Source: Epinephelus fuscoguttatus (Eukaryota; Chordata; Actinopteri; Perciformes; Serranidae). From it: a stretch of 64,000 nucleotides of DNA. The stretch lies in NCBI RefSeq assembly GCF_011397635.1, contig NC_064756.1, forward strand, positions 18,628,907 to 18,692,906, given 5' to 3'. This document shows positions 1 through 64,000 of this stretch, piece by piece (within the stretch, counting starts at the first letter, position 1; each line of letters opens with the position of its first letter). Position numbers and translations under genes: made by a program. The notes below the pieces were generated by a model that did not search any database, was not told the origin of the DNA, and saw only the letters and a program-made list of their open reading frames with translations.

Positions 1-217
1 TGCACAACAATGAGTTATCCAGCGACAGGTTGAGATTGTAACCACAATAATACATAATTTAAGAAAGTGTATTTACAATTATCTATATTTTTCTATGCTA
101 AGGGATGTGAATTATTTACAAAATCAGTGAGGCAACTGACTGGTGGACCTAATTGTGACCAGTTCAGTGTAACGGTCTCACATCCTGTGTAAAGCCCTGG
201 AGTCATTCTCATTTTAG

Positions 218-226
<9 letters not shown>

Positions 227-254
<28 letters not shown>
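227..254. repeat. GA microsatellite next to a short CA run
   Basis: A run of GA dinucleotides follows a short CA run. I see no gene or other recognisable element in the rest of the first 600 bases. Confidence 0.9.
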
Positions 255-258
<4 letters not shown>

Positions 259-639
259 GCACTCACACTGTCCTCATCCTAACCTCTCTTTTTCTCTGCG
301 CTCCCAAACTGTCTTAGAGGAGTGTAGATAATTCCCTCATCAGCATCTAACCTCATTCATTATTAACGGACACCACTGATTGCACATCAGCGCTTAGTGT
401 CAGAGGACAGGGAGACCAAGGTCTTCAATGACTATTGACCAAGGGCAACCTCTGGGGCTGAAAAATGAAGCCAGTGCAGTTTTTTGAAAGGTCACTGAAG
501 GCATTTATAGCCTGGTGCAAAAAAATGGTTTTGGTTTTTATAGGAAATGTCCCCCTTTATGACAACTGTGCGGGGGATTAATATTTATATAAGTCACCCA
601 TGTGAATTTTATTATTGCTTTAAGTTGCACAAAATTAAA

Positions 640-840
640 GGCGGGCCTCTTTAAGTGACAGACTGTCTGCCAGTAGCGTCCATGGCTTCTCAGTCAGATC
701 CACGCCTCACTCCTCTACAATGCCAGCCTCTATGGTCCCTTCTGGCTCCAAAAACCAAGATGGCGATGGCTGAAATGTAGCTCAAAAACTGGAGTCCACA
801 AACCAATGGGTGATGTCATGGTAGCTACGTTTACTATTTT
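640..840 (+). repeat. Dispersed repeat, copy A (pairs with 62690-62925)
   Basis: The stretch with 'cagtcagatccacgcctcac' and 'caaaaaccaagatggcgatgg' is matched almost block for block near the other end of the window. The shared order is a dispersed-repeat signature. The family was not identified and no terminal repeats were found. Confidence 0.6.
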
Positions 841-1075
841 TGCAGTCTATGCTTTTACCAGCTTAAGTGTATTGGTGTTTACATGATATCTATTGTTAAA
901 AACTTTAATTTTAGTCAGTTCTGTAGTTTAAATTTAGGATTTTGGGAAATATATTTGAGGAGGACAGCCCTGTCTATTAAAAAATTACATTTATGTGAAA
1001 CTAATTTGAAACAGCAATATTTTTTAGGAAACGTAATGCAGAACAAATGACATTTTCTATTAACATAATGAGTAA

Positions 1076-2040
1076 ATGTTGATAATTGATGAATCCGGCA
1101 AAAATGCGGATAGCACACATAGCCACAAATATAATATAACATCGCTGGTTCTAAATGACATTACACTAGCCTTGGATAGCAAATTGTCTTGTGCTGCTCT
1201 GTTTATAGACTTGTCTAAGGCATTTGACACAGTTGACCATTTGTTACTTATAAAGGCATTGTCCCATATTGGTTTTGATTCTGTCAGCTGCCTGTGGTTT
1301 GAAAACTACCTCTCCAATAGACTGCAGTGCTTAAAGATGGGTGATGTTCATTCAGAATTTTTAAATATTAATAAAGGTGTCCCACAGGGCTCAGTGTTCG
1401 GGCCAACATTGTTTTCAATTTACATAAATGATATTGGGGTGCGGCACGGTGGTGTGGTGGTTAGCACTGTCGCCTCACAGCAAGAGGGTTGCCGGTTCGA
1501 TCCCGGGTATGGGAGCCCCTCTGTGCGGAGTTTGCATGTTCTTCCCATGTCAGCGTGGGTTCTCTCCGGGCACTCCGGCTTCCTCCCACAGTCCAAAGAC
1601 ATGCAGGTTGGGGACTAGGTTAATTGATAACTCTAAATTGTCCGTAGGTGTGAATGTGGGAGTGAATGGATGTTTGTCTCTATGTGTCAGCCCTGCGATA
1701 GTCTGGCAACCTGTCCAGGGTGTATCCTGCCTCTCGCCCAATGCCAGCTGGGATAGGCTCCAGCCCCCCCGCGACCCCCAAGAGGATGAAGCGGTTGGAT
1801 GAATGAATGAATAAATGATATTGTTGCATGTTTATCGCCCTGTATTTCTACTTTTAGAGCCCATTTATTGCTAGTGTTGTTCATTGTTTTGTATGATCTC
1901 ATTTTTGTTTTAATTGATATACATGATTGTTCTTTGTTTGCTTGTTAATTATTTTAATGTCTTTGTTCATGCTCGGCATCATTGAAAATGAGGGTCTCTC
2001 TCAGTTGATTTCCCGAGTCTTAAATAAAGGTTTGAATGAA
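1076..2040 (+). mobile_element. Non-LTR retrotransposon fragment (reverse transcriptase palm), split by a SINE
   Basis: The frame from 1076 encodes reverse-transcriptase motifs: ALFIDLSKAFDTVDHLLL (catalytic block A), then NKGVPQGSVFGPTLFSIYINDI (blocks B/C region). This is typical of jockey/L2-like non-LTR elements. The frame runs into a SINE at 1437. After the SINE the host sequence resumes and ends near 2030 with 'ttaaataaaggtttgaatga', a 3' end typical of fish LINEs. The YADD block is missing, so the element is 5'-truncated and internally deleted. It is dead and not a host gene. Confidence 0.85.
1437..1810 (+). mobile_element. tRNA-derived SINE with 13-bp target-site duplication
   Basis: The head is tRNA-like, with an A-box-like 'gtggttagcactg' and a B box 'ggttcgatccc' (1494-1504). 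A conserved body ('ttcctcccacagtccaaaga', 'tgggataggctccagc') follows, then a GAAT tail. It is flanked by the perfect direct repeat 'ataaatgatattg' at 1424-1436 and 1811-1823, which proves insertion into the surrounding LINE. Confidence 0.93.
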
Positions 2041-2187
2041 GGAATTTCAGTTGTTTTTGGCCAAAATAGGTAATCTTACATAAATTATCCACACGTATTG
2101 ACTACAGATTATTTTATTACTTTTTTAATCAACATCTAACCCAAATCATGATCTTCCCCTAACCTTAGTGAAAGTATTTCATGATCC

Positions 2188-4345
2188 ATGGTTTTTGTTT
2201 ATATCATGTTATCTTGTGAACTTTGTTTCAGGGTTTTCTGTTTGTGCTCTTCCTTGTTTCATGTCATTCATTCATGTCTTATCTATTTCCTGTTTTATTT
2301 TGTAGATTCTCTCCTCATGTTGTGTCTGGTTTTACTTCCTGTTTTTGTGTGTTTTCCCGCCTGTTTTCTGTCACACCTGTCTCATTAGTCCTTCCCTGTT
2401 CCCAGAGTCTTCCCTTCACACCTGTTCTGTATTAGTCTTGTCTGCTCCATCCTAGTGTTCCCCTCCACACACTTGTTGCTAGCCAATCCCCATGTCCCTC
2501 CTTTTGCCCACGTCTTCCTACTCCAGCTGTGTCTCATTCTTGTGATTAGTTTTCTGTTAATATATACCTGTGTGTTTTCCTCTGTTTCTTGTCAGTTCAT
2601 CTGCGTCCATTCCTGTGCTCATCTGTGGTGTTGTTCCTTGCTGTGTTTCTTGCCTGAGGGGTATTCCAGGTAGGAGGTTCAACAAACTCTGAGTCTATCC
2701 CTGAACTCTGAGTTGACTTACTCTGAGATGGGAAACTGGTTCCGGTTCCAGAACAGCTGATCTGAGTTAGTTCAGTCAACTCTGAGTATGTTCACTCTGA
2801 GTTAAACCGACAATAAAAAGCCATCATCAATGGAGCTCCAACTCCACGATTCACCATGGCAACAGGTAAATAAAAGACAGCGCCTCCATTTTAATCCAGT
2901 GGATGTAGAAATATTAATGCATGTGTAGCAGACAGTGCATGTTTATCTTTAAAAGAAGAGCCTGAGTCAGAGCGAAGAAAGTGTAAATAAGTTAACCATA
3001 AAGTTAATAAAAAAAGTTTTATTCAGTGTTGTCCGTTTATTCATCATTTATCAGACTTACATTTCCTTAATGAAGATAAAGTGGTGGAATCTGACTGTGT
3101 ATCAGGCTGTAAATACATTAGGCTACATTATATTAATAATATACAATAATATATTTGTTCAGATTTAATCTGATGGGGAAAAACACAGGAGGCAGCAACT
3201 GAAAAATAGTAAGATTTAAAACATATAGTCTAGGCTATAGATCAAAGACATAAAGACATGACTGTAAACTCACAGTCTGACCCAGTAATAATATGTTTGG
3301 TGATCTGCACTTGAAAAGACGTTGAGGTTAAAATACAGTAGATTTTAAAATGCTGGACATCTATTTGTATCTTGACTCAACAGCATTCAATGACGTTATT
3401 TCAGCTACAAATGCAGTAAATTTAAAGACACTGAAATGCTGCACCATTGTTTACTCAGAAATATTAACATATAATCCCCAATGTTAGGCTATAGGAATTA
3501 TGTTCCATCAGTGCGACCAATAACATCAGTGATAGAGATCATTAGTCACTGATACTACGTGTCTAAAGCTTCATACCGATTTTTAAAATTTAAATAATTA
3601 GACCTACACATTAGTTTACACAGTCTGATCCTTGTGCACAGTGTTATAAAAAATAATAGGCCTACATATAAAAAGGACAGAGGTTTGATTCTGAGCTGAG
3701 GGTGAATTCTCGCTGTGTAATATTTGAATGTAAAGACAAAAACCGATGTCCAAAGAAATGACTGATGTGCATAAACTCAGTAACTTAAGACAGTCCTGAG
3801 TAACAAACTAATATCCAGCAGGATTTAGACTGTGACAGACGGTAAATCTCCGCTAATTAACGCGCTTCGATACAAGCTTTGACATGGACTGAATGAATGA
3901 GGAAATGAAACAGCGTGTAAGAGGGAGGAGACAGAGAAAAACTCAGGGTTTATTGAAGAAAACCTGCCAGCGAGCAGGTTATGTTCACAGACTCAGTTGC
4001 CATGGTGACTGACTCAGAGTTTGATTTACCTCTCTTTCTGGAACTGAAAACCCAGAGTTTCCCTCATTTCAGGGTTAACATACTCAGAGTTTTCACTAAA
4101 CCTGCTTTCTGGAATACCCCTCTGGTGTCTTGTGTTCTGTTTGGATTTTTTTTGCCTGAAATCATTATATTTTCCCATTTGGTTTTCAGTTTAGTTTTAG
4201 TTCTTCTGTCATTTGGACTTTCTGTTATCTGCCTGTTCTGGATGTTTTTAATGAGCTATATTAAAGCTTGCTTTTTGTTAAACCTCAAACCTGCCTGCTG
4301 CAGGCTGCTGCATTTGGGTCCTTCCCGAACTGACACAAAGTCTTT
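2188..4345 (+). repeat. LTR-like fish repeat, interrupted by a DNA element
   Basis: The T-rich, TG-rich text 2188-2655 and its continuation 4122-4345 (ending near 'ctgctgcatttgggtccttc', with 'attaaagcttg' as a possible poly(A) signal) resemble a dispersed LTR-like repeat common in teleosts. The inverted-repeat element at 2657-4121 splits it. Class assignment is from memory of similar fish repeats and is uncertain. Confidence 0.5.
2657..4121. mobile_element. Non-autonomous Harbinger-like DNA element
   Basis: The left end 'ggggtattccagg' is the inverse of the right end 'ctggaatacccc'. The subterminal regions both carry many 'ctctgagt/actcagag' motifs. The 1.1 kb interior is AT-rich with no transposase frame. 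The ends resemble Harbinger-type fish elements, but I could not define a clean target-site duplication. Confidence 0.7.
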
Positions 4346-5160
4346 GTCATATACTTTTCAGACAGTAGACAGGACACAAACCCAAAGTTCTGGTGTCATG
4401 GTCCTGCCCTTTGTATGCCCAGCCACTTCCTTTCAAAGCCTACAGGGTACATGAATGTAGTGTGTGTCATTACCTGAGAGAAACATTGTCTCTGAACATA
4501 ATCCAGGCAGCAATTATATTGCCACATCAGGTAATTAAGAACTCAGTTTAGTAACATGCAGACGTTATTTCTTGGAGACAGGTTGCTGAAGAATCAATGT
4601 GAAGAACGCCTTTACACATAACGAGCAATTCCTTGCTAACATTACAAGGTGCTGGCACTGTGTTGGATGTTGTCTTGTTGAGTTGGAGATTCTTGCAGTC
4701 AATGGGAAGCGAAAGAGGTGAGAAAACGATGAAGGAAGGAAGAGGAACAGGTAGTGGGAAAAGGTGATAACAAGTGGTAGGAGACGTGAAAGGATGAAAA
4801 GAAAACAAGATGTACGCCAGAGAACAAAAAGAATGAGGAAAATGGAAGAGACAGTTCTACAATTGATGCAGATATGGGTCAGACAGTGAACAAAGTCAAA
4901 ATCTCATTTCATTCTCCACTGACTTTTAACGTTTCATTTATTAATATTCAATGCCCAAATGCATGCCGGGAAAGTTTGTGACTAAAGAGATGTGTGCATG
5001 ATGTGTTTGGGAAAGAGAGGGACCATTTTCAGCGACTCTGTGTCAGAAATAATTAACTTTCCTTCTCTTCTGCCTCCTTTTTTTTGCATTCGCCTCTCTC
5101 CTCTCTTTATTTTCAACCTCCCCTTCTTCACCTCCGCCCCCATCACTGTCTCCATATCCA
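4346..5160. other. No gene seen; ends in a polypyrimidine tract
   Basis: I recognise no gene here. From about 5058 the plus strand becomes strongly C/T-rich up to 'ccatatccag' at 5161. That is a strong candidate branch and polypyrimidine region for the acceptor of the next exon. Confidence 0.5.
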
Positions 5161-5192
5161 GGCGTCGTGCCCTGTGGGGGTGGGGTTCTGTG

Positions 5193-5360
5193 ATGGTAAC
5201 CATGGTCCCCGGCAGCCGCTATGTCTGCAGCGCTCATGCTAGAGAGGAAGACGCCACGAACGACCGAGAGGAGCGAATTTTAGCCGTGTTGGGCATCATC
5301 GGAACCATCCTCAATCTCTTGGTGGTCATATTTGTCTACATCTACACTTCCGTCACCTAA
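5193..5360 (+). CDS. tunar-like: TUNAR-like micropeptide 1 (55 aa)
   Basis: A 55-residue product with a charged N-terminal half (EED-ATNDREER, residues 18-28) and one hydrophobic segment (29-52) ending GTILNLLVVIFVYIYTSVT. The C-terminus is nearly identical to that of TUNAR (human GTILNLIVIIFVYIYTTL), a tail-anchored ER micropeptide reported to act with SERCA in calcium handling of neural and beta cells. The exon probably starts at 5162, after a long C/T-rich tract ending ccatatccag. The first ATG (5193) has purines at -3 and +4. A second in-frame ATG at 5202 (accATGg) would give 52 aa. Any upstream exon would be non-coding. Family assignment rests on the C-terminal motif and size; function in fish is inferred. 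Confidence 0.85.
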   Translation: MVTMVPGSRYVCSAHAREEDATNDREERILAVLGIIGTILNLLVVIFVYIYTSVT

Positions 5361-5440
5361 GGTTTTCTGCAAGACTTGAACAAGAGACGTTGGCACTGTC
5401 CCCAACTTTTCTTTGCACTGCCACCCTCTTCTTTAAATAT

Positions 5441-5560
5441 TGAAAGGGTTCGGTTGTTCAGAGTGAGCAATATGATGTGAGGATCATTGGCAGTGTGTTC
5501 ACCTGGATAGTAGCCATATTTATCCACACCTGCATCACTGCCTATCCAATAAGACTGCTT
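5441..5560 (+). pseudogene. Possible decayed TUNAR-like copy
   Basis: In one frame after a stop near 5440 the translation contains VRIIGSVFTWIVAIFIHTC. It aligns residue by residue with the membrane segment of micropeptide 1 (IIG, V, IF identical; many conservative changes). It has no ATG and lacks the LNL and FVY signatures. It may be a relic of tandem duplication or a chance hydrophobic stretch. Confidence 0.25.
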
Positions 5561-6058
5561 TTCTCTAGACTGCTAACGGTAACAGGGACAGAGCTGCAGG
5601 TGGAGTCAGCTTTTCAAGACAGATCCACGTCAAATGACTATTGACAGTGTGTCCAGTTTGCCAGTGGTCACATGTTTCTGCATTCATATGAGTGGGACAT
5701 AGCACTTCTGTGACTGCTTAAGTGTGTTGCATCTTTGTCCCATAACATGTAAAAGTGTCTTTGAACAATCAAGCTCATTTGTGAGAGTTAAAATATCATC
5801 ACTGCCAGGTAAATTTATTGAAATGGTTTGACGAACAAGGCAACTTTGAGTGAGCTTGACCAAATAAGAAGTTAGCGAGATATGCCATACACTGCTGAAA
5901 CTATTTAAAGGGACCAAAATTGCCAAGAGAAATACTAATCCATAGGCCTATCTACTGCTGAGCACCCTTAAAATCTACTTGAATAGAACATTTATCCACT
6001 CACACCTATTGCTAAATACCAGTTTCTGTAGTTAATAGAGTGACTCAAAGGGTTTTAC

Positions 6059-6181
6059 ATGGACCTAATGTGTCCACACCTAAGCACACCAGAGGAGAGA
6101 TTCCTGGCTGTGCTGGGAGTCATCGGCATCGTACTCAACCTCCTACTGCTCGTCTTCGTCTATATATACACCTCCGTCTGA
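6059..6181 (+). CDS. tunar-like: TUNAR-like micropeptide 2 (40 aa)
   Basis: A 40-residue frame starting MDLMCPHLSTPEERFLAVLG and ending GIVLNLLLLVFVYIYTSV-stop. The last 28 residues match micropeptide 1 (EERILAVLGIIGTILNLLVVIFVYIYTSV) with only conservative changes, including the shared EER before the membrane segment. It is shorter than usual ORF cut-offs and lies in another frame of a longer chance ORF. The ATG at 6059 has a weak context (T at -3), so the true N-terminus may come from an upstream exon. Possible acceptors are 'tttctgtag' ending 6031 and 'cacaccag' ending 6090. The latter would splice directly onto the conserved block. It is either its own gene or an alternative or second coding unit of the micropeptide 1 transcript. 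Confidence 0.75.
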   Translation: MDLMCPHLSTPEERFLAVLGVIGIVLNLLLLVFVYIYTSV

Positions 6182-7815
6182 TATATGTGCTCATACACAA
6201 TATCCGCCATGAGAAAATCCTGCCACACCTAACAGCACCTGTACCTTAGAGCATAGTGTTCAGCCACACCTGTATATAATGTACCTAAGCACATCCTAGC
6301 CAAGTTGGAGATTATATGATATTCTAAGCAGGTTGCTGTGCCTAATAATATGGTGATACTCTAATCATAACATGTTGAATGGAGGGTGATGAGGGAATTA
6401 AAAGGCAAGTGACATCCAACAGGAGATTTGTTCACAGACTAATTTATGATAGAAATATACTTTAAGACTTTACCTTTTTTGTATAAATTTGTGTCTTACA
6501 GTTGGTGTTTTTGTAGATGCAGTGCTCCTTCACATATCTGCATGATGACATGTTTACTTATTATAATCTTTAACACACCTTGACTTAAATACCTGATGTA
6601 AAGACTGCCATTTCTTACAGTTATTCTGTTTGTTCTACATGCTTATTGATGTTGTAAACACCCAGACATGGAGCTGGATGCTGTTGCAGCTCTGCGCACC
6701 TTCAGAGCTCTCTCTGTGGAGGGTTGGTACCATGGGATAATGATCTATTTTTTGGTGTCATGTTTCTGTGATTGGATCTGTAAGGCCGGCGAGGAGCAGC
6801 ATCAGCGAGGGCAAAGCGTGGAACTGAGACAATGTCACACAAATTCAGACAGCGGCCTGTTGCAGTGTGGAGTGCCTGAAAAAAGAGGACATAAAACCTC
6901 TGCACAAGGCCTCTCCATCTGTCTTGAAACTCATAAAGGCACAAAAAACTCTCCAGGACTGGGTTACAGCGTTTCCACTAGAGCTGCATGTCACTATGGA
7001 TATGATTTTAGGTTCAAGCACTGGGCCTGTAATGGAGGAGCAAACCTAAATGCAGCTGACACGCGAGCAGAGAGGACTGGCCTGAATCTACACATGATCC
7101 TCGTCATTCTCTTCTCCACCAACAAGCTGACGCCGGAGAAGACATAGTACTGAGAGGACCCACATGAGCTTCTGCTGTCGTTTCACATAGCACAATACTT
7201 TTATATATATGCACATGCACGGACTTCATTTCATACACTGTCAGTCAGACATTTGGGGGTGAAGACAAAAAGAGGAGGCCCTCACGACCAACTCTGACTG
7301 CTCACTTTGACATGTTGGCTTGTGAGAACTGTGAATTGTGAGAGGTACTGAGATTTTGATAACCATTGCATATAAGATTCCTTCTTCCATAGTGTATTAT
7401 GCTCTTAGCGTTAGCAACAGTTTATTATTGAGGGTTTTGTTTGAATCCAAAAGTCACAGTCACTACAGTGGAAAATGTTTGGTATGAAAGTCAACGAATA
7501 ACTTTGGTTCTGTTGGCCACTGTCTATTTTTATAAAGTGTAGAATAGTACAGATAAGTATTTCCATGGCCATGACTACAGAATGCTGGATGAACAAATGA
7601 CCGCAATTTGCCTGCAGGAATGATAAGTTTTACTATGAATGATCAGTTGCTTTGTTTAGTTCCAAAACAGCAACCAGGACAAATTACAAAGGTACATTTT
7701 AGTTACTTGCATTGCTTAAGAAAAATGTCTTTCTCACCATCTCACAAACATCTGTACTTCCTTAGTTGAGGACCATTGTTAATAAATTGTATTAGCCTTT
7801 AACCCTAACCCTTTA
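6182..7815. other. No recognised gene; two overlapping open frames
   Basis: Frame 6668-7147 is open for 159 codons. A second plus-strand frame is open from about 6833 to 7049 and reads protein-like (DIKPLHKASPSVLKLIKAQK). I recognise neither. No clear splice sites or domain were seen, and codon use does not favour one frame. The rest of this stretch is ordinary AT-rich sequence. Treat these frames as unproven. Confidence 0.3.
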
Positions 7816-8399
7816 GCCCCGTTTTCACCAAGCAGTACCGTACGGTTCACTTCAGTTCGGTTTGCTTTTTTTCCGTTCCCATTGTGAAAAGTTGTGGATG
7901 GTACCAATGGAACTGTTCTGTGCCGTCCCCATTTTTGGTCCCCCCTCTGTTGGGGTACCTAGCACACAGATCTGGTACTAAAAGGTGGAGCTGTGAACAC
8001 TGCAGGCTGCTGAATGGTCAATAGAGGACGGTCACTCTGCTCAGGGCTGAGTTGTGGCTGGTTTTGAAGCTCATGTAACCACTGTTCATACTATGGAGAG
8101 TTTCATTAGAAGACTGTAACTATAAATTAAAGGATGTTTTGCTGCCTCTCACAGCAGCTGGAGTTGGAGAAAAAAATAACTTAATCCACTGGGCCAACTG
8201 CAGGCAACTTTTAAAGTGGATCGTTAACTTGTAATGTTACTTAATGCATGAGTTGACAACGTGAATCAATCAACACACCTTAAAGATGACATTTAAAAGT
8301 ACTGTTTGCAGTGGAAACACTGGGGTCTAGGTACCATGTCTGAAGGGTTACTTTTGGTTCCGAAGGTACCATACCGAAAGTGTTTGGTGGAAACGGAGC
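7816..8399. mobile_element. Harbinger-like MITE, TTA target duplication
   Basis: The left end 'gccccgttttcaccaagca' and the inverse of the right end (tgtttggtggaaacggagc) form imperfect terminal inverted repeats. They are flanked by TTA at 7813-7815 and 8400-8402. A 3-bp TWA duplication is typical of PIF/Harbinger. There is no coding capacity. Confidence 0.8.
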
Positions 8400-8402
8400 T
8401 TA

Positions 8403-9842
8403 ACACAACATGCTTACTCCCCAAATTTTATGTAACATTTACCTATTTCTGGAAATCTTAAAGCAAAACTAAGGCTCATCACATCTTAGGCTTCTCTTGA
8501 TTATGGTAACATTGTACTTACCAAAGTCACTGATAAGATTAGGGGACATAGTGGCATCACACAAGATATATGATCATGTGGCCACTACTGTTTCCTGCTC
8601 CCTTGACTTATTTTTAGCATTTCCACATTCTTAAATCTCAACCAATAGTTCAGAGTAGTTCAACTATTAAAATAAAACCCAAATTTTAATAAATCATTAC
8701 TCTTATTTAGCATTAAATAGGCTAACCCTTATGTCTCCCAAAAGCCCTCAATATCTAAATCTCAAACCGGTCCTCACAAAGATAGAAAGAGAGCCCCCCT
8801 ACACACACACTTGCTACTTGCGTCCTCATGAATTTAAGTTTACACCATCTTTCAGCACACATCAGGAGATTCGACCGTTAGCACGCTGAGATCGATGTGA
8901 CTTGCACATTTACTTCCTGTCACATCTAATAACTGTACAGTGGAGTTTGTTGAGCTAAATCCATTTTAAGAGTGCACCAAAGCACAGTGTGAGCCACCTT
9001 TGGTTTGCCAGACATCTGCTGTCAGACTGTGACAGTCGAAGCCACAGCTGTGCAGAAACGCATTCAAATAGACTTTGAAATAACTAAAAGTAGGCTACTG
9101 AGGATATTTTTGGTTCACTTCGTGCCACCTCTAAAAGGGTCACTTGATGTTGGCAAACAAACAAACCAAACAAGCAACTGTTTAACTCAGGTTTACTAAG
9201 ATACTGGCAGAGGTTTTAAAATACCACTTTCCAATAAAGGCCCCTTCATAAAGGGTTTATAAGTTGTGGCTAACAGCTATATTAATGTTGATAAATACTT
9301 TGCTAATGCTTTACTTTAATGTTATATTAGTTTAAAGCCATTAATAAGAACAAGTCGTAGGTTGCGCTTTGGCTGGTGTTTATCCGCTTTGTGATAAGGC
9401 ACACTTTTATAAATCATTAATTTTAAGTAATGTCTTAATTAGTGGTTAATAATTTATTCACGAATGCTTCATAGATCCGTTTGAACCCAGTGTAAATGAT
9501 TTATTAACCAATTGCTAAATCAATTTAACTGCAGTAGTTAATTTTGCAAAGACACTGTATGCGTTTAACAAGCAGACTGTACAATTCCTGTGAAGATGGA
9601 AGTTAACACGCTGTCCCTGAGTGTCCAAAACTGATGCTAGAGAACTACGTGCAGGACCACTGACTCATTGGTAATATATGGTGCCTCACTGGAAAGTGAG
9701 ACCGAATTTAGCAAAGTGGGTTTTCAAAGGACAGCGGTAAAATCATCTCTCTCTATTTTCTACACAGAAACAACTAAGACATATATCAAATGTTTTTAAC
9801 TTCACTGAAATCAACAGGCCTAAATATGGGACGGGAACTGCC
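8403..9842. other. No gene seen
   Basis: AT-rich sequence. The part 9230-9550 ('taaatcattaattttaagt', 'ataatttattcacgaatgc') reads like an old fish interspersed repeat, but I could not set its ends. Confidence 0.4.
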
Positions 9843-9843
9843 C

Positions 9844-10126
9844 ATTGGTTCGACATCCCATTGTTCTGACCATATTAAACTCATTGTTCCGAAGTCCGTT
9901 CCGAAATCATCATGATGCCCTGTGGTTAAGGTCTGGTTAGGTTTAGGCACAAAAACCACTTGGTTAGGGTCAGGAAAAGATCATGGTGTGGGTTAAAATG
10001 AAAAAGAAAGTGACAAACACATAAGCCGTGAGACTGCTCCGCCTCAAGCCGGTCGCGGCGCACCATACGCCCGCCGAGAGCCGTTCAGCTGCGCAGACAG
10101 TCGGACTAATGGGATGTTGAACCAAT
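9844..10126. repeat. Inverted-repeat element
   Basis: 'attggttcgacatcccatt' (9844-9862) and 'aatgggatgttgaaccaat' (10108-10126) are inverse copies matching at 18 of 19 positions. They bound a 283-bp block with the 'ggttaggtttaggcacaaaa' phrase seen in other repeats of this window. It is probably a small non-autonomous DNA element of unknown family. Confidence 0.7.
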
Positions 10127-10384
10127 GGACTGTCGAACCAATGACATGGACCCATGTGGGACAGGCCTTTAATTCCTTTCACACAAAACTGTTGCTCAGC
10201 AAAGACCGAGTAATACAATCATATTGTTGATTTAAACCAGTATGAATCTTACTTGTTTGAAGATTAGGCTTCAGATGATATATCAGTTATGAATCATTCA
10301 TTTGATCTAGCTCCGACAGACAGCGCATCAGAGAGTGAGTGAGTTAACGGCACTCGAGGATTACGGCACCTTGCATATCAGCCC

Positions 10385-10725
10385 AGTATCACTCCGAAGT
10401 CGTCGAAATCCGGCGCTTGGGCTTTTGGTGTCAGAAACCAATGACAAAGGCGTCCTTTAACGTTGGCATGATACCCGGCAGGTCAGCGGTAGCAGGGGAA
10501 AACGCAGCTGGCAAGGACAAAAGTTAAGGTGGCAAAAGTCCAATTGGGGCAAACATGAGGGGTGGTGGATGGGTCCAACAAACACCAGCTTTCACCCAAG
10601 CGCTGTGTTCACATCACATAAGACTCTAAAGCCAAACCCTATTCTTTTTTTCCTGAACCCAACTACGTGCTTTTGTTGCCTAACCCAACCATGTGTGTTT
10701 GTGGTTGACATGACCAAAACGTTAA
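10385..10725 (+). repeat. 350-bp dispersed repeat, copy 1
   Basis: Shares ordered blocks with 13985-14335: 'tcactcc(g/a)aagtcgtc', 'gcttggg', 'tttaacgt', 'gcatgata', 'gggtc(c/t)aacaaacac', 'ttcaccca', 'aaagccaaa' and 'gtgcttttgtt'. No transposase or termini were recognised. Confidence 0.75.
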
Positions 10726-10899
10726 TATGTGACGAGGTCAGAGTGAGAATGTGTTGCTTTATCCTGTTAAAACAACTCTCTCTCTCTCTTAATTTTTATG
10801 AAATACCCTTTTGATTCTTTTGATCTAAGGACCTTTACAGACTAAAGAAATATAAATAACTTACAGGGTAATCGTGGAATGGACACAGTTTGAGGTAGC

Positions 10900-11045
10900 C
10901 AACAACCTGGTTTTATATATTATTTATCCTATTTATCCGAAGAACTTCTATAAAAAATGCTTGGCAACCAGACCGGGCTTCTAATTGAGACAGGCCTTTA
11001 TTTGTCAAAATGTGTAGCCACACCGGGCTAGTAAAAGGGACTTTT
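10900..11045 (-). repeat. Dispersed repeat related to 44460-44790
   Basis: On the minus strand it reads 'cccttttactagcccggtgt', then 'ctacacattttgacaaat' and 'ggtctggttgccaagc'. The same phrases occur on the plus strand around 44475, 44500 and 44740. The family was not identified. Confidence 0.55.
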
Positions 11046-12940
11046 TCGAGCCTTCAACATATTTAATAAATAGCAATTGCAAAAACATGAAATAAAAATC
11101 ATTGCAGATTTATAGTCTTTATTATAGTTTTCTGTAGTCTTGGTCAGGGAGGAATTGCCATCATGTCCGCAGTGATAAGCACTGACTGATCTGTCCAGAG
11201 CAGCTTTTGATAAGTGGACCTCGCTCCGTGGCTACAGTACCTGGGATACATGTTATTGTGTGTTTTGTATGCAGTCCATGTTTTCAGTTGAGATCTGTTT
11301 TAACATGACACACTCACTGCCAAACAGACCAACGACAGGGGAGAGCCTAGAGGGCGAGTCCTGACCATCTGCTGTCCCAACAGACATTCAGCCACTTCCT
11401 CAAAGTACACACACACATACACACATACACACAGCATGGACATTTTTTTAACAATGCAACTCAAAAGTCTCCCTCACACTTCAAAATACACACATTTTTA
11501 CATTGTTTTTTACATTTCTTTGATGCCTGTTTACTGTATTTTATCATTTTTACACGGTCAACAGGCCAACATGTGCACACACATCATGTTATCGAAACAG
11601 TACTCAATGCCAGAGGAAAAACAGGTGCATCAAGGTACACCTGGGACTCCAAACCACTGCCCCAGGCACAGAGTGTTAACACAAAACACTGAAAACAAGA
11701 AAGCAATGTTCAAAGACAGGCAAATGCTCATTCTGAGTCTGGATTCAAAAAATGTTCTTCCTCTGAGTCTGAGCCAGCCAGCGACTGTGTTATGTTCAGC
11801 CAAAGCAAAGATTCCCATGTTTTTTCATGATGCATGAGCCGAATTGATTTTTAGCCTGAGAGGGCATATTGCACACAGACTGTCTGAGACTAGACAAGAG
11901 GAGATAATGTGGACAAGAGGATCCCTAAGATATGTTAATGTTATTTCAGTGCAACAAAGCTGAAGAAAATTGAGTCATCTCAGATTTTGACCAAAATGAA
12001 GTCTGAAAAAAAGAAAAACACTTATTTGCCTGTGAAGGTTGAATTGTTACTGCCTTGTTTTGTACAAACAGATTCCACTAATACAGTGTTTTCTGCGTTA
12101 TCTGCTGCACAAGGCTGAGAAGAGGTACCTTTGAATGCAAATTATTCCATGAGCAGGCAGGTCCAGGGAACTGCCAGGTGTAACAGAAAGCCTGAGAAAT
12201 TAGCCTTTGACCAAAGTTTTGTGTGACATGTTGATTTACTGACTAACATTCCAGGACAGTAGCTGCTACAGCACTAATAAAATAAACTGTAGCTTTGAAA
12301 TGGGAGATAACGTTTGCCTCTATCAGCAAGAAATAGGTATTTTATTTTAATAAGGAAGTTACGTCCTCTAGAATATGTGTGAACATGTCGATTTCTGATG
12401 AGAAACAGTTTGTTATGATCCTTGAGAATTAACTTTGAACAAATGCTGTGAGATCTGGTGTGCTTTCATGTATTGTTTATATATATATGTATAATGTATA
12501 GTTAACAGTAATGCCAATAAAAAAAACACTTTCAGAGAGTTTTGTTGTTCTTTAATATAAATAGCAAAATCTTAAACCTGTTACTCCTGTTACTTGTTAC
12601 TTTAAAACATAGCTTTGAAGTGAGCAGCTGAATTTTGTTTTCTAAGATGTGATAGGCCACAAGCTGTCTTTCAGTAAACTATTCCTCCCACACCTGTCAG
12701 TCAGGTTCAAAGTGCTTGCTGCAGGCTTTGAATGGCTCCGTTTGAACTTGGTGGTGGTTATAAGGGCTATTGCCGACTGAAGATGACAAGTCCTAACCAC
12801 CAGAGCACCCATGGGCATATCCATAGTCCATGCTTAAAATTTTACTGTACAACAACAGATTCATTTTGTTTCAAATGTCTGCTCTTTTTACCATGAACAA
12901 ACTTCGTTATTGCCTAATGGATTCTCAACTTGTCGTATTG
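11046..12940. other. No gene seen
   Basis: A short CA run lies near 11407. The open frame 11436-11837 has no recognisable domain, splice sites or conserved motif. Nothing else is supported. Confidence 0.4.
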
Positions 12941-13119
12941 GACCTGGGTATGAATCCAGCCCGTTCTCACTCCCAACTTGTTAACTACTACCGCTTTGTA
13001 AGTGGATGTTGGAGTCAGACACCGACACAAAGATACACCTTTTGCAGCGGTATGATATGCGCTGGGCAGTGGCTATTTCTGGTGCCACAGGCAACTACCG
13101 TATTAGGAAAAGCTAAAAA

Positions 13120-13345
13120 GTCAATTTAGGGCAGGCAGCAGGGAAGGTGGATGGGTCAAACAGACACTGGACTTTCACCCTCAAGCCCACTGTTCATTCC
13201 CTGTTTGGAACCAAAAGGTGTGTGTTCTAGTATGTGTAGCATACCACCATAGTTACATGTCACATGTAGTGGCATCACGTTAGTAAGAACTGGACCTATT
13301 TTAAGTTAAACCACGATGTTTATGTCTAAACCTAACCATGTGCTT
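13120..13345 (+). repeat. Partial copy of the 350-bp dispersed repeat
   Basis: It shares 'gtggatgggtcaaacagaca', 'ctttcaccc' and the 'aacctaaccatgtgctttt' phrase with the copies at 10385 and 13985, and is otherwise more diverged. Confidence 0.5.
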
Positions 13346-13984
13346 TTGTTGTCTAAACCTAAAGAGATAAACATAAGTCATAAGTTTATTTTGAAAAGCA
13401 AATACATGTAATGAGTAGCATGGAAATCCAGACCCAAATCTAGAAAGAGTTAGGGTCTGGCTATGGGTAATGAAAAAGGCCCAACCCGAGGGGCGGCGCC
13501 AAGCATGCATTTGAAAATATCACTGCACGCAATTGGATAACACTACGACCAATCAGAACAATACACGGGGTGACGTATGCTTAGCTACCAGCGGAGCTAA
13601 CTGGTAGATTAGACTTTTGCCATATCCGGTCGGCAAAACAGCAAAAACGTCCTTCTTGCAAAGGAAAGATTCAAGCTCTTCTGTTCCTCTTTTAGAGAAA
13701 AAGCCAAGTCTAACTCATTCATTGTAGCGGCCAAAGCCGTTTAAAACAACTGGGGTTCATCCGTAGCCATCTTGCAATGTTTACTGACTGATTCCATCGC
13801 AGTGCTGTCGTCATCTGTTTAGCTCGCCTCTGGCCCGCCTATATCAGATACACCGATGTGATTGGTGCAGCTCGGCTCCAACGGCATGGGTAATGAGCAT
13901 CATTACTGATTGCCAGAGTGACTCGCTGTGCAAATTCAAATTGTGCTCTCACGAGAACTCTGAAATGAAAGTTTATTTTGAATA

Positions 13985-14335
13985 CAAGCCAACCAGTCTC
14001 ACTCCAAAGTCGTCTCAATCCAGTGCTTGGGCAGTGATTTGCAGCGTCATATACTAACGAAAAAAGCTGTCTTTAACGTCAGCATGATATGTGGTTTGTC
14101 ACCGCTATACTTTAATGGTGCTCGGCGGCATCAGGGGGAAACGCAGGGGAACAAGAATGAAAGTTGAGGCGGCGAAAGTCTGGGTAGAGTGGGTGGGTGG
14201 GTCTAACAAACACTGACATTCACCCAGGAGAGTGGTGTTCACGCCCTGTAAGGTTATAAAGCCAAATCCTGTTCTTTTTTACTAAACTCAACCTTGTGCT
14301 TTTGTTTCCTAAACTCGACCACGTGCATTAGTTGT
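13985..14335 (+). repeat. 350-bp dispersed repeat, copy 2
   Basis: Ordered similarity to 10385-10725 over the whole length. The preceding block 13425-13975 looks like a different non-autonomous element, because 'gaaatccagaccc' near its start and 'gattgccagagtgactcgc' near its end recall fish DNA-transposon ends. I could not fix its boundaries. Confidence 0.7.
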
Positions 14336-14799
14336 TGGAGGGGAAAAAAAACATAAATTTGCATTGTTGTACTGACGTAGTGTGTTTATTTTGAAATAGC
14401 TTGTATGTAAACAATAAATTTCCTGTGAAAATGGAAGTGTATTTTGAAAGAAGACAATGAATGTAACAAGCAGAACATGACATGTCGTCTGAGAACGTCA
14501 ACAACCAACGCACTCAGGGTACCTTGCACGCTGTATATGGACTTGGAAAGTCCATGACCAAATGTTGATATTAGGTCGGAGTAAGAATGTGTTGAACAAG
14601 TGTCAACTGAGATGCCATCAGTGAATGCACAAAACCAATGCAGGAGGCTTCCTGGCATTTCACATTTTAACGGTAAGGTCCACTGACAAAGTGGCAGTAT
14701 TTGACTAGTTTGGCTGTGAACGGGTGTAAATCCAGGAGGTTGTTTCAGCGTCATCGGTTTTGTAAATACATTGTGTTAACAACACAACAATATATCAAC

Positions 14800-14970
14800 A
14801 TTACACAGATAATGTACTCTTGAATACTTAAGTATCTTAAAAGCAAGCAATCCAGTACTTTAACTCAAGTAAAAGTTTGTCTGAACGACTTTCTGTATTG
14901 GAGTAATATTTGATCAGGAGTATCTACACTTTGACTCAAGTAATGGAGTTGTGTACTTTGTCCACCACTG
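14800..14970. repeat. Fragment of a common fish hAT-like repeat
   Basis: 'tactttaactcaagtaaaag', 'tttgactcaagtaatgg' and 'tgtccaccactgg' are phrases of a widespread teleost repeat whose ends read CAGTGGTGG. Related text occurs at 19326-20126. Only a fragment is present. Confidence 0.55.
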
Positions 14971-16200
14971 GCTAAAAGGTTGGGAAAGGCTGAAATGCTT
15001 TTAGATGCTCAGGGAGTGCAGGATAGAAGTCAGACATGCCTGACATTTACAGCTCTTGTGCCTGTTTTGATCATTAGTTGTAATTCTGCCCACCTGGGGA
15101 TGTGTTCTGGAAAACTGGATTTCTAACCCAACAAAACTCGACTTTGTGTTTGTATCACTGGGGACTTCATCCTTCTGCTCCGATGACTCCTGCCTTAAAA
15201 TATATCAAGGAGCCTGAAAGTACAAAAGTAAATCCTTTTAGCTGACACAATAATAAAGCTGAGTGGCCCAACCCTTCTGTTTTCTTTTTTAGTCTACTTG
15301 TGTATTCACATTTTTACTTTTTCTCTGAATTCAACTTGAGTGCTCGGTGCTGTTGTCCTCTTAAGCTCCTCTGAGGATTTTTACTCTTGTTTATTCTTCC
15401 GGCTTGTCAGTGGGATGCATCCTAATTTCGTGTTGTCTTGAATGCGCTATCAGTTTGAAAACAAGGTCATTACCCACAGAGCAGAGTTCCTTTAAAGTCG
15501 TATAGCTGCTCTGGCAGACCTGTGCTGTTGTGTGCAGCCTTGTTCAGCCAGCCAGATAAACTAACAGTGTGTCCTCAGGCGCCCCATGAGACAGCCACTG
15601 ACCTGGCTAATGTGGGTGGCTGCCCTCTGTGCACACACATGCACACGCACACACACACAAATGCATTTATAAAAGACTCACCGGTCTATTCTCCAGCAAG
15701 GATCTGACTGCAGCTCAAATGTATAATCTAGGATGATTTAATAATCTAGTGTCTCTTTCTTCTCTTCCTGTTCTCCCGTACCCTCTGCACTCTCTGTACC
15801 ACAAACATTTATGATCTCTTGCAGCGCGCTGGTCCGTTGTTTGCCTTGTTCCTATTTTAGTCTTTAGTTAGTTTGCCAGCTCAAGCGTGAACCACATCCC
15901 TGGCTCTGAGCCTCAAGCCACTGTCACTGGAACAAGGAAAGATGTTTTATGTAAACAGTAATATAATGTCCTACTTGCCTGTTGAGTGTAACAAGTCCCT
16001 CAGAAGTTCACCCAGCCTTGAAGGAAAATACCCACTGAGTCACAGAGTTATTTGTTTACAATCTCTTGCAGATGCACCTGGTCTGTGTTTAGGCACAAGC
16101 TCCAGTGTGTCCACAAAGATCACAGCCATTTACATTTCACTATCAATCTGAATCACATTCCCACTGGGAGGATTCAGGAAACTCATAACAATATATCACT
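14971..16200. other. No gene seen
   Basis: A short CA run lies at about 15636-15660. Open frames here carry no recognisable motif and no convincing splice sites. Confidence 0.4.
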
Positions 16201-16214
16201 TCATTTTACTTATT

Positions 16215-16364
16215 GAAGCTTTGGTTAATAAGGTTCCCACCATCTCAGCTGAGGACTTTGAAATCATGCTCAATTCCAACATCAGCGACCTGTTGATGGT
16301 GACCTACCTGTCTAACCTCACCCAAGCACAGATTGCTCTTAATGAGAAGCTGGTCCTGCTCTGA
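16215..16364 (+). pseudogene. eif3f: eif3f C-terminal fragment (pseudogene)
   Basis: 49 codons plus a stop encode a near-perfect C-terminus of eIF3 subunit [21 protein letters not shown], then [20 protein letters not shown], then KLVLL-stop. Residues before this in the same frame do not continue the protein, and no MPN domain or other eif3f exon lies near. It is therefore a 5'-truncated copy, probably retroposed, or a stray terminal exon. The frame is intact, so the copy is young or has been conserved by chance. No poly(A) tail follows; a LINE fragment begins about 40 bp downstream. Confidence 0.8.
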
Positions 16365-16405
16365 AGGAATTTCATTGAAGTGATTCATATTTAATTTTTG
16401 TATGT

Positions 16406-16555
16406 CTGAAACTATACCAGATTATCAGGACACTAACCACCTTCATAAAGAACTCCATGAGAATGTGGAAGACGACCCTAGAGGCCAACTCAAAGCCGAT
16501 TGCCCAAGTCAACATCAAATGCAGCATATACCAAGGGGATGCATTGTATCACTGT
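16406..16555 (+). mobile_element. LINE reverse-transcriptase fragment (R4/Dong-like)
   Basis: One frame reads MRMWKTTLEANSKPIAQVNI then KCSIYQGDAL. This is the conserved 'WKT-LEANSK...IKCGIYQGDALSP' block that I associate with R4/Dong-type fish LINEs. It is broken directly after QGDAL. It is only about 150 bp and non-functional. Confidence 0.75.
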
Positions 16556-16654
16556 ATAATTGTCTTTACAAGAAAACAAAAATGATGAGGTGACAACTTT
16601 GACATCGATATCAATATTGCTGTCTGTCCATAGGGACTTGGCTTGGGAACAAGT

Positions 16655-16910
16655 CCCCATCCGGACCAAGTATGAAGCATGGACTAGTAGCTGGACAGAT
16701 GCCAATTCGCCTCCTGGGCATCGCTGAGGTGTCCTTGAGCAAGGCACTGAACCCCCAACTGCTCAGAGTGCCTGTCCAAGACAAACCCCTCGCTCTCACA
16801 TCTCTCCATTGAATAGGTCCTGTTTGTGCACGTGTGTGTATTTCAACGACAACAGAGGGTAAAAATAAATCGAATTTCCCCTCAGGGATTAATGAAGTAT
16901 ATCTTCTTCT
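16655..16910 (+). mobile_element. SINE/LINE 3' fragment
   Basis: 'aattcgcctcctgggcatcg', 'gtccttgagcaaggcactga' and the terminal 'aatttcccctcagggattaa' with 'tgaagtata' match a common teleost SINE/LINE tail ending in short T/C repeats. Confidence 0.7.
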
Positions 16911-17130
16911 TCTTCCCAGCTATAGGGAGGATATGAGGATGTGACAGTCATCATCATCGTCATGATTATCATCACTATCATTAGGACGGCATTGTCTTTC
17001 TTTATCACTGATGACATATGATGATGTAATGTTTGGGTCCTGACTGTCTTTAAGTGCTTGCCCTCATTCCAAATTACGTATCACTCATGAAACCCTCAAA
17101 CATGGAGCTCAGTCAGGACAGCTGGGACTG

Positions 17131-17143
17131 ATGGACACACACA

Positions 17144-17180
<37 letters not shown>
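17131..17180. repeat. CA microsatellite
   Basis: A CA run with one CG interruption. The surrounding sequence to 17580 holds nothing recognised. Confidence 0.9.
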
Positions 17181-17182
<2 letters not shown>

Positions 17183-17579
17183 GAAGGAGAGATAATAAGA
17201 GAGATAATAGATATGTGAGGATGTGAGATTTCTTTTTTTATGTGGTCCCTTAAATGAAGATAACACATTCACATGTCCCTGGGGTCTCATTATACTCATG
17301 TAAACCAGAGTCCCTGATCAACTGATTCATCGCTTCTTTCACTCCCTCTGAGGTTTGCTACCAATATTCCAGGGAGGGAAAATGGACCAAGACCAGGGTG
17401 ATCCCCGAACATACATACAGTTATTATTCCAGTGAGCACAAGCTGATAGGCAAGAAACCGTTACGTAGAGTACAGAGATACATATGACCGCTGTTTTAGA
17501 GAGATGTGAAATCAACATTGTGATCATTTTGGAGGATGCAGTTTGTGATGTTGTTGATATGTATCGCATCATATAGCTG

Positions 17580-18060
17580 TTATTTGTGTTATTTATTGTA
17601 AGCTAATTGTGTCGTATAAGTTCTGAGTCCAGTTTATTTCTATTTAGCGTCATCTTTTAGTTGCTGAAATTAGTTTATCTGTCTTTTGTTTTCTCTCCAC
17701 TTTTAGTGTATCAAGCAGATTTTGTTTGGGGTTTTCTCTTATGTTTTTTGCTCATTCATTAGGTTTTTTTTAATTTTGATCTTCTCACCGAATGTGTCGT
17801 GTCTTGTTTACTTCTTGTGTGTGTGTTTTCCGGCCTTAGTGATCGTCTCCCCGCCCTGATTTGCTCCACCTGTGTGTGTTCACCCTGCTCTCCTTGTGTT
17901 CTTACTCTGTCTGGCCTTCTCTCTTTGCCAGTTTTGTGAGCTTTTCAGCATTGTTTCTTGATATGATTGTTTCTCCGATATTTTCCAGACTGTCACCTGT
18001 GTGTGGTGTTCTGTTTTGGCAAATAAAGACTTTAACTTTTCATTGTGTGTGAGTCTTACT
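17580..18060 (+). repeat. LTR-like T-rich fish repeat
   Basis: A T/TG-rich block ending 'ggcaaataaagactttaac', resembling in composition and ending the repeat at 2188-4345. No target duplication was found. The following 18060-19085 holds no gene I can see, apart from CA runs near 18855. Confidence 0.45.
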
Positions 18061-19258
18061 GTTGGAGTTCATCCTCTCCCAGCACCAGTGTGTGTGTGTG
18101 ACAGCTGGTGCGATTCAACGGCATCAAAAATTCTAAAATGATCATACAGTTGAATCAACACCTGCCTAAACAGTTTAAATGAAACAAAACAACACTTGTG
18201 AAGGTATGATTTATTGCAGCACTGGTGGTTGTCCCCCGATATCTGCAGAGATTTGTCATCATTTGGTAGATGTCCATTAAAGCACATGCAGAGGATATGA
18301 ATCTAACCTTTGTACTTTCAAATAATGAGAGGGACTTTTGATTTAATCCTTTTTTTAATTTATAATGGATAGAATAAGAGATTATCTCCAGCAGTCTCCA
18401 GAGTCTGAAGCTGATTTTCTCACTACTTTACAAGCTAATCAAGTCAAATTATAAATTCCATTGTCTAAACTAGTGGTATTCGATGATGAATGGTCTGAGG
18501 GAGCTTCACCACAACCCTAACTAACAGCTCACCTCTGCTCTGCCCCCGGGTTCACCTGTAATGAAGCCTCAGTGGATCTCTATTATCAAGGCTCACCAAT
18601 GGCAACCACTCTCCTGTCTGCTTTAAGCATGATGGATGTGATTCAACACTGCACTGTGTGTCTGTTCATCTTAATAATTTTAAGCTATGTAAAAGGTAAA
18701 CTAATTCCCTACAGGAAACAGTAGCTGGTAGTTACAGTCAAACATCTCTACTGTCTTTATCTCCTTAAATAGCTTTCAGTTTCCACACACACATCCTCAG
18801 ATACAACATGGCAGATCTTATCCATCACACTTAAAGACACAGCAATAATTAGAACACACACACACACATACACACAAATAAGAAGACACCGGTGACGTCA
18901 ACACAAAGTATTTGAGGCCTCTTCACTCCCTTAGCAATACACTGGAGACACAGAAACACAGACAGAGGCATCTACGAGCCAACGCAACCTAACACAGAGC
19001 AGCTTCTTGGCCTGTTGTGACAGTCTGTGCCATTAGCCGCACAGCCAAACAAAACAGCATCCCTTTATTCTCTTGTTTCTTACAGACCTGTGGGTCTCTG
19101 GAGCTCTGGGAGAGGAGGATAAAGAAGACTTTAAACTCAGAGAGCTGCTGATGGTGCACAAAGTCCTGCCAGTGAATATTGGTTTCTATTTGTTTTGGGA
19201 CTGAACAGGATTAAAGTTGAAGTAGTTTTTGCTTCGTTCTGAGTTTGAAGGGTGAGAA

Positions 19259-20485
19259 ATGGAGCGACCCACGCCAAAGGAACTGAGGAATAACAGAGGA
19301 GCGAGAAACAGCAGAGAGGTAAGACCAGTAGTGGAAAGTAGATTTACTCAAGTAATGTTATACTGTACAATTTTAAGGCACTTGTGCTTCACCATTTCCA
19401 TTTTCTGCTACTTAATACATCTACTTTACTACAGTTCAGAGGGAAATATTTCACCTCTCTAAATGTATTTGATATCTTGAGTTGCCTTGAAGATTCAGAT
19501 TCATAGTACTAAATATTATCAATAATATAATGATTATTTATTAGGATTATTAAGATGTTGAAGTAGCTCCACCTTCACCAGCTGCAACATTAGTCATGTA
19601 GTGATGTACACATTCATGCATCAGTCATTATAATCTAGCAAAGTGGGCCATTCTGCATACAGGGGACTTTCTTTAGTGTATTTTGATGTTAATAATTTTG
19701 CATTTTATAATCTTAAATGCATGGCAATCATTTGTAACAGAGTGCGTCCACTTTTCTGGTCTTTTCATAGTATTTTTTGGTCATATTTTGATTATATTTT
19801 TCTTCTCTTTAAATCTCCCTTGATTTTTGTAATACTTACTTGTATTTCATTTTCCTTTACAATATTTATGTGAAGCACCAATACACAAAAGCAACCCTCT
19901 TGTGTGTGAAAACCTACCTGGCAATTAACTGAATTCTGATTCTAATAATTCAATTACATTTTCAATTCAGTTTTATTTATGCAGCCCAGTATCCAAAAGC
20001 ACAATTTGCCTCAGAGGGCTTTACGGCATACGATATCCCTAAGTCCTTGGGCCCTCATGGCAGATAATACACGGTGGTATTTTACTCACCAGTAAGTAAA
20101 AGATCAGAGTACTTCTACCACCACTGCATTAGCCATAATGTGTTTATTACACATAAATTGCAGATGGCAGATTTTCTGGACTATAGACACCAAAGAGAAC
20201 CAGCAAGTCTTACATTGTGTTCTGTGAGTGTTGTCATATCTTTATCAATGGCGCCATCAGGTGGTAGAAATATGTCAGTAACTCCTGCCTTGGATGCATT
20301 TCAATTGTATCCACACACTGCACATCTCTCTCTGTCTCTTTCAGGTGATCGAGCCTGTCCATGTGCTCCCTCAAGCGGCCAGATGTAAAGTGGACCTTGA
20401 ACACATTCTTGGCATTGCGGGTATCGTGGGCACAGTTCTTAACCTCCTGGTCGTGGTGTTTGTGTATCTTTACACACCTGTCTGA
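19259..20485 (+). CDS. tunar-like: TUNAR-like micropeptide 3, two coding exons (66 aa)
   Basis: Exon A probably runs 19086-19318: acceptor 'cttgtttcttacag' ends 19085, the ATG is at 19259, and the donor is GAG|gtaaga. It encodes MERPTPKELRNNRGARNSRE. Exon B starts at 20345 after 'ctctgtctctttcag' and joins in phase 0. It encodes 46 residues and stops at 20483-20485. The product is a basic N-terminus, a linker (VIEPVHVLPQAARC) and a hydrophobic tail (41-66) ending GTVLNLLVVVFVYLYTPV. The tail matches TUNAR and the two upstream micropeptides, with divergent N-termini as is usual for tail-anchored micropeptides. The intron is nearly filled by a hAT-like repeat. The acceptor at 19085 implies a further 5' exon. 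A possible poly(A) signal AATAAA is at 20824. Role inferred from TUNAR: ER membrane, calcium handling. Confidence 0.8.
19326..20126. mobile_element. hAT-like repeat filling the micropeptide 3 intron
   Basis: Left end 'cagtagtggaaagtagattt' and right end 'cttctaccaccactg' form CAGTGGTGG-type inverted ends as in fish hAT elements. Inside, at about 19965-20060, lies another common repeat ('caatttgcctcagagggctt'). The left end is 8 bp past the splice donor at 19318. The 8-bp flanks match poorly, so insertion boundaries are approximate. Confidence 0.65.
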
Positions 20486-20823
20486 CATGACTAAACACAG
20501 TCTGTACGGGTGGATTTACAGTGAAGCTGTTGATTGTTGGATATGGGACATCACCGAATTGATGGGTGGATGAAAGGACAACTGGAGGGAAAGGACAGGA
20601 TGCTCTGAACACAGGAGAGTGTTTTAGTAGTTAAGCAGGCTGATTGAATCAGTAGCATTATCTTACATTGTTGGTGAAGATACGACTGACATATATGAGT
20701 GTGTTTGTAACTGTGTTTAGACCCCAAAGTCCTTTTCCATGAGTTGAGGTGACCAGCATGTTGTTGTAAGTGCAGTTAAAGGTATGTATTCGTTTTCTGC
20801 TCTTTGATGCTATTGTTTTTGAA

Positions 20824-20829
20824 AATAAA
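20824..20829 (+). terminator. Candidate poly(A) signal for micropeptide 3
   Basis: First AATAAA downstream of the stop at 20485. It would give a 3' UTR of about 0.35 kb and make the gene tail-to-tail with bloc1s3. There is no transcript support. Confidence 0.4.
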
Positions 20830-21059
20830 TTTATAACCAAAAAATGAGAAAATTCCTCAAAATTATTCCGCTTATCTCCACCTTTGCTTTCATCCATTAG
20901 GGCAGCAGCCATTGGATAGTGTGGGTGTTACATTACACACGTTGGCCTCCTTGACCTATCACAGAGGACCCAAAAAGAGCAAAGACATAAAAGGATATGC
21001 CTCATAAAAAGACCAAAGTGTAAGAAGAGAGCTGTAAGCATGAGCTGACAGGACATGCT

Positions 21060-21065
21060 TTTATT
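21060..21065 (-). terminator. bloc1s3: Candidate poly(A) signal for bloc1s3
   Basis: TTTATT on the plus strand is AATAAA on the minus strand. It lies about 230 bp past the bloc1s3 stop, a plausible short 3' UTR. Confidence 0.45.
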
Positions 21066-21293
21066 TCCTTAACTTCTACTCCTTACAGAAATATCCCCAG
21101 AGCTCCAGGCACAAGGACAGAGAAACCTGACAGATAAATAGTGTGTGACTGTTCAGTATACATATTTGTTCATATGCATGGGTGCTGTTCGTAAACACTG
21201 AAGTAAAGCTAACATGCTTTTTCTTCTACTCTCTGATATTCATGGAAAATATTCCCATGATGATATTTTACACATAAATATTGATTTGATTCT

Positions 21294-23205
21294 TCAAGGT
21301 GCAGGAGCAGTACAATTATTTGGATTATTGATGTTAATATCAGGCAGTATTTGACAGCTGGTGATGATGTCGATCTTCTCGGACACAGCCTTGAGGTCGT
21401 CCAGGATTAATCGGATGCTGTGGGAGGCGTTGATGATGGCGCTCTGCGACGTATTCAGCTGAGCTGTTGCACTTTGCACCTTTAAGAAAAGCAGTCAGAG
21501 TCAAAAAACTTTTAAAATGAAGACATTTCAACCACAACCAATCAGCTGTGACAAGATGCTTGTCATAAGATTGTTGTTAATGATACAAGTGTTGCCACTT
21601 TACATGTACTGGCATGTAAAATAGCAATATGATTTCTATCTATTCTAATGTCATGTCTCTGACATTATATCATAAGCTTACTCTGTCACAGCCACCCTAG
21701 ATGTTTGAATTACAACAGGTTTGCATCACACCCTCTATGCAGCATTATTCTGATTACTTCTCCTCTGCATAGCAATATGTTGTTCCCAAATATTCTTTTC
21801 CTGTTCTACAACACTGGAGAATAAGTACAGTGGCTTCTGTTGTAATTATGTAGTATAAGGGGCATTTAGCAAGATGTTATATACCTAATTTATATATGTA
21901 ATGATAAATGTCCAGAGTCAAACACATCTACTTACTTCTCGAGTGGCACTGCCATAAACATGCCGTAGTGTCTGTGCAACGTCAGTAAACAGCCGGCTGT
22001 TAGATTCCTGCAGCTTCTGTTGTAGAAGGGTCTCACCTGGAAACAGAACGACACACTGAAATAACTGAGAGCTAAACTTAAATTTCATCGTTCACTTCTC
22101 CGTCTGATTAAAGCCATCAGTGACTAAACACTGATGAAATGTGATGGGGAAAAAAAGCCAAACACTGAAATACACTGGTCAAAAGTAATCAGTTATCATT
22201 GCAACAACAAACACTCCACAATATATGATCTTAAGTAAGGCTACCCATATAGTAATAATAAGGATAGTTTAACCGTGGAGGGCTTTGTGGCAAGATACTC
22301 TTAACTCAAAGGTCAAACTACCAGCTTTATCAGAGCTATCAAACAAATTTCAAATGCATCACTGGAGCTGATGATCCACCCACTGATGCAGATCATGAGA
22401 AACCAGTAAACGGATCTCTGAGTAACAAGTATTCTGTCACATAATGATCACTGGAATATCTATTATACTTATTATGTTATATGGCAGTGGTTCCCAACTG
22501 GTCCAGCCCCAGGGTCCAGATTTCTGGTTTGGCAGTAGTTCAAGGTCCACACAGTTACATACATTCAGCATCATACTTGGGTTTGGACATGTCGTCAAGC
22601 TAGTCTGCTGTGTCTGTTAAGTAGCTGTCCATTTGTCACTAACTCTACAGCAGGAAACAGCATTTCAAATTAAAAGCTCTGTGCCAGAAATTCACTGTAC
22701 TTAAAAATAAATAGTGTTTTTTATGGACTTTGCCGCAACTCACCAGTTTGGGAACCACTGTTATATGGTTTTCCTCACCTTGTGGCCTGTGTGTGGGACT
22801 TGGCCTGTCTTCCACGATGGACTGTATATCAGGATGGTCTCTAACTACAATAAGAGGAGGCAGGTCTCTCCTGAGTATCTGAGTGCTCTCCTGGCTCAGT
22901 GAGGATGCTCGGTCCGCCTGCTCCTCCTCCTCACCCTCACTGTCTGTTTCAGACGCCTCCCCAGGAACCTGACAGCACCCAAGATCACAGACAAAGCAGA
23001 CTGCAGGTTAATGACAGGAGAGGTGACGTATTGGTCAATGCTGCTGAACACACTTTTATCTCTGAAACACACACAGAGCATGCAACACAACCTTGGCTCC
23101 GACTGTGACAGTTTGGGGAGGTGGCATGGAGGTGATGTAGACTTCATCATCAGAGTCTGTCTCAGAGGCCTCGCCCTGCACCACAATCTGGTAGCTGCTG
23201 GACAT
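21294..23205 (-). CDS. bloc1s3: BLOC-1 subunit 3 (four coding exons, 196 aa)
   Basis: Subunit of BLOC-1, the cytosolic complex that sorts cargo from endosomes to lysosome-related organelles such as melanosomes. In humans its loss causes Hermansky-Pudlak syndrome 8. Exons in coding order: 23205-23092, 22968-22779, 22036-21936, 21479-21294. Phases join cleanly (0, 1, 0) and introns are GT-AG, though the first donor (AAG|gttgtg) is weak. The acidic N-terminus carries GEASETDS twice (residues 11-18 and 41-48) and then LRRDLPPLIVVRD. Human BLOC1S3 has the same pair and a DLPPLVV motif. The helical C-terminal half contains ETLLQQKLQESNSRLFTDVA and SHSIRLILDDLKAVSEKIDI, ending CQILPDI, as in the family. 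Length is close to human (about 202 aa). It is head to head with trappc6, as in human 19q13.32. Confidence 0.93.
22485..22760. mobile_element. hAT MITE in bloc1s3 intron 2, perfect 8-bp duplication
   Basis: Ends CAGTGGTTCCCAACTGG and CCAGTTTGGGAACCACTG are inverse repeats of classic hAT type. They are flanked by the identical 8-mer 'ttatatgg' at 22477-22484 and 22761-22768. It is 276 bp with no coding capacity, and starts fewer than 20 bp from the exon 2 donor. Confidence 0.95.
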
Positions 23206-24147
23206 CGCTGCACACACACAAACACACACAGCTACATTAGCTACACTGTGACAACCTACAGTTACTGTAGCTTAACGTTACTAATAAAACGGGAAGTTAT
23301 ATGCTACAGTATTCCAGACATACCGGCTTCACTTTGCTCAATACACGTTTTCTCAGAGAGAGTCTAAAATACAATGTAAAAGTTAAATGTTTAAATACAG
23401 AGTCCAAAAACCCCCGAAACTGTCAAACCTTTCCTGTGTTGTTGAAAACACAAATCACATGAGCAATAAGGAAATGGCTTGTTCTCCAACACCCAATCGG
23501 AGCTGCACTATCATGTCACATGACAAGTGACGTTTCATACCGCAATTGGAAGACATGTCAGCTCCGTGTCAGAGAGTCTGTTTGTAAATGTATCGGCGTA
23601 TGCCTAAATTCAACGTGAATTTCCTACTCTCTAACGAATTTCCTAACACCCTTTTCTTGAAAATAATATATTTTATTACTGTAAATATAGTTTTTCGAAT
23701 GTTCTTGGTTGTTGGAGCGTGTGATTAACGTTCATTTAAGGAGTTAATTCCCACTAACTCCGCCAGAGTGAACCCCGAGGAGTACCCTGGTAAATATTTC
23801 GAGCGCAACCCAGGAAGCAGGCTTGTGTTTACTCGTAGCTTAAAATCTATGCTAGCAACCTACAGGTAGGGTACATTTAACAGTCAACGCTGTTGAATTC
23901 AGTCAGATTAATTGCAAGCTGTGTCATACAAACATGCATTGCTTTGTGTTGTCTCATATGGCGACATAGGAAAGACTAGGCCTGGGCAATTTTGCCTGTG
24001 AACAACACTTGTTTGCTATCTAGCGCTAACTGTCAAGCTAATGCTAACGACGTTAAGGGTTTTCACATTTAGCGGTACTGATAAGTGAAACTGTTTTATT
24101 CAAGCGTTATATTGGGGTTTATAATCACTTTTGTGTGTTTGGCAGAT
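23206..24147. promoter_or_regulatory. Shared bidirectional promoter interval, bloc1s3 / trappc6
   Basis: About 0.94 kb separates the two divergent start codons. On the plus side a non-coding first exon probably ends at 23865 (CTACAG|gtaggg), joining the acceptor 'gtgtgtttggcag' at 24145, 2 bp before the trappc6 ATG. I see no TATA box in the middle, as is usual for housekeeping divergent pairs. Promoter function is inferred from arrangement. Confidence 0.6.
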
Positions 24148-27100
24148 ATGGCAGACGAGTCTCTGTTCGACTTTCTCCACATGGAGATTGTGTCACATAT
24201 TTACAAGGAGCAGCAGTCCGGTAAAGGAGAGATGGATAACAAGGTGTGTTCAATAAAGGCAGGAAACAGTCAACTGACACTTAATGTGAAGAATAATCTT
24301 AGACTTGAATTACACTGTGGTCTGGGAGCACCTTTCAAAACACTATCACTATTTGGTATTAATTGTGCTGGCTAATTAGCGCATATTTGTAGATACCAAC
24401 CAGATAATCACTCCCCCACTCTCAGGCTTCACAATTCAGCTAACCATCACATGATAACCTTGCAGTTTTGTCAGGACAAACCACATTAACACACACAATA
24501 ATTTATTGTCCACTGAGCCAATAAACAGCTTGACCTTTCTTCTCTCCAGGACAGAGCTGTTTGTGTGTCTGTCCTTGAAAGCATGGGCTTCAGGGTGGGA
24601 CAAGGACTCATTGAGAGGTAGATGAACACTCACATACTGTATGTGCAACAGTAAATGCTGTGCAACATGCATCCTCACTTTTATTAAGTGCCTGTGTTTA
24701 TGTTTGGTCCATCTAGGTTGACCAGGGACTCTCCCAGCTTCAAGGATGAGCTGGATGTAATGAAGTTCATCTGTAAAGACTTCTGGACGAAGGTGTTCCG
24801 GAGACAGGTTGACAACCTTAGAACAAACCATCAGGTAAAATAAAAGTTTAGATTAGTGTTTTCACTGTCAGGAATTTCTGTCTCTTTTGTGAAAATGTGA
24901 CTTAGTTTGTGATTACACAGATCATGTTGGCAAAGAAGAGCTTAGAATATCTAAATCTTCAATACAACTCAACTATGGTCATATCTTACATAACCTCCTT
25001 TGAATTATAGGAAGCTTTGCTGGTAAATGAAGAAAATAATATATACAAAATCATATTCAGTGTCAGTTAAAGGATAACTTAAGCATTTTTCAAACTGGAC
25101 CCTTTTCATAGTGTAAACTGGTTAAAGAGACTGATGTGAACCACAGTTTCTTAAATTGGTCCAGCATTGAGCAAGCAGGCAGCTGCCAGCAGCCGCGGGA
25201 CGGGCTGCAATGGAAGCACACGGGGCAATTGAGTGTCATCACTGTGTGTTAATTAAAGTGTTTTTTTTTTTTTTCACAGAGAGCTCAGATTGTTGCTTTA
25301 AGTGGTGGAGGTGTCTCTTCACCGTTGTCTTGATTCAGTCCATTCGTTATTGCCTTGTTAAGTGGAAGTCTGGTACTGAAATATCACGAGATGTCAACTG
25401 TTGCAGTCAGACGACATAGGAAACCTATGTAAGATTTGGGGAGAGTATAATAACCAGCGTATTTTATAGAAAATGTATTTAGTGTAAGAGATTTTCAATA
25501 TCATCGCCAGGTGTGCATGTGCAGTGTATGGACAGGAGTGTTAGGATTCATTTGTAGCCCAACTAGCCAAAACTTCAGTGTGTCCATATCCAACAAAGAT
25601 GGTCAATGACAGTTGGTTAAAGTGTAGCTCCTCATTTTGTTGGCACAGATCAGGAGTGGGTAAACTTGAACCACTCTTAACAAAATAGGCATTTTTCCTC
25701 TGTGGACATAGGGTCACAGGACCCACAGGAACACCATCCGCCTTCCAGTCTCATGGCTTTGCTGCTTGTTCACCCTCTGCTGCCTTTTCTCCTCCCTCTC
25801 TCCTTGTCCGCTCTTCATGCGTATACTCTGGCTCACATAAAAACAGGCAGAATTCAAATTCAAAAGCCTCATCCACATGATTAAAATCAGGGTAATCCAT
25901 GACATTGAATATCTTTTAGATAACACTAAACTACTTGTTTCGCAAACCACTCTGATTATTACACAGATCTCACACACATTTCCACTGTTGTTTTCCTGCA
26001 ACAAGTGACATCTCATGATATTTCAGAATAAGACTTCTGCTTAACAGGGCAGTAACAAACAGACCTGATCAAGTGAAAGGTAAAGAGACACTTCAGCCAC
26101 TTATAAAAACAATCTAAGCCGTCTGTGATGAAGATAACCACTTTTAATGGACATACAGCGACAGTGTTCAATTGCCCGTGAGCTTCCATTGCAGCCCGTC
26201 GCGCGGCTGCCGCTCGCTCAGTACTGAACCAATGTCAAAAATTGTTGTTCACATCAGTCTCTGTGACCAATTTACACAGGGAAATATGGTCCAGGTTGAA
26301 AAACACAAAAGTTATCCTTTAAAATGTGTTGTTAGTTACAAGGTTTCTTACTATACCTGCCTTTATTTTCTGTTATAGGGCACCTATGTTCTGCAGGACA
26401 ACAAATTTTCTCTGCTCACTCAGCTCTCCAGTGGAAAACAATACTTGGATCAGGCTCCTAAGGTGAGCATACTGTTTCTCTGAAATAATAAAATCCACCT
26501 CCATACGTCTCATGTTAATTTGTATTTTTATGTGTTTCCTTTCAGTACCTCGCTTTTTCATGTGGCATTGTGAGGGGAGCTCTGTCTAACCTTGGTATGG
26601 ACAGCGTGGTGACAGCTGAGGTCTCTGTTATGCCATCCTGTGAGTACTATCAGAATATCATTCATGTTTTTCTTTACTGTGGGAAAGGATGTGGTAACAT
26701 AACATGCTGTTAAGAAACTGTTAGGTTGTGTGATCAGTTAGGTCAGGACATGTTTGTGAGATTCATTAAGTATCATTAAGTAGGGTGCTACATTTTGGAT
26801 ATATCTTTTAAAGATATTCTATGCAGGGTTCTCCTAGAAAAAACAATGTAGAGTCATGCAGAAGTAATCCTTCTCAATTATCACGTATGACCCAACGTAA
26901 GTGTGTGATGGTGTATTTTCCTGCTTCTTATTGACTGTGCTTGGGATGTTTATGGGCATCTACCCTGACAGCACGCAGATGAGGTCAGGGCTTTATAAAA
27001 AGTAAGCAACCAGGTGCCAGACCATAAATAGCAGGCATCCAAGAGACACAGTGCCAAAAGAACGCAAATATAGTGAGGTGAAATGCCAAACGAGAGTTAA

Positions 27101-27890
27101 TCTAGGGTTGGCTTTTACTTTCACCTTTGTCGGCAAGCTTGTTTACAAACTGTAACTGACTGTCTTGCATAGTATACCGTCAAGGTCCCAACAGATTAGG
27201 GATCGACGATATGTTTTCTTCAGAGCTCATGCCAATACCAGTTATTATGAAATAGAGATACCGACAGCCGATATTTACAACCGATATATGTCTGCTGTAA
27301 AAATCATAGCTGACACAGAATTTAAAAAAAAGAAACACTGACAAAGCACTACATTCAAATGCAATTAAGCATATATTTATTCTGAGAACTTTTCCAATGA
27401 AACAGTACAGGGAGCTGCCAGCAGCACTTTGGAAAAAAAAAAACTTTGACAAGTAAACAAATGAATAGAAAAAAGTGCTCCCTGAGGTTTAAAGTACGTG
27501 AAATAGTGAGTAAAACACTGAACAGTTAATGAATATGCTAGCTAAATAAAAACAGATAATAAAAAATAATAATAAAATAAAATAAAGGAGAGCTTAATTA
27601 AAAGCCAGGCTAAAAAGGTAGGTCTTGAGTTTGCTTTAAAGGGCCTAGAGTGGTACATGCAGGCAGTGAGAAGCACGCCAGGGGCAAAACAGCACCGCTA
27701 AGGAAAATAAAACTGTATATCGGCATATTGGTGGAAAAAAAATCACAGGTGCCGATAACCCCAAAAATTCATAATATCGGCCCCGATAATCAGTCAGGTC
27801 GATTATCTGTCGACCCCTAAAACAGATCGTTTACCTCTTCTTAATTTTGTCTTGCCAGGTAAGTTCCAAGTGGTGATCCAGAAGTTATGA
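24148..27890 (+). CDS. trappc6a: TRAPP complex subunit 6 (six coding exons, 163 aa)
   Basis: Bet3-family subunit of the TRAPP tethering complexes in ER-Golgi and Golgi traffic. Exons: 24148-24243, 24550-24617, 24717-24834, 26379-26462, 26546-26639, 27859-27890. All introns are GT-AG and the frame is continuous. The order of family motifs is complete: MADESLFDFLHMEIV start, VLESMGFRVGQGLIERLTRD, FKDELDVMKFICKDFW, NLRTNHQGTYVLQDNKFSLL, APKYLAFSCGIVRGALSNLG, VVTAEVS, and CKFQVVIQKL at the end. Features such as LFDFLH, SVLESMGFRVGQ and QAPK favour TRAPPC6A over 6B, as does the bloc1s3 neighbour; zebrafish annotation may use a 6b-like name. A 5' UTR intron is likely (23866-24145). The last exon codes for only 10 residues. 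Introns 3 and 5 hold DNA transposons. Confidence 0.94.
25067..26322. mobile_element. DNA transposon in trappc6 intron 3 (TTAA-flanked)
   Basis: Ends 'ttaaaggataactt' (25067) and 'aagttatcctttaa' (to 26322) are inverted. The similarity continues inward: 'tttttcaaactggaccc' against 'tccaggttgaaaaac', and 'gactgatgtgaac' against 'gttcacatcagtc'. The outer TTAA on both sides suits a piggyBac-like TTAA target, although the terminal bases are not typical. A partial copy ends near 34662. It has no transposase frame. Confidence 0.8.
27197..27819. mobile_element. hAT element in trappc6 intron 5
   Basis: Left end TAGGGATCGACGATATG and right end inverse (TAGGGGTCGACAGATAATC) are hAT-type. The 8-bp flanks are 'caacagat' (27189-27196) and 'aaacagat' (27820-27827), a 7 of 8 match. 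It is non-autonomous and ends 39 bp before the last exon. Confidence 0.9.
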
Positions 27891-28401
27891 CCTTATCCTC
27901 TCTGCTACCCTGGAGCTGATGAACAGGGCCCTGTGGGTTTGGGCTAATCCTAAAGAGAGGATAGTAGTTCCTGTCCATCCACCCACAGAGGGAATCAAAC
28001 ACCACCGTGATTTCCACAACTGGGTCAAACAGGACTTGCCAGGTTCGGCTGACAACTAGGTACCCATGAAAGAGCAAAAAGGGTTAGCAGGTGTACCTCT
28101 CACGTGTGGTATTCTGATACAGAAGATTTGTTTTATTCCTTCTGCATTTTTATTTTCATGTTTGTTTCGTATACAAAGGAAATAATATATGATATTTTCA
28201 GCTTTAGTTTTCACTGGCCTTGCCTGAGCCCACCTGGCCGAGCTTTGAAAAGAAATATTGACTGTCCGTGATGTGAAAACAATAATGTGAATGTATAGTA
28301 AATCACATGGTAATTTAATGTTCTTTGTAATATCTTGCAATGTTGGGTGCAGTCTGAACTGAGAGGACTGACTCAGAAGTACTCACTAAGACATAATTGA
28401 A

Positions 28402-28407
28402 AATAAA
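28402..28407 (+). terminator. trappc6a: Candidate poly(A) signal for trappc6
   Basis: First AATAAA after the stop at 27890, giving a 3' UTR of about 0.5 kb. Later signals exist (for example near 29880), so this is tentative. Confidence 0.3.
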
Positions 28408-30137
28408 AATCAATTTAGGATAAAACATCAACTGCCATACCATCGCTTTGAGCATCCATCCAAATAACAGCCAGTGAGCCTTTGAACATCATTACACCTG
28501 CCTCATTAGATTCATTATTCAACACTTGTTTCTCTGCAGACACTCTGAATCTGTAACTAGCTCCTGGTGCTTTGCTCTGCCTTGTAGCAGACTGCCTTTA
28601 GGAGCTGGGTGTTTCATGCATGCTGGTGGTCATTCAAATTTCAGTTCATTTAAAGGCAAAATGCAAATCTAGAATGAGTCGTGGGTACAGGAATTTTATT
28701 TTCAGTATGTTCCATTATAGATGTGGTAACACTGTCTGCGCCTCTGTCTATTCCTCTGTAGGGATGTCACATTAGTTTACGGATTTTTTATTTTGGTACC
28801 AAAATGTACAATTTTTGTCCTTTTGCACAGCATTGATATGTAGTAATTGAATTTCTCTAGCATATAGTGAGCTGCAAATGTGTTTTTACCATGTTGTGTG
28901 GCTTTTAAACCAATTCACATGAATTTCTGTGTTACATTTGTGAAATGACTCTTTGCTTTGTATAAAAGTCTCCTCAAACATAAATCCCAAAACAGCTTAA
29001 AACTATAAAACTGTTAAGTTTGTGTTGTTTCCTTTGATTATTTTACTTTCTCAACTTAACATTTTCTCTAAGTGGAATAATAATGTGACAAAACAAAGCC
29101 TTTAGAACAAGAAAGGACAACTCACTGACACAGTGATAAAGAAAATCACCTCTCCAGTAGATGCTGTTGCCTATTTTTGCCACTAGATGGAGACAGAGAG
29201 CTTTCTTTATTTCCATGTCTGTTGCTTTACAGTTTGGGCGAAGTCTGTCCAGGGTCTCCTTGCCTGTTCAGCCTTGTTCTTAAAAATCTGTAGTTCATCT
29301 TTCTAATACGCCCCCAGTATTTGTCTGGGAGAAAAGAGACCCCGTAGTTGAAAATTGTTTTTCACACTCGCTTAAAAAATAATGAGAAGTCAAAAACTGT
29401 TCACACTTTGTATCACACTGTGCATTTCCTTTATCTTTTTTATTACCTGTCTGCATAACAACATATTTCACTGTGTGCTTTAGCAACAGCAGTTCCATTT
29501 CCCATCTTCCCTGCTTAAGTTATTAATATTTCTTTCATGTTGTTGATCCATATCATGAGCTCGGCATTAAGAGGTTCTACTGTATGTGAGTGTACTGCAC
29601 AGGCTAAACTGTAACTTCAGTTTTAAGACAACCATGATGAATCTAAGTTAGTGTTTTAAGACCCAGGTTCTCTCTAATCCATCATCAGATTTGTCACAAT
29701 GTTTTATTTACACTTGGATTTTCATTAAAGTTACATTTTGGTATACCACCACGTTGACGTTATAGCTCTCTCTGAAGGATTATGGTGCTCACTCTGCTTT
29801 CATTACTGTCTCTGTTTAAGTAAAATATCCCTGACAGTGCTCCAGTATTTCACTGCCATCAGTGTAATAGTTTTACACAATAAAGGTCTTTACATGTAAC
29901 TTAATCAATTCACTGTGTTTCCAGTTTGTGTGTCACTGAGGCTCGGGCTTGAAAAACCACCGTGTGGATGCTGCTTTCCATATTTGCTCTTACAGTAGTT
30001 TCTGTTTATAGTAGTCACAACATGGAAGTTGTATTTCCTCATACACAGAGAGACACCTTAGCATCAAGTTTTCATCGGATATTAGAGGTAATGGCCATAG
30101 ACTGGTGCAGGGAAGCAAATTATTGAAGTTAATGTCA
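28408..30137. other. No gene seen
   Basis: AT-rich sequence without recognisable exons or element ends. It may include distal 3' UTR of trappc6. Confidence 0.4.
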
Positions 30138-30337
30138 GGGCGTCGGCAGCATAGTGAATAGTGCCAGCACCCCATGTACAGAAGCATCGCCTCGCTGCAG
30201 CAGCCGCAGGTTCGAATCCTGCTCGCAGCCCTTTGCTGCATGTCAGTCCCCACTCTCTCTCTCTGTCTCCCTATTTCATTCTCTGTCCTGTCAATAAAGG
30301 CAAAAAGCCCATAAAAATAATCTTAAAAAAAAAAAAA
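30138..30337 (+). mobile_element. tRNA-derived SINE, copy 1, 12-bp duplication
   Basis: A tRNA-like head with B box 'ggttcgaatcc', a body 'agccctttgctgcatgtcag', 'tctgtcctgtcaataaaggc' and a poly(A) tail. The perfect direct repeat 'aagttaatgtca' flanks it at 30126-30137 and 30338-30349. Three more copies lie in this window. Confidence 0.95.
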
Positions 30338-30495
30338 AAGTTAATGTCACACTGGTTTCCTCATCAAAAAGCCAACGTGATTTTTCCATTCATTTCTGGA
30401 TTATTGCAGAAAATGAGCTATGTGGAAAACAAAAGTTAAGATATTTACATTTTGTTCAGCAAAATAATTTTCACAAATGACCACCATTTGTACAA

Positions 30496-30668
30496 TTTTT
30501 TTTTTTTTTTCTGAAGACCATTTTGGGGCTAGCGTGAAAGGAGTAGAGAAAGGGGGTGACATGCAGCAAAGGGTCATAGGCTGGAATCAAGCCCGTGGAC
30601 GCTGCGGCAAGGACATTGCCTTTGTACATAGGAGCCAGCTCTACCCACTGAGCTACTGGGCGCCCCTG
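30496..30668 (-). mobile_element. Same SINE family, copy 2 (opposite strand)
   Basis: Starts with a T run (poly(A) on the minus strand), then 'gacatgcagcaaagggtc', and ends 'ctactgggcgccc', the tRNA-like head. Copies 1 and 2 are head-out, about 160 bp apart, so they form an inverted pair. Confidence 0.9.
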
Positions 30669-30669
30669 A

Positions 30670-33390
30670 CTTTTACAGTTTTTGAAGCGTAAATGCAATG
30701 GCCAGAAGCAAAATGCTAATCTGAGTCTATAAATGAACTACACTATGGTCATGTGACTTAACGCCGCCACTACAACGAGATGTAGAGCTATGTTCAGCGT
30801 GATGATGTTCTGTAGCTGCATTTAGCCACTTGTTAGCAATCACCTTTTTGATGACACCTCAAAGCTCCACAGTTCACGAGTGGGAGATTTACCAATTTAT
30901 TTAATGTCGTAGAACTAAATGTAAAAATCTTATTTTAAGAAACTAACCAAAAATCCATTGACTTAAAGATGAGTGAACCAGAGGTGCTACATTTTTAACT
31001 TATGTCCTGATTTCAGACTCACTCCTGCATCACTCTATTGTCATGAATGACAACGTCAGAGTGGAATTTATATGTAACAGGGCAGTCATAGTGAAGGGTG
31101 AAATTGTGCTCACTATGTAGACAACTTGTCATGCACATAAATGGACAGTGAAGTCAAGACAAATATGCACTATATCCAGACATCCTTTTTAATTAGCATA
31201 GCATAGCAACATTTTGTCATTTGTAAAAAGTTTTCACTGCTGCAAAAACAGTGTTACCACATCAGTTGTCACAACACTGAAACTATAGCGACCCAGCTCA
31301 GCTACGTTCGTTCACAAACCCCACCATAAAGCATAAATAGCTGCCATGAAATAGTGGAAGGAGAGACAGACTGTGACTTGGACTGCACCTCACAAAGGCA
31401 CTCAATTTCCAATCAGCCTTTGTAAACAGTTGTAAAATGCCTTTTGTGGCTCTCAAGGGAGCATTTTATAGTCCAAGTAAATAACCCTCATGATGTCATC
31501 AGGGTTATTTTTGCTTGGATTCTGACACCACAGACTTTTTTTCTCAAACTGAAGGTACTGAGTTAGGGAAGAATGAAGGAAGGGTCTAATACAAGAGTTG
31601 CTGTTGGCTGCATAATGGGAAGTGAAGGATCCAGTGTTGTTGGAGCTTGATCCATGCTAGGGATTAAAAGTCAAGATACCTCGGCTTCGACTGAATCAGT
31701 TTTGATCATTCTTTTTTTTAAAATATATCTCTTGCCAGTCCCCCAACTTCATAGAAGTGCAATACTACACTCCTTTAATATAGCCTTAACTCCTTTGTCT
31801 GAAACTTGGCTCTCAAACTGGGCTATGTCCTTACTTCAGTATGGAGGCCCTCAAGACAAGAGTTCTTGAATGAGCTTAAGCATTCGAGAAAAGTTAAATA
31901 AGATCCCTGGTTATAAGTAGACAGCCACTCTACCCCTGCTGATCTGCATAGTGCATTGTAGGTGACAGCAAGATGTGTGGTTTTCGGAGCGTCTATTCAA
32001 CTGTAGGAATGTTGTGAGAGAAGAAAACAGGAAAACTGAGCTAGGCGTCTGCATAAATGTGCAGCACCTGACTATGGCCCACTCTTTTGCCCATTTGTTG
32101 CAATCCATTAAACACTTTGCCCAAATCCTCTCTTGGGAGAAGTAAAAAAAAAAAAAAAAAAAAAAAAAACAGAGAGAGGGATTAGAGAGAAAGCCTGGGA
32201 GGGAGGGAGGGGGGCTGGATTGTAGAAAGTGGGTGGAGGAAGAGAGGGTGAGATTGAGAGAGCGGGCGAGAGGAAAATGAGATGGAGAGAATGAAGAGCC
32301 TCTACAGGAGGCTGGGGGGAATGAAAGGTAGAAAAGAGGAGTTTATTGGAGGAGGGGGGGGGGGCAGAGTGGGAGCAGTGTAGGAGAGGATGATGATGAA
32401 GGAAGATGATGAAGGTGTGATAGTGAGGAGGGGAACGGTGTGAGACATATCTTGTACCCAAATGTCCTACAAACTGTGAGGGATGATGGCAGGAGTTCAG
32501 CAACAGTTGTGTGCTGCTCTGCGTGTCATTGCTCCCCTTCCTCCTGCCCTACCCTGCATCACAATATCGCCAATATACTCACAAAGGAGGAACAGTGAAT
32601 GGAGGGAGGAGAGCAAAGGAGGAGGAGGAGGAGGAGGAGGGGGATGTTCAGGGTCCAAGAAGAAAGAAAGGAGGTGTTGGGGGTGTGTGAGTAAAACCAG
32701 CATTCATTCTCTCAAATTGATGACTTGCTAAAATTCTGTAACACTGTCCACATAGAGTGACTGAAGCCTTTTGTAGTGTGAGAAGCTGACGGAGACTATT
32801 GATCTGTGGGAAGTCTCCTGAGAGCTCACTGCAGTTTCAGAAACTGAAATCACCAAATGCAATTTAAAGTCATTTTTGAGCCCTGATAATTTAGTAGTGG
32901 CCATTAAATTAACATCAAATACTGATCTGGGGTCCAAAACAGTTGTGTGGTCGTACAACATCCACATATCCAAGTTCATGGTATCGCGATAGACCCAGTT
33001 TTGACAATAATTGATATTTAATAAATGAAATAGTGTCATAATGTTGAATACACACGTAATTATATTGTGTAAATAATCCAGCACCTCTTAAATTATTTAC
33101 ATTTCTTCATATTCTTGCTTTGTCTCTTATTTTGGTCACATATTTTGAGTGTATGTTTGTTATGTAATGCAGTTTTATCTGTGTGTTTTTGTTATGTATT
33201 TGTGTTTGAGGACCCCCTTAAAAATCTGATGCTACATCTCAAGTGGCTATTGTTTCAATAAATTCAAATTCAAATATAGATATTGCAATAATATTGTTAT
33301 TGTGAATGCTTTCGGCCAAAATAATTGTTTAGTAAAAATCTGATATTGTGCCAGCCCTAGTCTGATATAATTTCTCTGATATAACCAGAG
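30670..33390. other. No gene seen; low-complexity tracts
   Basis: Contains a poly(A) run (about 32143-32169), a long G/A-rich stretch (32170-32440) and a GGA-repeat (32607-32640). Open frames here come from low complexity. The end 'attgtgccagccctag' near 33360 looks like one end of a DNA element whose partner I could not place. Confidence 0.45.
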
Positions 33391-33725
33391 ATAAACCACG
33401 GTGGCCCACTTTAAATTCATTTCCTGTATCTGTGTCACGTGGGTTTCGCCACTTACCCACCCCTTTTGTAGACTAGTGGCAGTCCTAAATGGGATTTATA
33501 CTTGTGCGGCAGACCCTATGCAGCATGTGTCACTCTGCAGTTACACCTCCGAAACACTAGTTGGCAGCGGGGTTTCTGTGAAGTGCTGTAAAGTTTAGTT
33601 GATTCAAACTCACATTAAACACACATTAAACATGGCTTAATAGTGACAATTTCAAACACAAGTACACAAATCAGCTTCACTTTGACTCGCAGCATTCACA
33701 GACAAACACTTGTCTTTATCTGAAC

Positions 33726-34052
33726 ACATTTTCCCCACAAACACAACATGCTAATGTTTTTAGCACAAGCCTATGGCATTTTACATTGTATAAATTAGCC
33801 TAGCAACTAGCAGACTTTCCCTCTTCTCATATAAAGCCAGGGACAACAGCAACACTTAACAAAGGTAACATTACAAAATTCGGCTCAATTACAGCTCACA
33901 AGGTTCACTGACAAAACAACTCTTACACTAAACACATTTTCCAAACAAATATAAGATGCTAACATTATTAGCGCCAGCCTATGGCATTTTGCATTGTATA
34001 GCCTAAATTAGTCTAGTGACGAGCGGAGATTTCCTCTGCTCATATGAAGCCA
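33726..34052 (+). repeat. Diverged tandem duplication (unit about 205 bp)
   Basis: 33726-33845 and 33928-34052 share 'aacacattttcc', 'agcctatggcatttt(a/g)cattgtata', 'tagcctag/tagtctag', 'tttcct/tttccct' and 'ctcatat(a/g)aagccagg' in the same order. It is an old local duplication inside repetitive DNA. Confidence 0.7.
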
Positions 34053-34529
34053 GGATAAATCACACACAAGACTTAAAATGCTTTTTTGTAGAGGCTTTAT
34101 TGTCTTCACAATTTATTGTTTCTTATTTGTGGAAATTAAAGTAAATGTGAATAAAATTGATGCAGCTTGTAGTGGGGTACAGTATCTTTGATATAACTTA
34201 AATATGCTGTAGCTAATGTTGGCTGGGTTAATCATTGGTAATCATTAAACAGATTTAGTAGTTTTTATGAGGTATTTTTGATTCTGTCAACTTTGACTTT
34301 GTATGATGTTTTATTTAAATAAAATTAGTGTTTATTTAAAGGGAGTTTGGTGGCTTGGCAGTACTGATAATGGGGCTGTTTATGGTTAAACAAAAAGGAT
34401 CTTACTCTTTAACAAAAAGGTTTGTCTCTGTGGGGATCCCTTTTATTATGTTTTCAGACACTAAGAATTAAAATCTGAGCCTGTCAGTGGCAAAACAAGA
34501 ACTTTTAGTGGGCGTAAAATGATGTTGAG

Positions 34530-34662
34530 AACAGCTCTGAGTGGTTACACTGCATTCTGTTTTGGAGCTGGACCAGTTTCAAAAGCTGTTCCCATTTGTC
34601 ACTTTGACATAAAAACATGGGAAACTAGGGTCCAGGTTGAAAAATAGCAGAGTTACCCTTTA
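34530..34662. mobile_element. Partial copy of the TTAA-flanked element
   Basis: 'actagggtccaggttgaaaa' followed by 'gcagagttaccctttaa' matches the right end of the element in trappc6 intron 3. The other end was not found, so it is truncated. Confidence 0.6.
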
Positions 34663-35046
34663 AGTATCTCTGTCTCAAAAGGCCGGTCTCATTGTCCTCA
34701 GAGCATGCAAACAAATCTGCAGATGACCAAGTGTCTTTTATTTACAGCCCGCATGATCTCACAGGATGCCGTCCGCTTTCATCCTCTCAAACTGTCCCAT
34801 CACTTCTTTATCTCACAACTTCTTTTTCATCAGCTTTTTTTTTAGGCTATTACCTTTCTTCCCCCTTCCTCCTCATTCAACTTCCTCCACTCATGCATAG
34901 TTAGAGTGAGATCCTCTGTCTCACCGACACAAACTTTGTCTCCTGGGGCCATATGTTGACCCGTGGTGGACCTGAATACAGCCATCTGCCTGCCTTAACT
35001 ACGTCCCACAGGGCAGGAGTGTGGGAGAATGTCCATCAGACACAAT

Positions 35047-35082
<36 letters not shown>

Positions 35083-35567
35083 CCATGCGAGCACACACAT
35101 GCCTTTAACCCCTTCACCGCCACTAATCACTCCCAGACAGCCAGCCCATCTCATGTTAACAGTGACAAGATAATAGCTCTTGTGTGTGTGCATGAAAAAG
35201 AGATTCCTGGAGGGTCAGTCATGCATATGCATCTATAGCCCTGCTTTTGTGTGTGCTGATACTTGAAATATAGTTTCACTTAATAAGGACCATTTAAGTT
35301 GTGGGTTTTCTTCCTCCTGCCTCTACCAACTTGTGTTACTCACCACACTGTCATAACAGGATGCTTCCCAGCTGCCACGCAGGGTGTAAAACGTGGAGAG
35401 GCGAGGGGATGTATTTGAAGTAAAGGAGAGAAACAAAGTGAGAAAGGCAAACTGGGAAGTGGTGGAGGCGGTGAGGGAGAAGGGACATGGGTGGGAGCCC
35501 AGGATTGTCCAGATTAAACCCCAAACAAAAGACTTTTTATCTCCACATGAAATCTCAATGGCATGAC

Positions 35568-35607
<40 letters not shown>

Positions 35608-36840
35608 ATTGTTCTGCTATATTACAGCACACTGGTTGAGGCAGAAATGACTGAACCAAGACATTTTTGACCTCACTATAGTTAACTGAGGTGATTTCAG
35701 AAGACAGCTTACAATAACTAAAGCATTTATGAGAATCACTTCTGGATCAATCAGCAACACTGTTATGCAAGCACTCTCTTTAAGCTGATGATGCACCGCA
35801 GAGTATCTTTGTGACTCATTTCCTGCTACCTTGCACAATAACACCTGGAAACGTGAAGGATGTACTGGGTTTCACTCTGATTACGCATGCTAATGTGTTT
35901 TTTTCTGTGTGTGTCTGTTGTCAAATATGCACACAAGGTGTACCATGGAGGACTGGTGATAACTGTTCCTAAACACGCTTGCTGTGAAACACGACCTTGG
36001 ATTTAACCTTGTTTGGTGTTTCTCCTCGCTATTTTTGTTTTTCGGCACTGTGTCTCTTTGATGCCTGCTGTTATGGTCTGGCACCTGGTCGCTACCTTTT
36101 TATGAAGCCCCAACCTCACCTGCGTGCTGTGGGGGTACATACCTATAAATGTCCTGGACACATTAAATAAGAAGACAGCTTTATGGGAAAATATTGCATT
36201 GTATATCTTTAATTATTTTATCGAAGTGTACCTGTCAAGTGACACCTGTGTGCCAATTTTTCTTTTTAATCCTTTAAGCTGATAAACTAAAGGATCAAGA
36301 GTTCCTTTAAGGACCGAGTTGGAAATGAACTTTTTTGCCCACCTGCCACTGTGGCGGGTGGATTCCAAAGCAGCCACTTCCCCCGATAAAAAAGCAAAAC
36401 TATAAACCCTCTGCATAAATTAACTGTCCTTGTCATCCAGTTTCTGTGTTGCTGTCCAGGAAATCATTACTGTCTTTTCTCTCAGTCTAATCCGAGACAG
36501 CAACTTCGGAGTTAAGCAAATTCTTTTACTTCTTACTTTTGACATTGTCTCTATATTTAGTTAACCTCAACAGTACAGGCCCACTGGGGAAATGTGATCT
36601 ACAATGAAAATCATAAATGTCAGTTTGCTGGTTTCCTGCCTGCTTCCTTCCTTCCTCTCTGCACCTTGCATCTAAAACGTCACAAATGTGTGAACACTGT
36701 TGCCATACAGCCAGCGTTCTACAAAATAGGATGGAAGGTGAAGGAAGCACGAGCATTGTAATTTCTACACTGTTGCATCAGCATCTCAGCACAAGGTTTC
36801 TGAGCCTGTGTGAATTCTACCTGCGAATGATTAAGTGAAA
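34663..36840. other. No gene seen; CA microsatellites
   Basis: CA runs at about 35050-35079 and 35573-35606. No recognisable exon or element end was found. Confidence 0.45.
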
Positions 36841-36849
36841 CTCCAAGAG

Positions 36850-38680
36850 GTAAAAAATCAAAAACAAAAACACTTTATTTCAAGTACAAAAACAGCAAAA
36901 AACAAAAAGAAACCAAATATATTAAACTTGATACAAGCATTACCAACTCAAAGTTCTCTATAAATACGTTAAAATAAATTAAAGAAATGTACTAAAGATT
37001 ATCACCTTTAACACTAAACAGGCCTCAAACATGTTGATGAAAAGGCAATTTTAAATAGACCAGTAACAGCGCGGCGTCTGTTCCTCTAACCAACTACTTC
37101 ATAAACACACATAACAGCTGAGTAACATTTCTATAACACTAAGCAGACATACCCTAACCCTACAGAATGCTGGATCTAGCTCAGTAAGGCAACAGACCTG
37201 GGCGCACGGTTCACATGCCCAGGAACACTACACATTCGTAACAGTACAAAGGCGAAACAGGAAGAATTATTACTGCGGGAGAGATGGAATTTGGCGGGGT
37301 GAGCCACAAAAACATAAATACTCATTTTGAAAATGTATCACCAGTGCTGCCAGTGGACAAGGGAGGAAATGAATCCCACTATTGGGAATGTTTATGTTTA
37401 AGATAATCTAAAATACATATATTAGCACCACAATTGATTGGGAAGAACGCCAGAGGTAAAACAGAACTTGCATGAAACACGACCTGCTTTAACTCAGGGT
37501 TTTTTTGTCTTAGTATTGATGGAGTTTCTCTTATACCTTCTATTTATGCTGGCACACCTCACCTATCAAAGCCCCTAAAATTCCCATGTCCTCTTTTTTT
37601 GCAGTGGGCAAGTCATACAGTTAGTTATATGTCATGAACATGAGATTTGATCAAGTATGATTGAACCCACTTGGCTTTTTTCCACTGAGCTCAAACAGAG
37701 TCCCCCTCGCTCCTCCCACTGGGCAGGTTAAATTTGGTCGCTTGGCATTTAACTGGTGGCAGTTTGTCAATAATGCATGTGAGACTCAAGAACACTTAAG
37801 AGGGACCTGAACTCACACAACCTTACTTGACTAAATAAAAAGACTCACACCCCTCCAAACATCTCTCCCAACAAACCAGCAAATCTTGTTTTAACACATG
37901 ACCTGCCAAATAATGCAACAGGCACTTTAGTTGTTTAAAAAAACTTAACATTCAGGTTCGAGGTCATAATTTACCTCAGACTGTAGAGTTATGAGGAAAA
38001 AAAATACTTTCACCAGCTTATAAGCACAATACTGTGTACAGTTAGTGACAAACAAGTTCCTACATTGTGTGTTTGTGCCACCATAATCAAAACCTTTGAG
38101 TTACAAAAGATGTCTTTGGCTTTATTACGTTCTTCAGATCACTCAGGTGTAACAGAAATTATGTGGTGGGACACAACAACAGGCAACACTGTGGCCAATC
38201 ACACTGTGATCACACTATCTTTGTCGCAATTTGCGTTTTTAAACACACTATTTTGGTGAAGCATCGACCACTTCTGGCACTATTTCACTCCTGTCTTGAT
38301 ATGTACTCTGTTTTGGCGGCGCCACACGTTTCAGTTTCAGCATCACTGCCACTTCCCTTACGCATATGACTGACATTTTAACCACACGAATCTAAAAGGC
38401 GGATCTCTCTGTGCGTTCGAGTCAGTCTTTGTTTCCTTTGATGCCACGCAGGTTCAAGCAACATCTGAGGTGTCGGTCAAGGTGCTGTGTGTGTGTGTGT
38501 GTGTGTGTGTGTGAGTGAGTGGGTGCGTGCATTTATAGGGTTCTTGTGTGTGAGCATTGTGTGTGCTTGAGCATGGATATGTGTGTACGGGATATAATGT
38601 GTGTCAGAGTATGCTGGGTCTGCATGTTTGTGTCTGAGTGTATGCAAATATGTATGTTTGTGTTCGCAGCACACTGCAGC
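36850..38680 (-). promoter_or_regulatory. zfp36: Probable zfp36 3' UTR with AU-rich elements
   Basis: On the minus strand it runs from the zfp36 stop to an AATAAA at 36879-36874. It contains UAUUUAU cores at 37320-37314 and 36966-36960 and UUAUUUA at 37838-37832. These are the core of the sites TTP-family proteins bind, and mammalian ZFP36 destabilises its own mRNA this way. A GT microsatellite lies at about 38483-38513. UTR extent is inferred from the poly(A) signal only. Confidence 0.55.
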
Positions 38681-41600
38681 CTAAAGGCAGAACCCTGTAG
38701 AATCCTCAGGAACAGAGAGCTGGCTGAATACAGCCAGGCGTCTGCCGTTGACGTCGTTAATGCCGCCACAGGATTCGGAGCCACTGAGGGAGCTCGCAGA
38801 GCTGCTTCCATCCTGGTCCTGGTCGCACAGAGAGGTGTAGGACAGGGATCGGGCACCAAGTGGCCCTGAAAACACCCCAGTAGTACTGGGACTCAGCCGC
38901 AGGGAAGGGGAGGCATTCGGAGACAGCCCACATGGAGAACAGCCGGAGTCTGGGGAGGGAAGGAATGGAGACCTGGGATCTCCTGCAGTGGCCTGGCCCA
39001 TGGTGGGCTGGTACTGGTGGGCAGGGGAGGCCTCGAAGGCAGAGTCCACCTCCAGGAAGGCATGAGAAAGGAGGTCAGTAATGTCAGCGCAGGAGGGAGG
39101 AGAGGCTGATGGAGCACGTGTGAAAGAGGCTGTGGCAGGCCGAGGGTGAGCATTAGGGGCAGGCTGAAGGGCTTGCTGGGGCGCAGAGGGGAACCCTGCA
39201 AAACTGAAGCTCTGTCTGACGAGGGGAGGTCTGTGCGAGCGGAAGGAGGAAGATGGCTGCTGGGGAATGCTTGCGGAGGAGGAAGAGGACGTGGAGGAAC
39301 GAGCGGCATGTTTCTTTTCTTCCTCGTTGTTGTGGACAAAGTGGCAGCGTATCCCATAGGGGCAGAAACCGATGGTGTGAAACGTACGGCACGGCTCTGT
39401 TTTGTATTTCGGATGTCTGTTAAGATCCCGCAGCTCGTCTGTCCCGTGGGCAAACTGGCACTTCCCGCCATACTTGCACAAGCCACTCTCGGTGAAAGAT
39501 CGACACAGTTCAGTCTTATAGCGTGATGAGGAAGAGGATGATGAGGATGAGCTAGTGTTCAGTGCGGTGGGGCTGATGTCATTTTGGGAGAGCGTTATGT
39601 CAGTCCCGGGCCAGCCAAGACTCACTGCTGGGGTGCTGCTGGTCTCCACCATGCTGATGGAGCGCTGGGAGAGGAAGCCCGACTTCCCCCACTGGGTGGA
39701 ATTAGCAAGCTGGGAGGGCAGAGGGCTTTCTGACTGCTGCCCCCATTGGCTGGAGGTCAGTAATGCACCATCTGAAGGATCCGTGGGGAGGCAGGAGAGG
39801 GATGACAGTGAAAACGACATGTTGCTACGTGTCTGACCAATGCAACCTGTTGTTCTCATTGCCAGACTCTGGGGTGGTAGCGGTCGGCTCTGCTCCCTCA
39901 GGTCCAGATTCAGTAGCTGCTGTAAGAAGAACAGACACAAGACAACGTTAGCATATCAAGTGATGTGTTTATAAAATCCCTGCGGCATTTTTCTTCGTCC
40001 TTTAATGACTCTAACTTTCTTTATATTAGCATGTGTTAACATTTCCCTTAAACACAACAGTGAAGGAACATTTGTGCAAGTGATCAGCTGTTACAAGGGT
40101 GTAATTGTTTTCATTTTTTCCTCACTGAACACTACAGCAGTTACACGTGGCAAAGGTAAAACACATTTTTCCCCCTCAGATTTACTTCAGTAGCCAACAT
40201 GTTTACAGATGCACTACATTCAGTACGTTTACATGCACAGCTTAATCGAGCTATGCTCAAAATTCGATTTTGGCGTCTAATTGGACTTCTGTCCTTGTCC
40301 CAGTTTACAAGCAACTGAGAAAATCGAATTACTGACGGGAACATGTCCTCCTCCTCAACACTAGGTGGCGATATGCGTCGTTTCAGCGGGTTAATACAGC
40401 CCCCTTTCCGGTTGACCTACTACGTCACTTAATAATAACCAACTGGAGTCAGGCGGCAGACCGGCATTTTCGAACAACAGCAAGATGGATAATCGTACAG
40501 CTTTGTTCATCTCGTACGTAATGTAAGCGTTACTGATTGTGCAGATAAGGTGCACGCTATCCCTCGTGGTCATGGCGATTTTGAGAGGCAGATAAGAACG
40601 CCGTATGCTGTTGGAGGGCTACAACAATTGCATGTCTTGTCTGTTCCAGGTAGGGCCGTAACGGTACGTGTATTTGTGTCGAACCGTTCGGTACGTGACT
40701 TTCGGTTCGGCACAACCCTGTACCCAATTATTGAGCGCAGGACATTATTTTATTTTATATTGTTTTATTTTAATTCCGTTTTTGTGAGCCGAACCATATA
40801 AAATATCTAGTTCCCCGACGGACATAATTAAGTGACGGACCGAGTCTGACTGTAAATCTCCACCTTCACTTTGTGCAGCGCATTCTCGCATTTTGACAAC
40901 ATGGCGAGTGAGCCTGACGAACCTGGAGACCCACCCGCAAACCTTAAGTCCTCCGTATGGGAACACTTTGGCTTCAGGGTAAAATACGAAGATGGAAATA
41001 AACAAGTGGACAAGACAAAAGCAGTGTGCCGACACTGCAGGACAGCGGTTGGGTATGTACTTGGAAACATGTCTAACATGCTAACGCATCTAAAGCGACA
41101 CCACCCGAGTTTGAACGTTAACCGGCACGACTAGAAAGAGCAATCTGGTGCAAACTACGATATCGTCGTCGTTTAAAAAGAAAGAGCATTTCCCTGACCA
41201 TTCTGATCGCACTAAATAACCAACGCCATTGGAGTGTTGTTTAAGCTGCACTGTAGATATCGAAGCATGTTTTGTTTACTGCACTTTAACAAAGTGGGAA
41301 AGCTAAGTAAGTTCCTAGTAAAACTGAATCTGAGCAGGCTTTAAAGCTGACCAGCTGCACTATACTTATTATTTTCTTATCATTTTATTTGAGTAAAATT
41401 GTTTAAGCAGAAATTTACATTTATATTTTTCATTCAAAAAATGTGTTAAAAAACAGCAGGATTTTATTTTTCACTTTTATATTTCTATTTTCATTCAAAC
41501 AATGTGAAAAAGCAGGATTTTATATATATTTGTTTCATTCAAAAATTGTGTAAAAAGAGTTAACTGCTGTGGTGGTATGTTTTAATAAGGTTACCAATAA

Positions 41601-43937
41601 GTAAAAGATATTTAATAGTTGTCTATTTTTTTCATTACTGTACTGAAAAAAACCAAACCGTGACTTCTGTACCGAAGTACGTACCGAACCGTGATTTTTG
41701 TGTACCGTTACACCCCTAGTCCCGGGGTCATACGCCAGTGTGGGGGGTGTGGAGCATGCGCACATGCATTGTCTAGTTTAACTCCGATTACGGCGTATAC
41801 ATGCCGGAGAAAATCGAATTCCAATCACATTATCTGGGTGTCTTAATCAATGGAGAACTCTGATATTAGTCGGAGTAACGCATTTACATGCATTTCAGTT
41901 GTCCAGTTATAGTCGCATTAAGGCAATAATTCGGTTTTTTCAAGTGTCATGTAAACGTACTGATTAATGGATTTTCCAGCATTCAACTCAATACAACACA
42001 ATACATAACACAGACACTACAAAGTTAGCTGCGTGGTACTTCAGTCAGCAATATGTCCAATGGACTCACACTCTTATGTTTGAATTTTGATCTGTCAATC
42101 TTGAAGGAATACTTTATCCACAAATGACCATTTGTAAATCAATTACTCATGCTGTGTTACCTTAAAGTCATGAAAAAACCTGTTTTTCTCACAGGTTGAT
42201 GTAACGATTGACTGGACCACGTTTAACAACAGCAAAACTATCAAAACCATGTTTACAAACTTTAGAATTGGAGTCTGGCTTTGGAAAGAGCACAGATAAG
42301 TTTCACTTTCAGTCTAGAGAATGCAAGTGTGCATGAAGTACTGAGCAAACCACTGCATAAATGAAACTTGGATAATACTGCACGAGCTGTGTGTGAGTGT
42401 ATACATGGATGTTTTGATGTAGTGTTGCTGTTGTTAAACAAGGTTTCTAATAAATTAATGTGATCACTTTTTTCAGTGGTAGCATGCAAGAAAAACAGTT
42501 TTCTTTATGAAGGTAACACTGCATGAGTAATTGATATACAAATGCTCATTTTTGTGGTTTAAGTATTCCTTTAACTTTGCTGTCTAACCTTTAGCTGTCT
42601 AATACAAAATTCCTTGCAGGGCCTTGCAGGGACATTTTGTCTTATATACACAGCTACAAGACAGAAAGCTAGAGTACACATTAATATTCAGACATAGATA
42701 AAAATGCATTCTGAAGTAGTATTCGAACTATAAAGTAGTAGATTAAAGCCAGTTATGCTTATTTAAATAACTGATTATAGGTTTGTTATTGATAGTTTGG
42801 CCACAACAACATGCTTAACTCAAAATGATTTTAGTATGGTATGTGCACTTTAATATATGTATTGTCATATGCCTACAGTGGTATGCCCATAGTAGGTGTA
42901 CCGTAGGCTATATTGTGATGGTTGTATTGTGGTATATGTACTGTGGAATGTGTATTGTAGTGTGTGGATTGTGGTTTATGTGTAATATTGTGCCTCTCAA
43001 GTCTACATGCAAAAGCACCCCTAGGGACATGAGTTGAGAATCTGCAATAGCCATAAACTCTCTGTGCAACACATCAGTCCCATACTCTGTATTCAAACTA
43101 TGTTCAAATGCATCCTCCTGTTGAATAATAAATAAATAAACACCTTACACTGCTTTCAAACTTGTTGGATGATCTTGGAGGGTGACAGTCCACCACATTT
43201 CTCACATAAACAGTGTGATAATCCATCAACAATCTTGCCTGCCTTTTTAAATGCACACTAACAAGACCACAAAAGGTTTAACCTGGTATCCTACGCACAC
43301 TAGCATCCTTCAGGTACAGGATGTTGCTACGCAGCAAGTACAGGAAAACCTTAGTATTTCTGAGAGTAGTGTTGCTTACTTACTGGCATCCAGTCAATTA
43401 AATAACGTTACGTCTACATGCTACCAACCCAGCTTGACAACTTTAACTGCCGACTTTTTGTGACTGTAAGTATAAAAAGTTTAAGTTTGTTTCACCGTGT
43501 TGCCTCTAAACCCTTTAAATACATGTTAATACTGACGTTAGCTTACATTATCTACAATTAACGTGCTAGCTAACGTTAATTGAAAGTCAGTTACATTGTT
43601 ACGATGACACCAACTTCAACAACTACTCCCACTTTGTGACAAGTCAGCCTTAACTTCAAGCTAACTTTCAGGTAACGTAACAACCAACAGCTAGATAAAG
43701 ACACGACTTAAAAGTTAATTAAACTGTGAATTCAAATCAACAACAGTCCGCCAAACAACACTTGAAATGACGAACACAGCAAACAGCGTAAAGTTAGCCG
43801 TGTAGCTAGCTAGCTAACGTTAACCCCCCCGTGACCTGCTGTTAGCCAACTTCTGCTCCGCTCAACTTTCTCTGCGTTTTTACCTTGCACATCATCTCCT
43901 CCAGGTCCGCAAACTCGTACATGGGGAAAGATGGCAT
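38681..43937 (-). CDS. zfp36: Tristetraprolin-family CCCH zinc-finger protein (two exons, 430 aa)
   Basis: Binds AU-rich elements in short-lived mRNAs and recruits CCR4-NOT deadenylase. Exon 1 (43937-43884) encodes [18 protein letters not shown], donor AAG|gtaaaa. Exon 2 (39919-38681) follows the acceptor 'gttcttcttacag' in phase 0 and codes 412 residues. Two C-x8-C-x5-C-x3-H fingers lie at residues 157-176 and 195-214 with the family spacing and lead-ins RYKTELC and [13 protein letters not shown] (253-258) matches the MK2-phosphorylated 14-3-3 site. The C-terminus [14 protein letters not shown] is the CNOT1-binding motif. A 10-serine run precedes finger 1. The two-exon layout is that of the family. 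Neighbours (BLOC1S3/TRAPPC6A, all 19q13 in human) favour ZFP36 over ZFP36L1/L2. Long ORFs on the plus strand here are antisense shadows. Confidence 0.92.
40651..41718 (+). mobile_element. Deleted hAT transposon nested in the outer element
   Basis: Ends TAGGGCCGTAACGGTAC and the inverse of 'gtaccgttacacccctag' are hAT-like. The 8-bp flanks 'gttccagg' (40643-40650) and 'gtcccggg' (41719-41726) match at 6 of 8. It keeps the start of the transposase gene (next entry) but has lost the catalytic core. Confidence 0.85.
40901..41134 (+). pseudogene. BED zinc-finger N-terminus of a hAT (ZBED-like) transposase
   Basis: From the ATG at 40901: [20 protein letters not shown], then a BED finger with aromatic W/F residues, [13 protein letters not shown] and [14 protein letters not shown] (C-x2-C ... 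H-x4-H). It stops at 41134, right after the DNA-binding domain. The rest of the protein is deleted. An upstream in-frame ATG at 40871 exists, but 40901 (aacATGg) has the better context. It is transposon debris, although the finger itself is intact. Confidence 0.8.
42104..42571. mobile_element. MITE with long inverted ends in zfp36 intron 1
   Basis: 'aaggaatactttatccacaa' at the left and the inverse of 'ttgtggtttaagtattcctt' at the right. Inverted similarity extends about 65 bp, through 'tcaattactcatgc' and 'tgttacctt'. A related internal part occurs at 46075-46340. Confidence 0.85.
42572..43880. other. zfp36 intron 1, remainder
   Basis: No further exon seen. A TATG/TGTA-rich simple stretch lies at about 42830-42990. 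Close to exon 1 the sequence carries many 'ctagctaacgtta' phrases, common near fish genes. Confidence 0.4.
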
Positions 43938-44140
43938 GTTGCTGAGCTCTCAAAAGTTTGGTCCGATCCCGTCTGCCCCCGCAGTGATAGACGTGAGACA
44001 ACTCGCTGGCATGGGTTAGTCAGAAGTTTCTCGCTGTGTACGCGGTGCTAAACAAGCCCAAGACCTCGACCACGTGTGGATTTAAAACCTAACACTGCTG
44101 TTAGCCACTCCCACGGCTCTGTGAGTCAGCCCAAAGTTGT
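43938..44140 (-). promoter_or_regulatory. zfp36: Probable zfp36 promoter
   Basis: Upstream of the start codon on the minus strand are a TATA-like TTTTAAA (44087-44081), an E-box CACGTG (44071-44076) and a perfect AP-1 site TGAGTCA (44122-44128). This fits an immediate-early gene such as zfp36. The start site itself cannot be fixed. Confidence 0.5.
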
Positions 44141-44459
44141 TTTCACCAGACACAGCACACACACACTGCATCAGGGTACACAGATCCATGAGAAATACTT
44201 TTATATGACCTGTTTTTAATTCCTAAAATACAAAAAGCAGCATGGTTTCATTGTGTGAATCAAACTTTTTGCAGCTGTAAAATTAGCTTCATGACTCAAG
44301 TGACAAAATGCACATCAATTTATTGGCTAATACTTATATGACCTTGAAATATAGATCGCACATGCTCAAGTCAGTTTATATACCATTATGTTTGAAATAC
44401 TGTAGTCTCAGTTTGAGCAAATAAAGAATACATGTGAACAGGTACTGTAAAACTTCAAT

Positions 44460-45360
44460 TTAAAGCCCAGTCCCTTTTACTAGCCTAGTGCAGCTACACA
44501 TTTTGTGCGCCATTTCCCACAATGCAAAAGTTGTGATCTCTAAAAGCAGACTTGATGGTAGAAACTTTGACCCACGCTTACAGACATTTCAGAGACAGGA
44601 AATTGGAGACGCAGATGGTGAGGTGGAAGCCTGATTGCAGAAATTGTTGAATATTATATTGGCGCACGCCATTTTTGGCTTTTGTCTGTACGAACATTTC
44701 TAGTTTGGATCCGATGCACTGTTTTTTAAATGAGACCTGGTCTGGTTGCCAAGCTGTTCTTTGGATGTATAAAATCAGGTTATTGGCTACACGCTTGAGC
44801 TAACGTTGTTTAGATCGTGCATACGAATATAAATATTCAAACTTTTGTCAACATGGATATGCTACACATCGTTAGCTTGGTTCGATTCTCCACAAGTCAA
44901 TCATTCAGTTAATTTTATTGACACCATGAGCACCAGAGAATACCGTAATTCATTCGGATTTACCAGCATGACGAAAAAACAAGTGGTGACTCCCTACCTC
45001 AGAAGCTGTCATTGAGTCAGAATATGTGTCCGTTCCTCGATTACCTAGTGAAATGTTCATATTGCTTTAGTCTGTAAGGGTCCACTGATCAAAAGAATCA
45101 AAAGGGGTTTTCATAAAAAAGTTGTGAGTATTGTGTTAAGAGGATAAAAAGTCATTTGTAGTGATAGTGATTTGTAATGGATATGTTATTCAAAGCTATT
45201 TTTTATACAAGTAATATTAAGACTAGTTCAAAGAAACAACTTGATCATATGCCCTAACTTTGCTGAGTAACAGTTTTGTGTAAAATGAAGTAAAGGCCTG
45301 TCCCATATATGAGCCTGTTGAGTTCAGTGATTTAACCAAATAATAACCCGGGCTAATAAT
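44460..45360 (+). repeat. Dispersed repeat related to 10900-11045
   Basis: 'cccttttactagcctagtg', 'agctacacattttg', 'tctggttgccaagc' and, farther on, 'taaaggcctgtcccata' match phrases of the earlier copy in inverse orientation. It may be one large non-autonomous element; its termini were not resolved. Confidence 0.45.
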
Positions 45361-45614
45361 TAAAGTTTTACAGTAAGTAACATGGCTAAACACAGGTGTA
45401 TGATCTTTGTCTAATACAGCCTATCTGTATACTGTAATATAAATGTAAGGTGGGGGAAAATAAAAACTGTTGACATGAAATCAATCTATACATGTCACCA
45501 GGTCGCAGCCAATGTTTCCTCTGTTATGCACTTTGCTGAGAAGTGCAGGTCGGCTACTCACTGACACACCTGAAATGTTGCCTTGTCTGATAACATCTTT
45601 GCTATGACCATTTT

Positions 45615-45997
45615 CAGTGTTGGGAAGTAACTAGTTACAGTAATTAAATTACAAAATAAATGTAATTGTGATCAGTTACTGTTACTGAAATAAAATATGT
45701 AATTACAGTTTCTAATTGAAATGTTGGTGATTACAGAGGGCATACATTCGACTATATTTTTTTTCGGTAAAGAGTTTATATGTACATTATACATTGATTT
45801 TGTTGCTGCGTGTCACACTTTTGTCATAGCTTATTTCTGGACATTTTTCAGCTTTATTGGCCTCTTTAAAATATTCACAAGAAAAGAAATCAAATATAAT
45901 AAGTTATTTTGCTTTAATGAAGTAATTAAATAGTTACATTACTTACCATATTTTAAGCAGGGTAACTTGTAATCTGTAAGTAACCTTCCTAACACTG
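45615..45997. mobile_element. hAT MITE with 8-bp duplication
   Basis: Left end CAGTGTTGGGAAGTAACT and right end inverse (CAGTGTTAGGAAGGTTACT), with flanks 'accatttt' (45607-45614) and 'accattgt' (45998-46005), 7 of 8 identical. No coding capacity. Confidence 0.92.
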
Positions 45998-46074
45998 ACC
46001 ATTGTATATCAATTAGTCATTTAACCTTTAATTCCTGAATAAAAGTTGGGTTTTCTCTCATGCCTCCATAGAAA

Positions 46075-46340
46075 ATAGTGAACACACAGATTTATTGATT
46101 GACTGGGGACAGTGTTTAACAACAGCTAAACTAAAAGCAAAACATCAGTTTACAAACTCTCACACAGCTCATGCAGTATAATCTTAGTCTCATTTATGCA
46201 TTGGTACATTCAGTACTTCCAGAACACATGCAAATTTGCTAAAATCATGCTATTTAAAACTGAACTGAGAGTGAAACTCCAGCACTAAGGGTTTTTTTAG
46301 CGTTTAGTGTTGCTGTTGTTAAACGTGGTCTCCAATCAAT
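46075..46340. repeat. Internal fragment related to the MITE at 42104
   Basis: Shares 'gattgactgg', 'gtttaacaacagc', 'gtttacaaact' and 'agtgttgctgttgttaaac' with 42200-42440. The ends are missing. Confidence 0.6.
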
Positions 46341-46490
46341 CAATAATAATAAACTATATTTCTATAGCACTTTTCAAAACACAGTTACAAAGTGCTTTAC
46401 GAGACAAATATAATAGTAAACACCATCAAGATAAGATAGACCAGATACATCAGAGTGTGTGATGAAAATAAATAAATAATAAAATTGCTA
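46341..46490. repeat. LINE-tail-like fragment
   Basis: 'atttctatagcacttttcaa' and 'acaaagtgctttac' are phrases of fish LINE/SINE tails. It is short and unclassified. Confidence 0.5.
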
Positions 46491-47225
46491 TAAGAAGGAC
46501 AGAAACTAGACACACAACAGATGTACTGTAAAAAAAAAAAAAAACCTTCCTGTAAAAGTATGTTTTGAGGGGTGTTTTAAATGAAGAGTTCACTGAGTTG
46601 AATAAATGTGCTATGCAATTGTTTAGCCATAATCCTGATACCTTATGATAATGTCTGCTGGCTGATGGAAGGTGATCATAAGACTCCTTCTTGAGCTGAA
46701 GCATAACTCATAGCTTTTTTTCAAATAATTTTAAGGTAGATAGTGACTCTTAAAGTTTATGTGAAGCCATATGGTTTATAGCAGAGGGGACAGAGGAGGT
46801 GCCACTGATAGTAGTTAAACTGAAGGAAGGTTATAAAACAAAGGGAGACACAAGAAACAGAAAGCAGACAAACACTAGAAAGAAAGGCTACTGCAAGGAC
46901 AAAAAAAAAGGACCACATGCAGAAAACAGGAGGACTGAACACATGGTATGGAGACAACCTAGCCCTGTGAGACAAGACAAGGAGGAGGGAAGTCTTAGAT
47001 TTCAAAGGTAAAGGTAGATGTGTGAAAAATTCCACTGCAGAGCAGAGCCAGGATAATATCCAACAATCCTGGTCACACGTACAAACACAGACTTGTTCCT
47101 CGAGCTTTGCAACAAAAATGTCAAATTAATATGTAATTTCCCTGAACTCAAACCTCAGACTAATCGCAACCCAACTTAAAACCCTAAATCCTCCAACCAT
47201 CACTGGTGAGACCCCCCCCCCCCCA

Positions 47226-47259
<34 letters not shown>

Positions 47260-48733
47260 CTGCCAGGAGTGAAGTTGTCACACCTCTGGGATTGTAAAGA
47301 GGATTGCAACAGCATGCCCAGTAGCCTGACAAGTTGGCAAACAGTTCGGGGAAAGAAACAGCTTTGGGTTTGTTCTGTACAGTTCAGTGATACAGGGCTT
47401 TGATTCCCACCTGGGCACTGCTGCTTAAAGTGAGAGCGTAAGCACATATGGTTGGAATAAAAATACCAAGTAGCTTCAATTTAAGATGACAATATTTCTA
47501 AAAACGAGAAGGGAAATAGTCTCAAAGGTTAGTTGGCTGAAAGCGTGAACAGTCCTCACAAGAGCTTCCTGAAAGAAAAATGGTCAGAAAGGTGTACATA
47601 AATAAGAGTTTTGAAATGCTGGGCTCCCATTATGAGAAAAAGTTCTTGAAAGCAGCACACAGCTCTAAGTCCCTTCAGAAAGATGAGCTCAGCTGAGAAC
47701 AAAGCCTGACGAAAAGCTTTGTTTTGGTCCAGCCAAGTGGTCACCATTAAGTGTGTGTGTTTGTGTGTGTATGCATGCTTGTGTGTGTTTGACAGAGGGT
47801 CTCAACACCCCCCAACCCTCATCCCCCCAGTATTGTGATGATGTAATGGTATACAGGACCACTCTTAGAGCCCGAAGGTTGTCTTAGCCAGCTGTGTTGT
47901 GACTTGCCTGATTTGTGTATGAAGCTGTTTCAGTGTCGTTCCTCACGTATCTGCGGTTAAAGCGGACTAAGAGGTATCTTGGTGTCCTGTGAACATGACA
48001 TCGCAGAGTTGTATCTTTCAATCATCCCTCCTTTTCTTTTCTGTCCAGTCACTCTCTGCTGTTTCTATCAAAATCAAAACAAAGCTACCTTTCTATTAAT
48101 TTCTAGTGTCTTCCTCCGGAGCTAGTGTCTCAGTTGCATAATGCAAAGTTGAGACAGGGTATCGGATACATCATATCGAGATCTAATTAAGATTGAGTAT
48201 AGGTCTCACCTCGAATGCATCTTGAGTGACATTTGAGAGTTGACGTCCTCATTACATTTTATCATTATCATTGGAAAACGGCTTTTTATTGCATTTTGCA
48301 TCCCCAACTGCACTGCGGATCAATTTTTAAAGTATTTTTGCTTTCAAAGGTGGTTGTTAGAGAGTTGACAAGAAATTATTGGAGACAGGGAAGGAATGCA
48401 ACGTGATCTCATCCCGACTTGTCATATTTGCCACTTGTGCAGAAGCCCCAGCATTTCTAATATGACACCGGGGGCAGTATTTGCTTTGTACTTTGATGCA
48501 GAAGCTGTAAAAAGGGGTTGGTGGTTAGGTTTAGGCAACAATATGACTTGGTTATGGTGAGGTTGTGAATCTTGCCGAAAAAACTGTGTGGCACAAAAGC
48601 AACTGAAAAGGCAGCGGTGTGTTGCTACAAAACATCTGGCTTTGAGTGGCACAAACACTGCAACCGATGTTGTTTGTTGTTTTCGAACACCACTCCCTTG
48701 AGTTTAAGTCTGGGTCAAAATCCAGAGCAGACT
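46491..48733. other. No gene seen
   Basis: Contains a poly(A) run at 46531-46543 and a C-run plus CA microsatellite at 47212-47257. The 48380-48560 block carries 'ggttaggtttaggcaacaa', related in phrase to the repeats near 9930. No exon is supported. Confidence 0.45.
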
Positions 48734-48735
48734 TT

Positions 48736-49264
48736 AAGGGTGCTCTCATGCTTTGGTCTGAATCAGGGACTAATTTTGTGAGAAAGTTGCATAATTGCCT
48801 AGAGTTGGTTCGTGTTCTCACAGCAGCATTTACAAGCGGACTATATTGCTGTCATTGTTCATTTTAGTCAAACCATACAGTTTGAAAACGAGGCGCGGCT
48901 CCAACTAGAAAACAATGTTTTGATGCATTAGTTATGCTGAATGTGCATATTAAGGCAGTACAGGAGGAGGTGCACATTAATAGTCCTCCAGGACTGTAAC
49001 ATGCTCATGTGTGTTTAACCCAATGTGACTGCAGTTGGTTCAGATCGAGGTTGGAACATGTTCTCACCACAAATGAACCGCACCAGAGTTCATTTGTAAC
49101 TGGACCAAGACCACCTCTTCAAGAAGGTCTGGGTCTGATTGTTTTGGTGCACACCTGAGTGCAATTGCTGTGTTCACACCAGCCCAAACGAACTGCACTT
49201 AGGGGCCAAATGATCTTGAGTTCGACTGAACTGAACCAAACAGGGCAGGTGTGAAAGCATCCTA
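48736..49264. mobile_element. Non-autonomous DNA element
   Basis: The start 'aagggtgctctcatg' and the inverse of the end 'gtgtgaaagcatcct' resemble each other, with T/A-rich flanks. The interior has 'gttcacaccagcccaaacga' phrases typical of a fish MITE. Boundaries are approximate. Confidence 0.5.
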
Positions 49265-50019
49265 ACATTATTTAAACTACATCGCTGGTGCTGCCCAAGT
49301 GTCTGACGTCCCAGACTGACGAATGACATGCAGCAAAGGTCCTTGACTGTTAATGTAACTGTGAACCCTATCTTAACCACCAGGCCACCATGACACTCCA
49401 CATATGTGGATACATTTCCAGGATCCCAGTTTGCATTCTGGCTGTTGACTCCCATATTAAAAGCTGCCTGTTTTCACCCAAAGTGCATTTAATACTGTGA
49501 ACAAGGCCTAATTATATTACGACTGACCTTTGGGTGCTAACGAAACACACGAGACACTGTCCTAATTAATTCATTGTCTTAAGAGGTTGCTCTGCGTGTG
49601 TTTGTTTTTTTTACCCAGAGTTAAAGACCACCACTGTGAACAACAAGCCATTAGCAAGATGTCAACAACACGAGTGCCTTGAGGTAAGCTGGCCCTTCTG
49701 GTAATTTGGTTAAGTAAACAAGTGTTATCTATAAACAAGCTATTTGATCGGCTAGTGGAGTTTTCTTCTATAAACAAATCCCTTTTGGGTGAGTTGGGGA
49801 TTACTGGCAGGGGAGAGGGGGAGGGGGAAGAGGGGGAGAGGGGGGGTTTCTGGAGAAAAGGGGGAGGGGAGAAGGGAGGAGAAAGGAGGAGAGGGGATTG
49901 AAAGAGAGTTCTTGCTTCTTGTTGAGTCCAGCTGGGCTAGAGGGCCTTTGGAGCACAATGAGCTCAATGAGCTGCAGAACCAACTAACAAACTAATGGCC
50001 CGCCCTCTGCGAGTCTACC

Positions 50020-50081
<62 letters not shown>

Positions 50082-52290
50082 GGAAATAACAGAGGGCAGT
50101 GAATGGGTGGGATAGAAGGGCTTGTTAGGAGAAAGGAGATGGGGGTGAGGAGAGGGATGAAGGGCGCAGGATTGGGGGGCTATTTAGAAGAAACAGTGGA
50201 GATGAGAGGAAGGCATTAGGAAGGAATCAGGGGGAAGAGATGTTTTCGTTAAGACTGGATCTGCAACAAGGTTTATTATCTACAGATTTGGGATCGATCA
50301 ACCAGATGCGTCAAGATGTGTCATGGGACGCATTTCCTTGCTTTGTCACATAATCTTCCCGCAGTGAAATAATCAACTAAGTCATTAGGAAAACATTTGT
50401 TGATTCAACATCTGTTTGACATTAGAGGAGATTAACAGAGGTGACACTGCGCCGTGGAGACGACTGACTACAGGGTGCAAATACATTTCAGTGTATTTCC
50501 ATGAACAGAAAGAACAGGAAGTATATCCAAAGGTTTGTGTGTGTGTACGTCTGCAGACATTTACACAGTGAAGCGATTGTGTTACAACACCGTTTGGTGT
50601 GTGTGTGTGTGTGTGACAGAGGCCGACGCATGCACACACGCTTGCATACTTGCACACTCAGCCTATTGAAGCTCTCATGATTAAGTGAAGTCATTCCTCC
50701 ACAGCCCTGCAGGCTTCTTCAGATAAGAGGCTACTATCGCCATTGAAATATTAAGGAGAGGGGAGGAGGGGTCTGTAGACCTGATGAACATCTGCTCCTC
50801 TTTTTCTCCCCTTTCTTCACCCCCTCCCCCTCTCCCTCCCTCCTCACCACCTTCCTTCTTTTATAATGTACCCCCCTGCCTCATTCGCCTGTGTGTGCAT
50901 TTGTGTGTGTTTGTGCTTACAGAGAGGGTTCGAGATTCGCAGAGAGGGCTTGGGATTTGGGAAGAGAGTTTTGCCGACAGTGACGTTTTAGCAAATTACA
51001 GTTGGTGTAACTCTAAGTATTATGTGACATCATAGCAGCAACTTTTCCTCTGCTCTTAGATCTGTTTTGCGACACTGTGCTCCAAAAAATTGGATTCAGT
51101 TTTTGTTTTTGACAGAAACAAATACAGTTTCTTCCTGAAATCTGTTTTAAGGTTTTAAAAATGGATTTTTGTCTTGAAAGGAAAACACAGAAGATATAGA
51201 TCTTGACATATAACACGTTATAGCAAACCATGAACATAGAGGCATCGCAGCCACCTCATGAATAGACATGATAACCAGAGTGACTGTGCTGGAATGTTTA
51301 GTTATGCATAAATACATAACAACTATGACTCTCCTGTTTCTGTTTAATGCACACACTCATACGCACACACACAGACACACACACACAGACACACCGCACA
51401 GTAGGGTTCTACTCACAGGCCAGAGGTCATAACCCAACCTTTGACCTCTGACATCACCTCCTCCCTTCCCTGCCCACTGGAATTCACTCCTGTGGATTCA
51501 ATTAGAACGCCGGAGCGAAGGAGAGCAAGAGAGGAGGACATAGGATGTTTGAAAACAAGATAACAGTGACAAATGTCTGCAGAAGGTGTAGCCATGGGAA
51601 GGGAGACAATGACTCAGTGTGTGAGATAGTGATGGAGGGAGGGTTAAGAAATCAGTTCTGTTAACACATTTGTTATGGAGGAAAGTGCCAAAAAAAGGAT
51701 CAGCTGTATTTGTGTGTACACCTGAAATCTACCCAACGACAGACGAACTGGGGGACACGATATGGCCAAAAATGTTTGGATAAAGTCCCATATTTCTGTA
51801 CTTTGGGAAAAAAATCCTCTTAATGATACAACATACAGTGATAGCTCATATAATACCTGTTTCTTTCTGTTTTAGTTACTCGTATATTCCGTTTTATTCT
51901 ATTCTTTTTAAATCATTTATGTGTTTTTATATTGCCCCTTTATAGTTGCCTCATGTATCTTTCATATCTTGTCTTAATGCCTTTGTGTCTCATGTAAAGC
52001 ACTTTGTATTTCCTTATTGTTGAAAGGTGCTTCAGAAATGAAGTTGCTGTGTCTTGATTTTTTAGGCAATAGTGTGCTTCCAACTTTGGGGCAAGAGTTT
52101 GGGAAAGGCCCCTTTCTGTGTCAACCCGACAGTGTCCCTGAGCACAAGGCATGGTGCAAATAGAAATGGCCTTTTGAGTTAACTTGTGGAAGTACTTCAC
52201 TGGTCCGTACAGAGTCATGACCTCATGTCCTTTCAACATCTTTGGGAAGAATTGAAACATCGATTGACAACCTTAGTGAAATCAGTTTTA
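49265..52290. other. No gene seen; low-complexity and CA tracts
   Basis: A G/GA-rich tract at 49807-49897, a long CA microsatellite at 50028-50079, shorter GT runs near 50593-50613 and a C/T-rich stretch at 50800-50850. A LINE-tail-like phrase ('tgtaaagcactttgtatttc') is at about 51993. No exon is supported. Confidence 0.45.
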
Positions 52291-52298
52291 GGTGAGAC

Positions 52299-52789
52299 CA
52301 GGGTTGGAGCCGCATGTGGCTCTGTAACCCTTCTCCTGTGGCTCCCTGTGGCTTTGGCAAGAAAATGAATAATGGAAATGAATAATGTTCTTTTTTTAAC
52401 ATTTTGATTTTTATATGTCAGTGTAAAAAATTCAGTGTGAGGCCTTGATAAAAAAATGTTTTAGCGTTCCAGCCACTAAACTGTGCACAGTACATCTACT
52501 GTCTGACAACTTTTCCATGAAATTTTGCTGGACCTCGAAAGCAAGTCATGAGTCTTCCTAGCTGGTTAGCTATGGACGCCAAATACAGAAAAGTAAAAGT
52601 CTCAGAATAAAATAGAGAATTCAGCAGTGCATGAACGGATCTGTTTGCTTTCACTGACAGCTCTGAAAATGTACTGTTGTACTTTAATTAAAAGCCTCAA
52701 ATATGTTTTGTGGTTCCACAGAGATTTTCTCATTATTATTATTTTTGGCCCAAAATGGCTCTTTTGATGGTAAAGGTTGCCGACCCCTG
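52299..52789. mobile_element. Deleted hAT element with 8-bp duplication
   Basis: Left 'cagggttggagccgcatg' and the inverse of the right end 'ggttgccgacccctg'. The flanks 'ggtgagac' (52291-52298) and 'ggtgacac' (52790-52797) match at 7 of 8. The interior has no intact transposase. Confidence 0.85.
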
Positions 52790-53969
52790 GGTGACACAGA
52801 AGAGGAACTGGGTCTTTACATCCTGTATGAGCACACTGGGATCTTGGTACTATTTGCTTCATTCTGCTGCCCTCTGCTGGATTCAAAGTGTGATTACAAT
52901 CAGCATTATAACTATTGCTTGACCATATTGACCCAGATATGTCACAGGATTGCTTTTGATGTATAATAATCATAAAATGGCTGCTACTGTGCTCTAATGA
53001 GCCTGTGTCAGAGGCAATGCTGACTCTGTAGGTACAGGGGTGGAGGTAATACATTGCATTTACTATCGTAAGTTACTGTAAAAAAAAAAAAAAAAAAAAG
53101 ATTTTTTTGTGTGTGTAGGTGGTTGTAGGCCTACTTTCTGGCATTGGCTAGCTCTAAAATCAGTAATTTTATTTTAAGTACCTCTTGTGAACAATGTCAT
53201 GCATTGTAATTATGGATCACATTATAGGTTACAGTCTGCTTTATTGTATCTTGTACCTTGGCATAATTAAATAAAAATATTAATGAATAAATAAATAAGG
53301 TGGCGCCTGTTTGGGCCTACACGACCAACAGGTGCATGCTTCTGGTGGATCCTCCAGCTTGATTTGAACATTTGCAACTTTGCCTGGGAGCTTTTACCCT
53401 CAGTGAGCTGTGTGAGGCCTTCTGCCTTCTGAGTTTGTGACAACAATCCCTGATGTGACTGCAGCGCGTCTCTCAGCTCAAAATGTTTGAAAACTTTGAG
53501 GATGGCAGTGGGACAGAGAGGCTGAGTAGGCTGTTTTAGAGCCTGTTGTGCATAGATCAAGAAAAGAAGTTGGACCCAATGCTGGAGCAGATTGGAGAGG
53601 ACTTCGCGGTGTACGAAGATGCTGTTCAGATTCAGACAGGTGAGTTCAACAGCACAGGAACAGACATCAACTAGTCTCCTGCCCATGGTAGCATTGCGTG
53701 CGCGTTACGCAGTGTGTGCGTCTCTGTGCAAAGAAACTGTGCATCTCTCTTTGCCTTAACGTTAATGGTTGTGGCTGTAGTTGAGGACTTAATATTAGTT
53801 ATATAGCTCCTTGTGGTTTGCAGCTGCTGTGTCCACAGTTCTTTTTTTTATCTGTTGCTGTTCTTTTTTATTATTCTACTTATTTGTGTTTTGTCTCCTC
53901 TAATGACGCAAAACGGGGGGAGACATGTTTTTATTGATTATTAGTTGTATGCAAGCTGCAAAGTGCTGT

Positions 53970-55149
53970 CTATAGAAAATTAAAAGCAACATATGCAGTT
54001 GTTGATTTGAACATAAGGGCTCCATGACCTGATGTTGTTTCATTTACTGGTGTCCTTGGTTTGACATTTAATGCAAATAATTTTGTAGCCTTTATTATAA
54101 TCAAAAATTTATGCAGATTTGTCAGCTGCACATCCATGATGTGAATCTCCCGTTCCACCACATCCCAAAGGTGCTCTATTGGACTGAGATCTGGTGACTG
54201 TGGAGGCCATTGGAGTACAGTGAACTCATTGTCATGTTCAAGAAACCAGTTTGAGATGGTTTGAGCTTTGTGACATGGTGCGTTATCCTGCTGGAAGTAG
54301 CCATCAGAAGATGGGTACACTGTGGTCATAAAGGGATGGACACGGTCAGCAACAATACTCAGGTAGGCTGTGGTGTTTAAACCATGCTCAGTTGGTACTA
54401 AGGGGCCCAAAGTGTGCCAAGAAAATATCCCCCACACCATTACACCACCACCAGCAGCCTGAACCGTTGATACAAGGCAGGATGGATCCATGCTTTCATG
54501 TTGTTTACACCAAATTCTGACCCTACCATCTGAATGTGGCAGCAGAAATCCAGACTCATCAGACCAGGACACGTTTTTCCAATCTTCTATTGTCCAGTTT
54601 TGGTGAGCCTGTGTGAACTGTAGCCTCAGTTTCCTGTTGTTAGCTGACAGGAGTGGCACCTGGTGTGGTCTTCTGCTGCTGTAGCCCATCTGCTTCAAGG
54701 TTGCACGTGCTGTTGGTTCAGAGATGGTCTTCTGCAGACCTTGGTTGTAACCAGTGGTTATTTGAGTTCCTGTTGCCTTTCCGTCATCTTGAACCAGTCT
54801 GGCCATTCTCCTCTGACCTCTGGCATCAACAAGGCATTTTCACCCAGAGAGCCGCTGCTCACTGGATATTTTCACTTGTTCAGACCATCCTCTGTAAACC
54901 CTAGAGATGGTTGTGTGTGAAAATCCCAGTAGATCAGCAGTTTCTGAAATACTCAACAACCATGCCACGTTCAAAGTCACTTAAATCACCTTTCCTTCTC
55001 ATTCTGATGCTGGGTTTGAACTTCAGCAGGTCGTCTTGACCATGCCTACATGCCTAAATGCATCGAGTTGCTGCCATGTGATTGGCTGATTAGCTATTTG
55101 AGTTAATGAACAGTTGAACAGGTGTACCTAATAAAGTGGCCAGTGAGTG
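53970..55149 (-). pseudogene. Tc1/mariner transposon with broken transposase
   Basis: The intact part (54806-53970, minus) encodes MARLVQDDGKATGTQITTGY, WSDESGF (first Asp), YFQQDNAPCHKAQ (second Asp) and SPDLSPIEHLWDV (Glu). I count 36 residues between the second Asp and the Glu. Upstream the helix-turn-helix region (MRRKGDLSDFERGMVV, near 55000) is broken by frameshifts and stops. At the 3' side the reading diverges from the family after QLTNLHKFLI, so the C-terminus and terminal repeat are lost. The 5' end at about 55149 reads 'cactcactggccactttatt' inward, next to a TA. Confidence 0.92.
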
Positions 55150-55843
55150 TAGCTATAATTATTATTATACAGTTTCTGCCATTAGATGCTGCTAAATCCT
55201 ACACACTGGATGTTTAAAACCATTTCCATCTCTGCTGTACACACAGCACTCTTTGATTTTTGTTGTTAAGTGCTTCATCTCCACTTTGAGATTTGTTTAG
55301 GCTATTTTTAAAGGACATAAGTCAATGTGTTTAACCATCAGGTTGTGGCAGGTTGTTAAAAGGAAATACAGTAACACATCCAATTTGCTAGATATCACAC
55401 AAGATGTAATTGCCACACAGAAACGTTCCTGGGTTAAACGTTTCATATTTTAATTGTGATTATGTGCATTAGAGTGAATTTCATGACAAACATATACTGT
55501 ATGTAGCCAACGATTTACAATTCCGCTGATTCACCAGCGAGGGGAGCTGTTGCACCATTTCCAGATAGTTTTGTGGCCTTCTCTGAGTGGATTCGATTAA
55601 TTTGTCTAATTCAGTTTCTGTGTAAAGAAGTGAGAAACACCATCTGCATAATTTACCTTCGACTGTGTGCATTTTTGTTTTATGTCTGCATACAACTATA
55701 CATATGAAACAAGCGCGTTTTATGAAACACAAATATATAGTGACAGAGGCCAGCTGGCAAGCCAGAGCTGCTGAGTGAACACAGAGACTGGTAAGGCAAG
55801 GGAACTTACACAACCCTAGTACCTGGAAATGAGCCATGTAACG

Positions 55844-55897
<54 letters not shown>

Positions 55898-57420
55898 AGC
55901 AACAGTTCCTGGAGATCCTCCTGAACCCAAAACAAAACAAACAGCCAAATCTTTGTTGCAATAACACTGATATGGTTTATCACTTTATGTTTGCCTCATG
56001 TGTGATCAGAGGGAACAGCTAAGCCTTAAATATGTATGCTTGTTCATTCAGGAAACGGGAGAAAGAAAACTAAACTAAACAAGGAATGTGATCAGAGATT
56101 TCCACAGAAATATAATTTATCTCAAGCTCCAGTTTGTCTGTCTGTGATCAGATCTAAGGAGAAGCTGTGATTCATGAGAAATTCATTTCAACTTCGAGGG
56201 AAAATAGAGTCTTGATGTTTTAAATGAATGCAGGAACATGTTGCGTGAGACAGAGACGGGGGTGAGAGATTGGGAGGATGAAGAGGGGAGAGGACAGCAG
56301 GAAAACTAGGGAGAGCAGAAAAAGGTGTTGCGATAGAAGTAGAAGGCCGAACAATAGAAGTGGATGTGTGTGCCCACATGTGAAAGAGACAGAGAGAGAC
56401 AGAGTGAGTGGGCTGTGCGCATTTCAAATATTCTACCTTGAAATATATGTGAAAGACAAAAAAAAAAAAAAAAAGACATTTGAGCAGTCTGTCCTGGTGT
56501 CCTCACAGCACATTTTAGGAAAGCAAGTTAGAAAAGAGGCTTCACTTAACTGAGATGTCAAAAGTACTTGGAAGTAATTAGACAAATTAAGTTAATTCTC
56601 AGGAAGGCATTTTTTCCTAGTTGCCTCAGGCTTGGAGAGGAGCGAGATCACTAACGTAAAAAAAAGACAGTGCACAGTGATGTCAGGTGTTTGGATACTG
56701 AAGAGCAGCCAAATGCAGAACGCGCGTCATCGGGAGCTGTGTTGCCACACATTTATTTATTGAAGCTGCTTAAAGGGGAACACTGACAGAATACCATATC
56801 TGCACTGTGCAGTGTCAGACATTTTTTTAATGTGCAAAATCCCCCAAGATATTTTGCCGTCACTTTATTGGTGTTGTGTCAGAGCTGTTGGAAACGAGAG
56901 AAACTCATGACATCATGGAATTTGTAGTTTTCGTAAAGACTGCGAACGGGAATCTTTAATCCAATAAGATCTCAGGCAAATCCTCTGGTAATTTTTGGTG
57001 AGATGCAACCGTGATAAGGTCGAGATTACATGGAATGACAGACGTGTCTGTGGGTGGCTCACAGTCTGTAGACCTGTCCTTCAGGGATGTGACCTGAATC
57101 CCAGAAGCCAACTTTTTTTTTTCTTATAAACTCACAAAAACATATTTTTACTCAAAGTAAACAGAATCAAGTGCGTAAAGGAAAAACATGAGCAGAAATA
57201 TTTCCTTTTGGCGGTGGTGTGACACATACTGGATGCTCCTGCTGCAGAGAGATATTTGTGCGCAGATAATGAGGTCCCCTGTGCAGGCCAAACAATGGTT
57301 CTTTAAACTCCCTTCCTGCATCTGTAAAAGGATCTTAGCAGTAAATGGACAAATCATACAGAATAATAATTTGCTGTTGCTGACGTGTGTTCATATTTGT
57401 AAGATGGTACTTTAAAGTGT
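55150..57420. other. No gene seen; GT microsatellite
   Basis: A long GT run at about 55846-55893, A-run near 56459-56474 and T-run near 57113-57122. Open frames are not supported by motif or splice signals. Confidence 0.45.
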
Positions 57421-57929
57421 GTATGGTCTTGGACCACTTTCTGAAGGTCTCGCTCTCGTCTCAGACTTGACCGCATTTTTACCTGGTCTTGTCTCTGTCT
57501 CAAACAAAGAAGACTCTTGTTTTTATTTCAAGAATGGCCATAACTGCGGGGATATCATTAAATTGCCTGTGCAAAAAAAGGACTGTTGAATAACAATGGT
57601 TACATTGATTTCAACTCCTTTGTGTTTTCTATGAGCAGATGAAAACAAAGGAAAATTTCCAGACATAAAATTCCCCTATGCGATGCCTTTTGACTATTTT
57701 ATGAAGACATTACTCATGGTACATTTATACATACCAACTTATATACAGTATGGCGATAAAAGTCGTGAATAAAGGGGAATCTTCATTTGTTTTCTGTGGG
57801 TGTATTTGCAGAAATGTGGATCTGTCAGATCAGTTTGAGGAGTTGTCATGCAGTGTTGGACTCCCACTGGTCTGGCCTTGGTCTTGTCTCGGTCTTGATA
57901 CACTGTGATGGTGGTCATGACTTGGGCCC

Positions 57930-58633
57930 CATCCCAAAACCCCCCTTGTCCGCTACCCCTTAGCCCTTGGCCCTGCCCTGAGCCATTGCCCACTACCCCT
58001 TGGCCCTTGAAATGAAGCAACAAGGGGTAGGGGTTGAAATCTTTCCCTAGGAACTGGGACACCACTCACTATGTCACCACGTTGGTTATGTTCACGCATA
58101 TGTAACTATTTTAAACGGGAAGCTGCAAGCCATCTACATTTCCAACCAGCATCTACAATGGAGTCTCCGGTTGAGCTCATCCTACCTATCGCGTTTGCTG
58201 TATTTATCATGATTCGTTTGATGAACGACAGACGACAGGGGACTTCTGCTAGCCAGCTAGCTAGCTAACTAGCTAACATTATCAGGCAGCATAGTTATGC
58301 TAGCTGCCGTGTTATCGTAATGTGAAAAATCCGACATTTTAGCTAGTTAGCTAGCTAACAAGCAACCTGACGACGATAGCATTAGCTATGTATGAATTTT
58401 TTCCCCGTCTCTTGTTCGGTGGTAGCCATGGCAACGTCTACCCCTCGCTGGCAAGTCAGCATCTGAAATCCCTCACTCCGAAGGGCTAGTTTCATACCCA
58501 CTACCCCTCGTTATGCCCCCTACCCCTACACGCAAAAAGGAATTGGGACACCCCTACCCCTCGCGGGAATGCACAAATGTAGGGGTAGGGCCAAGGGGTA
58601 GGGCTAAGGGCGGGTATTGGGACAGGCCCTTAG
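57930..58633. mobile_element. Non-autonomous Harbinger-like element
   Basis: The left end 'gggccccatcccaaaacc' and the inverse of the right end (gggcctgtcccaatacc) are imperfect inverted repeats. Subterminal 'ctacccctt' phrases are repeated on both sides. The small frame 58071-58268 (MESPVELILPIAFAVFIM) may be a remnant of an element protein. Confidence 0.7.
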
Positions 58634-58649
58634 TCTCAGTTTAGGTGGT

Positions 58650-58833
58650 CTTTTTTTTTTAAGATTATTTTTGTGGGCTTTTTGCCTTTAATGACAGGAC
58701 AGAGAGTGAAATGGGGAGACAGACAGAGAGAGAGAATGGGGACCGACATGCAGCAAAGGGCCACGAGCCGGTTTCGAACCCACAGCCGCTGCAGTGAGGC
58801 AATGCCTCTGTACATGGGGTGCTGGCACTATCC
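58650..58833 (-). mobile_element. Same SINE family as 30138, copy 3
   Basis: T run, then 'gggctttttgcctttaatga', 'gacatgcagcaaagggcc' and the head 'tacatggggtgctggcacta', matching copy 1 in inverse orientation. It abuts the preceding DNA element. Confidence 0.9.
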
Positions 58834-60486
58834 AGTGTTCTTGACTATAACACTGTTTCATTCTCTTTCTAAGTGGGGCAGCAGATGGCAATTCATTGTC
58901 CATTGGAATCTATATTTATAACTCCTAGGAAAGTTTTTCTCCCATAGCATTACAATCTGAATCTATTCAATTCAGATGTGACTTCTTTCTACTTTCATTT
59001 TACCGTATGAGAGCTATGTGTTTACACTCTGGGACAAGATATTCTTCATACATACTGGCCGTGGAGTGTATGTTTGTACCAAAACTCCTAAAAACAGAAA
59101 AATGTCACCCATGTCGAATACTAAAGCTAGAATAGTATCCGATGTGTGAGTGTCAGTGTGTGCGTGTGTCTCCATGCCACTGACTGTGTGCCAAAAGGAT
59201 GATTCCCCGTCTGTATATTCTCACCCCGCGCTCATCCAACTGTATCCAGGCAACAACTCATAATATTGATCAGTGTGTTTGATCAGAGGGATATTGATGG
59301 TTCTGGAGCCTCATATCAAATGACCTGTTCCACTTCCTTTTATTTATGTGTTCTGGTATCCAGGAAACTTCTTATAAAAGCAGTTTGTTGTGTGTGTACG
59401 TGCTCATTTGTACGTTTCAGTGTATTTTTCCTCCGCTTTCTTGTCCTTTGTCACTGTTACTTGTCAGGATATAGGCTATAACCGTATCTCTGCATGTGCG
59501 TGTGTGTGTGTGTGTGTGTGTATTGGTGTCATTATAGTACACGTGTTTATGCGTGTGATGGGAAGTGTCTATGCCACACTGTTTCCTGTGACAACTTCCC
59601 CCAGTAGTTTCCATGTTTTGTACCGGCCTGCACGTCTGCTAGCTGTCTGTGAATCGGGGCGGTGCTGCTGATGATTGTTTTATGATGTTAGATTCCTTAT
59701 GAAAGTCCTTTTTTTGTTTTGCCCAAATTTCCAGGTGCACCACTGACATGTGGTTGCTGTGAAGTATAAAATTTCACGGCCAAAGTTTGACCTGGAGGGA
59801 AGAGGCAAATAGTTTCTTTGGTTATTGGTCACATATGTTCGTATCCTTTGCTCATGATACCTTTATTATCTTAAAGACACTTGTAATGGATTACACCTTA
59901 AAAGGATATATATAGTTTATGTCATTGGCAACTGCTCCACAACAACTCTAGTTGTCCTTCGTTGGGGGAGTTCGTCTGCAGCCATTTCTGTGGTACCTTT
60001 CCTGCCAGCCTTCCAATTATATTTAACTGAATATTTATTGTGCGCCATAAGTTTATTTCATATCTTGGATTTTTATCAGGCAGAATGCGACAATTAACCA
60101 CAGTTCCATATTGTCGGTTTATTTTCTGTCTCTCTTCTCGTAGTATTAGGCCTCAGTTATTTCCAGGCCTGATTCTCTGTAGCATTTCCATTTGATATAG
60201 ACTGTTGAAGTCGTGTGTTGAACTGTTTACCTTGTGATATCAGAGGTTTGTTGTCTTTTATACTGTATGGAATTATCTTGATTCTATTACTGTACTTCAT
60301 ATGCTTTTTCAGTAAAGAGTTTAATAAGATGCTGCCCCATGGAAATGACCAGATATACATATCAACCATTGTCACTGTCTAAGGAATCCAGAACTGGTTA
60401 GGTCTTTCTCATTAGACCGCTTGGCAATGAAGCATCTAACATTATAAAGACTTAAAGAACTGGATGGGCACTCATAAAGTGCAGAC
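58834..60486. other. No gene seen
   Basis: A GT run at about 59500-59521. Nothing else recognised. Confidence 0.45.
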
Positions 60487-60720
60487 TTTTGGGGTGGCTG
60501 GGCCTCAGGAGGTAGAGTGGGTCATCTACTAATGAGAGGATTGGCGGTTCTATCCCCGGCTCCTCTAGTCTGCATGTCAAAGTATCCTTTGGCAAGATAC
60601 TGAACCCTGAATTGCCCCCAATAGCTGTTGTGCAAGTGTGTTTAAGCTAAGTAGCATATGGCACCTTGTATGCTAGCCTGGGCCACCAGTGTATGAATGT
60701 GTCTAAATGGATTAAGGTGA
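60487..60720 (+). mobile_element. tRNA-derived SINE, second family
   Basis: A tRNA-like head ('ggaggtagagtgggtca' A-box region, 'ggcggttctatcccc' B-box region) followed by 'tggcaagatactgaaccc' and 'gtgtatgaatgtgtctaaat', phrases of a common fish SINE. No target duplication was resolved. Confidence 0.75.
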
Positions 60721-62689
60721 GGTCATGTTGGTCAGAAGACAAGAAAGGTCCCTATACAAGTGCAGGTCCATTTTAACATTTCGCCAAAGCCAAATGCCAT
60801 ATCTCATAATGTTGAAAAAAGTGAAAAATAATTTGTGTATCTTTCCTTTGAGTTGGAACTACTTCAAAATGTTATGGTTTCTTCCTTGGCCAATTCTACA
60901 CCCTTCCACCAAGTTGCATGAAGATGGTAAACATGTTCATTCATTTACTTTAAGTAAAGTCTAAAGGTGATAGAAATTACCACGTATCCACATTCAGTTT
61001 TTGTTGTTTGGAAATGTCTCCAGGTGGCTGTCTGTCTCCTAAGGAGTGTTCAAGTGCAAACATTATGTCATGGTGAATGGTACATGTGAGTAAAGCTGTG
61101 GTAGAGGCATACCCAGAGACTAGGCTACATTATCCTGGGAACAAATAGGAGAGCGGAGCCTCAGGGAACAACCATCATGAAAATCCCCAATCAGTTTTTC
61201 CCATTGTTAACCACTGCGCATTAGCACTTTGTTAGGCTGCTATCCAAGCAGTCTGCCCAACGTCATCAGAATGTCTGCTTCCTCTTTTTACAGCCGTCAG
61301 TGTTGCTAAACTACCTCACACAACAAGTCACTTCCCAAAAACTCAGCCCGTCTCTATGGTCGCATGCATGTATGTACCCTCCCGTTTGTAACTTCCCAAT
61401 ATGACCTTGATTGCACCAGAACCATATATGGTTGACGGCTGTTTCTGTGTAACAATCATTTCTTGGCCACTGCTTTCTTAGGTTGATAGTGTTACTGTTT
61501 GAGAAATCCCGTTGAGAAACAGGAGGTGTATGAGAGGGAGCATACATTGCCCTCTTAACCCTTTTAGATCACAGCCCTGAGTATTTTGTGCACCTATTAC
61601 ACAATATACACGAAAAAAACAAACAATTTCTTCATATTCATATATCACTCTCTGGAAAACAAAATATTATGATTGTGTATGTAAGCTTCAACAGTACCAA
61701 CCAATTTTAACCAATAATATCGCAGCATCTACCCATCAATCAATCAGTCTGCAACTTTTAGCCTCTAGTTAGCCAGCTAGCAACAGCATGCTATGCTGTT
61801 TTGTTTTCCTTTCCCAAAATTACCGTGGTTGTGGGCCATGGGCTGGAACTTATTCACTTGAGGAAAGTGATGTTTGTGACAGCTCCAGATAATGCACAAG
61901 GCATTTTACAGTGGACTGCTTTAACAACTAATGTTATATAGAGCATACCATGTGCTTCCTCTCTCCCATACGGATACTACTACTCTGTTGGCGTTAACTG
62001 GCGGAGCCTCACTGCTATGACATGCCCAATCTTCAAAAATCAAACCTTTGTTTTTAATTCAAAACAATGTTGCTGAGGTCTAATTCATTCATTGATTCAT
62101 CTAATTCAGTCATTAGATAATTCATCTCCCCCTCATCCTAAATCTGATCTAATGTTCAGGGAAATGTGTGTGTGGAGCCAGCAGTCCACTGTAGCTTAGC
62201 TAAATTCTAAGCTCGCCCACTTTTAGTGGTCCAAAGTACAAAGGATTTGATTTACATCCCTCTTTTAAGTGTACAATGATCAAATATTTAGTTTTACTGA
62301 GAAAAATGTCAAAGTACAGAAGCTAGAGATGCTCTAATTACTGTTTCACTGGGACTTTACACAGAAGGAGGGCACATCTCTTCCAGTCCACTTGAAACCA
62401 AATTATGTGAAGGTAGTGTTTGTTGAAAACAAGGGGTTATCTCCAAATCTGAAGAGTGAAGCCTGTGTGGAAGTGCCTTAAACCTGCATAATTTTTTTAT
62501 GAGACTCCACTTGTTGCAAAAAGAAGTCAGGTTGTATACAAGTCTAAGAGAAAATGACTGTACGTCTCACTATTTTTCCAATGACTTTATGCTCTCAATC
62601 GCTCGTTTCTAGACCTCTTCAATACAGCTTGATGTTCATCTGGTAAATTATGGTCTCAGAGTAAAATAGACAATACAGTAGGATATGCT
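60721..62689. other. No gene seen
   Basis: Ordinary AT-rich sequence with no element ends or exons that I can support. Confidence 0.4.
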
Positions 62690-62925
62690 TTAGGGCTAGG
62701 CTACTTTATGATTGACAAGTCGTTGCCTTGGTGGTGTCTTCAGGTTCTTGGTCAGATCCACCTCACTCCTCCACAGCGCCACCTTCTCGACTAAATATGG
62801 TCACTTCTGGCTTCAAGAAACCAAGTTGGTGACGGCCAAAATGTCAGACTCCAGGTTTCAAAGCAATCCTCCACATAAAACCAATGGATAGCACAGCAGT
62901 GGCTACACTCATCTATTTTATACAT
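62690..62925 (+). repeat. Dispersed repeat, copy B (pairs with 640-840)
   Basis: 'ggtcagatccacctcactcc', 'cttctggcttcaagaaacca', 'ccaatgg' and 'gtggctac' follow in the same order as in copy A near the window start. Confidence 0.6.
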
Positions 62926-62930
62926 GTTTT

Positions 62931-63045
62931 GGGGCCTTTTGCCTTTTATTTGATAGGACAGTTATAGTGTTAAAGGGGAAGAGAGAGGGGAGATGATATG
63001 CAGCAAAGGGTGCCTGCTCTACCAGGTGAGCCCCTGGGTGCCCCT
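62931..63045 (-). mobile_element. Same SINE family as 30138, copy 4 (partial)
   Basis: 'ggccttttgccttttatttg', 'gatatgcagcaaagggtg' and 'ccaggtgagcccctgggtgc' match the family in inverse orientation, with the tRNA-like B box region missing. Confidence 0.75.
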
Positions 63046-63241
63046 GGAAGTTGATTCTTGATCTTGAGACCAGTATGTGTGACAAATAACCCCAACTCAT
63101 AGTGTACTTACCCATTTTTCAGAGCTTGCAGTGACATATCATGGTCTTCATCTGCAAATCAGTGGTTGGAAAGGGAAGATCCTTACGATCTCCTGCTATA
63201 TACAACCACTTGTTATCATGTGACTGACTTTCCACACTTAG

Positions 63242-63312
63242 GTCTCATGAAGACACGTGAGCCAGTCCCATTTGCTGACCATGAAATGTGGTTGAAAGCT
63301 CAGGGAAAGCTG
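63242..63312 (+). other. Exon-like stretch, gene unknown
   Basis: Bounded by 'tttccacacttag' and CTG|gtaaga. The only open frame reads MKTREPVPFADHEMWLKAQG. Composition and splice signals look like a 71-bp internal exon, but I do not recognise the protein and see no partner exon in the window. It may belong to a gene extending to the right, or be chance. Confidence 0.25.
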
Positions 63313-64000
63313 GTAAGAACAGATACTCATTGCGTGCATTATATTGCATAGTTGTTAATGGTATTGTGTCTGTTATGCCTTATTTTGTCTTGCTACTGCC
63401 CTCCTCCTCTCCTCTCCTTTCCTCCCCTCATTTCCTCTCTTCTCCTCTACGTTTCCGTGATGCTTATTTTCATAAGAAGGAATTTTGCTGGTCTCTGCAC
63501 TGCCAGTGTCACTGTGGTATGTATTCCTGGGAGGGAAGCCAAGACTAAACACACATAGGCATATCCATTCCTTTCCTTTCAATAACCGAACTCACCGCAC
63601 ACACAGGCACACAAACACACACACCTCGCTAACCACTTCATTTTCTGCCCACCTGTATAAACATAGCAGTGTGTGTGTATATATGTGCAAATGTGTGTGA
63701 GCGCTTCCTCACAGAGAGGTCTATTGTCCTCGGGGCTAAGATGTGTGTGCTGTGTCATGAATTGACTCGGCGGCCACAAGCCCACTGCTGATTTTAGCTT
63801 AAAACTAAAACGCTGGACCTAAAATAACACATCCACTGACAAGAAGCAGCTGAGCTTTAATACTGCTCCCTCAGCATTGAGGCTTTGGTGTTTCTGAGGT
63901 GCAGGATGTAAATTACAATGTCTTGAAAGTTGTGACCCAGAGAAAATATTGTCTTGCAGCAGAAAATGGGGATATTGTCTGCTGTAGAGATGGTAATTTA

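Follow-up and report, generated by a model that had tools for sequence, protein, structure and literature searches.

A cluster of three TUNAR-family micropeptide units in a fish genome, probably derived from an ancient duplicate of TUNAR

Three reading frames with a common 28-residue TUNAR-type tail were found on the plus strand of the window (the whole 64-kb stretch of DNA analyzed), all inside a 15-kb stretch. The first-pass annotation had described these frames as a TUNAR-like cluster. This is a real observation, and the cluster looks like a genuine, little-described expansion of the TUNAR family. We give a probability of about two in three to the reading that an ancient TUNAR duplicate was locally expanded to three ER tail-anchored peptides, which likely bind SERCA. 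As judged by sequence comparison, the three units form a conserved family, and the structure of unit 3 is matched by an Epinephelus protein.

The tails were identical at 21/28 residues between units 1 and 2, 19/28 between units 1 and 3 and 16/28 between units 2 and 3. When all six frames of the 64 kb were scanned with a profile of the three tails (threshold 25), only units 1-3 exceeded the threshold, with scores of 96.3-100.3, a circular result because the profile came from the same tails. In a non-circular check, a single tail found the remaining two with scores of 90-111, whereas 60 dinucleotide-preserving shuffles of the window reached at most 43, 38 and 41 with the tails of units 1, 2 and 3 as queries. 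The next-best places, 12533 and 57326, scored 41 and 38 with the unit 1 query and 38 and 40 with the unit 2 query, the last value just exceeding the shuffle maximum for unit 2; place 18605 scored 29 with the unit 1 query. None of these three places was counted as a fourth, decayed copy because their translations lack the fixed residues of the family. In a search for long duplicated flanks within 4500-8000 and, separately, within 18500-22000, short repeats were all that appeared.

The Pfam TUNAR family (PF21954) matched units 1, 2 and 3 with 54.7, 40.1 and 35.6 bits, all above the curated cut-off of 27, when the 120-aa genomic ORF was used for unit 1 and the 63-aa genomic ORF for unit 3. The alignments covered the tail only (profile positions 18-47, 20-47 and 21-46 of 48), and in none of the units did homology to the profile extend over all 48 residues. 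These results bear out the proposal of local TUNAR-family units with divergent N-termini. Rfam gave no match at the gathering threshold. The products are 52 or 55 aa (unit 1), 40 aa (unit 2) and 66 aa (unit 3) long, and each has one C-terminal hydrophobic segment (best 19-residue Kyte-Doolittle value 2.57-2.99) that ends 6-8 residues before the C-terminus. AlphaFold folded the tail of unit 1 and that of the Epinephelus unit 3 protein as a helix (core mean pLDDT 95-97), so that hydrophobicity in all three units and structure prediction in these two describe a short protein with a single C-terminal membrane helix. The 28-codon tails differ by 12 (units 1 and 2), 13 (units 1 and 3) and 10 (units 2 and 3) synonymous codon changes. 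In this between-copy comparison, dN was 0.12 and dS 3.2 for units 1 and 2, and both comparisons with unit 3 were saturated. By these sequence measures, units 1-3 look like kept coding units.

Conservation, which the cluster as first proposed called for in more than one unit, extended to all three. Database searches returned 51 relatives of unit 1, nine of unit 2 and three of unit 3, excluding the window's own copies P0001 and P0062 (with its own copy, unit 1 had 52 matches). The nine unit 2 relatives were 78-95% identical to the query, and two of the three unit 3 relatives only 72-74%. In a tree of the tails, unit 2 and unit 3 each formed a clade (support 100/98 and 100/99, respectively); the unit 1 relatives were not resolved with so few columns. 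Short hydrophobic ORFs are common, and the frames might in principle be chance products or dead copies; we consider this practically negligible, as it is contradicted by the shuffle control, the Pfam scores, the synonymous changes and the conserved relatives of each unit. Two unit 1 relatives, from Nerophis ophidion and Paramisgurnus dabryanus, carry the database name 'protein TUNAR-like', the Nerophis protein being 93% identical to unit 1 over its whole length. None of the nine unit 2 relatives has a name, and those of unit 3 comprise one 'hypothetical protein' (Epinephelus) and two unnamed entries. Every match had 13 or more five-letter words in common with the unit 1 query, 15 or more with that of unit 2 and 11 or more with that of unit 3, whereas human TUNAR shares 9, 2 and 0. 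Human TUNAR is thus hardly findable by such searches, the counts of relatives for units 2 and 3 are probably too low, and the absence of tetrapods among the matches is not evidence.

Unit 1 occupies 5202-5360 on the plus strand (52 aa, stop TAA included). Its coding exon would start at 5162, behind a putative acceptor AG at 5160-5161 whose score of 3.6 is reached by 3.2% of all AGs; acceptors were graded here and below by a simple score with a home-made weight table. The segment 5162-5192, in frame and encoding RRALWGWGSV ahead of the first ATG, is either 5′ UTR or an N-terminal extension. Among the 32 unit 1 matches with at least 11 residues before the conserved Met, LWGWGSV occurred in 10 and WxWG in 20. 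Translation from the ATG at 5193 would give 55 aa. The start is probably the ATG at 5202, because its Met, in the context M-[VLIF]-[PTH], is present in 52/52 matches; the site of ATG 5193 holds a different residue in 12 of the 47 matches that reach that far. Each of the two ATGs is flanked by a purine at -3 and by G at +4. When the proteins from the database searches were aligned to the window by tblastn, no upstream coding exon of unit 1 was accepted among the matches listed, which covered 12 of 65 proteins (11 of them unit 1 relatives). The best weak match beyond the three units, at 17437-17387 on the minus strand (P0043, E 0.005), was not accepted as an exon.

Unit 2 (6059-6181, plus strand; 40 aa, stop TGA included) is preceded by an in-frame TGA, with five codons between this TGA and the ATG, which has T at -3. 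In 9/9 relatives, 31-38 of its 40 residues were identical. Directly upstream, identity was 7/29, 0/17, 0/6, 1/3 and 5/26 in the five relatives with any sequence there.

Unit 3 is, according to its splice signals and the protein match, a two-exon gene of its own encoding 66 aa (19259-19318 and 20345-20485, plus strand). The three plus-strand frames were where the first-pass annotation had placed them, but unit 3 proved not to be a single frame, having an upstream exon at 19259-19318. This exon encodes MERPTPKELRNNRGARNSRE, has an in-frame stop two codons upstream of its ATG and is followed by the donor GTAAGA at 19319. A spliced protein matching unit 3 exists in Epinephelus coioides (P0063), with 21/21 residues identical over 19259-19321. 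The second exon, which carries the TUNAR-type tail and includes the stop TGA, lies behind an acceptor AG at 20343-20344 whose score of 10.6 is reached by 0.07% of all AGs. The spliced frame is open over 66 aa, and the genomic ORF that gave the Pfam match contains exon 2; the GTG codon at 20345 encodes Val in the spliced protein. The single-frame version, a 63-aa ORF from 20294, was rejected, as its start falls inside the intron. An AATAAA lies downstream at 20824-20829 on the plus strand.

One mRNA carrying both units 1 and 2 is possible, judging from the 698 nt between them. Neither AATAAA nor ATTAAA occurs between the unit 1 stop and 6397, the first being at 6397-6402 (plus strand), beyond unit 2. 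This is weak evidence because such a hexamer is also missing from 41% of 698-nt segments drawn at random from the window. The best acceptor in 5361-6058 scored 1.6, a value reached by 7.7% of all AGs, against 3.6 for unit 1 and 10.6 for unit 3. In three of the nine unit 2 proteins, the longest contig had the same size (4511, 4646 and 2028) as that of some unit 1 protein, a coincidence with a chance of ~3e-5 by simple resampling; units 1 and 2 thus appear to lie on common contigs in three other assemblies. However, the unit 1 proteins P0004 and P0021, from the 4646 and 2028 contigs, run on into intron-like sequence. These two contigs look genomic and would therefore show linkage rather than a common mRNA. 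Paralogous small peptides on one mRNA have a precedent in Drosophila, but the first start of sloth1 is reported to be non-optimal (PMC9681215), whereas both ATGs of unit 1, 5193 and 5202, are in strong context and leave no weak first start for leaky scanning. Eight more ATGs lie between the two ORFs and, together with the T at -3 of unit 2, also speak against a bicistronic mRNA that makes units 1 and 2 and leaves only unit 3 as a separate gene, which we regard as a tentative option that we would not expect to hold. Separate expression of the two units, with unit 2 either driven by a promoter of its own or joined to an upstream exon through another acceptor so that unit 1 is skipped, comes not far short of an even chance. 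With the strong unit 1 starts and the intervening ATGs, a second cistron would be translated poorly, and weak candidate acceptors are present at 5446, 5568 and 6038, although no strong acceptor was found in 5361-6058 by the simple score.

The cluster is probably an ancient duplicate of TUNAR and not TUNAR itself, judging by its neighbors. A BLOC1S3 coding exon lies at 22648-23007 on the minus strand (PF15753, E 4.7e-14). A TRAPPC6A/B-type gene of several exons at 24148-27887 on the plus strand was located by tblastn with human TRAPPC6A and 6B sequences, the 6B query slightly outscoring 6A; its first-exon ORF alone gave no match to Pfam or to solved structures. A ZFP36-type gene with tandem CCCH zinc fingers lies at 38684-39955 on the minus strand (PF00642, E 9.2e-19). 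Its best solved chain was butyrate response factor 2 (ZFP36L2) with 122 bits, ahead of tristetraproline with 109 bits, and its fingers are nearer to ZFP36L2 than to ZFP36. In humans, BLOC1S3 and TRAPPC6A are on chromosome 19, TRAPPC6B is on chromosome 14 and TUNAR is at 14q32, and mammalian TUNAR has TCL1 and C14orf132 as neighbors. BLOC1S3, TRAPPC6 and the ZFP36-type gene therefore suggest a region of the human 19q13 kind and a TUNAR duplicate rather than TUNAR, and the mammalian TUNAR neighborhood was not seen among the neighbors recognized in the 64 kb, where not every frame was identified. PMC11940612 lists BLOC1S3 and TRAPPC6A together with APOC2, NKPD1 and MARK4. This reading of the origin draws on the neighbors and the human map positions because the tail tree leaves unit 1 unresolved. 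The lean of two neighbors toward TRAPPC6B and ZFP36L2 weighs against it; a literature search on duplicate regions of chromosomes 14 and 19 found nothing. That the locus is instead the TUNAR ortholog in fish, after relocation or divergence of the N-termini, seems to us rather improbable. The unit 1 tail is identical to human TUNAR at 21/28 residues, databases automatically name some relatives after TUNAR, and no second fish TUNAR gene was found, though the search was not expected to reach one. Against the ortholog stand the recognized neighbors and zebrafish megamind, also called linc-birc6, an alias that points to another locus. Megamind is equated with TUNA in PMC6347452.

If the cluster is an ancient duplicate, the TUNAR-related gene would go back to a copy of TUNAR that was made probably during the early genome duplications of vertebrates, and its local expansion would have given the three coding units. 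Each would produce a tail-anchored micropeptide with a short, variable and probably cytosolic N-terminus and a single C-terminal helix (GxxGxxLNLxxxxFVYxYT) in the ER membrane. SERCA-type Ca2+ pumps would be the most likely partners of the common helix; mammalian pTUNAR is the model from which we infer both the ER location and the SERCA binding of the fish peptides. According to PMC8758570, pTUNAR spans the ER membrane and co-precipitates with SERCA2. Differences in the N-termini, along with separate expression, could place the three forms under different regulation, with unit 2 directly behind unit 1, maybe on the same mRNA, and unit 3 a separate two-exon gene. Tuning of SERCA or other membrane partners in different tissues, as put forward in the first-pass annotation, would be a hypothetical further role. 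A more specific version, in which the cluster is a second TUNAR locus of fish that was lost in mammals and units 1 and 2 share one mRNA for a pair of paralogous SERCA-binding micropeptides, as a vertebrate equivalent of the insect sarcolamban locus, is unlikely.

Only a few micropeptides have been linked to the handling of calcium by neurons and islet cells, the TUNAR type being one of them, and units 1-3 belong to this family. The first-pass annotation knew of no description of such a cluster. No literature on TUNAR-like copies or on fish TUNAR duplicates or paralogs was found, as far as titles and the beginnings of abstracts tell, but unit 1 alone is not new because two of its relatives are already named 'protein TUNAR-like'. 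Databases seem to cover units 2 and 3 poorly, with 0/9 and 1/3, respectively, of the matches found bearing any name. If the fish family is true, comparison of its copies could separate the role of the helix, the supposed pump binding, from that of the N-terminus. If units 1 and 2 are on one mRNA, they would be a rare vertebrate case of paralogous micropeptides made together.

The closest known system is TUNAR (pTUNAR, BNLN; megamind in zebrafish), a 48-aa vertebrate ER microprotein that shares with units 1-3 the family PF21954, a short ORF, one C-terminal membrane helix and a like tail. In contrast to TUNAR, the units have an N-terminal half that does not align to the profile, other recognized neighbors, three local copies and, in unit 3, an additional coding exon. 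The fish 'protein TUNAR-like' entries are counterparts of unit 1; the name is absent among unit 2 and 3 matches. Sarcolamban peptides, like the units in our proposal, act on SERCA. The regulins (phospholamban, sarcolipin and myoregulin) and DWORF are small ER peptides acting on SERCA (PMC8758570); their likeness to the units is one of supposed mode of action only, and neither a regulin nor DWORF was among the Pfam matches of the units up to E 1. Sarcolamban, pri/tal and Sloth1/2, described in PMC9681215 as Drosophila loci that each have paralogous small peptides on one mRNA, resemble units 1 and 2 in their arrangement as adjacent paralogous small peptides. The sloth1/2 spacer in that source is 5 nt, whereas units 1 and 2 are separated by 698 nt, with unit 1 starting in strong context.

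The three TUNAR-family micropeptide coding units of the window (units 1, 2 and 3; plus strand, 5162-20485) form a real cluster; the family thereby gains at least two poorly catalogued members, and no new kind of system is involved. The first-pass annotation had claimed three like tails on this strand, and profile scanning together with codon comparison placed these 28-residue C-termini at 5271-5354, 6095-6178 and 20399-20482. As a lone query against the six frames of the 64 kb, each tail recovered the other two with 90-111 points; the next three places reached 27-41 points, and the maxima of 60 dinucleotide-preserving shuffles were 43, 38 and 41 for the tails of units 1, 2 and 3, respectively. 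All three exceeded the curated cut-off of Pfam PF21954 (27 bits), scoring 54.7, 40.1 and 35.6 bits, with the match confined to the C-terminal part of the profile, starting at position 18-21 of 48. The stretch at 57326-57409 (plus strand) weakly resembles the unit 2 tail (score 40 versus a shuffle maximum of 38); it reads KRILAV..., without the family's fixed residues, and the resemblance is probably due to chance. The annotation also knew of no description of such a cluster, and we found none: the term 'TUNAR-like' was absent from the literature searched, and no paper on TUNAR copies in zebrafish or teleosts was found by title and abstract opening in a search outside which most subscription journals lay.

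Between the unit copies, 12, 13 and 10 of the 28 tail codons were synonymously changed in the three pairs. By the Nei-Gojobori method, dN was 0.12 and dS 3.2 between the tails of units 1 and 2, and dS was saturated for the other two pairs. Database searches yielded 51 relatives for unit 1, nine for unit 2 and three for unit 3, the window's own copies of units 1 and 3 being left out. No name was attached to any of the nine unit 2 relatives, and one of the three unit 3 relatives had one. The species-named matches of unit 1 (20 of 52) came from percomorphs, polar cod, trout, shad, catfishes, carps, a characin, tarpon, sturgeons and elephant shark. One elephant-shark match, P0052, has a tail of the TUNAR type, scores 66.7 bits with PF21954 and is apparently misnamed in UniRef as 'HHIP-like protein 1'. 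In a tree of the tails, whose 28 columns (68 rows, 29 distinct) drew a warning of few columns from the program, unit 2 and its nine relatives formed a single clade (support 100/98). Unit 3 joined its three relatives and the database copy of the window itself in another clade of five rows (100/99), and the relatives of unit 1 fell in no resolved group. Units 2 and 3 therefore each predate the splits among their own relatives. The sturgeon, tarpon and elephant-shark proteins are relatives of unit 1 and possibly, more narrowly, its orthologs.

Unit 3 consists of two coding exons, MERPTPKELRNNRGARNSRE at 19259-19318 (plus strand, donor GTAAGA) and 20345-20485 (plus strand), the latter behind a strong acceptor whose score was equalled or beaten by 0.07% of AGs; the spliced frame is open and encodes 66 aa. 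The matching spliced protein of Epinephelus coioides, P0063, showed 91% identity to the second exon over 96% of the query by BLASTP; by tblastn it was identical at 41 of 47 residues (87%) in the second exon and at 21 of 21 in the first. The ORF of unit 2 spans 40 aa, and a stop lies in frame five codons ahead of its ATG. All nine relatives were identical to it at 31-38 of 40 residues, and just upstream, the five with any residues there matched at 7/29, 0/17, 0/6, 1/3 and 5/26.

Units 1 and 2 lie 698 nt apart, and a single mRNA could possibly carry both. Neither AATAAA nor ATTAAA occurs from the unit 1 stop up to 6397, beyond unit 2, a lack shared by 41% of random 698-nt stretches, and acceptor scoring revealed no strong acceptor ahead of unit 2 (best score 1.6). 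In Drosophila, single mRNAs encode paralogous small peptides at Sloth1/2, pri/tal and sarcolamban (PMC9681215). However, the unit 1 starts are strong, eight ATGs intervene and unit 2 has T at -3. For three of the nine unit 2 proteins, the longest contig had the same size (4511, 4646 and 2028) as that of a unit 1 protein; three such coincidences have a chance of ~3e-5 by simple resampling against 32 unit 1 sizes below 10 kb, and we infer that these are the same contigs. Because the unit 1 proteins of two of them continue into intron-like sequence, these two look genomic. Tight linkage of units 1 and 2 in other fish too is therefore likely, and a shared mRNA only possible.

The neighbourhood suggests how the cluster arose. 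A BLOC1S3 exon (22648-23007, minus strand, E 4.7e-14) lies head to head with a TRAPPC6-type gene (24148-27887, plus strand), identified by tblastn with human TRAPPC6A and TRAPPC6B. Pfam and solved-structure matches revealed a ZFP36-type zinc-finger gene at 38684-39955 (minus strand). We take human BLOC1S3 to adjoin TRAPPC6A at 19q13.3, with ZFP36 at 19q13.2, and chromosome 14 to bear TRAPPC6B, ZFP36L1 and TUNAR, both regions presumably being products of early vertebrate genome duplications. Given these neighbours and positions, the cluster is likely an ancient duplicate of TUNAR, the main argument being its adjacency to BLOC1S3. Against this reading, the TRAPPC6-type gene scored slightly higher with 6B than with 6A by tblastn, and the zinc fingers scored higher with butyrate response factor 2 (122 bits) than with tristetraproline (109 bits). 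TRAPPC6A and BLOC1S3 are tabulated together with APOC2, NKPD1 and MARK4 in PMC11940612. The window also holds a retroelement reverse-transcriptase fragment (1076-1618, plus strand, PF00078, E 9.5e-14), a Tc1/mariner-type transposase frame of 289 aa (53973-54839, minus strand, PF01498 and PF13358) and a 92-aa BED zinc-finger frame (40856-41131, plus strand, PF02892, E 9.1e-9), possibly originating in a hAT-type transposon.

Each unit has one hydrophobic stretch ending 6-8 residues before the C-terminus. AlphaFold, using alignments that in each case included members of the other units, modeled a helix at residues 12-54 of unit 1 and 38-63 of the Epinephelus unit 3 protein (whole-model mean pLDDT 75 and 71, respectively), with a mean of 95-97 in the helix core and ~50 in the first 20 residues. 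This predicted layout would fit a tail-anchored protein whose N-terminus faces the cytosol. According to PMC8758570, mammalian pTUNAR resides in the ER, binds SERCA2 and accelerates Ca2+ clearance from the cytoplasm, whereas the same protein, as BNLN, was reported to bind SERCA3 and lower Ca2+ reuptake, so that the accounts differ even in the direction of its effect. By analogy, pump binding would likely fall to the shared helix, which contains fixed small residues, the Asn of LNL and the FVYxYT end, and the differing N-termini would govern regulation or expression.

The putative acceptor of unit 1 at 5160-5161 has a score equalled or beaten by 3.2% of AGs, and two in-frame ATGs follow, 5193 and 5202, each with a strong start context. 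Since the Met of ATG 5202 was matched in 52 of 52 database matches, and 12 of the 47 extending that far had a different residue at the position of ATG 5193, ATG 5202 is the likelier ancestral start, giving 52 aa. From the acceptor to the first ATG (5162-5192, plus strand), the frame is open throughout and encodes RRALWGWGSV. Among the 32 matches with at least 11 residues upstream of the conserved Met, LWGWGSV was present in 10 and WxWG in 20; neither motif occurred in the sturgeon and tarpon proteins. The segment could be a functional element of the 5′ UTR, or else belong to a longer protein form comparable to the 65-aa one that PMC8758570 discusses for mammalian TUNAR.
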